This document shows positions 1 to 64,000 of a DNA stretch of 64,000 nucleotides, one piece after another. The translations under genes and the position numbers were made by a program. The stretch comes from Sphingomonadaceae bacterium (GTDB lineage Bacteria > Pseudomonadota > Alphaproteobacteria > Sphingomonadales > Sphingomonadaceae): positions 1 to 64,000 of the forward strand of contig CANGJB010000002.1 of NCBI GenBank assembly GCA_947453945.1, read 5' to 3'. Every line of letters begins with the position of its first letter. Position 1 is the first letter of the stretch. The notes under the pieces were generated by a model. The model did not search any database, was not told the DNA's origin, and saw only the letters and a list, made by a program, of their open reading frames with translations.

Positions 1-3000
1 AGGCCGAGTAGTCCGCCGTATCGAAGCCCGCGCCGCCTTCGAGCGTATCCGCCCCAGCACCGCCATCGAGCGTGTCGTTGCCCGCGCCGCCCAGCAGCGT
101 ATCGGCCCCGTCGCGCCCGGCGAGCACGTCATCGCCCGCGCCGCCCTCAAGGGTCTCGTCAGCGGCTGCGCCAGACAGGGTATCCGCGCCGGAAGAGCCG
201 ACCAGGCGCTCGATCGAGACGAGTGTGTCGCCCGCCGCATCGCCGCCCGTGCCGGTGCCAGTCGCCAGATCGACCGTGACGCCGAGCGCCGAGGCGCTGT
301 AATCGGCCGTATCCACGCCCGCGCCCCCATCAAGCAGATCGGCGCCGCCGCGCCCGGCCAGCACATCATTGCCGCCGCCGCCGCGCAAAGTCTCGTCCGC
401 GCCCGCGCCGACCAGAACGTCGTCGAAGCCGCTGCCGGTGACTTCCTCGATCCCGGCCAGCGTATCGCCCGTGGCGAGGCCGCCGAAGCCGGTGGAGCCA
501 TCGAGATAGACGCTGACGCCCGAGCCCGAGAGGCTGTAGTCGGCCCGGTCATAGCCCGCGCCGCCGTCGATCGTGTCTGCCCCGGCGCCGCCGTCGATCA
601 CATCATCGCCCACGCCGCCGAGCAGCGTATCATCGCCCGCTGCGCCGAGCAGGATATCGTTGCCCGCCCCGCCGCTGAGGCGGTCTGCCCCGGCGCTGCC
701 GGTGAGATGGTCGTCAAAGGCCGAGCCAAGCACGCTTTCGATGCCCGAAAGCGTGTCGCCCGCGGCATCGCCGCCCGCGCCGGTACCCGCGCCGAGATCG
801 ACGGTGACGCCAGCCGTGGAAGCGGAATAGTCGGCGGTATCGAAACCGAGCCCGCCATCGAGCACATCTGCGCCCGTGCCGCCGTTCAGAATGTCGTCGC
901 CCGCATCGCCGATGAGCGTATCATCGCCGCCGCCGCCCGAAAGCCGATCATCGCCCGCGCCGCCTTCCAGCGTTTCCGCCGCGCCCACGCCGGTGATCGT
1001 ATCGTTGAAGGCGGAGCCGAGAATGTGTTCGAAGTTTGTGACCGCATCGCCTTCAGCATCGCCGCCACGGCCCGCCGAGCCATCGAGCACCAGCGTGATC
1101 CCGGTGCGGCTGCTGGCATAGCTTGCGGTATCAGTGCCGGCGCCGCCATCGAGATTGTCAGCCCCGCCGCGCCCCTCGATCACATCATCGCCCGCACCGC
1201 CGAGCAGCGTGTCGCTGCCCGCAGACCCGCTGAGCGTATCGCCAAAGTCCGTGCCGATCACGCCTTCGATCCCGGCCAGCGTATCGCCATCGGCATCGCC
1301 GCCGCTGGCGCTGCCACTGGCGAGATCGACGCGCACGGCGCCGCCGCTGGCGCTGTAATCAACCACGTCGGAGCCTGCGCCGCCATCGAGCACATCGGCC
1401 CCGGCGCTGCCCAGCAGCGTATCGTTGCCGCCCTGGCCGAGCAGGGTATCGGCATCGGCCGAGCCGCGCAGGATATCGGCAAAGGCCGATCCGGAAATGC
1501 CTTCGATGCCGGTATACTGATCGCCCGTCGCATCGCCGCCGGTGTTGGCGAGACCATCAAGACCGGCGTTCACCCCGGTTTCCGAACGGCCATAATCGAC
1601 GATATCAAGGCCAAGCCCGCCGATCAGCTGGTCCGCACCGGCACCGCCATCGAGCCGATCGTTGCCCGCGCCGCCATCGAGCGTATCAACCCCGGCGCCG
1701 CCGGTGAGGCGGTCGTCGAAGTTCGAGCCCAGAATGCGTTCGATGCCGGTGAGCGTATCGCCCTGCGCATCGCCGCCGAGGCCCACCGAGCCATCGGTGC
1801 CCACGACCACGCCAGTGGCGCTGAGACTGTAGTCCGCCGTATCGAACCCGGTGCCGCCGATCAGCCGGTCGGCGCCGCCTCGGCCCGAGAGCGTATCGTC
1901 GCCCGCGCCGCCATCAAGCGTATTGGCGCTGTCGTTGCCCGAAAGCTGATCGGCAAAGGCCGAGCCGGTGAGCGCTTCGATCCCATCGATCTGGTCACCC
2001 TCGGCATCGCCGCTGCTGCCTGCCGAACCATCGAGCGCGACCGTGATCGCAGCCCCTGATGCGGAGTAGTCCGCCGTATCGAAGCCGTCGCCGCCCTGCA
2101 GCAGGTCCGCGCCGCCGCCGCCCGCGAGCACGTCGTCACCGCCGCCGCCCATGAGCCGGTTCGCCCCGGCGTCGCCGGTCAGGCGGTCGGCATAGTCGGA
2201 GCCTGTGAGGTTCTCGATCCCGTCAAACGTATCACCCGCAGCACTGCCGCCCGTACCGATGCCAGCGGCAAGGTCGATCGTGACCGCCGCTGCTGAATCG
2301 CCATAGTCCGCCGTATCCACCCCGACACCGCCGATCAGCGTATCCGCGCCGCGCCCGCCGCGCAGGATATCGTCGCCCGCGCCGCCTTCGAGCGTATTGG
2401 CGCCGCTATCGCCGATGAGGGTATCGGCATAGGCGCCGCCCACCACGCGCTCGATGCCCGAAAGCCGGTCGCCTTCGGCAATGTCGCCGGCCGAGGCATT
2501 GCCATCGAGCCGCACGGTGACAGCACCACCCGCAGCCGAATAATCGGCAGTATCGAAGCCTTCGCCGCCAGACAGCGTATCGGCGCCGAGATCGCCGGTG
2601 AGGATATCGTCCCCACCGCGGCCCGAAAGCACGTTATCGCCGGAATCGCCGCCGAGCCGGTCGGCAAATGCCGAGCCGGCCAGCGTCTCGATCCCGCGCA
2701 GCACATCGCCGGCCGCATCGCCGCCGGAGCCGGCCGAGCCGTCCAGCGCAACCGTGACGCCTTGCGCCGAAGTGGCATAGTCAGCGGTATCGGTGCCTGC
2801 GCCGCCGATCAGGGTATCAGCGCCAGCGCCGCCCGCGAGCACATCGTTGCCATCGCCGCCGACCAGCGTGTCGTCTCCGCCCGCGCCGATCAGGGTATCA
2901 TCACGCGCGCTGCCGATCACGCGCTCGATATTGCTCAGCCGGTCGCCATCGGCATCGCCGCCTTCGGAGAGCGTGCCATCCAGATGCACCGTCACGCCAA

Positions 3001-4260
3001 AGCGTGAGGCGCTGTAGTCTGCCGTATCGAACCCGTCGCCGCCGTCGATCGTATCCCCGCCGCCGAGCCCTGTGAGGGTATCGTCACCCGCGAGGCCGCG
3101 CAGCACATCGCTGCCGGCCGATCCGATCAGGGTGTCGCCAAAGCGCGAACCTTCGAGGCCTTCGATGCTGTCGAACACATCGCCCACCGCATCGCCGCCA
3201 TCGCGCAGCGAACCATCGAGCGCGACACGCACGGCCCCGCTGGAGCCGGCATAGCTGGCAATATCGAAACCTGCGCCGCCCGAAAGCGTGTCGGCCCCGG
3301 CGCCGCCTTCCAGCACATCATCGCCCGCGCCGCCGGACAGCGTTTCATCGCCGCGCCCGCCGACAAGGCGATCATCGAACGCGCTGCCGACAAGCACTTC
3401 GATATTGGCATAGGTATCGCCCTCGGCATCGCCGCCGCGCGATGCGCGCCCATCGAGATAGACTTCCACCGCCGTCTGGCTGGCGCTGAAATCGACCGTA
3501 TCGGTGCCGCCTGCGCCGTCGATGCGGTCTGCGCCTGCCCCGCCGATGATGCGGTTATCGCCGCCATCGCCGATCAGGGTATCATCGAAGGCCGTGCCGA
3601 TGAGGTTTTCGACGCGAATGGCGGTATCGCCTTCGGCATCTCCGCCCCGGCCGGCCACGCCATCAAGCCGCGCCTCGACCCCCGTGGCAGAGCCGCTGTA
3701 GTCCAGCGTATCGGTGCCCGCCCCGCCATCGAAGCGGTCTGCACCGGCGCTGCCGGTCATGCGGTCGTCAGCCGCGCCAGCTTCGATCCATTCGCCAGCC
3801 GCGCCGCCATGGATGATGTCGGCCCGGTCCGTGGCGATCACGTGTTCGATGCTGGTGAGCGTATCGCCTTCGGCCTCACCGCCGCGCGAAGCCGTGCCAT
3901 CGAGGAAAATCTCGACCCCGGCGGCGCCTGCAGGCGCGCCACCGAGCGCGTTTGTGTAGTCGGCGGTATCGGTGCCGGCCCCGCCATCAATCGCATCGGC
4001 GCCCTTGCCGCCGATGAAGGTGTTGTCGTTCGCGTCACCGGTCAGGCGGTCGGCAAAATCGGAGCCGATCAGGCCCTCGACGCCAGTGTAGGTGTCGCCC
4101 TGCGCCGCGCCGCCCTGGCCCTTGCCGGTGCCGAGGTTGGCGTCCACGCCTTCGCCCGAAAGGTGGTAGTCCACCACATCGGTGCCAGTGCCGCCATCGA
4201 TGGCGTCTGCGCCCGCGCCAGCGTGGATATGATCATCGCCCGCCCCGGCAGCAATCTTGG
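1..4260 (-). repeat. About 18 tandem RTX modules of roughly 240 bp
   Basis: The coding sequence repeats with a period of about 240 bp. A DNA box encoding the TADYS motif recurs near 15, 303, 540, 831, 1127, 1360, 1594, 1832, 2071, 2311, 2554, 2785, 3018, 3256, 3496, 3703, 3961 and 4170. Each module has the order TADYS, a VxLDG strand, GGDAEGDTL, GIE.(V/L).GS.F.D.L.G, then two or more GGxGxDxL nonapeptides. Copies differ at many third positions and some residues, so they are old or selected to diverge rather than freshly amplified. Confidence 0.9.
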
Positions 4261-5602
4261 TGCCGGGGGGATTGGAGAACAGCACGTAGATCGGATCGCC
4301 AGTGACGGGGTCCTTCACCGTCATCCCGGCCTCGTCGGTCACTTCCTTGATGCCGAACGCCGTGGAGACCGCCACCGCAAAGGTGGAGGTCTTGCCGTTG
4401 GACGAAAGGCCCAGCAGCACCGGGAGGAAGAATTCGTCCTTGAAGCCGTTGCTGGCCGCTTCAGCAGCGGTGGCAGGCAGCTTGTAGGTAAGCTCTAATT
4501 GAAAGGCGAAGTATGACTGGCTGGCCGGCACGGGCACAGTGTTGCCGTTCGCGTCGGTGGTCGTCGTCAGCTTCTCGATCTTGCCCTGATCGATCGAGAC
4601 CAGCCAGCCCTTGTCGGTCAGCGTGCCGTTGACAATGGCATAGCCCGCCGGAAGCGAGGGGATGAGGATCTGCAGCAGATCGAGCCCCGTGGCCGGAACT
4701 TCGGCCACGACATTGAGCACGCGCAGGCTGTTGCCCTGTGGCGCATGGGCAGGATCATCGGCATAGATCACGTCATTGCCGGATGTGCCCTCGATGCTTT
4801 CCTGCGCCGACTGGCCCTTGAACGTGGTGTCCATCGCAGAGCCGGGGCCGCCAGTATCGCCCTTGATCACGGTCTCGCCGTTTTCGGTGCTGCGCGTCAC
4901 GCCTTCGGAATTAGTGAGCGTGTAGGTCAGCTTGGGGACGAGCTTGCCGATACCCGCCGGGCCCAGCGCATCATCGGGCGCGGGCTCGGAGGCGCGGGCG
5001 GACTGGACCCCGGGCGATGCCGGGCTCTGCGGCTGGGCATTGCTGATCTTCTCGGTCAGCGCTTTGCCTGCTTCATCGAACTTGTGCTGCTTTTCCTGCT
5101 TGGCCGCCGCGGCCGCCTGGGCCTGGGCTGAATCGTCAGGCTGCACCGCGGCTGCGGTCTTCACTTCCTCGGCAGGTTTGCTGGAATCGGCGCTGCTGAG
5201 GTGGAGTTCAAGCTCGGGGCTCTGGGGCGAAATCTCGCCCACCATGCCAACTGCCTGATCGGCAGAGAATTCCTTGTCGGTAAACAGGATGACCGGCTTG
5301 CGGCCCGAGAACGCAGCAAGCGCCATGCCCGGAATGATGATCCGCGAGCCATCGGCGAACACGAGCACGACGTCGACGTCAGCAATCTCGACCTTGAACG
5401 GCGCGTACTTGATGCCAAGCCGCGCCTTGTCATCGGCATCGAGCATGACGACCTTGGCAGCGCCATAATCCTGCTTCTGGATCGTCGCCTTCGCACCCTC
5501 ACCATCGACCGGGGCCTGGGGTTCGGGCGTGACGTGAGGGGAGGCTTTGCCCCCCTTCGACTTGCCGGTAGAACCCGATTTGGCGCGAACGATCTTCACC
5601 AT
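1..5602 (-). CDS. Giant RTX calcium-binding protein, type I secretion substrate (C-terminus beyond window)
   Basis: Reading the minus strand from the ATG at 5602 gives an uninterrupted frame to the left edge, at least 1,867 residues. Residues 1-35 are basic and Gly/Ser-rich. Residues about 40-120 form a unique domain containing DVDVVLVFADGSR and FTDKEFSADQ. An Ala/Gln-rich linker and a unique beta-rich region follow to about residue 447. From there on the protein is RTX nonapeptides (GGAGDDVL, GGAGTDTADYS) in about 18 modules of roughly 80 residues. Such repeats bind Ca2+ and fold after export through a type I system. The C-terminal secretion signal is outside the window. A GAGG ribosome-binding site lies 4 nt upstream. 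The genes upstream encode a complete secretion machine, so this is its likely cargo. Adhesin or matrix protein is my inference; the N-terminal domain might act as a retention plug, as in LapA-type adhesins. Confidence 0.93.
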   Translation of the reverse strand, partial: MVKIVRAKSGSTGKSKGGKASPHVTPEPQAPVDGEGAKATIQKQDYGAAKVVMLDADDKARLGIKYAPFKVEIADVDVVLVFADGSRIIIPGMALAAFSGRKPVILFTDKEFSADQAVGMVGEISPQSPELELHLSSADSSKPAEEVKTAAAVQPDDSAQAQAAAAAKQEKQHKFDEAGKALTEKISNAQPQSPASPGVQSARASEPAPDDALGPAGIGKLVPKLTYTLTNSEGVTRSTENGETVIKGDTGGPGSAMDTTFKGQSAQESIEGTSGNDVIYADDPAHAPQGNSLRVLNVVAEVPATGLDLLQILIPSLPAGYAIVNGTLTDKGWLVSIDQGKIEKLTTTTDANGNTVPVPASQSYFAFQLELTYKLPATAAEAASNGFKDEFFLPVLLGLSSNGKTSTFAVAVSTAFGIKEVTDEAGMTVKDPVTGDPIYVLFSNPPGTKIAAGAGDDHIHAGAGADAIDGGTGTDVVDYHLSGEGVDANLGTGKGQGGAAQGDTYTGVEGLIGSDFADRLTGDANDNTFIGGKGADAIDGGAGTDTADYTNALGGAPAGAAGVEIFLDGTASRGGEAEGDTLTSIEHVIATDRADIIHGGAAGEWIEAGAADDRMTGSAGADRFDGGAGTDTLDYSGSATGVEARLDGVAGRGGDAEGDTAIRVENLIGTAFDDTLIGDGGDNRIIGGAGADRIDGAGGTDTVDFSASQTAVEVYLDGRASRGGDAEGDTYANIEVLVGSAFDDRLVGGRGDETLSGGAGDDVLEGGAGADTLSGGAGFDIASYAGSSGAVRVALDGSLRDGGDAVGDVFDSIEGLEGSRFGDTLIGSAGSDVLRGLAGDDTLTGLGGGDTIDGGDGFDTADYSASRFGVTVHLDGTLSEGGDADGDRLSNIERVIGSARDDTLIGAGGDDTLVGGDGNDVLAGGAGADTLIGGAGTDTADYATSAQGVTVALDGSAGSGGDAAGDVLRGIETLAGSAFADRLGGDSGDNVLSGRGGDDILTGDLGADTLSGGEGFDTADYSAAGGAVTVRLDGNASAGDIAEGDRLSGIERVVGGAYADTLIGDSGANTLEGGAGDDILRGGRGADTLIGGVGVDTADYGDSAAAVTIDLAAGIGTGGSAAGDTFDGIENLTGSDYADRLTGDAGANRLMGGGGDDVLAGGGGADLLQGGDGFDTADYSASGAAITVALDGSAGSSGDAEGDQIDGIEALTGSAFADQLSGNDSANTLDGGAGDDTLSGRGGADRLIGGTGFDTADYSLSATGVVVGTDGSVGLGGDAQGDTLTGIERILGSNFDDRLTGGAGVDTLDGGAGNDRLDGGAGADQLIGGLGLDIVDYGRSETGVNAGLDGLANTGGDATGDQYTGIEGISGSAFADILRGSADADTLLGQGGNDTLLGSAGADVLDGGAGSDVVDYSASGGAVRVDLASGSASGGDADGDTLAGIEGVIGTDFGDTLSGSAGSDTLLGGAGDDVIEGRGGADNLDGGAGTDTASYASSRTGITLVLDGSAGRGGDAEGDAVTNFEHILGSAFNDTITGVGAAETLEGGAGDDRLSGGGGDDTLIGDAGDDILNGGTGADVLDGGLGFDTADYSASTAGVTVDLGAGTGAGGDAAGDTLSGIESVLGSAFDDHLTGSAGADRLSGGAGNDILLGAAGDDTLLGGVGDDVIDGGAGADTIDGGAGYDRADYSLSGSGVSVYLDGSTGFGGLATGDTLAGIEEVTGSGFDDVLVGAGADETLRGGGGNDVLAGRGGADLLDGGAGVDTADYSASALGVTVDLATGTGTGGDAAGDTLVSIERLVGSSGADTLSGAAADETLEGGAGDDVLAGRDGADTLLGGAGNDTLDGGAGADTLEGGAGFDTADYSA

Positions 5603-5732
5603 AGGACCTCGATTGCTGGGCGCTGGATGCTAGCACCGCGAACTTTAGGGCTTGGGCCGGAGCGACCTCCGGGACTTCACGTATGCGCGCACGGCCGCGG
5701 CCTTATCGGGAACGGCGCGGCGCGGCGGAATT

Positions 5733-7733
5733 TCAGTCGTCGCTGCCCGGCGCGGGCTGGACGAGCGCGGGGAGCGGCTGCCCGCCGCTGACCAGATCGA
5801 ACAAGCCGCCCAGTTTCTGCAGCACGCGATATTCCGCAGCGCGCAGCGCGATCTGGTTGGCGGTCTGCTTGGCGCGCGCGGCGAACAACAATTGCTCGGC
5901 ATCGAGCAGATCGAACACCGTGCGCCGCCCGCCGCGAAATTGCTGCTTGTAGAGATCGGCAACGCGCTCGGCCGAGCTAATTTCCGCCTCGATCGTGGCT
6001 ATCTTCTCACGTGCGGCGCCAAGGCTGGCATAATCGATGCGGATGTCCTGCTCCACTTCGCGGCGGCGGCGATCCAGCTCGTAATCGGCCTGGCGCAGGC
6101 GCGCGGCGATGCGGTTCTTGGTCGCAGTGGCGCCGCCGCCGTTGTAGAGCCGGTAGGAGAAGGTCACCATGGCACGCGCATCGACCGCACGCCCGGTCGC
6201 GCCCAGCACGTCCTGCCGGTAATCGCTGGCGATGGTGAGCCCGAGGCGCGGCAGCGCGGTGTCCGCCTGGCTATCGTATTGTTTGTCGAGCGAGCGGCGG
6301 TCTTCCACAGCCTGGGCAAGGCGCGGGCTGCGCGAATCCATAAGGTCGACCGCCGTATCGGCGCTTTCCGGCAGCGCGGTCCCGGCTGCGGGGACTTCGG
6401 CTGCGCGCAGCGGCATACGGTTGGTGAGGCGCTTGTAAGCATTGCGCGCCTGTTCGAGCCCGCTCTGCCGGTCCAGCAGCTGCGAGCGCACGTTATCGAG
6501 CCGGGTCTGCGCGCGTTCGACATCGGCGGGGGTGGTCAGCCCGAGGTCCTTCTGCACGGTGACGATGCGCAGGATCTTGCGCACCGAGGCGATCTCGCCC
6601 TCCGCCAGCGTCACCAGATTCTGCTGCAGCAGCACGCCGAGATAGGCATTGGCGATATCATAGGAAATCGCCTCGATCCGCTCACGCGTGCCCCATTGCG
6701 CCGAGCGGTAGCTGGCGCGGGCGCGCTTGATATCGTTGATGGTGACGCCGAAGTCCCACAAGTTCTGATTGAGCGAGACGGTCGCTTCGCTACGATAACG
6801 CTGGGTGGGCGCCTGCGGCACGGTGCGCGCGAATTCGCGGCCCCACGCGCCGCTCACGTCGATACGCGGCAGATAGTTGGCCCGCGCCTCGTTGACGGCG
6901 TAGCGGGCATCGTCCTGCTGGGCGAGCGAGATCTGGATTTCCGGGTTGCCCTTGAGCGAGGCGATGATGGCATCGGTGAGCGATTCGGTCTCGTCCGGCC
7001 GGGCCGCCGGAGCAGCGGGCGCAGGATCGGGCGCGTCGGCATCGGGGATGATCGCATCGGCTTGCGCGGGGATGGGCCCGGCGCTGGCCTGCGTACCAGA
7101 TGCGCCGGCTTCGGGACCGACCATCGCCGCCACCGGGCGCAGCGCCGGGAGCGGGCCGGGGCCATCGAGCTTTGAAAGCACCACCCGGCGCGCGGGGGCC
7201 GGCCCGCCGATCGCCGGCTGATCGGGATCGAGCGGGGGGAGTTCGGTTTCAGCCGGCGCGGGCTCGTCGACCATGCGCGCGGCAAGCGCCGAGCCATCGG
7301 GCATCGGCCCCTGCGTCATGGTCGGCGCGTGGACCGCGACCAGATCGGCGACCGGAACCAGCGGAAGCGCATCCACCGCAAACAGGGTGGTGAGCACCGG
7401 GGGGAGCAGCGGTTCGGCCATGGCCAGCCGCATCAGCACCGGCGTTTCGGCATAAGGCGCTGCCGGGGGCACGGGCGCGGTCGGGGGCGCTGGCGGAGCT
7501 GGCGCCGCAGCAGATGCGGACGCCAGGGACGACGGCTGGGGACCGAGGTCAACGCCGGGCGCGGTGGCGAATTCGGGCCCGTCGAGCCCGTCGAGTTGAT
7601 AGGCGATGAAAGGTGCGCTCGCCGCGCTGGGCACGGGCTCTGCAGCGCAGGCTGCCGGAACTGCCAGTGCGGCCCCGGCGACAAGGCCGGTGGCCAGCGC
7701 CGTTAGCGGCAGTCGGGCAAGTGAATGCGGCAC
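5733..7733 (-). CDS. TolC-family outer-membrane channel with long Ala/Pro-rich N-terminal extension
   Basis: This is the outer-membrane efflux protein expected to form the exit duct of the type I exporter. The OEP domain starts about residue 248 (ESLTDAIIASLKGNPEIQ) and runs to the end with typical helices (YLPRIDVSGAWG; RTVFDLLDAEQLLFAAR). About 200 residues rich in Ala and Pro lie between the signal peptide and that domain, which is unusual, since TolC homologues are mostly 430-500 residues. I prefer the GTG at 7733, preceded by AAGGAAG and followed by a good signal peptide (SLARLPLTALATGLVAGAAL), over the ATG at 7784. It is followed after 130 bp by the RTX gene and preceded after 127 bp by the PilZ gene, all on one strand. 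Confidence 0.9.
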   Translation of the reverse strand: MPHSLARLPLTALATGLVAGAALAVPAACAAEPVPSAASAPFIAYQLDGLDGPEFATAPGVDLGPQPSSLASASAAAPAPPAPPTAPVPPAAPYAETPVLMRLAMAEPLLPPVLTTLFAVDALPLVPVADLVAVHAPTMTQGPMPDGSALAARMVDEPAPAETELPPLDPDQPAIGGPAPARRVVLSKLDGPGPLPALRPVAAMVGPEAGASGTQASAGPIPAQADAIIPDADAPDPAPAAPAARPDETESLTDAIIASLKGNPEIQISLAQQDDARYAVNEARANYLPRIDVSGAWGREFARTVPQAPTQRYRSEATVSLNQNLWDFGVTINDIKRARASYRSAQWGTRERIEAISYDIANAYLGVLLQQNLVTLAEGEIASVRKILRIVTVQKDLGLTTPADVERAQTRLDNVRSQLLDRQSGLEQARNAYKRLTNRMPLRAAEVPAAGTALPESADTAVDLMDSRSPRLAQAVEDRRSLDKQYDSQADTALPRLGLTIASDYRQDVLGATGRAVDARAMVTFSYRLYNGGGATATKNRIAARLRQADYELDRRRREVEQDIRIDYASLGAAREKIATIEAEISSAERVADLYKQQFRGGRRTVFDLLDAEQLLFAARAKQTANQIALRAAEYRVLQKLGGLFDLVSGGQPLPALVQPAPGSDD

Positions 7734-7860
7734 CGGGTGCTTCCTTTGCGTAGCGTGATGCGTTCCGCGCAGATGTGCGGCCATCGTGGTTAAGCGCCGC
7801 GCAAGCAGGCCCTACGGGAAACCCCTTGGGGCCCCTTCGGACCGGGGATCTGGCCCAATC

Positions 7861-8217
7861 TCAGGCGGCGGCAGCAGGGGCGGCTGCGGGGGCGCTGTGG
7901 GCCAGAAGATGCGCCAGTTCGGCCTCGCTCAGCGGGGTTTCGAAGCGGACGCCAAAGCCGAGCGGGGTGGTCGCGACAATCTCCCCAAAAAGGGCGAGGC
8001 CCGCGGCCTGGACTTGCACGGGCACGTCGCGGCGGCTCATCAGATAGGCAAGGCGCGGGCGGAACATCGCTCCTCCGCGCGAGAAGTTGATGAGTCGGCC
8101 CTCGTAGCTCACCATCTTTTCGGTGAGGACGATTTCGCCATCGATCCGGCAATCGTGCCGCACATCGGCACGCGAGAACACCGGGCGGCGGCCAAATGGG
8201 TGGAAATGCAGGGCCAT
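7861..8217 (-). CDS. PilZ domain protein, putative c-di-GMP receptor of the secretion locus
   Basis: A 118-residue protein consisting of one PilZ domain. Both ligand-binding motifs are intact: RxxxR as RADVR near residue 17 and (D/N)xSxxG as NFSRGG near residue 44. The family binds cyclic di-GMP and changes the activity of partner proteins. The C-terminus ends in an Ala/Pro run. Its ATG at 8217 overlaps the stop of the upstream MotA-like gene (TGATG), so the two are translationally coupled; a GTG at 8220 is an alternative start. Control of the channel or of secretion by c-di-GMP is an inference from coupling and context. Confidence 0.88.
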   Translation of the reverse strand: MALHFHPFGRRPVFSRADVRHDCRIDGEIVLTEKMVSYEGRLINFSRGGAMFRPRLAYLMSRRDVPVQVQAAGLALFGEIVATTPLGFGVRFETPLSEAELAHLLAHSAPAAAPAAAA

Positions 8218-9962
8218 CACATCGCTCCGCGCTGGCTGGAGGGGATTTCGGCGGGACCGGCAGGCGTATCCGGCGCCAGATCTTCAAACCGCATGCCAAG
8301 CCGGCGGCGCAGGCGATCCATCTCGGTCCGCGCATCGCCCAGCCGGATCGTTGCGGCATCCGGCTCGCCCTCAAGCGCGGCGGCGAAAGTTTCAAACGAA
8401 GCGCGGTGCTCGGCGCTGCGCATATCGAGCCGCGCGAGCGCATCGCGGTGGTGCGCCGTGGCGACGGCCAGCCGCTCCAGCCGCCGATCGAGCCGCGCGG
8501 CCACTTCGCGCATGGCGCGGCGGTTGGCGGCAAGGCTGCCGTTGAGGTCGTGGCGCAGCCGCCGGGCTTCGGTAAGCTGGCGCCGCGCCGCGCGGGGCGG
8601 CGAAAACCCCATCCACGCCGCAAAGCGCGCGATGGTCCGGCCAAGCGCGGAGGTTGGCTGCGGCAGGGCCGGTTCGTGCCGTTCGGACACAAGGCGCGGC
8701 CTTTGCTGGGCTTCGCCGGCCAGCGTGATCAGGCTGTCGAGCTGGCGGTGGATCTCGTCCCCATCCAGCGCGGCGGACCGTTCCGCCAGCGCGCCAAGCG
8801 CGGCCAGCGTGGCGCGGATGTGCTCGCGATCAGCCGCAGCATCTTCGTGAAGCGCGCGCAGCTGCGCGAGCATGCCAGATTGGTTGTGCGCCAGTTCCGC
8901 CACCGCATCAGAGACGGGGCGCAGGAGATCGCGCGGATCGGCAAGACTGGTGACAACATCCGTCAGGCTGCCGACGGCGCCGGTAAGCCCGGCGATTTCG
9001 GCCTTGTTCGCCTCTGCCCCGCGGGCCAGGCCGATGATCGAACCGCGCAGTTCGGCAAGCTCTGCCGCACCGGCTTCGATCGCGCGGCGCACAGAGCCGA
9101 AATCGCGCGAAGGGCTGCCCGCCGCCTCGCCCTGGCCGGATTCGAGCTGGGCAAGGTTGGACAGCCAATGCTCGAACTCGTTGCGCAAGGTCTTCATCGC
9201 GCTGGTCATGCAGCGTTCGAGCGCGCCGAGAACCATCGAGGTCATCAGGCCGAACAGTGACGAGCTGAAGCCCACCGACATGCCGTTGAGCGGGGCCTTC
9301 ATGCCCTCGATCATCTTGCCGAAGCTGTCAGAGCCGGCGCTGCCCGAGACGTCCATCGCGCCGATCAGGTCGGACACCGAGTGCACGGTCTTCATCAGAC
9401 CCATGAACGCGCCGAGCAGGCCGAGGAACACCATCAGGCCGGAGAAATAGAGAATGGTCGACTTGCGGTCGTTGATGCGCTGATCGACATCGTGGAGCAG
9501 CGTCTGGACCGTGTCCGCGCCGATCTCCAGGTTGTCCTGCTTGCCCAGTTCCTCGGTAATCAGGCGATAGCCCTGGCCGAGCAGTTCGGGTTCGTGGAAC
9601 ACCACGGCCGGCCGCGCATAAGGATCGCGCGGGCGCTTGGCACGATCACCATAATCGACCTGCAACGCATGGAGCGCGACGACTTCGTTGCGCAAGGTGA
9701 GCACGTTGCGAAAGGATATCCCCGCCGCCACGCCGAAGATCGCGAAGATCGACAGGTTTAGCGCCATCTTGGCCTTGATGCCTTCGATGACGAATTCGTG
9801 GGCATAGATGCCAAGCCCGATCAGGACGACCATGATCACGGTCATCTTCAGGAGTTCGGAGCGGAGCTTCTTTTCCATGGCAGTCGATCCGGTAGCGTGC
9901 CCGGACATCGGCCGGGCGTTGGCGGGGCTTTTGCGCACAGCGCGCAGCAGGGCGGCGATCAT
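8217..9962 (-). CDS. MotA/TolQ/ExbB-like (SiiB-like) proton-channel subunit with long cytoplasmic tail
   Basis: A 581-residue membrane protein. Predicted membrane segments are near residues 39-58, 67-86, 168-193 and 226-247. The third and fourth (STILYFSGLMVFLGLLGAFM; MSVGFSSSLFGLMTSMVLGA) match the MotA/TolQ/ExbB core. Residues about 250-581 form a charged, Ala/Arg/Glu-rich, probably coiled-coil cytoplasmic tail. The start at 9962 overlaps the stop of the MotB-like gene (ATGA), and its stop overlaps the PilZ start, so three genes are coupled. An alternative ATG is at 9878. MotA-like proteins form ion channels with a MotB-like partner. In Salmonella SPI-4, SiiA/SiiB of this class energise a type I secretion system, and I infer the same role here. 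Confidence 0.85.
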   Translation of the reverse strand: MIAALLRAVRKSPANARPMSGHATGSTAMEKKLRSELLKMTVIMVVLIGLGIYAHEFVIEGIKAKMALNLSIFAIFGVAAGISFRNVLTLRNEVVALHALQVDYGDRAKRPRDPYARPAVVFHEPELLGQGYRLITEELGKQDNLEIGADTVQTLLHDVDQRINDRKSTILYFSGLMVFLGLLGAFMGLMKTVHSVSDLIGAMDVSGSAGSDSFGKMIEGMKAPLNGMSVGFSSSLFGLMTSMVLGALERCMTSAMKTLRNEFEHWLSNLAQLESGQGEAAGSPSRDFGSVRRAIEAGAAELAELRGSIIGLARGAEANKAEIAGLTGAVGSLTDVVTSLADPRDLLRPVSDAVAELAHNQSGMLAQLRALHEDAAADREHIRATLAALGALAERSAALDGDEIHRQLDSLITLAGEAQQRPRLVSERHEPALPQPTSALGRTIARFAAWMGFSPPRAARRQLTEARRLRHDLNGSLAANRRAMREVAARLDRRLERLAVATAHHRDALARLDMRSAEHRASFETFAAALEGEPDAATIRLGDARTEMDRLRRRLGMRFEDLAPDTPAGPAEIPSSQRGAM

Positions 9963-10693
9963 GGCTTGATCACCACGCGGACCATGTGTCCGTCGGCCGA
10001 GGCTGCATCGGTGACGCGGATCTGAGTGACGAGATCGGCCGGTGCGAGCCCGGCACGCAGCAGGAGGTTGCGGGTCATCGCAGCGCGGTAGAATGCGATG
10101 CGCTGTGCCTCGGAGACCGAGCGGGTCTGCGGCGCGAACGACCAGATTTCATACTTCGTGCCCGGGCGGGCCTTGCTCTTGATGAAGCTGATCACGCGCG
10201 CGGAATTGGCCTCATCATAGGTCGCGGCATTGGGCGCGAAGCCGATCTTGATCAGGGTGTCGGCGGTCTTGACCTCGACGCCCTTGGCATCGTCCGCCTG
10301 CTCCACGGCCTTGACCTGGAGCTTGAGCGTATCGGGCGTCTCGCGGGTGCGGATCGAGAGGCGTTCCGCGCCGTCGGTCACGGTGGGGGAACGCAGCACC
10401 GCGCCGAGTTCAGCCACCGAAGTACCGGCTTCGGCATCGTGCGGCGAGAGCACGGCAGCCGTGCCGGGCGCGCAGACGACAGGCGAAGCGGGCTTGCCAT
10501 CCTTCCCCTGCTTTTCGGTCTGTTGCTGCTGGATGAGCTGCTGCTTGAAATTGGCGATGACACGCTGCGAAAGCTGCATGACCGCCGCGCTCATGATCAC
10601 GAGCAGAAAGGTCACCACCATGATCACGGTGGTGAGCACGTCCACGAAGGCCGGCCAGTGATTGACTTCGCCGTCGGCGGATGCCCCTGCCAC
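9959..10693 (-). CDS. MotB/ExbD/OmpA-like (SiiA-like) proton-channel partner
   Basis: A 244-residue protein with a short cytoplasmic N-terminus, one membrane segment (FVDVLTTVIMVVTFLLVIM, residues 16-34) and a periplasmic domain. Asp18 sits at the start of the membrane helix, where MotB, ExbD and SiiA carry their proton-accepting Asp. The C-terminal 100 residues resemble an OmpA/MotB peptidoglycan-binding fold (SEAQRIAFYRAAMTRNLLL, then a segment ending VRVVIKP), though the binding motif is degenerate. Its stop overlaps the next gene's start (ATGA). It lies 91 bp downstream of the exporter gene. I take the pair to be a stator-like proton channel for the secretion apparatus. Confidence 0.82.
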   Translation of the reverse strand: MAGASADGEVNHWPAFVDVLTTVIMVVTFLLVIMSAAVMQLSQRVIANFKQQLIQQQQTEKQGKDGKPASPVVCAPGTAAVLSPHDAEAGTSVAELGAVLRSPTVTDGAERLSIRTRETPDTLKLQVKAVEQADDAKGVEVKTADTLIKIGFAPNAATYDEANSARVISFIKSKARPGTKYEIWSFAPQTRSVSEAQRIAFYRAAMTRNLLLRAGLAPADLVTQIRVTDAASADGHMVRVVIKP

Positions 10694-10784
10694 GTCGTAC
10701 TCCCTTCAGGCGGCGGGCGAGAATGCGCTCCGTCATCCTTAATCGGCCATAAGCCATGGTGTTTAAAGGCTGGCGCGCCTGCGC

Positions 10785-13037
10785 TCAGGCAGCTTCCCTA
10801 GGTCCGTGTTTACCATTTGCCGTGCCGGCCTGAGTGGCGAGCTGGGCCAGTACTTCGGCCTTGGGCCGGTCTGCCACGATGCGTCCCTCTTCGAGCCAGA
10901 TCACACGGTCGACGATCTCCAGCACGGCCAGCCGATGCGTGGCGACAATCAGAGTCTTGCCGCGCGTCGCCTCGGCCAGGCCGGCGATCACCGCCTGTTC
11001 GCTGCCGACATCGAGCGCGGCAGTGGGTTCATCGAGGAGGAGGACTGCGGGATCGCGCACCAACGCGCGCGCCAGCAGGAGCGACTGGCGCTGCCCGCCT
11101 GAAAGTGCCGAGCCGCGCGGGCCGACCTCGCGCATGTAGCCTTCCGCGGTGCGCGCGACGAAGCTGTCCAGCCCCGAGCAGCGGATCGCGCGTTCGACCA
11201 CGGCAACTTCCGGTTCGGACATGCCGAGCAGGATATTGTGCCAAACCGTGCCTTCGAAGATCATCGCGTCCTGCGCGCTGTAGATCACGTTCTGGCGCAA
11301 GTGCGGCATGGCGAAGCGATCAAGCGCGTGGCCATCGAGCGTGATCAGGCCGTCCTGCGCAGGCACGAGCCCGGCGATGAGCTGGAGCAGGGTCGACTTG
11401 CCCGAACCCGATTTGCCGATCAGCGCCACCCGCTCGCCCGCGCGCACGCTGAAGCTGAGGCCCGCAAGGCTGGGTGCGCCGCTTCCGGCAAACGTATGGC
11501 CAAGGCCCGCGACCTGCACCGCGCCGCGCACTGGGGCGTGGCTGATGGCCGGATCGGAGACATCGCGTTCGGGTTCGGACTGAAGCAGCCCGGCTAGCGC
11601 CTGAAACTGCGCAAGGCTCTGATAAGCGCGGGCGAACATGCTGACCGTGGCGGCAACAGGAACCATTGCGCGGCCGGTCAGCAGCACCACGGCGATCAGC
11701 GCGCCGGTGGTCATCACCCCAGCCTTGATCTGCAGCACCCCGATCACGACGACGATCACGGTGACCAACTGGACGAGCAGGCCCGAGGCCGAGGCCGGCA
11801 GTTCGGACCAGTGCCGCACGTGCTTGTGGCCCATCGCGAGATGATCGGAGACAAGATCCCACCGCCCCTCGAACAGGCCTTCGGCGTTGTTGGCCTTGAT
11901 CGTGGTCCAGCCGCTGGTGAGTTCTGCCGTCAAATCACTGCGCGCCTGGGTGAGTTTTGAGGCGCGGCGGCTGGCCAGTTTCAGCGCATAGTTGCAGACC
12001 ATGCCGACAAGGATGAGGCCCAGTGCGCCGAGGATCGGCCCGATCACGGTGAACCCGCCGATCAGGGCAATCACTGCGAACAGTAGCACCACGAACGGCA
12101 GATCGACACAGAACGTGGCGATGGCCTGCGGCACGAGGAGCGATAGCCCTTCGAGATCGCGCAAGGCGGTCAGCATCGCGCCAAAGCCCATGCCCGGCGT
12201 TGGCGCGCGGGCGCGCAACACGGCAACCACCGCGCGGTGCTGCACTGCCTGCCCCACCCGCGTCGCCACGGCTTCGACAAAGCGCGCCTTGATCTTCTTG
12301 AGCAGCAGTTCGAACGCCAGCACGATGGTGACACCGATCGACAGCGCCCACAGGCTCTCGATCGCGAGGTTGGGCACGACCCGATCGTAGATGGCGCGCA
12401 TATAGAGCGGGATCGCCAGCGCGCAGAGATTGAGCAGCGCGCTGGCCAGCAGCATCTGGCCGAGCGGGCCGCGCTCCGCCAGATAGGCGCCAAGCAGCCA
12501 GGCCTTGGGGTTGCGGCGGATGAGATCGCGTTCGTGCGCATCGCTCGCCCCGTTGACCGGATCGACCGGGCCGCTGTGCAGCGCCTCGCCCGCCAGCAGC
12601 GGACGCAGCGCGGCGAACGGCAGTGCCTGTTCGCCCGCCGCATCGCGCACCGTGACCTCTCCGACTGCGGGGCCGGCAGTAAGGAGCACCGCGCCGCCCG
12701 CCGCGAGCGGCGCGATCAGCGGAAAGTCCGCCGCCTCGGGAAGGCGCTGGCCGAGCGGCCGCCAGTGCGCCTCCAGCCCGATCCGCGCGAGGGCGAGCGG
12801 GGCAAGCTTCGTCGCCAGCGCATCCTGCGTCATCGGCAGGGCTGCCCCCAGCACGGCCGGATCGTGCGCGATCCCGCGCAAGGCGGCCAGCGCCTGGATG
12901 GCAGCCAGCATCGGCAGAGGCGTGATGACCGGGCGATCTGCTGTGGCGGCTGGTGAGGCTGGCGGCCGCCTCCGGAACAAGCGGCGCAAGCGACCGGAGT
13001 GCTGGGCATCGGGCTGGGCGGAAGGCGTTTGTTGCAT
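10785..13037 (-). CDS. Type I secretion ABC exporter (LapB/LssB-like) with inactive C39-like domain
   Basis: A 750-residue inner-membrane exporter. Residues about 40-165 form a C39-peptidase-like domain with no cysteine, so it should recognise but not cleave its substrate. Residues about 180-470 hold the membrane domain (LLASALLNLCALAIPLYMRA; FCVDLPFVVLLFAVIALIGG). The ATPase follows with Walker A GKSGSGKST, signature SGGQRQS, Walker B LLLDEPTAALD and H-loop ATHR. Non-cleaving members of this family export RTX adhesins that lack a GG leader. First gene of the minus-strand run that ends in the RTX substrate; divergent from the HlyD-like adaptor. The leading stretch of about 35 residues is Gln/Arg/Pro-rich. 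Confidence 0.93.
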   Translation of the reverse strand: MQQTPSAQPDAQHSGRLRRLFRRRPPASPAATADRPVITPLPMLAAIQALAALRGIAHDPAVLGAALPMTQDALATKLAPLALARIGLEAHWRPLGQRLPEAADFPLIAPLAAGGAVLLTAGPAVGEVTVRDAAGEQALPFAALRPLLAGEALHSGPVDPVNGASDAHERDLIRRNPKAWLLGAYLAERGPLGQMLLASALLNLCALAIPLYMRAIYDRVVPNLAIESLWALSIGVTIVLAFELLLKKIKARFVEAVATRVGQAVQHRAVVAVLRARAPTPGMGFGAMLTALRDLEGLSLLVPQAIATFCVDLPFVVLLFAVIALIGGFTVIGPILGALGLILVGMVCNYALKLASRRASKLTQARSDLTAELTSGWTTIKANNAEGLFEGRWDLVSDHLAMGHKHVRHWSELPASASGLLVQLVTVIVVVIGVLQIKAGVMTTGALIAVVLLTGRAMVPVAATVSMFARAYQSLAQFQALAGLLQSEPERDVSDPAISHAPVRGAVQVAGLGHTFAGSGAPSLAGLSFSVRAGERVALIGKSGSGKSTLLQLIAGLVPAQDGLITLDGHALDRFAMPHLRQNVIYSAQDAMIFEGTVWHNILLGMSEPEVAVVERAIRCSGLDSFVARTAEGYMREVGPRGSALSGGQRQSLLLARALVRDPAVLLLDEPTAALDVGSEQAVIAGLAEATRGKTLIVATHRLAVLEIVDRVIWLEEGRIVADRPKAEVLAQLATQAGTANGKHGPREAA

Positions 13038-13144
13038 GGCGTTTAACCCCGTTTCGAGGCGGGATTGCCAGTTTATGGAAAACGCCGGGTGAAGCGCAGC
13101 TTAGGGGAATGCACGTAAGGTAACGGCAAGCCGAAACAAGGATA
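13038..13144. promoter_or_regulatory. Divergent intergenic region between exporter and adaptor genes
   Basis: The 107-bp gap separates the minus-strand ABC exporter gene from the plus-strand HlyD-like gene, so both promoters must lie here or overlap the gene starts. I see no clear -35/-10 pair and no convincing operator palindrome. An ACAAGG motif just upstream of 13145 could serve as the ribosome-binding site of the adaptor gene. Co-regulation of the two arms from this region is an inference. Confidence 0.4.
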
Positions 13145-14599
13145 ATGAACGGTAAAGACCCGGCACACGCTCACGCTATCCGGGGTTTTGCCATGCGCTA
13201 TTCGCGCCTTCGCCAATCACTGATCGTCTCGCTCGGCGGGGCCAGCCTATTCGACGACTTGCGCCCCGGCGAGGCGGACGCCGTGCTTGGCGGCAAGCTG
13301 GCGCTGGCCAGCCAGCCCATCGGCGCGGCCCTGCCATGGAGCGCGCGGATCGGGATCGGTGCGCCTTCGCGCCTGCTCAAGGCTCTGGCGATCACGTTTG
13401 GCCTTATCGTGCTGTGGATGGCGTTGTTCACCGTTGACAAGGTGACGCGCGGCGCAGGCCGCGTGCTGCCTTCCACGCAGAACCAGCTGGTGCAGCACCT
13501 CGAAGGCGGGATCGTGAAGGAAATCCTCGTCCAGGAAGGTCAGCGTGTGCGCAAGGGACAAGTCTTGATGCGAATCAGCAATGCTTCGACCGGCGCGGCC
13601 ATTGAAAGCGCGCGCACCGATCTGGTGGCCAAGCGTATCATGCTGGCGCGGCTAGAGGCGGAAATCAGCGGCGCCGGCAGCTTCGTGCCGCCCGCCGATC
13701 TGGCCGCACAGGCTCCTGAAATCGCCGCAAGCGAGGCGGGCCTTTTCGCCTCACGCCGCGCACAGCGGATGAGCCAGGTGGGCGTGATCAACCAGCAGGC
13801 GCGCGCCAAATCGGCCGAAGTCGGCTCGCTCCAGGCGCGGCTGGGCAATCTGCGCAGCGAGGAACGGCTGGCCATGGAGCAGCTTTCACGGCTCGAACGC
13901 GCTTATGCCGAAGATGCCGTTTCCGAACGCGATGTGCTCGACAAGCGCGCCGCGCTGCTTTCGCTGCGCACACGCATTGCCGATGTGGCGAACCAGATCC
14001 CGCAATCCTCCGCAGGCCTTGGCGAATCCGCCGCCCGGCGCGGTGAGATCTGGGCGAGCGACATGGAGCAGATCCGCGCGCAGGCCGCGCAGCTCCGGCT
14101 CGAACTCGCCAAGGCGGACGAACAGTTCGGCGCCGTGGAAGACCGCGTCGCGCGCGAGGAAATCCGTGCGCCGGTCGATGGCGTCATCAACCGGCTGAAT
14201 GTGCGCACCGCCGGCGGCGTGATCCGGGGCGGCGAGCCTGTGGCCGAAATCGTGCCCGCCGCCAGCCAGGTCATCATCGAGGCGCGCATCGCCCCCAAGG
14301 ATCGCAGCAACATCTGGCCGGGCCTGCCCGCCCGGATCAAGATCTCCGCCTACGATTCCACCGTCTACGGATCGTTGGAGGCCAAAGTGGTCGATGTCTC
14401 GCCCGATGCGATCCAGGATCCGCGCGGCGGGCTCTATTACCGGGTGCGGCTGGATGCCGGGCGGGCCAGCTTCGGGGCGGGCATGCCGGTCATTCCGGGC
14501 ATGACGGGTGAAGTGGCGATCCGTTCGGGCCGCCAGACGATCCTCAACTACGTGCTCGGCCCGCTGATCCGCATCTCGCAGGAAGCGCTGCGTGAGTAA
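13145..14599 (+). CDS. HlyD-family type I secretion periplasmic adaptor
   Basis: A 484-residue membrane-fusion protein linking the ABC exporter to the TolC-like channel. One N-terminal membrane anchor lies near residues 82-100 (ALAITFGLIVLWMALFTVDK). It is followed by the biotinyl-lipoyl motif (VQHLEGGIVKEILVQEGQRV), a long helical hairpin (residues about 150-330) and the C-terminal barrel ending in the family signature near GMPVIPGMTGEVAIRSGR. The length is normal for HlyD/LapC proteins. It is transcribed away from the exporter gene but completes the tripartite machine. ATG at 13145 is used; ATG at 13193 is a possible alternative. Confidence 0.93.
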   Translation: MNGKDPAHAHAIRGFAMRYSRLRQSLIVSLGGASLFDDLRPGEADAVLGGKLALASQPIGAALPWSARIGIGAPSRLLKALAITFGLIVLWMALFTVDKVTRGAGRVLPSTQNQLVQHLEGGIVKEILVQEGQRVRKGQVLMRISNASTGAAIESARTDLVAKRIMLARLEAEISGAGSFVPPADLAAQAPEIAASEAGLFASRRAQRMSQVGVINQQARAKSAEVGSLQARLGNLRSEERLAMEQLSRLERAYAEDAVSERDVLDKRAALLSLRTRIADVANQIPQSSAGLGESAARRGEIWASDMEQIRAQAAQLRLELAKADEQFGAVEDRVAREEIRAPVDGVINRLNVRTAGGVIRGGEPVAEIVPAASQVIIEARIAPKDRSNIWPGLPARIKISAYDSTVYGSLEAKVVDVSPDAIQDPRGGLYYRVRLDAGRASFGAGMPVIPGMTGEVAIRSGRQTILNYVLGPLIRISQEALRE

Positions 14600-14818
14600 C
14601 GTCTTGTCACTGAAATCCTAGCGAAAAGGCTTGTGGCAGGCCCGCACTCATCATAGCAAAAATGTCACACAAGCCGCGATTTCGCACTTGCGGCATGCGC
14701 ATTGCCCCCCAAATCTGTTTACTCTTCCGGTCGAAAGAATATCCACAGCGCGCTTTCAACCGAAGGCAGAATGCCGGGCCCTCGCGCCCGTCTGCTACAT
14801 TTCAGGGGGTACCCTCAC

Positions 14819-17473
14819 GTGCGAAACCTTTCCAATCTTGCCCTGCGCGGCGCGCTGCTGGCTTCGGCCGCCGCCTTTGCCGGCGTAGCGGCTCCTCAGG
14901 CTGCCTTTGCGCAGGAAACCGCTGCCGCCACCGACGATGCCGCCGCTGCGCAGAGCATCGTGGTCATCGGCACCCGCCGTACTGACCGCACCGTCGCTGA
15001 CTCGGCCTCGCCGATCGACGTGATCAGCGCCGCCGACCTCAGCTCGCAGCCGACCGCGAACCTGCTGGACTCGGTCCGCAACCTCGTGCCGTCGTTCTTC
15101 GTCGGTCAGAACTCGATTTCGGACGCCTCGACCTTCGTTCGCGCGCCTTCGCTGCGCGGCCTTCCGGGCGATCAGCTGCTCGTCATGCTCAACGGCAAGC
15201 GCTACAACCGCTCGGCGCTGGTGCAGGTCTACAACGGTGGTGACACCGGCCTGTCGTTCGGCTCGCAGGGTCCCGACATTTCGGCGATCCCCGCGATCGC
15301 GATCAAGGGTCTCGAAGTGCTGCGCGACGGCGCGACCGCACAGTACGGTTCGGACGCCATCGCGGGCGTGCTGAACTACGGCCTGCGCGACAACGCTGGC
15401 TTCGAACTGATGGGTCGCTATGGCCAGTTCTACAAGGGCGACGGCAAGAGCTATCAGGTGGCTGCAAACGCCGGCCTGAAGTCTGACCGCGGCTTCATCA
15501 ACGTTTCCGGCGAATACAACAACGACGGCCGCACCAGCCGCGGCGTGACGCGCCCGATCGCTGCGCGCTTCGCTGCCGAGAACCCCTCGCTGGCCGACAA
15601 GATTCCGTTCTCGCCGCTGCCCGCCCAGATCTGGGGCAACTCGCCCAGCGAAGGTTGGAAGGCTGTCGTCAACGCCGCCTACGACGTGACCGACAACAGC
15701 AAGGTCTATGCTTTCGGAAACTTCGCGCACAGCCGCGCCGAGCAGAGCTTCAACTTCCGTTCCTCGTACCAGGGCTCGAGCTCGTTCGAGTATGACGATG
15801 GAAGCGGCACGCTGAAGACCGGCACGATCGGTGGCCGCAACTTCTTCCAGGTGCCCTATTACAAGACCGAGTGCCCGGCCGGAAACGTAACCTGCCCCGC
15901 TGGCGGTTACGTCAAGGACGGCAACACCTTCAACCTGACCTCGATCTATCCGGGCGGCTTCACGCCGATCTTCGTGGGCAAGACCGATCAGGCCTATGGC
16001 ACGATGGGTTACAAGGGGAAGACCGACAGCGGCTTCACCTATGACCTTTCCGCCTCGCTGAGCCGCAACACGCTCGACCTGTCGATGTTCAACTCGATCA
16101 GCCCCTCGTTCGGTGCGGCCTCGCAGACCAGCTTCGAGTTCGGCAAGCTGATCCAGAAGGAATTCGATGCCAACCTCGACCTGACTTATGCAGTCGAGGC
16201 AGGCCTCGCCAGCCCGATCACCTTCTCGGGCGGCGCCGAGTTCCGCCGCGAGAGCTACACCGCCACCGAAGGTGACTTCCAGTCCTACGGTGCGGGCCCC
16301 TACGCCATCGCGCACGACCTCTACACCCAGACCGGGCCGGGCGTGTATGCCCCGACCGGCGAAACGACCGCAGTCTATGATCCGGCGGCAAGCGGCTACG
16401 GCGGCACGTCGCCGAAGTATGCCGGCACCAACAAGCAGAAGAGCTACGGCTTCTACGTGGGTGCTGAAACCGACGTGACCAAGGAGCTCACGCTCGGTGC
16501 GGCCGGTCGCTACGAGCACTACGATTCGTTCGGTGGCCGCTTCGTCTACAAGTTCAACGGCATCTACCACGTGACCGACGAAGTCGCGCTGCGTGCAACC
16601 GTGGGTTCGGGCTTCCACGCTCCGACCCCGGGCCAGAACAATACCGCTGTGCTGACCACCAACTTCCTCGCCGGTCAGTCGGTGCAGGTCGGCACCTTCC
16701 CGGTGACGAGCGACGTGGCGAAGTACTTTGGCTCGAAGGCGCTGAAGCCTGAGAAGTCGACCAACTTTGGTTTCGGTTTCGTGTTCCAGCCGACCAGCGC
16801 GCTGACGCTGACGGTGGACGCCTACCAGATCAAGGTGACGGACCGTATCTTCATCTCGAAGTCGTTCGTGGTGGGCGCGGCTGACATCGCCAAGCTGTCC
16901 GAGCTTGCCTCGGTGGGCGTGGGCGGCAACGTTCAGTACTTCACCAACTCGCTCGACATTCGCACGCGCGGTGTCGACGTGGTTGGCAGCTACCGGACCG
17001 ATCTTGCCGGCGGCAAGCTCAACCTGACGCTCGCCTACAACTACAACAAGAACAAGGTGACGAATTTCGACCCGGCCGCCATCGGCGCGGCGCAGATCAC
17101 CGACGCTGAAAACCTTGCGCCGAAGCACCGCCTCAACCTCCAGGGCAACTGGTCGATGGGTGCGTTCTCGGTTGGCGCTGCTGGCCGCTACTTCGGCAAG
17201 TGGCAGGCCGAGACCGACTATCCGGGCCAGGTGTTCGGCGCGAAGGTCACGGCTGATGTGGACGTGAGCTACACCTTCATGGACAACTTCAAGCTGACCG
17301 TGGGTGGCAACAACATCTTCAACACCAAGCCAGACCGGGTCAAGGCTTCGTCCTCGAACCCGATCTACACGCTGACCAACAGCACCGGCGACGGCCAGAT
17401 CTATCCGCGTAACGGCGGTCCGTTCGGCTTCAACGGCGGCTTCTGGTACGTCCGCGCCAGCGTGAAGTACTAA
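14819..17473 (+). CDS. TonB-dependent outer-membrane receptor
   Basis: An 884-residue receptor. I choose the GTG at 14819, because CAGGGGG precedes it at normal spacing and it gives a clean signal peptide (RNLSNLALRGALLASAAAF, cleavage after AFA). Upstream in-frame ATGs would add a non-signal leader. A plug domain follows (IVVIGTRRTDRTVADSASPI; LEVLRDGATAQYGSDAIAG) and then a 22-strand-type barrel ending in aromatic WYVRASVKY, the usual barrel terminus. Such receptors import siderophores, cobalamin, sugars or other ligands with TonB energy. The neighbours give no ligand hint. The 219 bp between the HlyD stop and this start holds no gene I can support. Confidence 0.95.
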   Translation: MRNLSNLALRGALLASAAAFAGVAAPQAAFAQETAAATDDAAAAQSIVVIGTRRTDRTVADSASPIDVISAADLSSQPTANLLDSVRNLVPSFFVGQNSISDASTFVRAPSLRGLPGDQLLVMLNGKRYNRSALVQVYNGGDTGLSFGSQGPDISAIPAIAIKGLEVLRDGATAQYGSDAIAGVLNYGLRDNAGFELMGRYGQFYKGDGKSYQVAANAGLKSDRGFINVSGEYNNDGRTSRGVTRPIAARFAAENPSLADKIPFSPLPAQIWGNSPSEGWKAVVNAAYDVTDNSKVYAFGNFAHSRAEQSFNFRSSYQGSSSFEYDDGSGTLKTGTIGGRNFFQVPYYKTECPAGNVTCPAGGYVKDGNTFNLTSIYPGGFTPIFVGKTDQAYGTMGYKGKTDSGFTYDLSASLSRNTLDLSMFNSISPSFGAASQTSFEFGKLIQKEFDANLDLTYAVEAGLASPITFSGGAEFRRESYTATEGDFQSYGAGPYAIAHDLYTQTGPGVYAPTGETTAVYDPAASGYGGTSPKYAGTNKQKSYGFYVGAETDVTKELTLGAAGRYEHYDSFGGRFVYKFNGIYHVTDEVALRATVGSGFHAPTPGQNNTAVLTTNFLAGQSVQVGTFPVTSDVAKYFGSKALKPEKSTNFGFGFVFQPTSALTLTVDAYQIKVTDRIFISKSFVVGAADIAKLSELASVGVGGNVQYFTNSLDIRTRGVDVVGSYRTDLAGGKLNLTLAYNYNKNKVTNFDPAAIGAAQITDAENLAPKHRLNLQGNWSMGAFSVGAAGRYFGKWQAETDYPGQVFGAKVTADVDVSYTFMDNFKLTVGGNNIFNTKPDRVKASSSNPIYTLTNSTGDGQIYPRNGGPFGFNGGFWYVRASVKY

Positions 17474-17511
17474 GTTCGGCTCTGGTCCAACCAGACCAGC
17501 CTAAGAGAATG

Positions 17512-17549
17512 GGGCGGGGAAGTTTCGGCTTCCCCGCCCTTTTCTTTTA
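17512..17549 (+). terminator. Rho-independent terminator after the TonB-dependent receptor
   Basis: An 11-bp GC-rich perfect stem (GGGCGGGGAAG / CTTCCCCGCCC) with a 6-nt loop is followed by TTTTCTTTTATT. It begins 38 bp after the receptor stop codon and isolates this gene from the gamma-glutamyltransferase gene. Confidence 0.9.
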
Positions 17550-17590
17550 TTCTGCGCGGGGGCAGAGGAAGGGCCGAGAGGATACCGACC

Positions 17591-19315
17591 ATGACCCTGC
17601 GCAAGACCGCAATCTCCGCCCTCGCGGCATTCGCCCTGACCGCCACCAGCAGCCTGCAGGCCGCATCGCCGGTGCCGGTGGGCGCAGAGCACGGCATGGT
17701 CGTCTCGGCACACCGTCTGGCCAGCGACGCCGGGGTGGAAGTGCTGAAAGAGGGCGGCAATGCCGTCGATGCGGCGATTGCAGTGGCCTATGCGCTGGCG
17801 GTCACGTTTCCCGAGGCCGGCAATATCGGCGGCGGCGGCTTCATGACGATCCGCTTTTCCGATGGCCGGCAAAGCTTCATCGATTTCCGCGAAACCGCGC
17901 CAAAGGCCGCGACGGCCACGATGTATCTCGACAAGGCGGGCAAGGTCATCCCGCTGCTTTCCACGCGCGGCCACAAGGCTGTCGGCATTCCCGGCACAGT
18001 CGCAGGCTTAGAACTTGCGCGCGAAAAGTTTGCCGCCCTGCCGCGCGCGCGGCTCATGGCGCCTGCCATCAGCCTCGCGCGCGATGGCTTCGTGATGGAT
18101 CAGGGTGATGCCACATTCTTGGCCGAAGGCGCGGAAGACTTCGCCAAGGATGCGGCCAGCGCCGCGATCTTCCTCGATGCCGGCAAGCCTTTCGAAAAGG
18201 GCCACCGGCTGGTGCAGGCCGATCTGGGCCGCATGTTGCAGCTGATCGCCGACAAGGGCGCGGACGCGTTCTACAAGGGCGAGATCGCGCAGAAGATCGC
18301 GGCTTCCAGCAAGGCGCACGGCGGGATCCTGACCACGGCCGATTTCGCCGTCTACCGCGCGGTGGAGCGCACCCCGCTCGAATGCGATTATCGCGGCTAT
18401 CATGTGATTTCCGCCCCGCTCCCCAGCTCCGGCGGCGTGGTGATCTGCGAGACGCTGAACATCCTTTCAGCCTATCCGATGGGCGATCTCGGCTGGCATT
18501 CGGCGCAGAACGTGCACTACCTCACCGAAGCGCTGCGCCGCGCCTTCCATGATCGCAACACCAGCCTGGGCGATCCCGACTTCGTTAAGGCGGACGTCGC
18601 CAAGCTGATCTCGCCCGATTATGCGACAAGCCTGCGCAGCGGGATCAGCGCGGACAAGGCCACGCCTTCGGTCTCGCTCGGCGTGCCGGGGACTAACCAT
18701 GAAGGCGCCAGCACCACGCACTTTTCCATCGTGGATACCGCGGGGAATGCCGTCTCGCTTACCTACACGCTCAACGACTGGTTCGGCGCGCGGGTGACGG
18801 CGGATGGCACCGGCATCCTGCTCAACGACGAGATGGACGATTTCTCGTCCAAGCCCGGTGAGCCCAACATGTATGGCCTGATCGAAGGCACCAACAACGC
18901 CATCGCCCCGGGCAAGCGTCCGCTCTCCTCGATGGCGCCCACCATCGTCACGAAGGACGGCCAGCTCGCCATGGTGATCGGCACCCCCGGTGGCAGCCAT
19001 ATCCCCACCGGCGTCCTGCAGGTGATGCTCAATGTGATCGACCACGGCATGGGCGTGACCGAGGCGACCGACGCCCCGCGCATCCATGCGCAGTGGCTGC
19101 CCGATCAGATCTTCATGGAACCCAACGCGCTCAGCGCCGAAACCCGCGCCGCATTGGAAGCGCGCGGACACAAGTTGGTGCCGATGGATTACTGGAACCA
19201 GATCGCCGCGATCCTGGTTGGCGGCCCCGCACTGGGCAAACCGCCGGTGGGCCGCGACCGGCTCTACGGCGCAATCGATCCGCGCCTGCCGGTGGGCAGC
19301 GTGGCCGGGTACTGA
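17591..19315 (+). CDS. ggt: Gamma-glutamyltransferase (periplasmic)
   Basis: A 574-residue Ntn-hydrolase that cleaves gamma-glutamyl bonds of glutathione and related peptides. A signal peptide covers residues 1-24. The proenzyme should self-cleave before Thr375 in ASTTHFSIVD, the position of the nucleophile in E. coli Ggt (TTHYSVVD). The large-subunit start (GMVVSAHRLASDAGVEVL, GGNAVDAAIA) and substrate loops (PLSSMAPTIV, GTPGGSHIP) are intact. Length is normal. One nucleotide separates its stop from the proposed start of the GNAT gene, so the two are probably co-transcribed. Confidence 0.95.
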   Translation: MTLRKTAISALAAFALTATSSLQAASPVPVGAEHGMVVSAHRLASDAGVEVLKEGGNAVDAAIAVAYALAVTFPEAGNIGGGGFMTIRFSDGRQSFIDFRETAPKAATATMYLDKAGKVIPLLSTRGHKAVGIPGTVAGLELAREKFAALPRARLMAPAISLARDGFVMDQGDATFLAEGAEDFAKDAASAAIFLDAGKPFEKGHRLVQADLGRMLQLIADKGADAFYKGEIAQKIAASSKAHGGILTTADFAVYRAVERTPLECDYRGYHVISAPLPSSGGVVICETLNILSAYPMGDLGWHSAQNVHYLTEALRRAFHDRNTSLGDPDFVKADVAKLISPDYATSLRSGISADKATPSVSLGVPGTNHEGASTTHFSIVDTAGNAVSLTYTLNDWFGARVTADGTGILLNDEMDDFSSKPGEPNMYGLIEGTNNAIAPGKRPLSSMAPTIVTKDGQLAMVIGTPGGSHIPTGVLQVMLNVIDHGMGVTEATDAPRIHAQWLPDQIFMEPNALSAETRAALEARGHKLVPMDYWNQIAAILVGGPALGKPPVGRDRLYGAIDPRLPVGSVAGY

Positions 19316-19316
19316 T

Positions 19317-19853
19317 TTGGCCGGGTTTACCCACGCACTCGCTCAAACGGAGGACCTGCCCGCCCTGCGCGCGCTGATGGCCCTCGCGATCGAGGAACTG
19401 CAGCGCGATTTCCTGACGCCGGAGCAAGTGACCGCCAGCCACCAGATCATGGGGCTGGATACCCAGCTGGTGAAAGACCAGACCTATTTCATGATCCTCG
19501 ATTCCGGCGCGCTGGTCGGCTGCGGAGGGTGGAGCTGGCGCGCGACGCTGTTTGGCGGGGATGACAGCATCGTGGCGCGCGAACCGCTGCCGCTCGATCC
19601 CGCGAAGGATGCCGCCAAGATCCGCGCGATGTACGTCGATCCGGCCCACGCGCGGCGCGGCATCGGCAAGCGGATCATGGCTTTGTGCGAGGATGCAGCG
19701 GGGGCCGCCGGTTTTCAGCGCGTGGAGCTGATGGCCACTTTGGCCGGGTTGCCGCTCTACAAGGCCTGCGGCTACCACGAGATCGAAGCAACCGAGGCCA
19801 CATCGCGCGAAGGCGTGACCGTACCGATCATCCGCATGGGCAAGGGGCTGTAG
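19317..19853 (+). CDS. GNAT-family N-acetyltransferase
   Basis: About 178 residues with a GNAT fold: an N-terminal helix (DLPALRALMALAIEELQRDF), a central strand pair, and the acetyl-CoA pyrophosphate loop VDPAHARRGIGKRIM (R/QxxGxG/A). The C-terminus LYKACGYHEIE is typical. The frame is open back into ggt. I use the TTG at 19317, just after the ggt stop, because homology-like sequence starts there and coupling is plausible; ATG 19377 would cut into the first helix. The substrate is unknown. A decayed relative lies 1.5 kb downstream. Confidence 0.8.
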   Translation: MAGFTHALAQTEDLPALRALMALAIEELQRDFLTPEQVTASHQIMGLDTQLVKDQTYFMILDSGALVGCGGWSWRATLFGGDDSIVAREPLPLDPAKDAAKIRAMYVDPAHARRGIGKRIMALCEDAAGAAGFQRVELMATLAGLPLYKACGYHEIEATEATSREGVTVPIIRMGKGL

Positions 19854-19861
19854 AAGGAAGC

Positions 19862-19913
19862 TGGTGCACCCGACTGGATTCGAACCAGTGGCCTCTGCCT
19901 TCGACGGGCAGCG
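19862..19913 (-). repeat. tRNA-Arg 3' fragment, possible attachment-site duplicate
   Basis: These 52 bp match the 3' part (anticodon stem-loop through CCA) of the intact tRNA-Arg at 21955-22031 in the same orientation. The T-stem carries a compensatory change (CTGG/CCAG instead of CAGG/CCTG), so it derives from a different, once functional tRNA. The anticodon loop reads CGTCGAA, with G at the invariant U33. The 5' half (D-arm and acceptor strand) is absent. It therefore cannot be a working tRNA. Fragments with these limits typically arise at tRNA-targeted integration sites. Confidence 0.8.
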
Positions 19914-20131
19914 GAACTGCAAGTTTCGGATTTCAATGGATTGTGATGTAGCTATCGAGCGTCAGGCTCGCGGAGGGCTTGGTCTTGAGCCAGTCGCGAA
20001 AGTTTTGTTATCCGGTTGGATTTTTTCAGATCAGTCGGTAGCCGCCGGTGCAAGCGTGGAAAAGTCATTCGCTTGGTTTTGTGCCAAATGGCAAGGATGC
20101 TAAGCGAACTGCAAAACACGGTCGCGAAAGA

Positions 20132-20689
20132 ATGGTCCTCATGCAAAAGCGTTTCCTGGCCCCTTCCTTGTGGGCCCTTTCCCTCATTCCAGCACTTTCG
20201 GGCTGCGCAACGGGCGGGGCCGTTCAGCCAGACAGGTCCATCTTCAGTTTGGACGGTAACTATCAACGATTTGGTTACGCGTTCCCCATTGAGGAAACAT
20301 TCGACCGCACGGTCCAGGTCTTCAAGGAGGCGGGATATCGGCTGGATGTTGCAGACCGGGCCACTGGCCAGATTAGCGGCGAGCGCAGCAAAGCCAGCGG
20401 CACGATTTCGGCATCTAACAAGGGCCTGAAATTCTACGCTATGGTTCTGCCCACTTCCGCCGGCCAAAGCGAGGTTGCGGTAAAGATCGTCCAGATCATC
20501 AAGCAAGGTTCGATTGTCGGTGGTGCGCAGACGGAAATCATCGTCAACGATGCGCAGATGTATCAATACGCCTTTCACCGGATAGCTGATCTGAACTTCG
20601 GCAATGCTGCTGCATCACAGCCATACAACCCGTCGGCGCGGCCTGCGGCATCTGCCGGAAGCAACCTGCCGCCTCCATATCCGCAGTAA
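20132..20689 (+). CDS. Putative lipoprotein of unknown function
   Basis: About 185 residues from ATG 20132 (a second ATG at 20141 is equally possible). The N-terminus is a lipoprotein signal (FLAPSLWALSLIPALSGC), with lipobox LSGC. The mature part has a mixed alpha/beta domain (FPIEETFDRTVQVFKEAGYR; ATGQISGERSKASGTISA) and a Pro/Ser-rich tail ending PPPYPQ. I do not recognise the family. It sits inside the tRNA-Arg scar, with lower GC than its neighbours. The frame after its stop stays open for another 63 codons through repeat R1, so the protein may once have been longer. Confidence 0.7.
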   Translation: MVLMQKRFLAPSLWALSLIPALSGCATGGAVQPDRSIFSLDGNYQRFGYAFPIEETFDRTVQVFKEAGYRLDVADRATGQISGERSKASGTISASNKGLKFYAMVLPTSAGQSEVAVKIVQIIKQGSIVGGAQTEIIVNDAQMYQYAFHRIADLNFGNAAASQPYNPSARPAASAGSNLPPPYPQ

Positions 20690-20706
20690 GGGCCAAACAC
20701 GTCCAA

Positions 20707-20812
20707 CCGCGACAGCGTCCGCAACGCTCCTCGGCATCTTGGCGAGCTCAACCAGGCGTTTGAACGCTATGGCGAAGGGAACAGCCCAAATGCGCAGATT
20801 CGCCGGGCAAAA
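20707..20812 (+). repeat. Direct repeat R1 (106 bp), pairs with 21763-21868
   Basis: R1 and R2 match at 103 of 106 positions in direct orientation, 1,056 bp apart. Both read in one frame as RDSVRNAPRHLGELNQAFER and then YGEGN. In R1 this frame is the same as that of the lipoprotein gene after its stop and continues to a stop at 20880 (ending PLAYYIHRE). I do not recognise the encoded segment. The two copies are much closer in sequence than the two GNAT copies nearby, so this duplication is younger. Confidence 0.85.
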
Positions 20813-20917
20813 CAGCGCCAGAACGCGAAAATCTGGTTGCTCAATGTCGTGCCACTCGCCTATTATATACACCGGGAGTGACCGCTTGAGCGGTACGCGA
20901 TGGGGGAGGCATTGACT

Positions 20918-21376
20918 GTGAAAATCTATGCTTGGGCGACTGCTTGTGCCGTGCTTGTCTTGCCGACTGCGGCCATGGCCGATGATACCAAGGCCATCGC
21001 CGAACAAGCCCACCACGCTTATGTGACCGCGATCAACAGCAACGATACCGACACGCTGATGGCGGCGATGACCAGCGATATCGTCTACCAATCCCCCGGT
21101 GAACCCGAATTGGTGGGTAGTTTGGCCGTACGCAAATGGGTGGCCAACTACTTTGGCGCGATCAAGTCGGTATGGGACAAACAGACGCTCAGCTTTACCG
21201 TCAGCGGTGATTGGGCGATCGAACGCTATGGCTGGACAGTCACCGAAACCGACCGCAAGACCGGCGTGACTACGCATGATACCGGCAAAGGCATCAACAT
21301 CTATCACCATGACAAAGACGGCCGTTGGCGCGTGGCGATCGATGGCTGGAGCGCCGACGCCTCGTCCGCGAAATAA
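20918..21376 (+). CDS. Secreted SnoaL/NTF2-like (DUF4440-type) protein
   Basis: A 152-residue protein from GTG 20918, which has GGGGGAGG 8 nt upstream; an ATG at 20900 lies on that Shine-Dalgarno sequence and is less likely. The signal peptide KIYAWATACAVLVLPTAAMA is clear. The mature part (AHHAYVTAINSNDTDTLMAA; WAIERYGWTVTETDRKTG; DKDGRWRVAIDGW) is the cone-like NTF2/SnoaL fold, used for many small-molecule isomerase or binding roles. No catalytic assignment can be made. It lies between the two direct repeats in the tRNA-linked scar. Confidence 0.75.
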   Translation: MKIYAWATACAVLVLPTAAMADDTKAIAEQAHHAYVTAINSNDTDTLMAAMTSDIVYQSPGEPELVGSLAVRKWVANYFGAIKSVWDKQTLSFTVSGDWAIERYGWTVTETDRKTGVTTHDTGKGINIYHHDKDGRWRVAIDGWSADASSAK

Positions 21377-21580
21377 CCCACCGCCTCGCCCAAATGGAGG
21401 ACCCGCCCGCGCCGCCGGTTTCGCCAAGGTCGAGCTGATGGTGACGCTGGCGGGCGCAGCGCTTTACCGGGCCTGCGGACACAGAGAGATCGAACCGGTC
21501 GAGGCAAAGACATCTGGCGGTGTGATTGTGCCGCTGATCCGGATGGGCAAGCAGATTTTACGCGGGTTATCTCGGTTTGG
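21377..21580 (+). pseudogene. GNAT acetyltransferase relic with large internal deletion
   Basis: Right after the NTF2-like gene the sequence resembles the start of the GNAT gene at 19317 (THRLAQMEDPPA against THALAQTEDLPA). It then jumps, in a different frame, to the GNAT C-terminus (VELMVTLAGAALYRACGHRE against VELMATLAGLPLYKACGYHE; ending VPLIRMGK). About 115 codons of the middle are missing, including the acetyl-CoA loop. The surviving parts are only about 70% alike at protein level, so this is an older paralogue. Translation from an upstream frame (21276) would give only a fusion of out-of-frame sequence. Confidence 0.75.
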
Positions 21581-21762
21581 TAAGCCAAGTTGTGAGCTTG
21601 CTGCGAATATCCCAACGCCGCAACAGCCTGCAGTGGCTGAATGTGCCGACAACACCGGTGCCGCGGGGCACCGCACCGCGACCCTCATGCGGGCCCCTCT
21701 GGCGTTGGACTTCAGCCATGGCGCGGGCTTCAGCAGCCCAAACTACCCACCCCGAAATCCAT

Positions 21763-21868
21763 CCGCGACAGCGTCCGCAACGCTCCTCGGCATCTTGGCG
21801 AGCTCAATCAGGCGTTTGAACGCTATGGCGAAGGGAACAGCCAAAATGCGCAGATTCGCCGGACAAAA
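21763..21868 (+). repeat. Direct repeat R2 (106 bp), pairs with 20707-20812
   Basis: Second copy of R1, with three single-base differences. It lies in a gene-free stretch (21581-21954) before the tRNA-Arg gene, in which I otherwise see no supported coding sequence. The reading frame through the copy ends shortly after it (stop at 21884-21886). Confidence 0.85.
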
Positions 21869-21954
21869 TCTGCTCATGATTTGTAGATAGGAAACCTGAG
21901 CTTGCGAGCTTGTGTTTTTCTCGGCGTAAGCCCTTGAAACACTAAGCGAAGCTA

Positions 21955-22031
<77 letters not shown>

Positions 22032-22122
22032 CGGGAAAGCTCGCCTAGCAGCGTGGCGCGCGGCTTGCCAGTGGTTTGTGGCTTAGCGATTTGGTAGCAG
22101 GCGCGGGCGTAGGGCATGGCTC

Positions 22123-22503
22123 ATGGCTGCCCGCCCCCCCTCTCCTGATGCGAATCGCGGCGCGAACCGCCTAGCCGCAAGCCCGATGGCCATGAAATGG
22201 ACCGCGGTGCACGAAGCGGCAGCGGCGGTGGGCGAACTGGCCGTGGTCGCGCCCGAATATCGCACGCCCAGTATCCGCAATTTCCCTGCGATCATGCGCG
22301 ATACCGGCGGCTGGCGGCAGCGCCTCGCCGAACAGGGCGTGGACGATCTGGCCGCTATCCTCGAGCCGGGGCTGGCCGCGCTGCTTGCCTTGCACGGCAG
22401 CGGCGCTTCTGCCGGTGCGGCGGCACAGGCGCTGTGGCAGGAATTTCATACCGCGCGCGCCGCGCTGCTGGCGCTGATCCCGCCGCTGGGAATCGAGCGC
22501 TAG
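22123..22503 (+). CDS. Conserved-looking hypothetical protein
   Basis: A 126-residue protein with typical codon bias for this genome. It is mostly helical: an Ala-rich start (EAAAAVGELAVVAPEYRTPS), then a central region RNFPAIMRDTGGWRQRLAEQ and a C-terminal Ala/Leu-rich helix. No signal peptide or membrane segment. I do not recognise a family. An internal ATG (22186 or 22192) may be the true start. It is 47 bp upstream of mmcB on the same strand. Confidence 0.6.
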   Translation: MAARPPSPDANRGANRLAASPMAMKWTAVHEAAAAVGELAVVAPEYRTPSIRNFPAIMRDTGGWRQRLAEQGVDDLAAILEPGLAALLALHGSGASAGAAAQALWQEFHTARAALLALIPPLGIER

Positions 22504-22522
22504 GGTTTCACCCTCTTTCGTT

Positions 22523-22537
22523 GTTCCATATTTGTTC
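22523..22537 (+). promoter_or_regulatory. Candidate LexA (SOS) box of mmcB
   Basis: The sequence GTTCCATATTTGTTC contains the alphaproteobacterial LexA consensus GTTC-N7-GTTC with correct spacing, 13 bp upstream of the mmcB start. In Caulobacter mmcB belongs to the LexA regulon, so position and gene agree. Confidence 0.8.
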
Positions 22538-22550
22538 CTATAGTGGGCCA

Positions 22551-23051
22551 ATGCTTGATTCGGCCCTCACCGCAGCAACGCCTTCGCCCACGGAGCGGGA
22601 GGCGCAGGCCGTGGCGCGCGGCATTGGCCGCCTGTTTGCGCGCAACGGCATCTGGTGCCTGGCCGAAATGTCGCTGCGCTCTGGCCGCCGCGCCGATCTC
22701 ATGGGGATCGATGGCAAGGGCCGGATCGTGATCGTGGAAATCAAGGTGAGCCGCGCCGATCTGCTCGGCGACGGCAAGTGGCCGGACTACCTTGAGTATT
22801 GCGACCGGTTCTACTGGGGGCTTGCCCCGCATCTTGATCGCGCGTGCCTGGAAACGCCGGCGTTCCGGCCCGAGCTTTGCGGGGTGATCGTGGCCGATGG
22901 TTATGACGCCGAGATCGTGCGCCCTGCTCCCAGCCTGCCGCTCACCGCCGCGCGCCGGAAAACCGAGACCGAGCGGCTGGCGCGCGCGGCACTGCGACGG
23001 CTGGTGGTGGCGGGCGATCCGCAATGCGCGGGATGGGGCGAAGAAGCCTAG
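22551..23051 (+). CDS. mmcB: MmcB-family DNA repair protein
   Basis: A 166-residue protein with a PD-(D/E)XK-nuclease-like core: LMGIDGKGRIVIVEIKVSRA supplies the D...ExK residues, and DLLGDGKWPDYLEYCDRFYW follows. In Caulobacter, MmcB is an SOS-induced alphaproteobacterial DNA-repair factor; the same role is inferred. The ATG at 22551 is chosen because the homologous region starts a few residues after it and upstream frame sequence is not protein-like. A LexA-type site (direct GTTC repeats such as GTTC-N7-GTTC) may be present upstream: GTTC occurs at 22523-22526 and again at 22534-22537, with exactly the spacing of the alphaproteobacterial SOS box. Confidence 0.88.
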   Translation: MLDSALTAATPSPTEREAQAVARGIGRLFARNGIWCLAEMSLRSGRRADLMGIDGKGRIVIVEIKVSRADLLGDGKWPDYLEYCDRFYWGLAPHLDRACLETPAFRPELCGVIVADGYDAEIVRPAPSLPLTAARRKTETERLARAALRRLVVAGDPQCAGWGEEA

Positions 23052-23623
23052 AACACGCCAGCCGTGGCCAGCAGCAACCACAGCCCCAGCACCGCAAAAA
23101 ACAGCGCTGCAACCGTGCGCACAACGGCCAGCGGCACGCGCTTCACCAGTTCGCCGCCCAGCAGCACCGCCGGCACATTGGCCAGCATCATGCCCAGCGT
23201 GGTGCCCAGCGTGACGGCAACGGCATCATGGAACCGTGCGCCGAGCGCGATTGTCGCAACTTGCGTCTTGTCACCCATCTCGACGAGGAAGAACGCGATC
23301 AGCGTGGTGAGGAAAGCGCCGCCGCGCGAGACGGCGGGGGCTTCGTCATCATCGAACTTGTCGGGCACCAGCGTCCAGGCGGCCATGGCGATGAAGCCCA
23401 CGGCAACGGCATAGCGGAACGCGGGGCCATCCAGCCACCCTGCGGCGACAGATCCGGCCAGCGCGGCCAGGAAATGGTTGGCCAAGGTGGCGACGAGGAT
23501 GCCCGCAATGATCGGTACGGGCCGCTTGAACCGCGCGGCGAGCACGATGGCGAGAAGCTGCGTCTTGTCGCCGATTTCGGCAAGCGCGACGATGGCGGCG
23601 GAAGTGACAATGGCTTCGATCAT
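23048..23623 (-). CDS. TMEM165/GDT1 (UPF0016)-family Mn2+/Ca2+ exporter
   Basis: A 191-residue membrane protein with six predicted helices in two homologous halves. Each half carries the family signature E-x-G-D-K-T-Q (AEIGDKTQLLAIVLAARF near residue 16; VEMGDKTQVATIALGARF near residue 113). The acidic loop DKFDDDEAP separates them. Members export manganese or calcium. The ATG at 23623 is preferred; the longer frame from 23698 would translate riboswitch sequence. The leader carries a yybP-ykoY-type manganese riboswitch, which agrees with Mn2+ export. Its stop overlaps the mmcB stop tail to tail. Confidence 0.92.
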   Translation of the reverse strand: MIEAIVTSAAIVALAEIGDKTQLLAIVLAARFKRPVPIIAGILVATLANHFLAALAGSVAAGWLDGPAFRYAVAVGFIAMAAWTLVPDKFDDDEAPAVSRGGAFLTTLIAFFLVEMGDKTQVATIALGARFHDAVAVTLGTTLGMMLANVPAVLLGGELVKRVPLAVVRTVAALFFAVLGLWLLLATAGVF

Positions 23624-23699
23624 GAGTGTGTTCCTGCGCCGGGCGGACCATCGAGACAACGGCACCGGGCTTGCCCCGCCCGGCCGGACAGGAAGCACG

Positions 23700-23862
23700 A
23701 TGCCATTGGTCTCGCCCGGCAGGTGGAGCGGCGTTGCCCCGGTCCTGCCGCCTGCGCCATGGCCTCTCGGCCAAGCATGTTGACGCGTCTGCCCGAGAGC
23801 AGGGGGACCGCGCGGAGGCGCGGCGGCTACTCCCCAAGTGACACAGGCGGCCTACTCCCCTG
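23700..23862 (-). ncRNA. yybP-ykoY-type Mn2+ riboswitch
   Basis: On the minus strand the leader of the GDT1 gene contains GGGGAGTAGCC (23835-23825), a GC-rich helix, GCGTCAACATGCTTGGCC, a second helix with GGGGCAACGCC, and the closing GGCGAGACC. These match the conserved blocks of yybP-ykoY manganese riboswitches as in E. coli mntP and alx, in the same order. A second GGGGAGTAG lies 25 bp further upstream (23860-23852). Mn2+ binding would favour expression of the exporter. Exact borders are approximate. Confidence 0.82.
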
Positions 23863-23994
23863 CGCCCGGCGCTGCAAGCGGCCTTGCGCAAGCGGCGGGG
23901 CGACGACATGACTGGACGGAGCAGCACATTCCTATATTCTACGACATATAGCCTCTTGCCACCGACCCGGCCACGGGAGGGTGTGCGATCAAAC

Positions 23995-25389
23995 GTGGAA
24001 GCGACTTTGACCCGAAGAGCGACCTTTGCGGCAGCGGCCTGCGCCGCGCTCATCCCTGCCATGCAGGCGGCGGCCAAGCCCGGCCCGCTGGCTGAGGCGC
24101 TTGGCGCCCCCGATGACCTGACCGTGAGCGCCACCGTGCGGGCGCGGGCCGAGGGGATCGACGGGCAGTTTCGCCCCAGCCCCGCCGCAGCCGATTCGCT
24201 GTTTTCGCTGCGCACCCAGCTCGCCATCGAATACGATGCGGGGCCGGTGCGCTTTGGCAGCGAGCTGTGGGACGCGCGCGCTTATGGCGAGGCGCCAACC
24301 TCGAGCATCACGACTTCGGACGTCAACACGCTCGAACTGGTGCAGGCTTATGCCAAAATCGAGCTGGGCGATGGGAGAAAGGGCGCGAAGGGTGGGCACG
24401 GGCTGCTCACGCTGGGCCGCCAGACGATGGACATCGGCTCGCGCCGTCTCGTTGCGCGCAATCGTTTTCGCCAGACTACCAATGGCTTCACCGGCGCGAA
24501 CCTGGAATGGACCACGCACGGCGGCGCGCGGCTGCAGGCGTTCTGGACCATGCCGCAGATCCGCCGACCCGACGATGCGCAAGGGCTGCAGGACAACGCG
24601 GTCAAGTTCGACCTCGAGACCACGCGAGTCCAGTTCTTCGGCGCGCATGCCGCGCTGCCCTGTGTGCTGGGCGGTACATTCGAAACCTATGGCTTCCGGC
24701 TCGCCGAACAGGACGGCGAGAACCGGTTGACCCGCAACCGGCGCCTTTGGACCCTCGGAGCCCGGGCGTTTGCGCGGCCCGCAGTGGGCCAGTGGGACCA
24801 CGATATCGAGGGCGCCTACCAGTTCGGCACCGCGCGGCGCAGCACGGGCGCGGCTGATCTGGCAGACCTTACCGTTTCCGCGTGGTTCCTCCATGCCGAG
24901 GCGGGCTATACCCTCAAAGGCGCGTGGAAGCCGCGCGTCGCGGCGCTGTTCGATGCGGCGAGCGGCGATGGCGGGAAGGCGGGGCGCTATGGCCGGTTCG
25001 ATACGCTGTATGGCGCGCGGCGCTTCGATTTTGGGCCGACGGCGCTCTACGGCGCGCTGCAGCGGGCCAACATCATCTCGCCCGGATTGCGGCTGGAAGC
25101 GGCGGCGGACAAGCGCACCGATGTGATGGTGTCCTACCGGGCGCTATGGCTTGAGAACGCCCGTGATGCTTTTGCCACGACCGGCGTGAAGGACGGGAGC
25201 GGCGCTTCGGGCCGCTTTGCCGGCCATCAGGCAGAAGCGCGGCTGCGCCACTGGCTGGTGCCCGATCTGCTGCAGGCCGAAACCGGCGGCGCGGTGCTGT
25301 TCAAGCGCGGGGTGCTGCGCAGCGCGCCGAATGCACCTGCCAGCGGCAATAGTGTCTACGGCTATTTCGACCTCACGCTGACGCTCTGA
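23995..25389 (+). CDS. Alginate-export-type outer-membrane porin
   Basis: About 464 residues. A signal peptide (TRRATFAAAACAALIPAMQAA) leads into a beta-barrel of the alginate_exp type: repeated short aromatic strands such as FSLRTQLAIEYDAGPVRFGS, LLTLGRQTMDIGSRRLVARN and SVYGYFDLTLTL at the terminus. The family forms 18-strand AlgE-like channels for polysaccharides or other anionic substrates. GTG 23995 is my tentative start; ATG 23884 or GTG 23983 are alternatives in the same frame. No alginate genes lie nearby, so the substrate is open. It diverges from the riboswitch-controlled exporter and ends 28 bp inside the DUF1289 gene, tail to tail. Confidence 0.78.
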   Translation: MEATLTRRATFAAAACAALIPAMQAAAKPGPLAEALGAPDDLTVSATVRARAEGIDGQFRPSPAAADSLFSLRTQLAIEYDAGPVRFGSELWDARAYGEAPTSSITTSDVNTLELVQAYAKIELGDGRKGAKGGHGLLTLGRQTMDIGSRRLVARNRFRQTTNGFTGANLEWTTHGGARLQAFWTMPQIRRPDDAQGLQDNAVKFDLETTRVQFFGAHAALPCVLGGTFETYGFRLAEQDGENRLTRNRRLWTLGARAFARPAVGQWDHDIEGAYQFGTARRSTGAADLADLTVSAWFLHAEAGYTLKGAWKPRVAALFDAASGDGGKAGRYGRFDTLYGARRFDFGPTALYGALQRANIISPGLRLEAAADKRTDVMVSYRALWLENARDAFATTGVKDGSGASGRFAGHQAEARLRHWLVPDLLQAETGGAVLFKRGVLRSAPNAPASGNSVYGYFDLTLTL

Positions 25390-25547
25390 TGGCGCGGGCC
25401 GAGGGCGGCCAGAATGGCGTGCTTGCGCGCCGCGCTGGCGCTGGGCCAGGCCATGATCTCGTCCATCGTGCGCGCGCAGCCCCGGCACAGCGCGCTGAGC
25501 GGATCGAGTGTGCAGGTGCCGGTGCAGGGGCTTGGCGGATGATCCAT
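25362..25547 (-). CDS. DUF1289-family small cysteine-rich protein
   Basis: A 61-residue protein with the family pattern CTGTCTLDP, LCRGC.RT and DEIMAW. The four cysteines probably bind a metal. The function is unknown. Its ATG overlaps the stop codon of the M20 peptidase gene by one base (TGATG), so it is translationally coupled to that gene. Confidence 0.85.
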   Translation of the reverse strand: MDHPPSPCTGTCTLDPLSALCRGCARTMDEIMAWPSASAARKHAILAALGPRHQSVSVRSK

Positions 25548-26884
25548 CAGCGCTTTTCCGCCGCCAGCCGGCTCATCAGCAGCGCAGCGCGCTTGGCCTG
25601 CAGCCGCAGGCTGAGCAGATCGACCGTCTCATCCGGGGTGTGGTCACCCTTGCTGGCAGGCCCGAGCCCGACAAGGCCCGGCAGATCGGCGGCCACAAAG
25701 CTGATATCGCCCGCGCCGCGCTTCAGCGGATCGAGCGGGGCCATGGCGGGCAGGCCAAGCGCGGCATTCACATCGTTTAGCCGGGCGAGCAGCGCGCGGT
25801 TGCCCTCGGTCGGCGCCATCGGCGGGTAGCCATCTTCAAACGTGATCGAGGCCGTGGCACCCGGATAGGCGCGCGCGGCGATGGCGGCCATGCGCTGCTG
25901 CGCGCGGGTGTTCTGTTCGGGCGAAAGCGTGCGCAGATCGCCGCGCGCGATGGCGAGGGCGGGGATGATGTTGGTCTTGCCGGCCGCGCTCACGTGGGCC
26001 TGATCGGCAGCCAACGCGGCCTCGGCCCCGCCTGCGATCATGCCGACATTGAGCGTCAGATTGGGTTCGGGCACTTCGGCCCGGATCGCGGCGAGAATGC
26101 GCGCGAGGGCATAGATCGCGCCATCGCCATCGGCGCCGAACACGCCGCTCGAATGGCCGGACTTCGCGCTTACCTGGATATTCCAGCTATAGGCCGAGCG
26201 CCGCGCGATCGAGCCCATATCGACGAGCTTGCCATCCGGGCCCACATCGCGGGCCAGCCCCTCGAAATCGAGCGCCACGTCAGCCGCCTTGCCCGCCGAG
26301 ATTAGATCGGCGCGCGCGGCGGACTGCGGATCGCCCGCGTCTTCCTCGTCACCTGTGAGGTAGGCGACAATGTTGGCCTGCTTCAGCGTGCCGGCCGCCG
26401 CCATGGCGCGCAGCGCGGCGAGCATGGCAACCACGCCGCCCTTGTTATCCGCCACGCCGGGGCCGCTGGCAAAATCGCCCTTGCGGGTGAAAGTCTGGAA
26501 CGGGGAATCCGCTTCAAACACCGTATCGAGGTGGCCGATCAACAGAAGGCGTTTCGCCCCCGGCTTGCCGGTGTGAGTGGCGACGAGGTGCCCGGCGCGC
26601 CCGGTCTGCTCCATCGGCAACCACTTCACGGTAAAGCCCAGCGCCTCGAACTCAGGCCGCACGAGCGCGGCCACCGCCTTGACCCCGGCGATGTTGCGCG
26701 AACCCGAGTTCTGGTTGACGAGGCGTTCGAGCAGGACGAGATCTCGCGCATCGCCCGCTTCCACGGCGGCAACCATGCGCCGCTCAGGCGCGATGAGCGT
26801 GGGCGCAGCCAGCGCGCTGGCGGGGATCAGAAAGGCGGCGAAAAGCAGCGCGGCAAAAGGGCGATTCAGCATGAACAGGAGCAT
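25547..26884 (-). CDS. M20-family metallopeptidase (glutamate carboxypeptidase type)
   Basis: A 445-residue secreted zinc peptidase. The start at 26884 follows GGGGGCGG at good spacing and gives a signal peptide (NRPFAALLFAAFLIPASALA). Metal ligands are in LLIGHLDTVF, GPGVADNKGG and TGDEEDAG, and the dimerisation domain includes SGHSSGVFGADGDG. The order matches carboxypeptidase G2-like enzymes, which remove C-terminal glutamate or similar residues. It heads a two-gene unit with the DUF1289 gene and diverges from the RhlE-like helicase across 286 bp in which I see no further gene. Confidence 0.9.
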   Translation of the reverse strand: MLLFMLNRPFAALLFAAFLIPASALAAPTLIAPERRMVAAVEAGDARDLVLLERLVNQNSGSRNIAGVKAVAALVRPEFEALGFTVKWLPMEQTGRAGHLVATHTGKPGAKRLLLIGHLDTVFEADSPFQTFTRKGDFASGPGVADNKGGVVAMLAALRAMAAAGTLKQANIVAYLTGDEEDAGDPQSAARADLISAGKAADVALDFEGLARDVGPDGKLVDMGSIARRSAYSWNIQVSAKSGHSSGVFGADGDGAIYALARILAAIRAEVPEPNLTLNVGMIAGGAEAALAADQAHVSAAGKTNIIPALAIARGDLRTLSPEQNTRAQQRMAAIAARAYPGATASITFEDGYPPMAPTEGNRALLARLNDVNAALGLPAMAPLDPLKRGAGDISFVAADLPGLVGLGPASKGDHTPDETVDLLSLRLQAKRAALLMSRLAAEKR

Positions 26885-27170
26885 AGGGGCACCGCCCCCA
26901 TCTTGGGAAGCCCGCAGGCCATCCCATGGCCGTTTGCGCAATTTACTTGCTTTCCCGCGCAATAGCGTTTAAGCGGCAACCCAGCAGGACTGGCGAGCGG
27001 AATTTCCGCCGCAGGCCCGGGCAAGCGTGAGGTCCGCCGTTTCAGGGCGTGTACCCGCCCCGGCTGAACGGCTGCTTCGCTTGGCTTCCCCTTCACGCAT
27101 GGGTCGCATGGTCGACCCCCTGCCCGCGCGCCGCATTGTGCCGTGCGCCACACAACCCGATTGGATTCCC

Positions 27171-28754
27171 ATGTCTTATTTCAGCGATCTCGGCCTTGCC
27201 GAGCCGATCCTTCACGCGCTTGCCAGCAAGGGCTATACCGACCCGACGCCGATCCAGCGCCAGTCGATCCCGGCCCTGCTTGAAGGTCGCGACCTCCTCG
27301 GCATCGCACAGACCGGCACCGGCAAGACCGCCGCGTTCGCGCTGCCTTCGCTCCACCGCCTCGCGGCCGACATGAAGCCGCGCAAGCCGGCCTCGTGCCG
27401 CATGCTGGTGCTTTCGCCCACGCGCGAACTCGCCGCACAGATTGCCGAGAACATCGCGGCTTATGCCAAGAACCTGCGCCTTGTGGTCGATTGCGTGTTC
27501 GGCGGCGTGCCGGTGGGCAAGCAGGCCCGCCGCCTTGTGCCGGGCGTCGACATTCTGGTTGCAACGCCGGGCCGCCTGCTCGATCTGATCGACCAGCGTG
27601 CGCTCACGCTGGGCCGGGTCGAGATCTTCGTGCTCGACGAAGCGGACCAGATGATGGACCTCGGCTTCATCCACGCGCTGCGCCGCGTGGCCAACTTGCT
27701 GCCCAAGGAACGCCAGAGCCTGTTCTTCTCCGCGACGATGCCCAAGGCCATCGCGGATCTGGGCAAGCAGTTCATCAACAACCCGGTGCGCGTGGAAGTG
27801 ACCCCGCAGGCGAGCACGGCCGAACGCGTCGAGCAGTTCGTCACGTTCGTCAACCAGGCCGAAAAGCAGGCTCTGCTCACGCTGCGCATCCGCGCGCTGC
27901 TGGCCGATGGCAAGCTTGACCGGGCGCTGGTCTTCACCCGCACGAAGCACGGCGCGGACCGCGTGGTTCGCCACCTTTCCGCCGCTTCGATCAGCGCGCG
28001 CGCGATCCACGGCAACAAGAGCCAGGCGCAGCGCACCGCCGCGCTGGACGCTTTCCGCCAGGGTTCGTGCCCGATCCTCGTCGCCACCGATATCGCCGCG
28101 CGCGGGATCGACGTGAGCGGGGTGAGCCACGTGTTCAACTTCGAACTGCCCAACGTGGCCGAACAATATGTCCACCGCATCGGCCGCACCGCACGTGCGG
28201 GTGCGGATGGCGAGGCGATCAGCTTCTGCGCGCCGGACGAAAAGCCCTATCTCAAGGACATCGAAAAACTGACGGGCATCAAGCTCATGCCGCTGCCGCT
28301 GCCCGAAGGTTTTCTGGCCGAGGCCGCGAAGCTCCCCGCAGTCAGCCGCAAGCCCGAAGAAGCCGAGCGCGATTCGCGCCGCGATGACCGTGATGCCCGC
28401 GGGCGCGGCGGAAACCGTGGCGGCGGTGATCGCCGTGGTGGCCACGGTGCCAATCACGGTGCCAATCACGGTGGCGGTCAAGGCCGCGGTGGTGAGCGGG
28501 TGCGCGATGATCGCACGCCCGGTGGCCGCGCACAGGGCCGTGATGGCCGTCCCCGCGATGCCAATCCCCGCACGGGCGAGCGCAATGCAGGCGACCGGGG
28601 CCCGGTGGGCAATCCCATCCGCGCCGATCGCAGCGATGCACCGCGTGACGACCGGCCGCAGGGCGACAAGCCGCGCAGCTTCCGCCCCAATGGTGGCGGC
28701 GGCGCCAACCCCGGTGTCGGCCAGCACCGCAACCGGGTTCGCCGCGCGGTCTGA
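27171..28754 (+). CDS. DEAD-box RNA helicase, RhlE-like
   Basis: A 527-residue helicase starting at ATG 27171 (MSYFSDLGLAEPI). All motifs are present: Q motif PTPIQRQSIP, motif I AQTGTGKT, Ia PTRELAAQ, Ib ATPGR, II DEAD, III SAT, VI HRIGRTARAG. From about residue 400 the tail is Arg/Gly/Asp-rich (GGNRGGGDRRGGHG and similar), a flexible RNA-binding extension common in RhlE proteins. Expected roles are ribosome assembly and mRNA turnover, especially in the cold. Confidence 0.93.
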   Translation: MSYFSDLGLAEPILHALASKGYTDPTPIQRQSIPALLEGRDLLGIAQTGTGKTAAFALPSLHRLAADMKPRKPASCRMLVLSPTRELAAQIAENIAAYAKNLRLVVDCVFGGVPVGKQARRLVPGVDILVATPGRLLDLIDQRALTLGRVEIFVLDEADQMMDLGFIHALRRVANLLPKERQSLFFSATMPKAIADLGKQFINNPVRVEVTPQASTAERVEQFVTFVNQAEKQALLTLRIRALLADGKLDRALVFTRTKHGADRVVRHLSAASISARAIHGNKSQAQRTAALDAFRQGSCPILVATDIAARGIDVSGVSHVFNFELPNVAEQYVHRIGRTARAGADGEAISFCAPDEKPYLKDIEKLTGIKLMPLPLPEGFLAEAAKLPAVSRKPEEAERDSRRDDRDARGRGGNRGGGDRRGGHGANHGANHGGGQGRGGERVRDDRTPGGRAQGRDGRPRDANPRTGERNAGDRGPVGNPIRADRSDAPRDDRPQGDKPRSFRPNGGGGANPGVGQHRNRVRRAV

Positions 28755-28767
28755 TGAAGTCCGGGCG

Positions 28768-28800
28768 CTGTGGACTGCCCCAACGGCGGGCTGTCCACAG
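28768..28800 (+). terminator. Hairpin after the helicase gene
   Basis: Arms CTGTGGACTGCCC and GGGCTGTCCACAG pair along 13 positions with a single central T:T mismatch and a 7-nt loop. It starts 14 bp after the helicase stop codon. No T-run follows, so it may be a transcript-stabilising or Rho-associated hairpin rather than a classical terminator. Confidence 0.5.
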
Positions 28801-28867
28801 ACGCCGGGGCTTGGCATAGAGGGACCGTGATCCAGCCCGCCCACCATCGCGCCTTCGGAGCATCGCT

Positions 28868-29578
28868 ATGACCGAGCTGTGGCTATCCGCGCTTGTCATG
28901 ACGGTGATTGTCGGCGCGCGCTATCTGGCGGTGAGCGGGATGTTCGCGTGGATCACCGCGCGCGTGCGGCCCGGGCATTACAAGGGCCTCGGCCCCCAGA
29001 TGCGCAGCGAGATCACATGGAGCCTTGCCTCCGCCGCGATCTATGGCGTGCCGGCCGGGATCATTGCCTGGGGCTGGCAGCACTATGGCTGGACGCGGGT
29101 CTATACCGATGTGAACGATTGGCCGTTGTGGTGGCTACCGGTCTCGCTGTTCGCCTACCTCGCGCTACACGATACCTGGTTCTATTGGACGCACCGCTGG
29201 ATGCACCGCCCGGCGGTGTTCCGTGCCGTCCACGCCGTGCACCATGCCAGCCGCCCGCCGACCGCGTGGGCAGCGATGAATTTCCATCCGGCCGAGGCGG
29301 CGATTGTCGGCCTGTTTATTCCCGCGCTGGTCTTCGTGATACCGATCCACGCCGGCGTTCTGGGCCTTGTGCTCATGGTCATGACAGTGATGGGTGTTAC
29401 AAATCACATGGGCTGGGAAATGTTTCCCAAGGCGCTTGTTCATTCAACAGTAGGGCATTGGGTGATAACAGCGAGTCATCATCACCGTCATCATGAGCTC
29501 TATCGATGCAACTTTGGCCTCTACTTCCGCTTCTGGGATCACGTCTGCGGGACGGACAAGGGCGTTTCCGCGCCATGA
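28868..29578 (+). CDS. Sterol desaturase / fatty acid hydroxylase superfamily membrane protein
   Basis: A 236-residue di-iron membrane oxygenase. The histidine clusters are HDTWFYWTHRWMH, HAVHH and HHHRHHELY, in the order of the superfamily. Four hydrophobic segments surround them (ALVMTVIVGARYLAVSGMF; LVFVIPIHAGVLGLVLMV). Members hydroxylate or desaturate lipids, sterols or carotenoids; the substrate cannot be chosen from sequence. The stop overlaps the next start (ATGA), so the DUF2141 gene is coupled to it. Confidence 0.88.
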   Translation: MTELWLSALVMTVIVGARYLAVSGMFAWITARVRPGHYKGLGPQMRSEITWSLASAAIYGVPAGIIAWGWQHYGWTRVYTDVNDWPLWWLPVSLFAYLALHDTWFYWTHRWMHRPAVFRAVHAVHHASRPPTAWAAMNFHPAEAAIVGLFIPALVFVIPIHAGVLGLVLMVMTVMGVTNHMGWEMFPKALVHSTVGHWVITASHHHRHHELYRCNFGLYFRFWDHVCGTDKGVSAP

Positions 29579-30057
29579 AGGGGAAGCGCGGCCTGGTTTC
29601 TGCCATGTCGCTGCTGGCCGCACCGATGATCATCGCCGCAATGCCGCAGACTACGTCGCTGCCCCGAACCCAACCAGCCCCCGTGCCCACATCGATCCTC
29701 GTGGAGATTGACGGGCTGCGTTCGAACCACGGCCAGATCATGGCCTGCATGACCGCGAACCCCAAGACTTTCCCCGATTGCCAGAAGGACCCCGCCGCGC
29801 GGCACCTCACGGTTCCGGCGGTCAACGGAGAGACCGTGCAGTTCAAGGATGTCGTGCCCGGCCGCTATGCCATCGCGCTGTTTCATGACGAGAACGGCAA
29901 TGGCCGCATGGACAAGATGATGATGCTGCCGAAGGAAGGCTTCGGCTTTTCGCGCGATGCGCCGCTGCAGTTCGGCCCGCCCCGCTTCGGCGCGGCCTCG
30001 TTCCAGGTGGGATCGGCCCAGCTGCACACAGCAATCAAGGTTCGGTATATCCTGTAA
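29575..30057 (+). CDS. DUF2141-family exported protein
   Basis: A 160-residue protein starting at ATG 29575, which overlaps the desaturase stop by ATGA. It has a signal peptide (LVSAMSLLAAPMIIAAMP) and a DUF2141 domain: LVEIDGLRSNHGQIMACM, then YAIALFHDENGNGRMDK, and GFGFSRDA. The DENGNGRMD segment resembles a calcium-binding loop. Function is unknown. Coupling to a membrane lipid oxygenase suggests a joint envelope role. Confidence 0.87.
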   Translation: MKGKRGLVSAMSLLAAPMIIAAMPQTTSLPRTQPAPVPTSILVEIDGLRSNHGQIMACMTANPKTFPDCQKDPAARHLTVPAVNGETVQFKDVVPGRYAIALFHDENGNGRMDKMMMLPKEGFGFSRDAPLQFGPPRFGAASFQVGSAQLHTAIKVRYIL

Positions 30058-30128
30058 CAATCCCTTGCGCCGCAGCGCAGCTTGGGGAATGGGCGCTGGC
30101 CAATTGCCCTGATGGCCGGAGATCGCCT

Positions 30129-31025
30129 GTGTCCAAAGCCGTGCCCGAAGCCCTGATCCATGCGCAGCCGCTGCGTTCGCTGCTCTATATGCCCGCAAGC
30201 AATCGCCGCGCGGTAGACAAGGCACGCGCGCTGCCTTGCGATGCGATGGCGCTCGATCTCGAAGACGCGGTCGCGCCCGAAATGAAGGACGAAGCCCGCA
30301 CCGCGCTGGTCGAGGAACTGACCGCAGGCGGGTTCGGCCATCGCCGGATGATCGCGCGGATCAATCCGCTTGGCTCGCCTTGGGGCAAGGCCGATCTCGC
30401 CGCACTGGCCCGCTGCCCGCTAGATGCGATCCTCGCCCCCAAGGTGGAGGATGCCGCCGATGTCGTCGCGCTTTCGGTCGCGATGGACGGCGCGGGCTAT
30501 GATCCAGCCATCCGGCTGTGGGTGATGATTGAAACGCCGCACGCCGTGCTCGCGCTGGAGCGGATTGCCGCAGCAGCCCGCATCTCGCGGCTGGGCGGCT
30601 TCGTGCTCGGGCTCAACGATCTCGCCAAGGAAACCGGCATGGCGCAAGTGCATGGCCGCGCAGGGTTCGTGCCGGTAATGGTCCAGGCGCTGATGGCCGC
30701 GCGTGCCTATGGCCTCGTCCTGCTCGACGGGGTGTGCAACGCGATCGACGATCCCGCGCGGCTGGAGGCGGAATGCACGCAGGCGCGCGAACTGGGCCTT
30801 GATGGCAAGACGCTCATCCATCCCTCGCAGATCGAGACCGCCAACCGCGTGTTCGCGCCGGGCGCGGGCGAGGTGGCGGAAGCCGAGGCCATTGTCGCAG
30901 CGTTCGCCGATCCGGCCAACGCGGGCAAGGGCGCGCTCAAGGTGGGCGGCAAGATGGCAGAGCTGCTCCACCGCGATATGGCGCAGCGCCTGCTCGCAAA
31001 GGCCGCGGCCATCGCCGCGCGGTAA
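30129..31025 (+). CDS. HpcH/HpaI aldolase / citrate lyase beta-like (CitE-like) protein
   Basis: A 298-residue TIM-barrel lyase. Key segments are RSLLYMPASNRRAVDKARAL (CoA-binding start), ALDLEDAVAPEMK (metal-binding acidic residues), ARINPLGSPWG, LWVMIETPHAVL and GKTLIHPSQIETANRVF. These match CitE-like (3S)-malyl-/citramalyl-CoA lyases or thioesterases. There are no citrate lyase alpha or gamma genes nearby, so it is a stand-alone CitE-like enzyme. The start is GTG 30129; it stands alone between intergenic regions. Confidence 0.88.
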   Translation: MSKAVPEALIHAQPLRSLLYMPASNRRAVDKARALPCDAMALDLEDAVAPEMKDEARTALVEELTAGGFGHRRMIARINPLGSPWGKADLAALARCPLDAILAPKVEDAADVVALSVAMDGAGYDPAIRLWVMIETPHAVLALERIAAAARISRLGGFVLGLNDLAKETGMAQVHGRAGFVPVMVQALMAARAYGLVLLDGVCNAIDDPARLEAECTQARELGLDGKTLIHPSQIETANRVFAPGAGEVAEAEAIVAAFADPANAGKGALKVGGKMAELLHRDMAQRLLAKAAAIAAR

Positions 31026-31128
31026 CACCACAATCGAACAATCGCCCCTGCCAAGACGGCGCAACTTAAACACATCTTTACCATGTTGCGCCATGACGGC
31101 CCCGTAGGACGACCACGGGGATTGGTTC

Positions 31129-32538
31129 ATGGAAACGTATCGCGGCATCGGCACGGATGGTTCGGCGGGGCAGGACCCCATCGACCAGGCCGCAGACTAT
31201 GCCGGCTACGAGGAATCGATCGACGAGCAGGGACCTGCCGCCGCGCCGCCGCCTTCCATCGGGCAGGACGAGCGCCGCATGCAGGTGCGCGCCTACAATT
31301 TCTGGGCCAGCCTGCTAGATCAGGGGCAGTTCCCGCCGGTCCAGTCGCTGCTCGATGGCGAACTCCCCGATTTTGCCGATCATTCGGTGCTGCTGCATTT
31401 CGACAAGGGGATCGAGGATCCGGCCATCCCGTTTCTGGGCCAGGTGCTTGCTGATGAGTGCGAGGCGCGCAGCCCGCTGCGCCGCCTGAGCGACATTCCC
31501 GGACGTTCGCTGCTTTCGCGCATCACAGATCACTATCTGCAGATCATCGCCAACCAGGCGCCGATCGGGTTCGAGGCCGAATTCGTCAACCAGCGCGGGC
31601 GCACGATCCTCTATCGCGGCATCCTGCTGCCCTTTTCCACCGACAACGAAACGATCAATTACCTCTACGGTGTGATAAACTGGAAGGAGCTGGCCGACCA
31701 GCAGACGACCGACGCGCTGCTGCTGGAAATTGACCAGGCGCTCGACCAGCGCCCCAGCAGCGCGTCGCTCGCGCCGCGTCGTACGTCCGAAGTGCCGCTG
31801 GGCGGCTGGGCTGATGGCCCCGACAGCGACATGTTGCATGACGAAGCCGACGCCGCGCAGCCGCTTGATCTGGCCGAATTCGGCGCCGAGATCCTTCCCG
31901 ACACAGCGCCCGCCATCGGCCTCGCGCCCGATGAAACCGCACCCGCCTGCCTTGCCGATTGGCTCGCCTCGGCCCGCGATCTGGCGCACATCGCCTATGC
32001 CAGCGAAGACCGCACCCGAAGCGCGCTCTATGCCGCCATCGGCCGCGCCTGGGATTTCGCGCTGGCCGCGGGCGATGCGCCGGAAGACTATGCCGAGATG
32101 GTCGCCGATGCCGGCCTCACCATGCAGGCTCGCGCGCCGCTGACCCCGCTGGTCAAGCTCGTGTTCGGCGCGGATTACGACAAGACGCGCATCGCCGAAT
32201 ACACCACCGCGCTCGCCCATGCGCAGCGCATCGCGCTGGGCTATGGCGAGCTGGCGGCCTATCTCGCCGCAGCGCAGGGCGGGCTCAAAGGCGTGGTCGC
32301 GCTGGAGCGCAAGCTGCGCCGCGAGGAGACCGGCAAGACCGCGTCCAAGCCTGCCGTTTCGGTGGTCGAAGGCCTGCGCGCGCTCGATCACAAGCCGCTC
32401 TATGCGCTGGAACCGGAAGGCGCGGAGTTTGCGCTGGTCATGGTGCGCCGCCTTGCAGGCGGATCGGCGGTGCTACTGGGCGAGATTGCCGATGACCAGC
32501 CGATGCTGGAGCGCGCCGCGCGCCGCCTGCTGGGCTGA
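31129..32538 (+). CDS. PAS-like domain protein of unknown function
   Basis: A 469-residue cytoplasmic protein. Residues about 50-200 look like an alphaproteobacterial PAS-type domain (RAYNFWASLLDQGQFPPVQS; SVLLHFDKGIEDPAIPFLGQ; GILLPFSTDNETINYLYGVI). The rest is helical and acidic, with a C-terminal Ala/Leu-rich region. No kinase, cyclase or DNA-binding motif is visible. PAS_5-like proteins of this kind are common in sphingomonads, but I cannot assign a role. Confidence 0.75.
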   Translation: METYRGIGTDGSAGQDPIDQAADYAGYEESIDEQGPAAAPPPSIGQDERRMQVRAYNFWASLLDQGQFPPVQSLLDGELPDFADHSVLLHFDKGIEDPAIPFLGQVLADECEARSPLRRLSDIPGRSLLSRITDHYLQIIANQAPIGFEAEFVNQRGRTILYRGILLPFSTDNETINYLYGVINWKELADQQTTDALLLEIDQALDQRPSSASLAPRRTSEVPLGGWADGPDSDMLHDEADAAQPLDLAEFGAEILPDTAPAIGLAPDETAPACLADWLASARDLAHIAYASEDRTRSALYAAIGRAWDFALAAGDAPEDYAEMVADAGLTMQARAPLTPLVKLVFGADYDKTRIAEYTTALAHAQRIALGYGELAAYLAAAQGGLKGVVALERKLRREETGKTASKPAVSVVEGLRALDHKPLYALEPEGAEFALVMVRRLAGGSAVLLGEIADDQPMLERAARRLLG

Positions 32539-32593
32539 CATCCATTCGGGGAGGCTGCTTCCCCGCTCGCACAAAACCGTCTAGCCATCCGCC

Positions 32594-33571
32594 ATGGCAG
32601 ACGATCAGACCCTTCCGCACACCCCCCGCAAACCGCGCCGGCGCCGGCTGGCGTGGACGCTCGCCGTGTTTGCGCTGCTCGGTGTGGGCGGTTTCCTGCT
32701 CTATCGCCAGGCGCTGGCGACCGAAGCCGTGGCCATGCTCGACAACGCAGACAAAGTGCTGCGCGGCGGCGATGGCACGATCCGCGAAGTGGCAGCGGCG
32801 CACTATGGCCGTGATCCCACGCAAAAGCTGGAGATGTTCCTCCCTGCAGATGCAGCCCTGACCAAGGCCCCGCTGCCGATCGTGGTGTTCATCCATGGCG
32901 GCGGCTGGCGTTCGGGCGATCCGCATGATTACCGCTTCATCGCCCGCGCGCTGGCGCCGCAGGGCTATGCCGTGGTGCTAGCGGGCTACCGGCTCTATCC
33001 CAAGGCGCAGTATCCGGGAATGCTGGAAGACGGCGCCGCCGCGCTGCGCTGGGTGGCGGACCATGCCGGGCCGCTGGGCGGCGATCCCAACCGCGTGGTG
33101 CTGATGGGCCATTCCGCCGGGGCGTACAACGCGGTCATGCTCGGGCTCGACCAGCGCTGGCTGGCGGCGCAGGGCCTTTCGGCGGATGCGCTGCGCGGGG
33201 TGGTCGGGCTCGCTGGCCCCTACGACTTCTATCCGTTTGACAGCGAGGCAACCAGGCTGAGCTTCGGCAAGGCGCCCGATCCGGAAGAAACCCAGCCGGT
33301 GGTTCATGCCCGAGCGGGCGGGCCGCCGCTGCTGCTGGTCCACGGCACCGCCGATACCCGCGTGCGCCCGCGCAATTCGGTGGGGCTCGCCCGCACGATG
33401 ACCCGCGCCGGCGCGCCGACCCGCGCGGTGCTGCTGAACGGCGTGACGCACGAGGGCCTGATCATGATGTTCGCGCGGCCCTTCTCGCAAGATCCGCGCG
33501 CGGTCGATGCGTTGCTGCCGTTCCTCGCCAAGGTTACCGCTTCAGCGCCGGTTCAGGCGCATGGCGGCTAA
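32594..33571 (+). CDS. Membrane-anchored alpha/beta hydrolase (esterase)
   Basis: A 325-residue protein. Residues 12-35 are basic then hydrophobic (KPRRRRLAWTLAVFALLGVG), an N-terminal anchor. The hydrolase domain has oxyanion motif HGGGWRSGDPH, nucleophile elbow GHSAGAYNA, acid region HGTADTRV and base GVTHEG. The HGGGW signature places it with hormone-sensitive-lipase/BD-FAE-like esterases. The substrate is unknown. It ends 12 bp before the next gene, probably in one operon with it. Confidence 0.9.
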   Translation: MADDQTLPHTPRKPRRRRLAWTLAVFALLGVGGFLLYRQALATEAVAMLDNADKVLRGGDGTIREVAAAHYGRDPTQKLEMFLPADAALTKAPLPIVVFIHGGGWRSGDPHDYRFIARALAPQGYAVVLAGYRLYPKAQYPGMLEDGAAALRWVADHAGPLGGDPNRVVLMGHSAGAYNAVMLGLDQRWLAAQGLSADALRGVVGLAGPYDFYPFDSEATRLSFGKAPDPEETQPVVHARAGGPPLLLVHGTADTRVRPRNSVGLARTMTRAGAPTRAVLLNGVTHEGLIMMFARPFSQDPRAVDALLPFLAKVTASAPVQAHGG

Positions 33572-33583
33572 GCTGCGCGTATC

Positions 33584-34966
33584 GTGACACGGTCTCTTCC
33601 CCGCAGCATTGGCCGCGCGCTGGCGGCATCCCTGGCCCTGGCGCTCGCGCCAGTGATCGGCTCTGCGCCCGCCGCCGCGCAATCGGTGCTGCGCGATGCA
33701 GAAACCGAAGCCTTCTTTCAGGATATGGCCGCGCCGATCGTGGCCGCCGCCGGCTTCAATCCGCGCACGATTGATCTTGTCCTGCTCAATGATCCCTCAA
33801 TCAACGCCTTCGTCGCCGGGGGGCAGGCGGTCTATATCCATTCGGGGCTGATCAGCGCCGCAGACAACGCGCAGGAAGTGCAGGGCGTGTTTGCGCACGA
33901 ACTGGGCCACATCACCGGCGGCCACGTGATCCGAGGCGATGAAGGCGGCAAGCCGGCCACCGGGATCACCCTGCTCAGCCTGCTGCTGGGCGCGGCGGCG
34001 GCGGCGGCCGGTTCGGCAGATGCGGGTATCGGCATCATGATGGCCGGCCAGCAGGCCGCGCTGGGCAAATACCTCGCCTTCAGCCGCGCGCAGGAATCCT
34101 CTGCCGATGCGGCCAGCGTGCAGTTCCTCACCAAGGCGGGCATTTCGGGCAAGGGCTCGGTCGATTTCTTCAAGAAGCTGCAGAACATGGAGTTCCGCTA
34201 TGGCTTCAAGCGCGATGCCGATGCGGAGTTCTATTCGACCCACCCGATGACGGCGGACCGCCTGACGACCTTGCAGGACGCGTTCTCGCAGGATCCGGCT
34301 TGGACCAGGCCGGTGGACCCGGCGCTGCAGGCCCGGTTTCTGCGGGTGAAGGCCAAGCTTGTGGGCTATCTGGCGGAACCTTCCGCCACGCTTGCCGCCT
34401 ATCCCGAATGGATGCAGGACGCGCCCGCGCACCTCGCCCGTGCCTATGCCTTCCACAAGGAAGCCTTGATGGACAAGGCGCTCGCCGAAACTGATGCGCT
34501 GCTCAAGATGGACCCAAGCGATCCCTATGCGCTCGAACTCAAGGGGCAGGTCCTGCTCGAATCGGGCAAACCCAAGGAGGCCCTCGAGCCGCTGCGCCGC
34601 GCCTCTGAACTCACGCGCAACACCCCGCTCATTGCCACCACGCTGGGCCATGCTTTGCTCGCCACCGAGGACAAGGCCAATTTCGCCGAGGCCGAGCGCG
34701 TGCTGCGGACCGCCGTGGCGCGGGACCGCGACAATCCGTTCGCGTGGTATCAGCTGGGCGTGGTCTATGAAGCGCAGGGCGATATCCCACGCGCCCGGCT
34801 GGCCAGCGCCGAACAGCAACTGGGCGATCTGCGCCTGCCGGAAGCGCTGCGCAGCGCCGAGGCGGCGGAAGGCGCCCTGCCCAAAGGCTCCCCCGATTGG
34901 CTCCGCGCACAGGATATCGCGATGTCGGCCCGCGCGATGATTGAGCGGATGAGGAAGTCCCGCTAG
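33584..34966 (+). CDS. M48 metalloprotease with TPR domain, BepA-like
   Basis: A 460-residue periplasmic protease. It has a signal peptide, the zinc motif HELGH at residues 105-109, and the third ligand in SRAQESSADAAS. TPR helices fill residues about 290-450 (KMDPSDPYALELKGQVLLES). This is the architecture of BepA (YfgC), which degrades or assists misassembled outer-membrane proteins such as LptD and BamA. GTG 33584 gives the signal peptide. It is followed closely by a DsbA-like gene and another M48 gene, an envelope quality-control cluster. Confidence 0.92.
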   Translation: MTRSLPRSIGRALAASLALALAPVIGSAPAAAQSVLRDAETEAFFQDMAAPIVAAAGFNPRTIDLVLLNDPSINAFVAGGQAVYIHSGLISAADNAQEVQGVFAHELGHITGGHVIRGDEGGKPATGITLLSLLLGAAAAAAGSADAGIGIMMAGQQAALGKYLAFSRAQESSADAASVQFLTKAGISGKGSVDFFKKLQNMEFRYGFKRDADAEFYSTHPMTADRLTTLQDAFSQDPAWTRPVDPALQARFLRVKAKLVGYLAEPSATLAAYPEWMQDAPAHLARAYAFHKEALMDKALAETDALLKMDPSDPYALELKGQVLLESGKPKEALEPLRRASELTRNTPLIATTLGHALLATEDKANFAEAERVLRTAVARDRDNPFAWYQLGVVYEAQGDIPRARLASAEQQLGDLRLPEALRSAEAAEGALPKGSPDWLRAQDIAMSARAMIERMRKSR

Positions 34967-34995
34967 CTGGTTCGGGATTATCAGGAGTTACTCAC

Positions 34996-35781
34996 ATGCG
35001 TTTCAGCCCGTTCCTTGCCCTCGCGCTGGTCATTGGCGCTGCGGGTGCCGCAGGCGGCTGGTGGGCGATGCATGGCCGCGATGCCGCAGTGCAGTCCGCT
35101 GCGCCCGATGCGAAGCTCGAAGGGCAGCTGGCAGACGCCGGGATCGACGCCCGCCAGCGCAGCGCGATCGAGGCGCTGGTGCGCAGCTACATCCTCGAAC
35201 ACCCCGAAGTGCTGCCCGAAGCCATGGAAAAGCTCCAGGCACGCGAGGCGGAAGCCCGCCTCACGCCCCTGCGCGGCGCCATCGAAACGCCGTTCCCCGG
35301 CGCGGTGCTGGGCAACCCGGCGGGCAAGATCACGCTGGTCGAATTCACCGATTTTTCATGCACGTATTGCCGCAGCAGCGTCGCCGATGTCGAAGCGCTG
35401 CTCGCAGCCAATCCCGATCTGCGTGTGGTGGTGCGGGAATTGCCGATCATCGCGCCTGAAAGCGAGCCCGCCGCGCGCATGGGCCTCGCCGCCGCAGCGC
35501 AGGGCAAATATGCCGCGTTCCACAAGGCGATGTTTGCCGGCGAACGGCCGAGCGGCGCCAGCATCGCCGCCGCCGCCACCGCTGCCGGGATGGACGCCGC
35601 CGCCGCCAGCGCCTTCGCGCAGCAGGCAGGCGTGCATCAGGAACTGGAACGGAACATCGGTTTCGCGCGGCAGCTAGGCATCAACGGCACCCCGGCGTGG
35701 AGCGTGGGCGGCAAGCTGATGACCGGCGCGGTTGGCCGCGATGCCTTGCAGCAGGCCGTCAACGCGGCGCGCAAGGGCTGA
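34996..35781 (+). CDS. DsbA-family thiol oxidoreductase (ScsC/BdbD-like)
   Basis: A 261-residue periplasmic thioredoxin-fold protein. An N-terminal signal or anchor covers residues 5-22. A helical region (residues 40-90: RSAIEALVRSYILEHPEVLP) may mediate oligomerisation, as in ScsC-type proteins. The active site is C122-T-Y-C125 in TDFSCTYCRSS, with cis-Pro in NGTPAW. Such enzymes form or isomerise disulfides. It sits between two M48 proteases; seven bp separate its stop from the next start. Confidence 0.9.
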   Translation: MRFSPFLALALVIGAAGAAGGWWAMHGRDAAVQSAAPDAKLEGQLADAGIDARQRSAIEALVRSYILEHPEVLPEAMEKLQAREAEARLTPLRGAIETPFPGAVLGNPAGKITLVEFTDFSCTYCRSSVADVEALLAANPDLRVVVRELPIIAPESEPAARMGLAAAAQGKYAAFHKAMFAGERPSGASIAAAATAAGMDAAAASAFAQQAGVHQELERNIGFARQLGINGTPAWSVGGKLMTGAVGRDALQQAVNAARKG

Positions 35782-35788
35782 GCGGCGG

Positions 35789-36691
35789 ATGCGGGTCGCG
35801 GCGCTGGCCGTCCTGCTGGCAGCGGCGATCCCGGCCCGGGCACAGCCCGTGGATGAACTCCAGCAGGCCGATGCACTCGTCCAGACCATAGGTTGGCGGC
35901 TGAGCCACGCCAATGCCGGGTTCTGCCCGCGCGCCGCGCCGGGGATCGGCCTCCTGCTGGCTGATGTGCAGACCTTCACCGATCCTGCGGCAGCGCGCGC
36001 CGCCTATGGCCTTGCAGGCGATATCGCGGTGGCGGCGGTCGCGGCGGAGAGCCCGGCTGCAACTGCGGGCCTTGCCGCCAACATGGTCGTCAACGCCGTC
36101 GCTGGCGAACCGGTGGGGCCGCCGCCCCCGCGCGGCAGCTGGGACCGAGTGTGGGCGCTGCAATCGCGCCTTGAACAGGCGGCGGCGCAATCGGGCGAAG
36201 TGGCGCTCATGCTCGGCGATGGCCGGATCGTCACGGTCCGCGCCGCGCCTTCGTGTGCGGTGCGGTTCATCCTCGATGACGGCAAGGACAATGCAGGTGC
36301 CACCCGCAGCCAGGTGCGCATCGGGCGCGAGGCGCTTGTCCGGCTGGGCGGCGATGAAGCGATGATCGCGGCGGTGCTGGCGCACGAACTGGCCCATGCC
36401 GCACTCGATCACGAAACTGTGCTGGGGCCGGGCAAGCGGCCGGTAGCGGCCGTACGCCGCACCGAGCGCGAGGCGGACCGGCTTTCAGTGTGGATCATGG
36501 CCGCCGCGGGCTACGATCCCGCTGCGGCGCTGCGCATGATCCGCCTGATCGGCCCGCGCGGCTTGCTCGTGATCCCCGGCGCCAGCCACGGCAAGGCCAG
36601 CACCCGTGCGCGGGAAATGGCCGAAGAAATCGCCGTGCTGCGCGCCGCGCCCGATGCGGACTGGGCGCGCAGGTTCCGGCGCGAGCCTTAG
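35789..36691 (+). CDS. M48-type metallopeptidase with embedded PDZ-like segment
   Basis: A 300-residue exported protein. The signal peptide RVAALAVLLAAAIPARA is clear. Residues about 75-115 resemble a PDZ half (AAESPAATAGLAANMVVNAV, then GEPV). The zinc motif is AHELAHAALDH near residue 195, and a downstream EREADRLS supplies the third ligand. This is a compact Ste24/M48-like peptidase. With the upstream BepA-like and DsbA-like genes it probably works on folding or damaged periplasmic and outer-membrane proteins; that is inferred. Confidence 0.82.
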   Translation: MRVAALAVLLAAAIPARAQPVDELQQADALVQTIGWRLSHANAGFCPRAAPGIGLLLADVQTFTDPAAARAAYGLAGDIAVAAVAAESPAATAGLAANMVVNAVAGEPVGPPPPRGSWDRVWALQSRLEQAAAQSGEVALMLGDGRIVTVRAAPSCAVRFILDDGKDNAGATRSQVRIGREALVRLGGDEAMIAAVLAHELAHAALDHETVLGPGKRPVAAVRRTEREADRLSVWIMAAAGYDPAAALRMIRLIGPRGLLVIPGASHGKASTRAREMAEEIAVLRAAPDADWARRFRREP

Positions 36692-36700
36692 GGTCAGGAC

Positions 36701-37324
36701 CTAGGCCGGGGCGCCGACTTTCGCGGCGGTCGTTTCCATGGCTTTTATCGAAGTTTCGCTGCGCGGACGCCCCAGAACCCGGCGCACCATCGGCTCGAAG
36801 AAATCGAGGCCCAGCGTGTCGTAATCCGGATCGAACGCGGATTGATCGTACTTGGCGCAGAACTCGGCGCAGGCGTCGAAATACGGGCTGTCGCGGTACT
36901 TTTCGCGCACGTTGCGATCGATGCCGAGGTAGTGGAAATAGTAATAGCCCTGGAACGCGCCGTGATTGCGGCAGATCCAGTGCTCTTCCTCGCTCACGAA
37001 GGGATGCAGGATCGCGGCGGCGATTTCGGGGTGGTTGTAGGACCCCAGCGTGTCACCGATGTCATGCAGCAGCGCCATCACGACATAGCTTTCGGGCCGT
37101 CCATCGCGGTGCGCGCGGGTCGCGGTCTGCAGGCTGTGGGTCAGGCGGTCGATCGGAAAGCCGCCGAAATCGCCGTCGAGCAGCTTGAGGTGCGCGAGCA
37201 CACGGTCCGGCAGGCCGGCGGCAAAGCCGACATAGTCGCGCGCGATGATCGCCCAATCTTCCTGCGTGCCTTCTTCCATCGAATGGAACTGCGCACGCTC
37301 TTCGGAACTGCCGTGATGATCCAT
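36701..37324 (-). CDS. HD-domain phosphohydrolase-like protein
   Basis: A 207-residue cytoplasmic protein. The ATG at 37324 has GGGAGAG just upstream; the open frame extends further up but that part is not protein-like. The HD core is visible as RLTHSLQTATRAHRDG, then VVMALLHDIGD (HD dyad) and a late conserved NHGAFQGYYYFHYLG with histidines. The family hydrolyses phosphates or acts as mixed-valent oxygenases. The EEEHWICRNHGAFQ segment resembles di-iron HD enzymes, but I cannot assign a substrate. It diverges from the histidine kinase gene. Confidence 0.82.
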   Translation of the reverse strand: MDHHGSSEERAQFHSMEEGTQEDWAIIARDYVGFAAGLPDRVLAHLKLLDGDFGGFPIDRLTHSLQTATRAHRDGRPESYVVMALLHDIGDTLGSYNHPEIAAAILHPFVSEEEHWICRNHGAFQGYYYFHYLGIDRNVREKYRDSPYFDACAEFCAKYDQSAFDPDYDTLGLDFFEPMVRRVLGRPRSETSIKAMETTAAKVGAPA

Positions 37325-37474
37325 GGTTCTCTCCCGTTTGCGCAACACGATAACCGCTTTGCCCAGCCACGCAAAGCTGTTGATTTGTGGCGCTGACGCG
37401 GCTGCGGCACCAGCCTTCCATGCCGATATTGCGCAGCAGTGGCGCAGGTGCGCGTGGTGGTCTACACACCGATC

Positions 37475-38626
37475 ATGGCAATGAAGCTGCCGCTCCACCC
37501 GACGCCGTTCTTCGGCAACAAGAACCGTGCGTTCTGGCGCTTGCAAATGCTCGGCTGGGGCGGCGCGATGCTCCTGCGCGCGCTCTCCAGCCTCGCCAAT
37601 GCGCAGCCGTGGTCGTTCCTGATCATCGTGCTGATCGCCTCGATCACCGGCTTTTCGATCTCGCTGATCCTCTCGGTGATCTACCGCGCACTGATCAACC
37701 GCGCGCCGCTGATCACCTGGGGCGTGACTTCGGTGGTGCTGGCCATCGCGGTCGGGTTCTATGCCTTCATCGATTCCTGGGTGATCAGCCTCTACCGCAC
37801 TGAAGGCGATTCGGGCTTCGCGCAGCTGTTCCTCGGCGTGTTCTACCTTGATCTCACGCTGCTCGGCGCATGGTCCGCGCTCTATTACGCGATCAACTTC
37901 TACGTGCAGGTGGAAGAACAGAACGACCAGCTGATCCGGCTGGAAGCGCAGGCCACTTCGGCGCAGCTCGCCATGCTGCGCTACCAGCTCAATCCGCACT
38001 TCCTGTTCAACACGCTCAATTCGATTTCCACGCTGGTGCTGCTCAAGCAGACCGAGCCGGCCAACGCGATGCTCAGCCGCCTCTCCTCGTTCCTGCGCTA
38101 TACCCTGATCAACGAGCCGACCGGGCGCGTGACCGTGGCGCAGGAAGTGGAGACCCTGAAGCTCTATCTCGATATCGAGCGGATGCGCTTCGAGGAGCGG
38201 CTCTCCACCGAATTTCGCATCGACGACGATGCCTCGCCCGCCCTCATGCCCTCACTGCTGCTCCAGCCGCTCGTGGAAAACGCGATCAAGTATGGCGTCA
38301 GCCCGCTGGAGGAAGGGGCCACGATCAACATCGCGGCGCAACTCGTCGGCTCGGTGCTGCGTGTCACCGTGTCCGATACCGGGCCGGGCTTGCAACCGGG
38401 CACCGACCCCTCGACATTGTTTGGCGTGACCAGTTCTCAGCCTGAAACCACGGCGGATTCCACCCGCGTCGGCCTTGCCAATATCCGTGATCGGCTGGCG
38501 CAGGCTTATGGCGAGAACCAGCGGTTCGAAATCGGCGAGCGGCCGGGCGGAGGCTTCCAGGTGGTGATCGAACTGCCCTTTGAAGCGCGTGAAGTGCCCG
38601 CATCCCTCGCCACACAGCAAAGGTAG
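37475..38626 (+). CDS. LytS/YehU-type sensor histidine kinase
   Basis: About 383 residues. Four hydrophobic segments occupy residues 30-145 with no large sensory domain. The His_kinase core has the phospho-acceptor His175 in LRYQLNPHFLFNTLNSI. The ATPase follows with N box LLQPLVENAIKYGV and G box VSDTGPGLQPG. A start at ATG 37475 or 37481 is likely. Three bp after its stop begins the cognate LytTR response regulator. The signal is unknown. Confidence 0.92.
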   Translation: MAMKLPLHPTPFFGNKNRAFWRLQMLGWGGAMLLRALSSLANAQPWSFLIIVLIASITGFSISLILSVIYRALINRAPLITWGVTSVVLAIAVGFYAFIDSWVISLYRTEGDSGFAQLFLGVFYLDLTLLGAWSALYYAINFYVQVEEQNDQLIRLEAQATSAQLAMLRYQLNPHFLFNTLNSISTLVLLKQTEPANAMLSRLSSFLRYTLINEPTGRVTVAQEVETLKLYLDIERMRFEERLSTEFRIDDDASPALMPSLLLQPLVENAIKYGVSPLEEGATINIAAQLVGSVLRVTVSDTGPGLQPGTDPSTLFGVTSSQPETTADSTRVGLANIRDRLAQAYGENQRFEIGERPGGGFQVVIELPFEAREVPASLATQQR

Positions 38627-38629
38627 CCC

Positions 38630-39427
38630 ATGACCATTCGCACGATCCTCGTCGATGACGAGAAGCTCGCTATCCAGGGCCTCCAGTTGCGGCTTGAGGC
38701 CTTCCCCGATGTCGAAGTGATCGACACCTGCTCCAACGGGCGCGAGGCGATCCGCAAGATCAAGACCGAAAAGCCCGATCTGGTGTTCTGCGATATCCAG
38801 ATGCCCGGGTTCGATGGGTTCAGCGTGGTGAGCGGGGTGATCGAGATCGATCCGCCGCTGTTCGTTTTCGTCACCGCCTATTCTGAACACGCGATCCGCG
38901 CGTTCGAGGCCAATGCGGTCGACTATCTCCTCAAGCCGGTCGAGCCGGCACGCCTTGCCGATGCGCTAGACCGCGCGCGCACCCGCCTTGCCGAAAAACG
39001 CGGGCTGGAAGAGGCCGAGAAGCTCAAGACCGTGCTCGCCGAAGTTGCCCCCGATGCGATGGACTCGATCCCTGAAGATAGCGAGCCTGCCGTGGGCCGC
39101 TTCGAAAAGCTCATCAACATCAAGGATCGCGGCCAGATCTTCCGCGTCGATGTCGATACGATCGAACGGATCGAGGCCGCGGGCGATTACATGTGCATCT
39201 ACACCGGCGACAATTCGCTGATCCTGCGCGAGACGATGAAGGACCTTGAACGCCGGCTCGATCCGCGCGTGTTCCAGCGCGTCCACCGCTCCAAGATCGT
39301 CAACCTCGACCGCGTGCGGCAGGTGAAGCCCCATACCAACGGCGAATGCTTCCTCGTGCTGGATAGCGGCTCCGAAGTAAAAGTCTCGCGCTCCTATCGC
39401 GATGTGGTGGCGCGCTTCGTCCACTAG
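38630..39427 (+). CDS. LytTR-family response regulator
   Basis: A 265-residue regulator. The receiver domain (residues 1-120) has acidic pocket DDE, phospho-acceptor Asp55 in VFCDIQMPGFDG, and Lys in YLLKPV. The LytTR DNA-binding domain covers residues about 160-262 (RVDVDTIERIEAAGDYMCIY; FQRVHRSKIVNLDRVRQVKP). It forms a two-component pair with the kinase upstream. Targets are not evident from the neighbourhood. Confidence 0.94.
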   Translation: MTIRTILVDDEKLAIQGLQLRLEAFPDVEVIDTCSNGREAIRKIKTEKPDLVFCDIQMPGFDGFSVVSGVIEIDPPLFVFVTAYSEHAIRAFEANAVDYLLKPVEPARLADALDRARTRLAEKRGLEEAEKLKTVLAEVAPDAMDSIPEDSEPAVGRFEKLINIKDRGQIFRVDVDTIERIEAAGDYMCIYTGDNSLILRETMKDLERRLDPRVFQRVHRSKIVNLDRVRQVKPHTNGECFLVLDSGSEVKVSRSYRDVVARFVH

Positions 39428-39478
39428 GACCCACGGGGATACTCGACAGCCGGGCGCGCGGTGATTAGGCCGAAAGGC

Positions 39479-40342
39479 ATGACCGCTTTCACCATCCCCG
39501 GCTTCGATCTGGACGCTTTCGTTTCCGCCACGCTGGCGGAGGATCTGGGCCACGGCCTCCCCGGCGGTGGGCATGACGTGACCTCGAAAAGCGTGATCCC
39601 GGCAGACGCGCGCTTTGCCGGCGTGATGGATAGCCGCGATGCGATCACCGTCTGCGGGCTCCCCATCGCAGCCGCGTTCTTCCGCGCCCTCGATCCGGCG
39701 ATGGAGATTGAAATCCTTGTCCCGGAAGGCGCGTCCGTCGCCCCCGGCTCGGCGCTCATGCGCCTCAAGGGCAGCGCCCGCGCGATGCTCACGGCGGAAC
39801 GCAGCGCGCTCAACACGGTGCAGCACCTCTCCGGTGTCGCCACGCTCACGCGCAGCTATGTCGATGCGATGGGCGAGACGGCTGCGAAGCTGCTCGATAC
39901 GCGCAAGACGATCCCGGGCCTGCGCCATCTCGAAAAGTATGCCGTGCGCACCGGCGGCGGGCACAACCACCGCATGGGGCTGTGGGATGCCGCGATGATC
40001 AAGGACAACCATGTCCTCGTCGCCGGCGGCGTTGCCGAAGCCGTGCGCCGCGCGCTGAGCGCGGGTGTGGCCGACGTGATCTGCGAGGTTGACCGCATCG
40101 ACCAGATCGAACCCGCGCTGCAGGCCGGTGCAACCCGCCTGCTGCTCGACAACATGGGGCCTGCGCTTCTGCGCGAGGCCGTCGCGCTCGTGGCCGGCCG
40201 CGTGCCGTGCGAGGCTTCCGGCGGCGTCCGGCTCGATACCATCGGCGCGATTGCGGCCTCAGGCGTGGACTACGTCTCAGTCGGCCGCCTCACGCAAAGT
40301 GCCCCCGCCGCCGATATCGGGCTCGATTTCACGCCGGTATGA
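39479..40342 (+). CDS. nadC: Nicotinate-nucleotide pyrophosphorylase (quinolinate phosphoribosyltransferase)
   Basis: A 287-residue enzyme that converts quinolinate and PRPP to nicotinate mononucleotide in de novo NAD synthesis. Motifs are LAEDLG, AERSALNTVQHLSGVAT, DTRKTIPGLRHLEKYAVRTG, GGGHNHRMGLWDAAMIKDNH and LDNM. The length is normal. ATG 39479 matches the family start; GTG 39461 is possible. No nadA or nadB is in the window. Its stop overlaps the RNase T2 start (ATGA). Confidence 0.94.
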   Translation: MTAFTIPGFDLDAFVSATLAEDLGHGLPGGGHDVTSKSVIPADARFAGVMDSRDAITVCGLPIAAAFFRALDPAMEIEILVPEGASVAPGSALMRLKGSARAMLTAERSALNTVQHLSGVATLTRSYVDAMGETAAKLLDTRKTIPGLRHLEKYAVRTGGGHNHRMGLWDAAMIKDNHVLVAGGVAEAVRRALSAGVADVICEVDRIDQIEPALQAGATRLLLDNMGPALLREAVALVAGRVPCEASGGVRLDTIGAIAASGVDYVSVGRLTQSAPAADIGLDFTPV

Positions 40343-41037
40343 AGCGCCGTGCGCTCCTCGCAGGTGCCCTGCTGGCGCTGCCACTCACCGCGCAAGCGCA
40401 AGCGCTGCAATGCCGCCTCCCGCCCCAAATCGAAGCCCCCGCACTGCCGCAGCCAGATGGCCCCCGCCGCGCGCTGCCGATCAGGGGCTATACGCTGGCA
40501 CTCAGTTGGTCGCCCGAGTTCTGCCGAGGCCACCAGCGCGATGGCCGTTCCACCTTGCAATGCGGCGGGCAAATGGGGCGCTTCGGGTTTATCCTCCACG
40601 GCCTCTGGCCCGAATCGGAACCGGGCCGCTGGCCCCAGTGGTGCAGCGACAAGCCGGTTGCCGCCGAAACGCTGCGCCGCAACTTGTGCATGACCCCTTC
40701 GCCCTACCTCCTCACCCACGAATGGGCCAAGCATGGCAGCTGCATGGCGCGCTCGCCCGAGGGGTATTTCAAGGCAGGTGCCGCGCTATTCGGCTCGTTG
40801 CGCTTTCCCGATATGCAAGCACTCTCACGCCGCCCTGCCCTGACCGCAGGAGATCTGCGCGCCGCGCTGCGCCGGTCCACGCCGTTCCTTCCCGCTGCCG
40901 CGATTCGCGTGACGGCCAACGCGCGCGGCTGGCTGCAGGAAGTCCACGTGTGTTATGGCAGGGACTTCCTGCCAACGCCGTGCGCGGATCGCGGCGCAAG
41001 AGACGATGAGCCGCTGAAGATCGAGCGCGGCACCTAG
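40339..41037 (+). CDS. Secreted RNase T2-family ribonuclease
   Basis: A 232-residue exported endoribonuclease. The signal peptide is KRRALLAGALLALPLTAQAQ. Both catalytic segments are intact: CAS I FILHGLWPE and CAS II HEWAKHGSC. Several cysteines are placed for disulfides. RNase T2 cuts RNA to 2',3'-cyclic phosphates and in bacteria usually scavenges RNA. It overlaps nadC (ATGA), and its stop overlaps the tadA stop by 4 bp, tail to tail. Confidence 0.92.
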   Translation: MKRRALLAGALLALPLTAQAQALQCRLPPQIEAPALPQPDGPRRALPIRGYTLALSWSPEFCRGHQRDGRSTLQCGGQMGRFGFILHGLWPESEPGRWPQWCSDKPVAAETLRRNLCMTPSPYLLTHEWAKHGSCMARSPEGYFKAGAALFGSLRFPDMQALSRRPALTAGDLRAALRRSTPFLPAAAIRVTANARGWLQEVHVCYGRDFLPTPCADRGARDDEPLKIERGT

Positions 41038-41489
41038 CGCCGCTCGCGGAAAAAACCCCGGAGCAGCTCTGCCGCCTCCGCCTCTCCAATCCCCGAATAG
41101 ACCTCGGGCCGATGCAGGCAGCCCGGCGCATCAAAGACCTTCGCGCCGTGCTCCACAGCGCCGCCCTTGGGGTCGCTGGCCCCATAATAGACCCGCGAGA
41201 GCCGCGCATGGACGATCGCACCCGCACACATCGCGCAAGGCTCAAGCGTGACCCACAAGTCGCAGCCGGTTAGCCGCTCCTGCCCCAGCTTCGCCGCGGC
41301 GGCGCGAATCGCCAGCACCTCGGCATGGGCCGTGGGATCATGATCCAGCCGCGGCGTATTGTGCGCGGCAGCGATCACCACCCCGTCCTTGACGATCACC
41401 GCCCCGATGGGCACTTCGCCTGCATCACCGGCCTGCTTGGCAGCACCCAGCGCCGCGCGCATAGGTTCAGGGAGGGGCCAGCGGGTCAT
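41034..41489 (-). CDS. tadA: tRNA adenosine(34) deaminase
   Basis: A 151-residue zinc deaminase that makes inosine 34 in tRNA-Arg(ACG). Zinc and catalytic residues are His55 and Glu57 in THAEVLAIR and Cys85/Cys88 in EPCAMCAGA. The fold and length agree with TadA rather than with cytidine or guanine deaminases. It is a single gene on this strand. Confidence 0.94.
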   Translation of the reverse strand: MTRWPLPEPMRAALGAAKQAGDAGEVPIGAVIVKDGVVIAAAHNTPRLDHDPTAHAEVLAIRAAAAKLGQERLTGCDLWVTLEPCAMCAGAIVHARLSRVYYGASDPKGGAVEHGAKVFDAPGCLHRPEVYSGIGEAEAAELLRGFFRERR

Positions 41490-41614
41490 GGCATTCGCGC
41501 TAGACCGGTTCGGGCCGCGTGCGCAACGTGCGAATCCTTGACTTAACCCGCAAGATCGGCAAGAGCGCGCCCTTCCCGATCCCTGATCGTATCCATTCTA
41601 GCGAGTTTTCAGCC

Positions 41615-41899
41615 ATGTCGCGCATCTGCGAACTGACCGGTAAGGGCCGCCAAGTCGGTCACAACGTGAGCCACGCCAACAACAAGACCAAGCGTCTGTT
41701 CCTGCCCAACCTGCAGAACGTCACGCTCATGTCGGAAAAGCTGGACCGCAGCTTCAAGTTTCGCGTTTCGACGCACGGCCTGCGCTCGGTCGAGCACAAC
41801 GGCGGGCTCGACAACTGGCTGCTCAAGCAGTCGGACACGAAGCTCAGCGCGCGCGCGCTCAAGGTGAAGCGCGAGCTGGCCAAGGCTGTCGCTGCCTGA
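41615..41899 (+). CDS. rpmB: 50S ribosomal protein L28
   Basis: A 94-residue ribosomal protein of the long alphaproteobacterial type. It begins [20 protein letters not shown] and carries [15 protein letters not shown]. The ATG at 41615 is the family start, so the longer frame from 41519 is rejected. A GGGTGG-CCACCC hairpin without a T-run lies just after its stop. Confidence 0.97.
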
Positions 41900-41946
41900 T
41901 GATTCGGTCGGGTGGGTAACACCACCCGCACCTTACGGGCCGGGGT

Positions 41947-42960
41947 CTAACGGGCTTCCGGCCCGATTCGCAGCTTGAGCAAAAGTGTTCGCTGCATCAG
42001 GACCATTTCGTTGCTGTCCGAAACCAGCCAGACCAACTGGCTGCCATCGGCTTCACGTGTCACGGTCATCCCTTCATAATTATCGCGGATGCGCGGATCA
42101 TCGATTCGGGCAATAACGCGAGGCGTGATCACTGTGCCTGCGCGGATATCGCGCGGGGCGAAGATCGCGATCAGTGAGCGAAAGCCTGCAAGGCTGAAAT
42201 TGCGCCCCAGAACCAGCATCCGCCCATCGGGCATCTGCGCCAGTTCGCTGGGCCGATAGCCTGCTGGCAGAACAAGTTCGAAGCGCGCCGGGTTTTCGCG
42301 CGGGCGGGGAATGCCGGGAAAGATCAGCCCCGGGTGGCGCGTCCGGTCTTGCCAGCGCACATAGCTTTCCCCCACAATCACCGTGCGCCCGTCAGCCAGC
42401 AAAGTCATCGCCTCCGGCCCCTGGTTCTTCGGCCATTCCGCCAATACCGGCAGCGGAATGCCGCTCCGCCGGGCAAGCTCGGGGCTGAAGCGCTCCAGCA
42501 TGTAAGCGTCCTCGTAACCGACGATTTAATCCCCGCTACCCGGCTCGACGAAAACGGATTCCGCATCGGTGGCAAAGCGGTGTTTGCGCCAATCAAGGTT
42601 GACAAGGGGGGCGAGCCGGGCGTGCCACGGGCCTGGCCGGTCCGGCCGCGCAAACCAGATGATCCCGCCCCGATCGCCCACCCCGACCAGGCCGCCCTGC
42701 GTCTGCGCGAGCGCGGAGAGGGTGCCGAGTGTGCGCGCACGGCCGGTCATCCACCATGCCCCTTCAAGCCGCAACGCACCGGTATCGGGCAAGCGGCCGC
42801 GCAGCGCCGGCATGAGATCGACGAGGTGGATGCCCGGATCGCGCGCCTCGAGCGGGATTGGCCCGCGCAGCCACAGCGTCGGCACAAGCGCAAGGATCAA
42901 CAGGGCAAGCTTGAACCCACGCATCGCGGCTGGCTTTGCCACAGCATGGCGCGGCGGCAT
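41947..42960 (-). pseudogene. Esterase-like activity of phytase family protein, interrupted by an in-frame stop
   Basis: Two pieces in the same frame make one protein of about 335 residues. Residues 1-144 run MRGFKLALLILALVPTLWLR (signal or anchor) to DAESVFVEPGSGD. A TAA at 42526-42528 follows, and then IVGYEDAYMLERFSPELARR and the rest (ALAEWPKNQGPEAMTLL-like through DNYEGMTVTREADG). Alignment continues on both sides of the stop, as expected for the phytase-like esterase family (DAE.(F/V)V, W(V/I).YE, NYEG(M/L)), where Trp often follows. It is either a recent pseudogene or a sequencing error; two base changes would be needed to make Trp TGG. Confidence 0.78.
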
Positions 42961-42986
42961 AGCGCGCGGGCCGTCAGGTTCCGCGA

Positions 42987-43475
42987 TCAGGCCGGCGCGA
43001 ACTTAAGCGCATCGCCATTGATACAGTAGCGCTTACCGGTGGGCTGCGGTCCATCATCGAACACATGCCCCAGATGGCCGCCGCAGCGCGTGCAGTGGAC
43101 CTCGGTGCGGGTCATGCCGAACGAGGTATCGCTGGAGGTGCCCACACCGCCCTTGATCGGCGCCCAGAAGCTGGGCCAGCCCGTGCCGCTGTCGAACTTG
43201 GTGGATGAGGCGAAGACCGCGTTGCCGTCTGCCGCGCAGGTAAACGTGCCCTTGCGGTGCTCTTTCAGCAGCGCCGATGTGAAGGGCCGCTCAGTCCCCT
43301 CCTCACGCAGGATGTAGAACTGTGCAGGCGTGAGCAGCTTGCGCCATTCCGCTTCGGTGCGCTGCAGAGCGAAGGTTCCCTTGCGCGTCGCGGCGGCAGG
43401 GGCGCCGCAGCCGGCCGCTGTCATCGCGGCAGTGGCGGTGAGGACGGCAAGGAAAGTGCGGCGCGATGGTTTCAT
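42987..43475 (-). CDS. msrB: Exported peptide-methionine (R)-S-oxide reductase
   Basis: A 162-residue MsrB with a Tat-type leader (KPSRRTFLAVLTATAAM) and a possible lipobox AAGC. Substrate-loop motif GWPSFW, second zinc pair CTRCGGHLGHVFDDGP and catalytic Cys in KRYCING are present. The first zinc pair is incomplete: TFTCAADGNAVF has one Cys where zinc-binding MsrB proteins have CxxC. It repairs oxidised methionine in envelope proteins. Confidence 0.92.
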   Translation of the reverse strand: MKPSRRTFLAVLTATAAMTAAGCGAPAAATRKGTFALQRTEAEWRKLLTPAQFYILREEGTERPFTSALLKEHRKGTFTCAADGNAVFASSTKFDSGTGWPSFWAPIKGGVGTSSDTSFGMTRTEVHCTRCGGHLGHVFDDGPQPTGKRYCINGDALKFAPA

Positions 43476-43665
43476 GGCACCCGGCTCTGCTGAACAGGTC
43501 ATTCCCTACCATCCTTCACGGCGCGATGTGGATCAAGCGGCCATTCGGGCGGGAATGGGGCCCGCCGAGTGGGCTGGAGAGGGGGCGGGTAGGCCCACCG
43601 GCGGGACATCCCGTTGCTAGCTCCGGCAACCTGAACCGGATCTGACCGCAACAGGCAGGATGGGT

Positions 43666-45000
43666 TCAGCGTTTCTCGAGCTCGACTTCCAGCTTGCGGA
43701 AGCCGTGGACGAAGTTGGCGCGCACGCGCTTCACATCGCCCGCCACGCGCACGCGCATCCGCCGTTCGTGCATTTCTTCCAGCAGCACGCGCAGCTGCAG
43801 TTCGGCCAGCCGCGCGCCCACGCAGCGGTGAACACCGTATCCGAAAGCGAGGTGGCGCCGCGCATTGGGCCGGTCGACAATCAGCTTGTCCGGATTCTCG
43901 AACACGGTTTCGTCGCGGTTGCCCGAAAGGTACCACATGACGACCTTGTCCCCCGCCTTGATCTGCTGCCCGAACAGTTCGTTGTCCGCTGTGCAGGTGC
44001 GGCGCATGTGCGCCAGCGGCGTCACGAAGCGCAGGCATTCCTGCACCGCATTGGGGATGAGCGAGGGATCGCCTTCCAGCAGCGCGCGCTGATCGGGGAA
44101 CTGATCCAGCGCGTGGACGATGCCGGACATCGTGTTGCGCGTGGTATCGTTGCCGCCCACGATCAGGAGCACGAGATTGCCCATGAATTCCAGCGGGCTC
44201 ATCTTGGCCATGGCGGGCGAGTGGATCATCATCGAGATGAGGTCCGGCGTCGGTGCCGCGCCCATGCGCTGCATCCACAGCCCCTGGAAATAGCGCGCCA
44301 TCTCGGAGAGGATCTCGAAGCGCTGGTCGGAAAGATCGGGCGCCAGCGTCAGCTCCACATCGCCTGCCCAGTCCGACCAGAACGTCAGCAGGCGGCGGTC
44401 CTTCCAGGGAAAGCCGAACAGGATCGCGAGCATTCCGGTGGTGAGCTCGATCGAGACCTTGTCCACCCAATCGAACTTCTCGCCCCACGGCAGGCTATCG
44501 AGCACTTCGCCCGTTCGTGCGCGGATTTCGGCTTCCATCCGCGCGATTTCGGCGGGAGTGAAGGCAGGCGCCACGGTGCGGCGCTGGCCGGTGTGTTCGG
44601 GCCGGTCCATCGCGATGAACATCGGCATCTGCCGCGCGGCCAGCGTGGCCGGGTCCATGCCCGCGGGCGGATCGCCGATGGTGATCCCGCCGTGCTGCCA
44701 GCCAGAGGAGTAAAGCTCGGGCAGCGATTCGACATGCTGGATCGCCTTGTGCGTGGTGACGTTCCAGTAATCGCCATAAGGCGAGCCGATAACCTTGTTG
44801 ATCGGCGCCTTGCTGCGCATCTCGGCAAAGATCGGGCCCCAGCGGTCCTCGACATAGATCGAGGATGCACTCACGTCCCACGGCTGGGTGTGGACCGGCG
44901 CGGCCTGCGGATTGGCGGCGAGCCATTCCTCGTAAGCTTCGATCGCGGTGGGCGAGGTGCGGTAGGTAAACGGGGCTTCGGGGGCGAGCTGCGTGGCCAT
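43666..45000 (-). CDS. Cytochrome P450, CYP153-like
   Basis: A 444-residue soluble P450. The I-helix is LLIVGGNDTTRNTMSG, the K-helix ExxR is ECLRFV, and the heme loop is AFGYGVHRCVGARLAELQLR with the Cys ligand. The GGNDTTRN I-helix and HRCVG heme loop are typical of CYP153, bacterial alkane omega-hydroxylases that need a ferredoxin and an FAD reductase. ATG 45000 is chosen over the GTG/ATG further upstream (45045). No ferredoxin is in the window; an FAD reductase of the right class lies at 48496 on the same strand. Confidence 0.88.
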   Translation of the reverse strand: MATQLAPEAPFTYRTSPTAIEAYEEWLAANPQAAPVHTQPWDVSASSIYVEDRWGPIFAEMRSKAPINKVIGSPYGDYWNVTTHKAIQHVESLPELYSSGWQHGGITIGDPPAGMDPATLAARQMPMFIAMDRPEHTGQRRTVAPAFTPAEIARMEAEIRARTGEVLDSLPWGEKFDWVDKVSIELTTGMLAILFGFPWKDRRLLTFWSDWAGDVELTLAPDLSDQRFEILSEMARYFQGLWMQRMGAAPTPDLISMMIHSPAMAKMSPLEFMGNLVLLIVGGNDTTRNTMSGIVHALDQFPDQRALLEGDPSLIPNAVQECLRFVTPLAHMRRTCTADNELFGQQIKAGDKVVMWYLSGNRDETVFENPDKLIVDRPNARRHLAFGYGVHRCVGARLAELQLRVLLEEMHERRMRVRVAGDVKRVRANFVHGFRKLEVELEKR

Positions 45001-45107
45001 GGCAATCCTTCCGCTGCGGGCGGCTCGTGATCGGCCGCTCTTCAATCGGAGGATACTATCCTTGCAACCTACACTCCTGTCAATAAGCTATCGATTGCGC
45101 GAAACGC

Positions 45108-46340
45108 TTATCGCGCCGGCGCGGCTGCCGGACGGCGAAACCAGCCCCGACTCCCCCGCGCCGGGCCCGATTTCATCACCGTGCGGCGGAACAACTGCGC
45201 GCCCACGCGGATGATCACGCCGACCCACACCGCCTGCCACACCAGCGCCACCACATGCGGCCAAAGCACCGGCGATTGCGCGGCCTGCGCCAGCATCGCA
45301 AAGGGTGAGCTTACCGGAAAGACCTGGCTCGCCGTCTCGATCCATGTGCCCGGACGCGCCAGTGCGTAGCTGGCGAAAAAGAACACCATGAGCTGCATCA
45401 TCGTGACCGGCATCGATAGCGTCTGCACTTCGCGCACCGTGGTCGCCATGCCGCCGATCGAAAGGAACAGCGAGCCCAGCAGGAGATAGGCCATCGCGAA
45501 GTAGAGGAAGCCGAGTCCGAGGAACAGCGGCCAGCCCACCGCGGGTGTCGCCAGCAGCGGCATCGACTTCGCACCGACCACCATGAGCACTCCGTAGACC
45601 GAGCCCCACACCGCAATGCCGACAAGGCTGACCGCGAGCATGGCGAAGAGCTTGCCGAGGAACAGCGCATCCATCGGGATCGAGGCCGCGAGCACTTCAA
45701 TGATCTTGTTGGCCTTTTCCTCGACGAGGTTGGAGAGCACCATGCCCGCCAGCAGCATCGTCAGCAGGAACAGCAACACCTGGCCGGCCTGTGCCGTCAC
45801 CGCAAGATCGACGTGCTGCTTGGCCGCCGTCATGGCGATCTTGTCGGTCGTCACCTCGGGATAGGTGCGCGGACCCGCCGCACCGGCCTCAGCCGCGATC
45901 AGCGCGACTTGCCCATGCCACTCGTCCACGCGTTCCGATGTGGCGGTCAGCACCGGCTTGTCGAGCGTGCCCGTGACCACAGCGGCAAGCTGCGGCGCGC
46001 CCTTCACGCCCTTGCTGGCGAGCACGGTGCGCGCATTGAATGCCTCACCCGGTGCGAGCCGTGCCAGCACGGTGTATTCGGGGACGAAGCCCGCCATCCT
46101 GGGCGCAAGGCCATTGCGCGCGGCAACCAGCTTGTCGCCCTGCTGCGCTGGCATGGCGATGCCGATCACCGGCCTATCGAGATCGCGCGAAACTTGCGCG
46201 CCGATCATCCCGGCCATCGCGCCGATGAACACCGGAAACAGCGGGCCGATCAGGAAGAAGATGAAGGTCTTGGAAAAGATCACCGCGCAGAAATCGCGGC
46301 GGGCGATCACCCAGGCGGCGGTGAGATGGTTGCGGAGCAT
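45108..46340 (-). CDS. ABC-2-type exporter permease (NatB-like)
   Basis: A 410-residue permease. One helix lies near residue 25 (IFFLIGPLFPVFIGAMAGMI), followed by a large extracytoplasmic loop and five helices from about residue 175 (VLLFLLTMLLAGMVLSNLVE; EKANKIIEVLAASI). The E-K-x-N-x-I-I-E-V-L motif is the family hallmark. The partner ATPase is immediately upstream and overlaps by 1 bp. Substrate is unknown; NatAB-type exporters expel Na+ or drugs. Confidence 0.9.
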   Translation of the reverse strand: MLRNHLTAAWVIARRDFCAVIFSKTFIFFLIGPLFPVFIGAMAGMIGAQVSRDLDRPVIGIAMPAQQGDKLVAARNGLAPRMAGFVPEYTVLARLAPGEAFNARTVLASKGVKGAPQLAAVVTGTLDKPVLTATSERVDEWHGQVALIAAEAGAAGPRTYPEVTTDKIAMTAAKQHVDLAVTAQAGQVLLFLLTMLLAGMVLSNLVEEKANKIIEVLAASIPMDALFLGKLFAMLAVSLVGIAVWGSVYGVLMVVGAKSMPLLATPAVGWPLFLGLGFLYFAMAYLLLGSLFLSIGGMATTVREVQTLSMPVTMMQLMVFFFASYALARPGTWIETASQVFPVSSPFAMLAQAAQSPVLWPHVVALVWQAVWVGVIIRVGAQLFRRTVMKSGPARGSRGWFRRPAAAPAR

Positions 46341-47386
46341 CAGCGGCGACCCTTCTTTGAGCCAGTCTTTTCTGCGGCCTGTTCGGCGGCTTCCTGTGCG
46401 GATTCCTCCAGCGCGCGGGCAGCTGCCTCACCGGCAATGGAGACGAAAGCATCGTGCAGGCCCGGCCGCTCGATCGAGAGGCTGAGAATGCCGGCATCGC
46501 CTTCGATCAGCGCGCGCAGCAGCGGCTCGACCCCGCTTTCGGGCAGGGTGAAGAACCAGAAGCGGCCTTCATGGCGCGCATCGGCGGGGAGCGCGGCCCG
46601 CCACGGCCCATCCTGCACGCGGGTTTCAAGACGCACTTGCGGGCGCAGGCGATCACGCGCGGCGTCCACGGGCCCAGCAAACGGCACTTTGCCGCCGGCG
46701 ATGATCGCGATCTGGTCGCACAGCCGCTCGGCATGGGCAATCACGTGGGTGGAGAAGATGACTGTCGTACCGCGCTCGGCAAGGCTGCGGATCATCCGCT
46801 CCAGCTTGCCCTGGTTGAGCGCGTCGAGACCCGAGAACGGCTCGTCGAACACTACGAGATCGGGCTCGTGCACCAGCGTGCCGAGCAGCTGCACCTGCTG
46901 CGCCATGCCCTTGGACAGCTGGCGGATCTGCCGGTCCGCCGCATAGCCGAGGCCGTGCTGCTCCAGCAGTTCGCGGCCCTTTCGGCGCCCATCCTTCAGC
47001 GGCACGCCGCGCAGCGCGGCGAGGAATGCGATGGCCTCGGTCGCCTTCATCGCGGGGTAGAGCCCGCGTTCTTCCGGGAGATAGCCGATGCGGCGCGCCA
47101 CTTCGGTCGGGCGCTCGTGGCCCAGCACGCGGCGATAGCCCGAATCGGGATCGATGATGCCCAGCAACATGCGCAGCGTCGTCGTCTTGCCCGCGCCGTT
47201 GGGGCCCAGAATGCCGTAGATCGCTCCGCGCGGCACTGAAATATCGACGCCATCGACGGCGGTGAAGCCGTCAAAGCGCTTCACGAGGCCCCGCGCCTCG
47301 ATTGCCCAATCCGTGGCGAGGTCAGCAGATGGAGCGTTGTCCAGCACGGGCGTCCCGGTAAAGGAGGCAAAGGGTTCGATCTTCAT
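46340..47386 (-). CDS. ABC transporter ATP-binding protein (NatA-like)
   Basis: A 348-residue ATPase beginning at ATG 47386. Walker A GPNGAGKTT, signature LSKGMAQQ (a degenerate LSGGQ usual in this subfamily), Walker B LVVFDEPFSGLD and H-loop STHV are intact. A C-terminal extension of about 100 residues (DRLRPQVRLETRVQDGPWRA onward) matches NatA-like proteins. Its stop overlaps the permease start (TGATG), so the pair is one transporter. Confidence 0.92.
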   Translation of the reverse strand: MKIEPFASFTGTPVLDNAPSADLATDWAIEARGLVKRFDGFTAVDGVDISVPRGAIYGILGPNGAGKTTTLRMLLGIIDPDSGYRRVLGHERPTEVARRIGYLPEERGLYPAMKATEAIAFLAALRGVPLKDGRRKGRELLEQHGLGYAADRQIRQLSKGMAQQVQLLGTLVHEPDLVVFDEPFSGLDALNQGKLERMIRSLAERGTTVIFSTHVIAHAERLCDQIAIIAGGKVPFAGPVDAARDRLRPQVRLETRVQDGPWRAALPADARHEGRFWFFTLPESGVEPLLRALIEGDAGILSLSIERPGLHDAFVSIAGEAAARALEESAQEAAEQAAEKTGSKKGRR

Positions 47387-47432
47387 GGCACATGCCGTTA
47401 ACCGTAAGCGATGAACGAGGGAGGCAGCAAGT

Positions 47433-48512
47433 TTGGTTAACGGCGCGGAAACCATGCCTGCGCGCAGTGTGACGGCGCGCATCAAAGCCGAGGCCGAACG
47501 TCTGGGCTTTGCGGCTTGCGGCATCGCGCCTGCCGCCGATGATCCGGTGCGCGCCGCGCGGCTGGAACAGTGGCTGGCTGAGGGGAACCACGGCGCGATG
47601 GAGTGGATGGAAACCCGCTTCGATCACCGCAAGGGCCCCCAATCGCTTTGGCCGGCCGCGCGAAGCGTGGTCGCGCTGGGCATGAGCTATGCTCCCGCCG
47701 CCGATCCGCTCGCGCTCGCCGCCGCCACAGACCGCGCGCGCATATCGGTTTATGCGCAAGGGGCGGACTATCACGATGTGGTGAAGCGGGCGCTCAAGGC
47801 CCTCGCGCGCTGGATCGTGGCCGAAGTGCCAGGGGCCGAGGTCAAGGTTTTCGTCGATACCGCACCGGTCATGGAAAAGCCGCTGGGCCAAGCGGCGGGC
47901 ATCGGCTGGCAGGGCAAACACACCAATCTCGTCAGCCGCACGCACGGTTCGTGGCTGTTCCTCGGCGCGATTTACACCTCAATCGCACTTGAGGTTGATG
48001 CAACCCACGGGAATCACTGCGGTTCCTGCACCGCCTGCCAGACGGCCTGCCCGACGGACGCCTTCCCCGCGCCCTACCGGCTGGATGCGCGGCGCTGCAT
48101 TTCCTACCTCACCATCGAGCACAAGGGGCCGATCCCGGTCGAATTTCGCGCCGCAATGGGCAACCGCATCTACGGCTGCGACGATTGCCTTGCGGTCTGC
48201 CCGTGGAACGGCTTTGCCGGTGCGGCGAGCGCCAACAAGGCGTTCCTGCCCCGTGCCGAACTCGCCGCCCCGCGCCTTGCCGAACTGCTCGCGCTCGATG
48301 ACGCGGCCTTCCGCGCGCTCTTCGCCGGCTCCCCGATCAAGCGCATCGGGCGCGACAGGTTCGTGCGCAATTGCCTCTACGCCGCCGGCAACAGCGGCTT
48401 GGCTGCGCTGATGGCCCCGGTGCAGCGCCTGCTTGCCGATCCAGATCCCGCCGTGGCCGATGCGGCGAGCTGGGCGCTGGATCGGCTGGTGGAGGTTATG
48501 CCAGTTCCTTGA
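47433..48512 (+). CDS. queG: Epoxyqueuosine reductase
   Basis: A 359-residue enzyme for the last step of queuosine tRNA modification, using cobalamin and two [4Fe-4S] clusters. Ferredoxin motifs are [16 protein letters not shown] and [10 protein letters not shown] with their partner cysteines. The QueG domain carries [18 protein letters not shown] and the C-terminal HEAT-like repeat ([20 protein letters not shown]). The TTG at 47433 has GAGGGAGG 8 nt upstream; ATG 47454 is the alternative. It ends 17 bp inside the convergent reductase gene. Confidence 0.94.
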
Positions 48513-49734
48513 GCGGCGTGCCCGCATCCGCCAGCTTCTCCGGCGCGATTACTGCGCCGGCTTCTACCAGCTTGCGGCCCTGCACATAGTCTTTGACCAT
48601 GTTCACGCAATCGAGCGCGATAACCTTGCCCGCCTTGAGGTAGATCACCGAGAAGCTGCGCGTCGCGGGATCGCCGCGTGTCACCACCGCATCATGCCCG
48701 GTCGAAAGCCCCACGGTCTGGAGCTTGAGGTCATACTGGTTCGACCAGAACCACGGCACCGCGTGATAGGCCGCCTCCACGCCGCAGATCGTCTTGCCCG
48801 CGACAGTCGCCATGTCATTGGCGTTCTGCACGGATTCGAGGCGGATCACCGCGCCATCGGCAAAGGCGTTGGCATGCGCCGCGCAGTCGCCGATTGCATA
48901 GACATCAGGCAGCGAAGTGCGGCACTGGCCATCGACCAGCACGCCATTGGCGCCTTCCGCCCCCGCCGCGCGCAGCGGTTCCACGCAAGGGATGATACCG
49001 ATTCCCACGATCACCAGATCGGCGGGCAGCACGGTGCCGTCCGCCAGCTTCACGCCCGAAACCTTGCCGCCTTCGCCGACGAGGGAATCGACCATCACCC
49101 CGGTGCGCAGATCGACGCCGTGCGCGCGGTGCTCGGCCTCGTAGAACGAGGAAAGCGCCTCACCCGCCACGCGCGCCAGCACGCGCGGCAGGGCTTCGAG
49201 CAGGGTCACGTGGCAGTCCAGCTTGGTCAGCACGGCCGCCGCTTCCAACCCGATATAGCCGCCGCCGATCACGACCGCGCGCTTCGCACCGGCATCAAGC
49301 TCGCCCATCAGGCGGTCCACATCTTCGCGCGTGCGCACGGCATGGACGCCGGCAAGGTCTGCCCCGGCGCACGTCAGCTTGCGCGGATCGCCGCCCGCCG
49401 CCCAGATCATGTGGCCATAGCGCAGCGTCCGCCCATCGCTCAGCGTCGCCACATGCGCCGGCGCATCCAGCGCTGTCACTTCGGTGCCGAGCATCATGGT
49501 GATCGCCTTGTCCGCCCAGAATACTTCCGGCCGGATCATGATCCGCTCGAAGGTCTTCTCGCGCGCCAAGTATTCCTTGGAGAGCGGCGGCCGCTCGTAG
49601 GGCAGCTCCGGCTCGCGTCCGACCACAAGGATCGAACCGGCAAACCCGTTCTGCCGCAGCGCGATTCCCGCCTGCGCGCCACCGTGGCCCGCCCCGACAA
49701 TCACCACGTCCGCTGCCAGATCCGTCTCGCTCAT
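48496..49734 (-). CDS. FAD-dependent ferredoxin reductase (putidaredoxin-reductase type)
   Basis: A 412-residue flavoprotein. FAD fingerprint [22 protein letters not shown](P)H fingerprint [16 protein letters not shown], and a third signature [12 protein letters not shown] are all present. The C-terminal reductase domain ends in [16 protein letters not shown]. This is the class that feeds bacterial P450s and dioxygenases through a ferredoxin. The CYP153-like gene lies 3.5 kb away on the same strand, making them candidate partners. Confidence 0.93.
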
Positions 49735-49838
49735 GCCCGCTCTCCTTGTATGAGCGCGGATTTGGCGAAAATGGCCGCTGCGTCAACTGGCCGGGGCCAG
49801 ATTGTCCGTCTTTGCCCAATCCGGCCCGGCGCAGGAGA

Positions 49839-52800
49839 CTACCGCGCCAGCAGGGTGCGCGCCTGGCTCGCCAGCTGCGCCAGCATCGCGGGCGCCACGC
49901 CAGCGGTTGCCTGCGCGCGGCCTGTGAGCGCCCGGAAATTGCGCACCGGTGCGGCTTGGGCTTCGAGCCACTGCGCCACGGTCGCCCCCGGATCCTGCCC
50001 AGCCGCGCGGGCCAGGAAGTCGAGCCGCATCTGCTGGAAATCGCGCGCGAGGCCAGCCACCAGCAGCCGTTCCCACGGATCGGACGGGCTCATCCGGCTT
50101 GCCGCCTGCTGCGCCCAATCGAGCCCCAGCGCGGAGCCTAGCGCCGAGAACGCCGCCGTCAGTGCTGAAGGCTCGGTCCCGCGCGCTGCGGCCAGATGGG
50201 CAAGGCCGATCGCCCCGTCCATATCGACGAGGTGCGCGATGCGCTGGGCCACATCGGGCGAGGCACTCACCTCTGTCAGTTCGGCCAGCAGCCGCCGCGC
50301 TTGGACCTTGGCCTCACCCTGAAGCAGTTCACCGGTAGAGGCGGAGAGCTGCGAAACGCCTGGCGTCAGCTCGGCGATGGGCAAGCCGGGCGTCAAGCTG
50401 CCATGGCTGGCACGCAGCACATCGGCGATATGGCCGCGCAGCGCCTCGGCGATGCGGGCATAGAGCGCGAGGCGCACCTGTTCGGGCATGGCCTCACCCT
50501 CGGGTCCATCGAGCAGCGCCCAGATGCCCCCCAGATCAAGCAGGCGCTCCGCCGCCACGAACGCGGCGGCAACTTGCGCCAGGCTACACCCCTCTTCCTC
50601 GACCAGTTCAAAAGGATGCACCGGCCCCAGATCGTTGACGATCCGATTGGCGAGCTTGGTCGCGATCAATTCGCGGCGCAGGCGATGCGCGCGGATGTCT
50701 TCGGCATAGGTCTCTCGCATCTGCGGCGGGAAAGCGGCGAAAAGCTGATCTTCGAGCACGGGGTCATCGACCACCGGGCTTTCCTCCAGCGCGCGCTGCA
50801 GCACCAGCTTGGTGCTGGAAAGCAGCACTGCCAGTTCGGGCCGGGTGAAGCCGTGCCCGCCAGCGGCGCGGCGCAGCATGTCTTCGCTGCTTGCGAGGCC
50901 CTCGGTCTTGCGATCGAGGTCGCCGCTTTCCTCCAGCACATCGACCAGCCGCGCAAAGGCGGGCGCCGCGCCCGGCCCGCCGCGCTCGGCAATCGAAAGC
51001 GCCAGCGCCTGCAGCCGGTTGTCCTCCAGCACGAGCGCGGCGACATCGTCCGTCATCGCGGTGAGCAGCGCAACACGCCCCGGCTCATCCAGCCGCCCGG
51101 CACGCTTGGCGGAGGCGAGCGCGATCTTGATGTTGACCTCGTTGTCCGAACAATCGACGCCGGCCGAATTGTCGATGAAATCGGTGTTGATCCGCCCGCC
51201 CCGGCCTGACGCGCCGATCAGCGAATACTCGATCCGCCCGGCCTGCGTGGTGCCAAGGTTCGCGCCCTCGCCGATCACCCGCGCGCGCACTTCCTCGCCG
51301 TTGATGCGCAAGCCATCGTTGGCAGGATCGCCCACCGCCACGTTATTTTCAGCGGATGCCTTCACATAAGTCCCGATACCGCCGAACCACAGCAGATCGA
51401 CCGGCGCCTTGAGGATCGCGGTGATCAGCGCTTCGGGATCGAGCTCTGCCGCCTCCAGCCCCAGCAGCGCGCGGATCTCGTCCGTCAGCGGAATCTGTTT
51501 CATCGTGCGCGGGAAAACCCCGCCGCCCTTGGAAATCAGCGCCTTGTCATAGTCGTCCCAGCTCGAACGCGGCAGCGCGAACAGGCGCGCGCGCTCGGCC
51601 CAGCTCGCCGCCGGATCGGGCGCGGGATCGATGAAGATGTGCCGGTGATCGAAGGCGGCCACCACCTTGAGCGCTTTCGAGAGCAGCATCCCGTTGCCGA
51701 ACACGTCGCCCGACATGTCGCCGCAGCCCGCCACCGTGATCGGCTGGGTCTGCACGTCCACGCCCAGTTCGCGGAAGTGGCGCTGCACCGAAAGCCAGGC
51801 CCCGCGCGCGGTGATGCCCATGGCCTTGTGGTCATAGCCCTTGGAGCCGCCGCTCGCGAACGCATCGTCCAGCCAGAAGCCGCCCGCCTCGGCGATGGCA
51901 TTGGCGATATCGCTGAACGTCGCGGTGCCCTTGTCCGCCGCCACGACGAAGTAGGGGTCCTCCCCGTCGCGGATGATCACGCCTGCGGGATGAATCACCG
52001 CGCCATCGACGATATTGTCGGTGACAGAGAGCAGCGTGCGGATGAACACTTCATAGCTGGCGCGCCCCTCGGCCAGCCACGCATCACGCGCGCGGACCGG
52101 ATCGGGGAGCTGCTTGGGATAGAACCCGCCCTTCGCGCCCGTCGGCACGATCACCGCGTTTTTCACGCGCTGCGCCTTCATCAGGCCCAGCACTTCGGTG
52201 CGGAAGTCATCGCGCCGATCCGACCAGCGCAGCCCGCCGCGCGCGACCGGGCCGGCCCGCAAATGAATGCCCTCAACGCGCGGGGAATAAACGAAGATCT
52301 CGCGCCACGGCACGGGCCGGGGGAGGCCGGGCACCAGCGCCGAATCGATCTTGAACGCCAGCGCCTCGGCAGCGGCGGGGCTGAACGCATTGGTGCGCAG
52401 GATCGCCTCGGCCAGCGCGCGGAACTGGCGCAGCAGGCGATCATCGTTGATTGCCGCCACCCCGGCCAGCCCGGTGCGGATCTCTTCGGCAAAACGCGCT
52501 TCGGCTTGCGCGCGGTCCTCGGCAAAGGCCGGGTCATGGCGCGCCAGAAACAAGCCAATCAGCCCGCGCGTCACCGTGGGGGCACCCCGCAGTGCGTCCA
52601 CCGCCGTGGCGATGGAGAAGGTCATCCCCGCCTGCCGCAGATAGCGATACCACGCGCGCATCCAGTTCGCGCCGCGCGCGGTGAGCCCGGCGGTCACGAT
52701 CAGGCGATTGAACTGGTCATCCTCCGCCGCGCCGTTGAGCACGGCCGCCAGCGATTCCTCGATGGTCTCGCCCCGCTCCAGCAGCGCCTCGCCATCGATC

Positions 52801-54581
52801 CCCTCAGGCAGGGCAACAAGGAAATCATGGATGAAGCCCAGCCGCCCCTTGTCGAGCGCGGTCGGCACTTCCTCCAGCACGCGGAAACCGAAATTCTCCA
52901 GTACCGGCACCGCGTCCGAAAGCACGATAGCGCCCTCGCGCTGATAGAGCTTCAGGCGGAGGCCCTCCTCGCCCGGCAGGCGGTGGAGCTTTACTGCGCG
53001 GCGCGGCGCGCCCGCCTGCGTCAAGGCGCGCAGCACGCGGATATCGACAGCCGCTTCAGCCGGGCCATACGTGCTGCGGTATCCCACCGGGAAAGCATCG
53101 GCATAGCGCGCAGCGATCGCGGCGGCGCGGGCAGCATCCTCACCCTTGGCGAGTTCGGCTTCCACTGCCGCGCCCCAGCCGCGCACCATAGCCTGCAGCG
53201 CGGCATCGAGCGCAGCCTCGTCCGGCACGGCTGACCCGTCGCGAATATCGATCACGAAGCGCATCAGCGCCAGCGTGCTGCCCTCGACCGAAAGGCTCCA
53301 GTCCAGCACCGGCGCATCGGTCGCCTGCTCCAGCATGGCCGCCACGCGCAGCCGGAGCTCGGTCGATTGCGCATCGCGCGGCAGCCACACGAACGCGAAC
53401 AAGTGGCGGGCGAGCGGCGCCGCGACGAGTGCCAACCGGGGCCTTGGCCGGTCGATCAGGCTCATCATGGTCGTCGCCACGCGTTCGAGATCCAGATCAT
53501 CGAAGCTGATCAGCAGATCGTGCGGCAACGCGGTCAGCGCATGGGCCAGCGCCTTGCCGGCGTGCCCATTGGACGAGAAGCCGAACTTGTCCATCAGCGC
53601 TTCAAGCTGGCTGCGCATGCGCGGGATCCGGTCCGGCGTGGCGGCGAGCGCGGCGCTGGTCCACACCCCGGCGTGCACCGAAAGCGCGACGACCTTGCCG
53701 CCTTCCAGCATCGGCACGATGAACAGATCGAGCGGCACGCGGCGGTGCACCCGTGCGATGTGGTTGGCCTTGACGATGAGCGGCGCACGCGGGGCCCCAA
53801 GGCCGGCGGCGCTGCCGCGGTCCCCCAATCGGTCGAACCAGGCGAAAGCGCGGTCGTAGCTGGCCTTGGCCAGCAGCGGCGCATCGCTGGCGCGGCAGAT
53901 GCCGAGCGCCTCGCCTTGCGTTCCGCCTCTGTGTTGCACCACGTGGCCGAGCTGGGTCAGCATCCCCTCGGCCAACCAGCGCAGCAGCGCCGCGCCTTCC
54001 TGATCGGGCAGAGTGCGCGCATCTTCCTGCATCGCGGCCTGCATGCGCGGCCAATCAGCCACGGCGGCATGAACGTCGGCCAGCGTGGCATGGAGCGCGG
54101 CATCCAGCGCGCGCCGCTCGCGCGCATCGACACGCTCGGTCTCAAGGTAGATCATCGATTCGCGGCGTTCACCATGCGCCTCGCCTTCAGGCAGACCGAT
54201 CAGATTGCCATCCGGATCGCGCCGCACGGCAACCACGGGGTGCACCAACCGGTCAATCGCCAGCCCCTGCGCCGAGATTGCCCCTGCAATCGAATCGACC
54301 AGAAAAGGCATGTCATCGTTGATCACCGCAATGCGCAAATAGCGCGCCCCGCCCGCTGCGCCCGATTGGCCGCCAATGCTCTCGATGGCGATGGCCGGCT
54401 CCGCGCCGGTGCGCTTGGCTGCGGCCGCAAGCGTGAAGCGGGCCGCACCGGCCAGCCGCTCCGCCTCGATCTCCTGCGCTTCGGCAGGCAGCAGCGACGC
54501 GGCAAAGCGCATGGCGAGCTGCGCGGCGAGCCCTTGGGAAAGAATCGCGTCCGCGCCCGAATCGGCGGTCTTGGTAGCCAT
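49839..54581 (-). CDS. NAD-specific glutamate dehydrogenase, 180-kDa class
   Basis: A 1,580-residue enzyme that deaminates glutamate to 2-oxoglutarate with NAD. Length and order match the large L-GDH class: N-terminal ACT-like regulatory region (residues about 60-500), a catalytic core with KNAVIVPTGAKGGFYPKQLP, GVIIRDGEDPYFV, GGCGDMSGDVFGNGMLLS-like and WFGGIGTYVKAS, and a long C-terminal helical domain. The ATG at 54581 has AGGAG 6 nt upstream; the 54608 alternative lacks one. This enzyme sets glutamate catabolism and nitrogen balance in alphaproteobacteria. Confidence 0.95.
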   Translation of the reverse strand: MATKTADSGADAILSQGLAAQLAMRFAASLLPAEAQEIEAERLAGAARFTLAAAAKRTGAEPAIAIESIGGQSGAAGGARYLRIAVINDDMPFLVDSIAGAISAQGLAIDRLVHPVVAVRRDPDGNLIGLPEGEAHGERRESMIYLETERVDARERRALDAALHATLADVHAAVADWPRMQAAMQEDARTLPDQEGAALLRWLAEGMLTQLGHVVQHRGGTQGEALGICRASDAPLLAKASYDRAFAWFDRLGDRGSAAGLGAPRAPLIVKANHIARVHRRVPLDLFIVPMLEGGKVVALSVHAGVWTSAALAATPDRIPRMRSQLEALMDKFGFSSNGHAGKALAHALTALPHDLLISFDDLDLERVATTMMSLIDRPRPRLALVAAPLARHLFAFVWLPRDAQSTELRLRVAAMLEQATDAPVLDWSLSVEGSTLALMRFVIDIRDGSAVPDEAALDAALQAMVRGWGAAVEAELAKGEDAARAAAIAARYADAFPVGYRSTYGPAEAAVDIRVLRALTQAGAPRRAVKLHRLPGEEGLRLKLYQREGAIVLSDAVPVLENFGFRVLEEVPTALDKGRLGFIHDFLVALPEGIDGEALLERGETIEESLAAVLNGAAEDDQFNRLIVTAGLTARGANWMRAWYRYLRQAGMTFSIATAVDALRGAPTVTRGLIGLFLARHDPAFAEDRAQAEARFAEEIRTGLAGVAAINDDRLLRQFRALAEAILRTNAFSPAAAEALAFKIDSALVPGLPRPVPWREIFVYSPRVEGIHLRAGPVARGGLRWSDRRDDFRTEVLGLMKAQRVKNAVIVPTGAKGGFYPKQLPDPVRARDAWLAEGRASYEVFIRTLLSVTDNIVDGAVIHPAGVIIRDGEDPYFVVAADKGTATFSDIANAIAEAGGFWLDDAFASGGSKGYDHKAMGITARGAWLSVQRHFRELGVDVQTQPITVAGCGDMSGDVFGNGMLLSKALKVVAAFDHRHIFIDPAPDPAASWAERARLFALPRSSWDDYDKALISKGGGVFPRTMKQIPLTDEIRALLGLEAAELDPEALITAILKAPVDLLWFGGIGTYVKASAENNVAVGDPANDGLRINGEEVRARVIGEGANLGTTQAGRIEYSLIGASGRGGRINTDFIDNSAGVDCSDNEVNIKIALASAKRAGRLDEPGRVALLTAMTDDVAALVLEDNRLQALALSIAERGGPGAAPAFARLVDVLEESGDLDRKTEGLASSEDMLRRAAGGHGFTRPELAVLLSSTKLVLQRALEESPVVDDPVLEDQLFAAFPPQMRETYAEDIRAHRLRRELIATKLANRIVNDLGPVHPFELVEEEGCSLAQVAAAFVAAERLLDLGGIWALLDGPEGEAMPEQVRLALYARIAEALRGHIADVLRASHGSLTPGLPIAELTPGVSQLSASTGELLQGEAKVQARRLLAELTEVSASPDVAQRIAHLVDMDGAIGLAHLAAARGTEPSALTAAFSALGSALGLDWAQQAASRMSPSDPWERLLVAGLARDFQQMRLDFLARAAGQDPGATVAQWLEAQAAPVRNFRALTGRAQATAGVAPAMLAQLASQARTLLAR

Positions 54582-54757
54582 GGTCGCTCCTGCACCCGGC
54601 GCTGTCACCCGCAGGGCTCTCCCCTCGGGCGCGCACCTTCTTGTCGCTCTATGCGCGCAACTTTATGTCACGAACATGAACTAATCATGCGGAGCCTACT
54701 CCGGCATCAACGCAGAGGCAAGCAGGAGGAGGCTTAAGATTTAGGCATCATTGGCTA

Positions 54758-55771
54758 TCACGCCGCGATGGCCACATCGGCCTGCAAGGCCTCCATCGTC
54801 AGCGCGAGACTGCGATGGCGCAAGGCCGGATCGAAAGTCGAGCCCGATACGATCAGCTCGTCCGCCCCGGTCCGCGCGCGGAATGCCGAGAGCCTCTCGC
54901 GCACCGTCTTCACGCTGCCGATCGCGCTGACTTGCCGAATGTGATCAAGCATCGCGAGCGAGGAGGGATGCAGGCTTTCGCGGTAACCCGGCACCGGCGG
55001 CGGCAGCTTGCCCGGCGATCCGGTGCGCAGGCGCACGAACGACTGGTCCATCGACGAAGCGAGCAGCACGGCTTCCTCGTCGGTGTCCGCCGCGATCACA
55101 TTGATAGCGGCCATTACGTAGGGCTGGGCCAGCTGCTCCGAAGGCTCGAACCGGTCACGATACAGCGTCAGCGCGGCATCGAGGTGATCGGGCGCGAAGT
55201 GCGAGGCGAAGGCATAAGGCATGCCCAGCATCGCTGCGAGCTGCGCCCCGAACAGGCTGGAGCCGAGGATCCACATTTCGGGCTTTGCGCCAAGGCCGGG
55301 TGTGGCCTGCAGCGGCAGGCGCGGATCACCCGCGAAGTGGAGCTGCAGCTCCACCACGTCGTTCGGGAATTCCTCCGCCGCCTTGTGAATGTCCTTGTGC
55401 AGCGCGCGCAGCACGCGCTGGTCCGCGCCGGGCGCGCGGCCGAGGCCGAGATCGATCCGCCCCGGAAACAGCGCATCGAGCGCGCCGAACTGTTCGGCGA
55501 TCACCATGGGATTGTGATTGGGCAGCATGATCCCGCCGCTACCCAGCCGGATGCGGCTGGTGGCATTGCCCAGATGCGCGAGCACGACCGAAACAGCCGC
55601 ACCGGCGATCCCTTCCATGCCGTGATGCTCGGCCACCCAATAGCGGTTGTAGCCCAGATCTTCCGCCGTGCGCGCAAGCGCAGCGGCTTCGGCCAGCGCC
55701 TCGCCCACCGTGCCGCCTTCGCGCACCGGGACGAGATCGAGGACGGACAGCTTGAGATCGGCCAGACTCAT
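54758..55771 (-). CDS. LLM-class flavin-dependent oxidoreductase
   Basis: A 337-residue luciferase-like monooxygenase-fold enzyme. Family motifs are LARTAEDLGYNRYWVAEHHG, IRLGSGGIMLPNHNPMVIAE, LFPGRIDLGLGRAPG and the late PKTV-like segment GSVKTVRERL. It belongs to the YhbW-like subgroup without a characterised substrate. Its ATG overlaps the TPR gene's stop (ATGA). Confidence 0.92.
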   Translation of the reverse strand: MSLADLKLSVLDLVPVREGGTVGEALAEAAALARTAEDLGYNRYWVAEHHGMEGIAGAAVSVVLAHLGNATSRIRLGSGGIMLPNHNPMVIAEQFGALDALFPGRIDLGLGRAPGADQRVLRALHKDIHKAAEEFPNDVVELQLHFAGDPRLPLQATPGLGAKPEMWILGSSLFGAQLAAMLGMPYAFASHFAPDHLDAALTLYRDRFEPSEQLAQPYVMAAINVIAADTDEEAVLLASSMDQSFVRLRTGSPGKLPPPVPGYRESLHPSSLAMLDHIRQVSAIGSVKTVRERLSAFRARTGADELIVSGSTFDPALRHRSLALTMEALQADVAIAA

Positions 55772-56793
55772 CGCGAGGTCTCCGGTGGAGGGGCAGCTGC
55801 GGGTGCAGCCATTGCTGCTGATGTGGGGGCGGGCCCGATCTGTTCAAGATAGCCCTTGGCCGTAGCCGCCTCCGCGCTACCCGGCGCGAGGGCGACGACC
55901 GAGCTCCACGATTTGCGCGCCGCCTCCTCGCGGCCCGAGAGCATGGCGATAACCCCGGCCTCGAGCCCGATGGGCGCGCCGAGCGGATCGCCGTGCGCGG
56001 CAAGGCTTGCGGCCACTTCGATATCGCGCTGGGCGCGCTCCAGATCCTTGCCCCGCCGCGCCAGCGTGGCAGAAAGCAGCCAGCCTTCGGGATCATTGGG
56101 TGCCAGCCGGTGCGCCTCTTCCAGCGCACTTCCGGCCTCGGGCAAGCGGTTCTGGGCGACCAGCGCGCGCGAACGGTCGATCTGCACCGCGCCGCGGCTG
56201 GCGTTCTCTTCGGCTGTCGGCGTTTTGGACGGCGGATCAGCCAGCGCCTTGTCGAACCACGCCAGCGCGTCGTCGGCCTTTCCGCCGGCAAGTGCGGCGT
56301 TCCCGGCCATGGCCTGCAACGCGGCGCGTGCGGCACTATCGGTGGCGGGCACTTGCGCCGCGCTTTCGGCAAAGGCGGTTTCGGCCCCGGCGTAGTCGCC
56401 GCTATCGGCCAGCAACTGGCCAAGGCACTGCGCCGCAGCGCCGCGCTCGACATTGGCAGCGGCGGCTGCAATCCCGGCAAGCCATGCCCGCGCCGCCGTG
56501 ATGGCCGCAGCGGGGTTCTGCTCTGCCGCCGCGAGGCACCGTGCGTAGCGCGACGTGGCGGGCCGTGCAGGCGCAGCGGCGGGAATGCCGGTCTGCGTCG
56601 CGGTCTGCGCTGCGCCGGGCATGGGCGGCGGCACTTCGGTCACGCGCTTGCGGCGGGGGATCGGCAGCGGCGATGGCTCCATCGTGCGCGGATTGGGCCC
56701 CACCTGATGCCACACGTCCGCGCGGCTCCCGGCATGGCTGGCCGCCGGGGCGGCGGGCGCATCGAAGTGCAGGGCGAGGGGCAGCAGCAGCAT
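55768..56793 (-). CDS. Exported tetratricopeptide-repeat protein
   Basis: A 341-residue protein from ATG 56793, with AGGA upstream. A short hydrophobic start (LLLPLALHFDAPAAPAAS) may be a weak signal peptide. Residues 75-320 contain degenerate TPR units (GDYAGAETAFAESAAQVPAT; NRLPEAGSALEEAHRLAPND; GREEAARKSWSSVVALAPGS). The tail is Ala/Pro-rich. It probably assembles proteins; no specific role is visible. It sits between an alpha/beta hydrolase and the LLM oxidoreductase in one tight run. Confidence 0.85.
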   Translation of the reverse strand: MLLLPLALHFDAPAAPAASHAGSRADVWHQVGPNPRTMEPSPLPIPRRKRVTEVPPPMPGAAQTATQTGIPAAAPARPATSRYARCLAAAEQNPAAAITAARAWLAGIAAAAANVERGAAAQCLGQLLADSGDYAGAETAFAESAAQVPATDSAARAALQAMAGNAALAGGKADDALAWFDKALADPPSKTPTAEENASRGAVQIDRSRALVAQNRLPEAGSALEEAHRLAPNDPEGWLLSATLARRGKDLERAQRDIEVAASLAAHGDPLGAPIGLEAGVIAMLSGREEAARKSWSSVVALAPGSAEAATAKGYLEQIGPAPTSAAMAAPAAAPPPETSR

Positions 56794-56815
56794 CACGGGA
56801 TCCTTCCTGCCGTGA

Positions 56816-57541
56816 TCAGCCCAGCGCGTCCAGCGCGCGCAGCAGCACGGCAACATCCGCCGGGCGCGAAAGCCGGTGGTCCCCGTCCTTGATCAGCAGC
56901 ACCTGCACATCGGCTGAACGCAGCGCCGCCGCCAGCTTCAGCGAAATCTCCCACGGCACGTCAGGATCGGCCTGCCCATGGATCAGCCGCACCGGGCCAT
57001 CGAAGGAGACGCCGCGCGCCAGCAGCAGGCTTTCCTGCCCGGCCGCCCAGAACTTCGCATAAGTCGGCGTCGGCTCCGGCCCATAGGGATTGGGCTGGAG
57101 CAGCGTTTCCCCGCGCGCCATCAGTGCCTTCTGCGCATCGTCATAGCCCCAATCGGTGAAATCGGGCGCAGGCGCGAGGCCGATGAGCGCGGCGGCGCGC
57201 GGCCCCAGAGCCTCGGCCAGCAGCAGCATCAGCCAGCCGCCCATGCTCGATCCCACCAGCACCACGCGTTCGATCCCGAGCCCGCCCAGCAGCGCGATCA
57301 CCTCATCGCGCCAGAGCGGGAGGGATTTCTCGGCAAACACGCCCTCGCTCTGGCCGAGGCCGGTATAGTCCAGCAGCAGGCAGGCCCGCCCGCGCGCCTC
57401 GGCATGGGCCATCACCGCCTGCGCCTTGCCCCCGCTCATGTCCGACATGTAGCCGGGCAGGAACACGATCACCGGCCCTTCGCCCGGCAGGAACCGATAG
57501 GCCATGCGTTCGCCCGAAGGCAGCTGGAAATGCTCGATCAT
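56816..57541 (-). CDS. Alpha/beta hydrolase, ABHD10-like
   Basis: A 241-residue serine hydrolase. Oxyanion region is FLPGYMSDMSGGKA, the nucleophile elbow is GSSMGGWLM, acid HGQADPDVPW and base KDGDHRLSRP. The GSSMGGW elbow and overall order resemble mitochondrial ABHD10 and its alphaproteobacterial relatives, which act as thioesterases. The first gene of a three-gene minus-strand run. Confidence 0.88.
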   Translation of the reverse strand: MIEHFQLPSGERMAYRFLPGEGPVIVFLPGYMSDMSGGKAQAVMAHAEARGRACLLLDYTGLGQSEGVFAEKSLPLWRDEVIALLGGLGIERVVLVGSSMGGWLMLLLAEALGPRAAALIGLAPAPDFTDWGYDDAQKALMARGETLLQPNPYGPEPTPTYAKFWAAGQESLLLARGVSFDGPVRLIHGQADPDVPWEISLKLAAALRSADVQVLLIKDGDHRLSRPADVAVLLRALDALG

Positions 57542-57621
57542 CGCGTCCTTGTGCCACTGCCAGCGCGCGGGTCAAATGGTCACAAACGCTATCTTTACGC
57601 CCGGCTGCTAGTCCTGCGGAG

Positions 57622-58900
57622 ATGCAATCCCGTTTCCTTGCCGCGCAAGGCTGGTTCAGCACCAGCCGAGGCGCCCTCATCGCGCTGTTTGCGCTGTTCG
57701 CAGGCCTGCGCGCGGCAGCGATCCTGCTTGACGTAACGCCGACGTCTGACGCGGACTGGTACTACACCCGCGCCGCCATGCTGGCGCAGGGCCTTGGCTA
57801 TCTCGGCAACAACGGCGCGCCCACCGCCTATTGGCCCCCGGGCTGGCCCATGGCGATGAGCCTTGCGTTCCGCGCGCTGGGCACCTCCACGCTGACCGTG
57901 GGCCTGCTCAACCTTGCCAGCGCGGTGCTGGCCGGATGGCTGACTTATGACCTCGCGCGCCGCCTGTTCGGCTCCGAGCTTTCAGGCCGCATCGCGCTGC
58001 TGCTACTCGCGCTCTATCCCAACTCGATCCTCTACGTGCCGCTGGCGCTGACGGAAGTGTTCTACACCGCGCTGCTGCTCGCTGGCTGCTGGCTGCTGAT
58101 CGCGCGCAAGGGCGCGGCGCGGCTGGTGTTTGCGGGCCTCGTCTTCGGCATCGCCACGCTGGTCAAGGCGCAGACACTCGTCGTCATTCCGCTGATCTGC
58201 CTGATCGGCCTGCTGCGTGATGGCCAGGTTGTGCGCCGCACCCCCGGCGTGATCGCGCGCGGCGCCTTCATCATCGCGGTGGCGGCACTGGTCGTCGCGC
58301 CATGGACGATCCGCAACCATAGCGTGATGGGCGCATGGATTCCGGTCTCGACCAACGGCGGGATCACCCTCCTCACCGGTAACAACGACAGCGCGCGCGG
58401 CGGCTTCACGCCTGATGACCGGCTCGTCAAAGCGCTCGATGCCCGCACCGGGCTGAACGAGATGGAATACGATGCCGAAGCCAGCCGGATCGGCAAGGAA
58501 TGGATCAAGGCGCACCCGGCCCAGTTCCTGAAGCTCATGCCGATGAAGCTGCTGCGCCTCTGGGGCCCGGACGGCGAAGGCCAATGGGCCTACGAGACCG
58601 GATCACCCGCGTGGAAGGCTGCGCCTTGGGCGTTCACCCTGCTGCGCGCGGCGAACCAGGTGTGGTACCGGCCTCTTTGCCGCGGCCGCGATCATGATGA
58701 TCCGCCAGCGGCGATCAACGGGAGAACGCGTGATCGACTGGTGGCTGCTGCCCTATGGTATTGCGCTCTATCCCAGCGCGATTGCGATGGTCTTCTCCGG
58801 CCAATCGCGCTTCCACTACCCGGTCATGCCGTTCGTGTGCATGGCGGCAGGCTGGATGCTGGCCGTCTGGCTTGAACGCCGCAAAGGGCGCAACGCATAA
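57622..58900 (+). pseudogene. GT39/ArnT-like membrane glycosyltransferase, frameshifted near its end
   Basis: The first 355 residues are a normal PMT-type enzyme: DVTPTSDADWYYTRAAMLAQ (with the catalytic Asp region), GAPTAYWPPGWPM and about ten membrane helices. After RAANQVWY near 58668 the frame turns into Arg-rich nonsense, while the next frame carries the proper ending (GLFAAAAIMMIRQRRS; WWLLPYGIALYPSAIAMVFS; SRFHYPVMPFVCMAAGWML) to a stop at 58900. A single-base insertion or a 2-base loss in TGGTACCGGCCTC explains it. Either the gene is inactive or the read has an error. Confidence 0.85.
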
Positions 58901-58975
58901 CTGGCCTTCCGGCGCGCGCCGGTTTCTGTCAAAGCGCTGGCAATCGCCAGTGCGGCGAAACCAGCGAGAGCGTCC

Positions 58976-60970
58976 ATGTCCGAAATGTTCAAGATCACCC
59001 TGCCCGATGGTTCCGTTCGCGAAGTCGCGCCCGGCACCACCCCGGCAGACATTGCCGCCGCGATCGGTCCGGGCCTGGCCAAGGCCGCCATCGGCGCGCG
59101 CGTGGATGGTGAGCTTTTCGACATCACCCGCCCCTTCGAAGGCGATGCCGCGCTCGCGCTCGTAACCGCGCGCGATGAGGCCGATGCCCTCGAACTCGTG
59201 CGCCACGATTTTGCCCACGTGTTGGCGGAAGCCGTTCAGGCGCTGTTCCCCGGCACGCAGATCACCTTCGGCCCGAGCACGGACGACGGCTTCTACTACG
59301 ACTTCGCGCCGAAAGACCGGGCCTTCACCGAAGACGACCTGCCGGCCATCGAAGAAGCGATGCGCAAAATCATCGCGGCCGACAAACCGCTGAAGCGCGA
59401 AGTCTGGAGCCGCGCCGACCTCATCGCGCGCTGGCAGGCCGAGGGCGAAACCTTCAAGGCCGAATGGGCCGCCGAACTCCCGGAAAACGAGGAGCTGACG
59501 GTCTACTGGTCAGGTGCGGACTGGCTCGACATGTGCCGCGGCCCGCACCTCGCCTCCACCGGCAAGCTCGACCCGTCCGCCTTCAAGCTCACGCGCGTTT
59601 CGGGTGCCTACTGGCGCGGCGATCAGGCCAACGCCATGCTCAGCCGTGTCTACGGCACCGGCTGGCTCAACAAGAAGCAGCTCGACGCGCACCTCATGCG
59701 GCTGGAGGAAGCCGCCAAGCGCGATCACCGCAAGCTGGGCGCGGAGATGGACTTGTTCCACCTCCAGCAGGAAGCGCATGGCTCGGTGTTCTGGCACCCC
59801 AAGGGCTACCGCATCTGGCGCGAACTCGAAGCCTATATGCGCCGCGCGATTGATGCGGCGGGCTACCGCGAGGTGAAAACCCCGCAAGTTATGGACGCGC
59901 GCCAGTGGGAGCAGTCCGGCCACTGGGGCAAGTACCGCGAGAACATGTTCGTCATTCCTGACGAAGTGCCGAACACTGAGGACGAGGGCCCGGTGATCAG
60001 CGGCGAGGCCGACTGGATGGCCTTGAAGCCGATGAACTGCCCGGCGCACGTGCTGATCTTCCGGCAGGGCCTCAAGTCCTACCGCGAGCTTCCCTTGCGC
60101 CTTTATGAAAACGGCTGCTGCCACCGCAACGAACCGCACGGCGCGCTCCACGGGCTGATGCGCGTGCGCCAGTTCACGCAGGACGACGCGCATATCTTCT
60201 GCCGCGAAGATCAGATCGTGTCCGAAGTGCGCGCATTCTGCGAACTGGCGGACCGGATCTACAAGGACTTCGGCTTCACTTATTCGATCAAGCTCGCGCT
60301 GCGCCCCGAAAAGCGCTTCGGCACCGAAGAGATGTGGGACATGGCCGAGACCGAGCTGCGCAACGCAGTGGTGGAAGCGGGTCTCGCCACGCCGGAATAC
60401 GGCTGGGAAGAACTGCCCGGCGAAGGCGCGTTCTATGCGCCCAAGCTCGAATGGCACCTCACCGACGCCATCGGCCGCACCTGGCAGGTTGGCACGATCC
60501 AGTCTGACCGCGTGCTGCCGGACCGGCTCGATGCCGCCTATGTCGGCGAAGATGGCGAAAAGCACCGCCCGGTCATGCTCCACCGGGCGATCTTCGGTTC
60601 GTATGAGCGCTTCATCGGCATTCTGATCGAGCATTTCGCCGGCCGCCTGCCCGCATGGCTCGCACCGGTGCAGGCTGTCGTCGCCACCATCGTCTCCGAC
60701 GCGGACGACTATGCACTCGCTGCCACCGAGCAGCTGCGCGCCGCCGGCATCCGTGTGGAAACCGACACGCGCAACGAGAAGATCAACTACAAGGTGCGCG
60801 AGCATTCCTTGCAGAAGGTCCCCTACCTGCTGGTGGTCGGCAAGCGCGAGGCGGAGGAAGGCACTGTCGCGATCCGCACGCTGGGCGAACAGCACCAGAA
60901 GGTGATCCCGCTGGCGGAGGCCATCGCGCTGCTCAAGGCTGAAGCCACCGCGCCGGACCTGCGCAACTGA
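58976..60970 (+). CDS. thrS: Threonyl-tRNA synthetase
   Basis: A 664-residue class II synthetase. TGS domain at residues 1-62 ([20 protein letters not shown]), the editing domain with [17 protein letters not shown] and zinc-type [11 protein letters not shown], catalytic motif 2 ([20 protein letters not shown]), MNCPAH for zinc, motif 3 [10 protein letters not shown], and the C-terminal anticodon-binding domain ([20 protein letters not shown]). All expected residues are present and length is normal. Confidence 0.97.
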
Positions 60971-61713
60971 TCGCACTGCTCGACCTGCCGATCCTCTCGC
61001 TGGCCCTCTGCGCGCTGGCGGCGTTCGTCGCCGCTTTCGTGCGGGGCCTTGCGGGTTTCGGCATGGCGATCCTGCTGGTGCCGCTGATCGCGCTGGTGAT
61101 CCGGCCGGGTGAGGCGGTGGTGGTCTCCAATATGCTTGGCCTGCTGATCGGCCTCGTCGGCGCACGCAAGGTGTGGAACGTCGGCGAAAAGAGCGCCGGG
61201 GTGATCGGCGGCCTTGCCATGGTGATGACCCCGCTGGGCCTGATCGCCCTCTTCGCGACACCGCCCGCGCTTGCCCGCGTCCTCATCGCGCTCGTCGCCA
61301 TCGGCGCCTTTCTGCTGGTGCTTCTGCCCGCCAAGCCCGGCCACGCCCCCGGCAACCTCGAAACCGGGCTGACCGGCGCGGCGGCCGGCCTGCTCACCGG
61401 ATTCGCCGGGATGCCCGGCCCGCCCGTGGTGCCCTACTACTTGCGCCGCCCCATCCCGCGCGAGGTGGCGCGCGCTTCGATGCTCACCGTGTTCCTGCTC
61501 ACCTCCACCGCGAGCACGGCCGCGGCACTGGCCCTGGGCCTCGCCTCATGGCGCGATGCGCTCTTCGCGCTCCTGCTGTTCGGGCCGGTGCTGATCGGCA
61601 ATCATCTGGGCTCGCTCGCCTTCGGCAAAGTCAGCGACCGGGTGTGGCGCAGCTTCGTCGCAATCCTCCTCGCGCTCTCGGGCCTCATGGCCGTTGTACG
61701 GCTGCTGGGCTGA
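60967..61713 (+). CDS. TauE/SafE-family membrane permease
   Basis: About 248 residues with eight predicted helices, e.g. [20 protein letters not shown] with the family signature GLAGFG near the start, and [17 protein letters not shown] in the second half. Members export sulfite, sulfoacetate or other organic anions. No ATG, GTG or TTG start lies early enough to include the first helix; a CTG at 60967 overlapping the thrS stop would. The first conventional start is GTG 61039, which loses 24 residues. Confidence 0.85.
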
Positions 61714-61791
61714 CCCGCGCGGCCGGTAACGGCAAATAAACCCTCTTCGGCCCATAAGCGTTCGCCACAGCACCAGCGGACGGACTGCGCC

Positions 61792-62733
61792 ATGACGATC
61801 AATTTTCCCGAGCTTGCCCGCCAGGCCGCCGCCGATGGCGCGATTGCGGCCGACGAAGTGCTGGCGCTGCGCCGCGCCGCATGGCCCGATGGACGGATCG
61901 ACCAGACCGAGGCGGAAGCGATTCTCGCGATCAACGACGTTGTCGCCGACAAGAGCGCCGAATGGACCGACTTCCTCGTCGAGGCCGTGGGCGAATATGT
62001 CCTGAACGGCACCGAACCGCGCGGCTATGTCGCCGATGCCACCGCCGACTGGCTGATCGCGCAGCTCGACCGTGATGGCCGCCTCGATTCGCAAGCCGAA
62101 CTCGAACTCCTCGTCCGCGTGCTGGAAAAGGCGCTCGGCACGCCGGACCGCCTGAAGGAATACGCGCTCGCCCAGATCGAGCGCGCGGTGCTGACCGGCG
62201 AAGGCCCGACCCGGGATGGCGGCACCCTTGATGCAGGTTCGATCACCGAAGCCGAATGCAAGCTGCTGCGCCGCGTGATCTTCGCCAGCGGCGGGGATCG
62301 CCCGGCCGCGGTCAGCCTGGCCGAGGCCGAGATGCTGTTCCGCCTCAAGGATGCCACGCTGCATGCCGCCAATGCGCCCGAATGGCAGCGCCTGTTCGTG
62401 CAGGGCGTGGGCAACTACCTCCAGGGCTGGACCGGCGGACGTGCGATCAGCCGCGACCGCGCGGCAGAGCTCGAAACCTTCATGAACGACCGCACCAGCA
62501 GTCTCAGCGCGTTCTTCGGCCGGATGAGCCGGGTGGGCGCGAGAGATTTGCGCAGCGCCGCCCAGGACATGCTCGCCGGTGGTGAGGCCCCCTCGCGCGA
62601 CTATGCCGGTGAAGCCCACGCAGACGCCGCGCTAACCTCACCCGAACAGTCCTGGCTCCACGGCCGCATTCAGGCAGACGGCCAGACCGATCCGCTGGAA
62701 GCGGCGCTACTGGCATTTCTTGCCGAAGGATGA
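61792..62733 (+). CDS. Internally duplicated helical protein of unknown function
   Basis: A 313-residue soluble, acidic protein made of two similar halves. EWTDFLVEAVGEYVLNGTEP near residue 64 matches EWQRLFVQGVGNYLQGWTGG near residue 200, and each half is preceded by a DG.(I/T)...EA.(A/L)...ND or K(D/A) segment resembling EF-hand- or TerB-like helices. I do not recognise the family. It lies upstream of a PilZ gene on the same strand, 89 bp apart. Confidence 0.75.
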   Translation: MTINFPELARQAAADGAIAADEVLALRRAAWPDGRIDQTEAEAILAINDVVADKSAEWTDFLVEAVGEYVLNGTEPRGYVADATADWLIAQLDRDGRLDSQAELELLVRVLEKALGTPDRLKEYALAQIERAVLTGEGPTRDGGTLDAGSITEAECKLLRRVIFASGGDRPAAVSLAEAEMLFRLKDATLHAANAPEWQRLFVQGVGNYLQGWTGGRAISRDRAAELETFMNDRTSSLSAFFGRMSRVGARDLRSAAQDMLAGGEAPSRDYAGEAHADAALTSPEQSWLHGRIQADGQTDPLEAALLAFLAEG

Positions 62734-62822
62734 CCGCATTCTTCATGTGTCGTTAGGCATTGAAGGCACAGGAAACGTTTACCCGCACCACTGCATGATC
62801 GCGCCATCGCAAGGGGACGCGT

Positions 62823-63149
62823 ATGCAGATTCCGGCCAGAATGTTGTCGCATGATCAGGCGTTGGACAACCGCCGCGTGCAGCGTCTGCGCGCGGGCGAC
62901 GCTGCCTCAGGGCGCGTGCAGCGCATCTTCGATATCTCGCGCTATGGCTGCCAGATCGAAAGCAACGATCTGGCCGATGGCGCCAGTGGCCAGTTTGTCG
63001 AGATCGATTTCGGCACGGTCATCACTCGCGCGATCATCCGCTGGTCCGACCGTGCGCGGCTCGGTCTCGAATTCGCGCGGCCGCTGGGATCGCGCGATGT
63101 CGATGCCCTGCTGGCAGAAACCGCGCCAATCCGCTTGCGCAGGCTTTAG
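62823..63149 (+). CDS. PilZ domain protein (second in the window)
   Basis: A 108-residue single-domain protein. RxxxR is seen as RRVQR near residue 17 and DxSxxG as DISRYG near residue 38, both as needed for c-di-GMP binding. A conserved strand (VIRW-like AIIRWSDRARLGLEFARPLG) completes the fold. Such proteins are often stand-alone c-di-GMP adaptors. It is unrelated in position to the PilZ gene of the secretion locus. Confidence 0.82.
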   Translation: MQIPARMLSHDQALDNRRVQRLRAGDAASGRVQRIFDISRYGCQIESNDLADGASGQFVEIDFGTVITRAIIRWSDRARLGLEFARPLGSRDVDALLAETAPIRLRRL

Positions 63150-63181
63150 AGCCTGTCGTCATCACCTTGATCTGAAATCTT

Positions 63182-63274
63182 TTCGTCACCCCAGCGAAGG
63201 CGGGGGTCCAGTTTCTACTGCCAAAGCGTGCGGCTGGCTTAGCTCTGGGTTCCCGCCTTCGCGGGAATGACGAA
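63182..63274. repeat. Intergenic palindromic repeat
   Basis: The ends TTCGTCACCCCAGCGAAGGCGGG (first 20 bases TTCGTCACCCCAGCGAAGGC) and the reverse complement of 63252-63274 agree at 20 of 23 positions. They enclose about 47 bp. This looks like the dispersed TCACCCC(A/G)GCGAAGGC...GGAATGACGA element I associate with sphingomonad intergenic regions. It occupies most of the gap between the PilZ gene and the last gene and may act as a bidirectional terminator. Confidence 0.75.
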
Positions 63275-63304
63275 GTATGGCAGGTCGCCTCTTCTGGTGG
63301 AGCC

Positions 63305-64000
63305 CTAAGCTGCAGGCTTGATTGCAGACACCGGTTTGTACTTTGCCGCATCCGTGGTGAATTCGGCGTGGCCCAGGCTGCCGAGATAGCCGCGCACTTT
63401 GCCCACCAGCCTTTGATCCGCGAGATGCCGCACCACAGGTGTTTTGGCCGCCGCGCCGTAGAAACGCATCTGCCCGAGCAGCGTCAGACCCACAGCCGCC
63501 GCGCGCATCCGGTCGATCGCGCGGATCTTCACCCCGAAGCGCGCCGCTGCCTTGTCACTGCCATCGCAGAAGTTCTGCATGAAGTAGACTTTGGCGAACG
63601 AGCGTTCGAGCCGGGCGCGGATCTGGCCTTGCGGGGTCGAAGTATCGATCAGATCGGCTTCCAGCGTCGCGCGCAGCAGGCCGCCGCAAGTCGCTTCGTC
63701 AAACCCGGCCCGCAGCGAAAGCGCGCGCGCGTTCCACGCATCGACAATGCCCTGCGGCGTCTGGGCCAGAAGATCCTCCGGCAGGCCGAGCAGGAAGCAG
63801 CGATAGCGCGAAAGCTCGATCTGCGCGCGCTCTTCGGGCGTGAAGTCGCTGCGGCCTTCCTTCAGCACCTTGGACGAGATGAGAAAGTCCGAAATCAGGC
63901 CGGCAGGCATCTGGTCCACTTGCGGGATCGGAATGCCATAGACCTTCTGGTCCCACTGGCCGCGTGACAGCACGTTGAAGCGCACCATCGAATGCATCAG
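63305..64000 (-). CDS. Oxygenase MpaB/DUF2236-like protein, N-terminus beyond window
   Basis: At least 231 residues. The start of the open part reads RFNVLSRGQWDQKVYGIPIP and then QVDQMPAGL, which fits the MpaB/latex-clearing-protein (DUF2236) superfamily, where WD...YG.PI.Q.D is a conserved block near the heme-binding region. The C-terminal half is helical (RHLADQRLVGKVRGYLGSLG). ATG 63997 is the last visible Met, but the frame is open to the window edge, so the true start is probably outside. The family assignment is from memory of motifs. Confidence 0.55.
   Translation of the reverse strand: MMHSMVRFNVLSRGQWDQKVYGIPIPQVDQMPAGLISDFLISSKVLKEGRSDFTPEERAQIELSRYRCFLLGLPEDLLAQTPQGIVDAWNARALSLRAGFDEATCGGLLRATLEADLIDTSTPQGQIRARLERSFAKVYFMQNFCDGSDKAAARFGVKIRAIDRMRAAAVGLTLLGQMRFYGAAAKTPVVRHLADQRLVGKVRGYLGSLGHAEFTTDAAKYKPVSAIKPAA

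Follow-up and report, generated by a model that had tools for sequence, protein, structure and literature searches.

Why would a type I secretion system (T1SS) locus of a sphingomonad carry genes for a MotA/MotB-like pair and a PilZ protein? We analysed a window of 64,000 nucleotides (positions 1 to 64,000 of contig CANGJB010000002.1, assembly GCA_947453945.1, Sphingomonadaceae bacterium), in which the original prediction had placed, at 5733..14599, an exporter (ABC, HlyD and TolC) and its RTX cargo together with such a pair and a PilZ gene. Every gene named was found (Table 1), with the RTX gene adjoining this interval but lying just outside it. The ABC, MotB-like, MotA-like, PilZ, TolC and RTX genes share one orientation in the window, and the HlyD gene is divergent.

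Table 1. Features of the secretion locus, in window coordinates
Feature	Position	Strand	Remark
RTX cargo gene, 5' part	2-5602	(-)	1,867 residues; broken off at contig start
Cargo N-terminal head	4622..5602	(-)	no Pfam or NCBIfam family
TolC-family gene	5733-7784	(-)	
PilZ gene	7861-8217/8220	(-)	
MotA-like gene	8217-9962	(-)	
MotB-like gene	9959-10693	(-)	
LssB-type T1SS ABC transporter gene	10785-13037	(-)	
HlyD-family T1SS adaptor gene	13145-14599	(+)	

The ABC protein gave its best match to TIGR03375 (563.9 bits, residues 42-736; cut-off of 693.1 not reached), the HlyD protein exceeded the cut-off of TIGR01843 with 339 bits, and the TolC protein exceeded that of TIGR01844 over residues 266-661, following a Pro/Ala-rich N-terminal extension of ~260 residues. 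All parts of an LssB-type RTX T1SS (ABC, HlyD, TolC and RTX cargo) are present, with the ABC protein below the strict LssB cut-off. The order HlyD/ABC/MotB/MotA/PilZ was kept in all 19 named loci that we fetched, as synteny had been expected to show, indicating that the grouping is not due to chance. These five genes were also found in two further genomes, and a third, from another family, kept HlyD/ABC/MotB/MotA up to the point where its contig stops within MotA. Culturable carriers of the locus include Novosphingobium sediminis, N. aerophilum, N. piscinae and Sphingobium fluviale. From BLASTP, TolC had seemed to be lacking in loci L036 and L038 and incomplete in L032, but it was found in all three. 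The L036 gene has moved beside the RTX gene (read in G009, apparently the same assembly), and the L038 and L032 proteins are clear homologs that BLASTP left unaligned and phmmer aligned. Comparison of these sequences supports a dedicated, conserved locus of T1SS, predicted stator and PilZ genes in sphingomonads. No published MotAB-PilZ-T1SS locus was found in the literature searched, which took in a minority of subscription journals and no bioRxiv preprints, and stator terms were absent from a paper describing an RTX/T1SS island of E. coli (PMC12758282).

Neither member of the pair matched a Pfam family at E <= 0.001. The MotB-like protein has one TM helix with Asp18, a disordered linker and a periplasmic domain (146-243) whose model shows an OmpA-like fold, with SiiA one among many similar matches. 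The MotA-like protein has four TM helices followed by a helical cytoplasmic tail of ~300 residues, in a model of mediocre quality (mean pLDDT 68). A 4-nt overlap between the MotB and MotA frames exists only with the first MotA ATG as start codon; the start that is conserved is Met29 (window 9878). The two subunits together are predicted to make up a stator that is driven by protons and anchored on peptidoglycan.

Of the families compared, the one nearest to the MotA-like protein was an alphaproteobacterial pair of a ~390-aa MotA-like and a PRK09039-type protein; the 20 members fetched from the top of the list all matched (145-192 bits; hhalign E 4e-44). The surroundings and build of that family are different. 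HlyD, TolC, PilZ or RTX-cargo neighbours were detected in none of the 20 (blastp 1e-8; TolC also by phmmer), the long tail is absent in 18 of them, and the order is MotA-MotB in all 15 with a detectable MotB, whereas it is MotB-MotA here. An ORF with three RTX-like motifs neighbours one locus of this family (L162). Each of 20 genomes has 2-6 genes that match PF01618 (MotA_ExbB), all of them away from this locus, and E. coli MotA, TolQ and ExbB gave no match to the MotA-like profile. Zorya ZorA has a long helical tail that resembles the one seen here, and remote homology to it was detected over TM3-TM4 (PADLOC ZorA1 27 bits; hhalign probability 92%). The ZorA model nevertheless scored 15.5 bits against a cut-off of 100, NF033914 found no match in the window's own genome, and the context here is a T1SS, unlike that of ZorAB. 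As anticipated for a dedicated secretion channel, these profile comparisons placed the pair apart from the flagellar, Tol/Exb and Zorya proteins compared, the relation to ZorA being remote only.

The PilZ protein matched PF07238 at 35.5 bits (cut-off 22.5), and its counterparts in L034 and L151 also exceeded the cut-off. It carries RxxxR (R17 and R21, numbered from the GTG at 8220) and NFSRGG, and the prediction of intact c-di-GMP motifs held across orthologs, since RxxxR and [DN]xSxGG were invariant in 22 of 22. The register R21xxxR25 was considered and dropped for R17xxxR21; its second Arg occurs in only 11/20 loci (11/22 with L151 and L153), and YcgR, the PilZ proteins of the same genome and the start of the Pfam match all give the canonical register as R17xxxR21. 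The protein is predicted to bind c-di-GMP. An overlap of the kind expected for translational coupling to the MotA-like gene was likewise confirmed in the window, where the MotA stop and the PilZ start share bases (...ATGTGATGG...).

The locus had been described as SPI-4-like, and this stood for its anatomy. Both systems combine a tripartite T1SS with one giant surface protein and a Mot/Exb/Tol-type pair, in which the MotB-like subunit, comparable to SiiA, has one TM helix, an Asp and an OmpA-like peptidoglycan-type domain; no LapG-type cleavage is reported for SPI-4. The description did not extend to the cargo, and 'SPI-4-like' is an analogy of parts because the cargo here consists of RTX repeats, whereas SiiE is built of BIg repeats and is not an RTX protein. 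The PilZ gene, the divergent HlyD gene and the ~300-residue MotA tail also set this locus apart from SPI-4, whose gene order (siiA-F) we took from papers and compared by description rather than by sequence. SiiA (6qvp) gave no sequence match in the PDB by phmmer or by profile. Judged by anatomy, the locus may work like SiiAB. One report describes as unclear how SiiAB makes use of proton flow to retain or release a giant adhesin (PMC12607715).

The N-terminus of the SPI-4 cargo is implicated in retention, and here, within the genomes sampled, the N-terminal head of the RTX protein is confined to this system. Searches of Pfam and NCBIfam gave no match to it. Of 396 genomes of the order, 5 carry it, and these are precisely the 5 that carry the MotA-like protein. 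In G047, where the contig stops within TolC, the locus is present and the head was not found. The head is likely to be the part that meets the exporter or stator.

We favour, at a probability of roughly one half, a reading in which the stator controls whether the exporter retains or releases the RTX protein, and PilZ, through c-di-GMP, sets the activity of the stator. Because genes for an exporter, a predicted motor and a predicted c-di-GMP sensor lie in one conserved cluster, the cells likely hold or release the giant protein on an internal signal. The head, exported last, would stay within the HlyD/TolC conduit, and the stator, braced on peptidoglycan, would push, pull or lock it by proton flow, as proposed for SiiAB. 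YcgR and MotI dock on flagellar MotA; in a similar manner, c-di-GMP-loaded PilZ would dock on the part of the MotA-like protein that lies in the cytoplasm, probably on its added tail, and switch the stator. The simplest sign, which is a guess, would be retention at high c-di-GMP (sessile cells) and release at low. More tentatively, PilZ could be a brake or clutch on a proton-driven rotary MotAB motor, which by way of the head of a 600-800 kDa RTX protein would keep hold of the protein, reel it in or free it.

Proton flow through the stator might instead drive export itself, pulling or ratcheting the chain while PilZ toggles secretion, so that the amount secreted would change and not retention. 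The cargo is exceptionally long: full-length proteins in six relatives have 6,626-8,699 residues (626-830 kDa). The length read in G009 falls short, since its RTX stretch starts just within the gene, without the first ~80 residues. The cargo is also almost wholly RTX, with 30 RTX stretches in the part within the window and RTX the only repeats found over 6,644 residues in one ortholog, and the stator genes sit between those for ABC and TolC. Against an export drive, other giant RTX adhesins are not known to be exported with the help of a MotA/MotB-like pair. Loss of siiA and siiB in Salmonella left secretion of SiiE into the supernatant unaffected (PMC12607715). We consider an export drive unlikely.

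A further alternative is that PilZ is co-transcribed with the stator but acts elsewhere. Its target could be the ABC protein or gene expression, or it could serve as an adaptor that does not depend on c-di-GMP, and the stator would work without it. In sequence terms gene coupling is the sole link between PilZ and the MotA-like protein, and 5 of 22 loci lack a strict overlap. Among the 120 MotA homologs listed, out of 237, none has a length that would fit a fusion of MotA with PilZ. The partnership of a PilZ protein with a MotA-type stator is shared with YcgR, MotI, FlgZ and MotL, which act on flagellar MotAB, whereas the stator genes here stand among T1SS genes, and the profile of the MotA-like protein found no match in E. 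coli flagellar MotA. The MotL study places the motL gene directly 3' of motAB and states that binding of MotL to its MotAB could not be demonstrated (PMC8203827). However, PilZ follows the MotA-like gene in all 22 readable loci, and with its c-di-GMP motifs invariant, an action elsewhere appears rather improbable.

The pair could also have lost proton conduction and serve as a static peptidoglycan anchor of the exporter, in keeping with the modelled OmpA-like domain. The TM3 Thr is Ala in 14 of the 16 T1SS-linked MotA proteins compared and is kept in 20/20 relatives, a change that could weaken proton flow. However, L151 and G026, the two T1SS-linked homologs that are most distant, retain the Thr. 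The TM helix around Asp18 contains the longest invariant run of MotB, which is unexpected for a mere tether, and Asp18 itself is conserved in all 76 aligned MotB orthologs. We give the static anchor only a slim chance.

The LapA-LapD-LapG system shares with this locus a very large RTX protein, a proposed c-di-GMP control of retention and an LssB-type exporter. In Lap, LapD sequesters a protease, whereas the receptor here would be PilZ on the stator. That c-di-GMP acts here through cleavage of the cargo head by a protease is already largely refuted and hardly credible: a LapG family protein was found in one genome (that of L037), but PF06035 gave no match in the other 19 of 20 locus-bearing genomes, including the window's own (85.9% complete, with some relatives' genomes incomplete too), while the positive control worked, and [TP]AA[GV] occurred within the first 300 residues of only one of seven cargo proteins (G009 there lacking its first ~80 residues). 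Control by the stator would likely need no protein-cutting enzyme, unlike the best-known such system.

If the more tentative reading, with PilZ as brake or clutch on a rotary motor, is true, the locus would add to LapD/LapG proteolysis and SPI-4 SiiAB a third means of controlling a giant adhesin, and would be the first case of a secretion motor joined to a receptor of c-di-GMP. The locus would carry the PilZ-on-stator principle over from flagella to secretion, and would let c-di-GMP govern surface attachment without a protease. Coming from environmental bacteria, an RTX counterpart with its own c-di-GMP switch and a cargo head specific to the system would open the SiiAB question to direct testing in organisms other than a pathogen. 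A first candidate role would also follow for one branch of a stator family, members of which were detected by its profile in 220 of the 385 sampled genomes of the class.

The seven genes of the system lie at one end of the window (table), where the stop codon of the MotA-like gene overlaps the start of the PilZ gene, and the MotB and MotA frames overlap by 4 nt only when MotA is taken to start at its first ATG; the conserved MotA start is Met29. We collected 19 named genome loci via the MotA-like protein, from Novosphingobium, Sphingobium and related metagenome bins. With the window included, HlyD, ABC, MotB, MotA and PilZ were found in an identical order in 20 of 20 loci. TolC was likewise present in all 20 after correction for BLAST misses, with the L033 copy interrupted by the contig end. 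The RTX cargo was seen in 19, the exception again being L033, whose contig ends. The synteny sought among sphingomonads by the original prediction is present. At L036 (apparently the same assembly as G009), the RTX match counted at the locus is a different RTX protein, and the true cargo head lies further along the contig. Approximately 14 kb separates PilZ from TolC-RTX in this genome (L101), holding an apparently IS-related ATPase and a further RTX protein; the reading frames of both halves of the system remain open.

Coordinates of the system, its neighbours and downstream genes in relatives
Feature	Coordinates	Strand	Remark
RTX gene	window 2-5602	minus	interrupted by contig start
TolC	window 5733-7784	minus	
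PilZ	window 7861-8217	minus	
MotA-like	window 8217-9962	minus	
MotB-like	window 9959-10693	minus	
ABC	window 10785-13037	minus	
HlyD	window 13145-14599	plus	divergent from the minus-strand genes
TonB-dependent receptor and gamma-glutamyltranspeptidase genes	window 14702-19315		beyond HlyD
DUF3391 + HD-GYP-type protein	L105:7680-8954		downstream of RTX gene
DUF3391 + HD-GYP-type protein	L113:6106-7455		downstream of RTX gene

Two further genomes (L151 and L153) provided additional stator-PilZ cases, with no TolC found within the fetched stretch of L151; L152, from the same genome as L045, was left out of the counts. In G026, from another family of the order, HlyD, ABC, MotB, MotA and RTX genes are present, and the contig ends at the MotA gene, before any PilZ position. 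Of the 396 genomes sampled from the order, only 5 matched the MotA-like profile (E <= 1e-40), a sporadic occurrence. In seven of the closest relatives (L027-L032, L034) the locus is also flanked by the TonB-dependent receptor and gamma-glutamyltranspeptidase genes; these had no match beside it in L035-L045, and are therefore probably outside the system.

Complete RTX genes, from initial Met to stop codon, were obtained in six relatives and encode 6,626, 6,642, 6,648, 7,993, 8,242 and 8,699 residues (626-830 kDa, pI 4.05, no cysteine). The G009 frame is open for 6,654 residues, the fetched stretch starting just inside the gene, and all seven proteins share a C-terminal ...FYSD... tail. A Pfam scan of one ortholog (6,644 residues) detected RTX repeats only, and a repeat-unit marker occurs 48-72 times per protein at a median spacing of 79-97 residues. 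In G044, the giant RTX gene is immediately followed by one for another RTX protein, which has a DUF4347 head (L100:262-3507). A tRNA-Val called by ARAGORN within the RTX reading frame (window 3713-3804) is most likely false.

The first ~330 cargo residues, the head, matched no Pfam or NCBIfam family above noise level. The head was present once per genome in 22 of 23 genome handles, among which G009/G050 and G020/G048 each look like one same assembly; it was not found in G047, where the contig bearing the locus breaks off within TolC. The head (E <= 1e-8) occurred in exactly the five of 396 order genomes with the MotA-like protein, an agreement with a chance of ~1e-9 by simple counting with the query genome set aside, and weaker in truth given shared ancestry.

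The PilZ protein scored above the Pfam cut-off, and all 22 orthologs, at identities as low as 32%, keep its R17, R21 and [DN]xSxGG box unchanged. The second Arg lies 24 residues from the [DN]; this distance is 22-24 in the window's own genome, where five of seven PilZ stretches carry both motifs, and 27 in YcgR. The gene is directly 3' of the MotA-like gene in all 22 loci, overlapping it in 17. The window's own genome gave 18 GGDEF matches, and c-di-GMP is therefore likely to be available in this strain. Among seven relatives whose sequence was followed beyond the RTX gene, two encode an HD-GYP-type protein no more than about 1.5 kb downstream of it; in both, the HD pair looks degenerate (LDLG/LDFG) and the GYP part is retained. 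The protease LapG was without a match in 19 of the 20 genomes that carry the locus, the genome of L037 (L046, G051) being the only one with a LapG-family protease.

Of 16 T1SS-linked MotA proteins, 14 have Ala (Ala185 in the window's own protein, 9408-9410) at the TM3 position that is Thr in the alphaproteobacterial relatives; the distant T1SS-linked homologs L151 and G026 retain Thr. The widespread ~390-aa MotA-like/PRK09039-type pair (L154-L173) had an ABC-transporter gene in the sequence retrieved around it at 13 of 20 loci, directly adjoining the pair in several. A Pro/Ala-rich extension of ~260 residues, which differs in length and sequence between relatives, precedes the TolC fold (window 7004-7784) and could reach peptidoglycan or MotB.

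The logic of the system resembles SPI-4: an exporter, a giant surface protein and a stator with a peptidoglycan-type domain, without LapG. In the literature searched, which took in a minority of subscription journals and no bioRxiv preprints, no publication describing a T1SS locus with a PilZ-linked stator was found; a 2025 paper, in its passage on stators of type I secretion, names none but SiiAB (PMC12204202). There is precedent for each part; no published example of the combination was found. Two reports place SiiE retention under SiiAB control and describe increased retention with proton motive force, no cleavage of SiiE and an unclear SiiAB mechanism (PMC6272769, PMC12607715). MotA stators are known targets of PilZ proteins, and one PilZ-only gene is located immediately after motAB (PMC10140304, PMC8203827). 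Three less likely alternatives are retained: that the stator here drives export itself; with somewhat lower probability, that PilZ acts elsewhere; and, as the least probable of the three, that the stator pair serves as a static anchor. Combining SiiAB control of retention with PilZ action on MotA stators, we favour a system in which PilZ would read c-di-GMP and set the stator, which would in turn keep the RTX head in the conduit or let it go.
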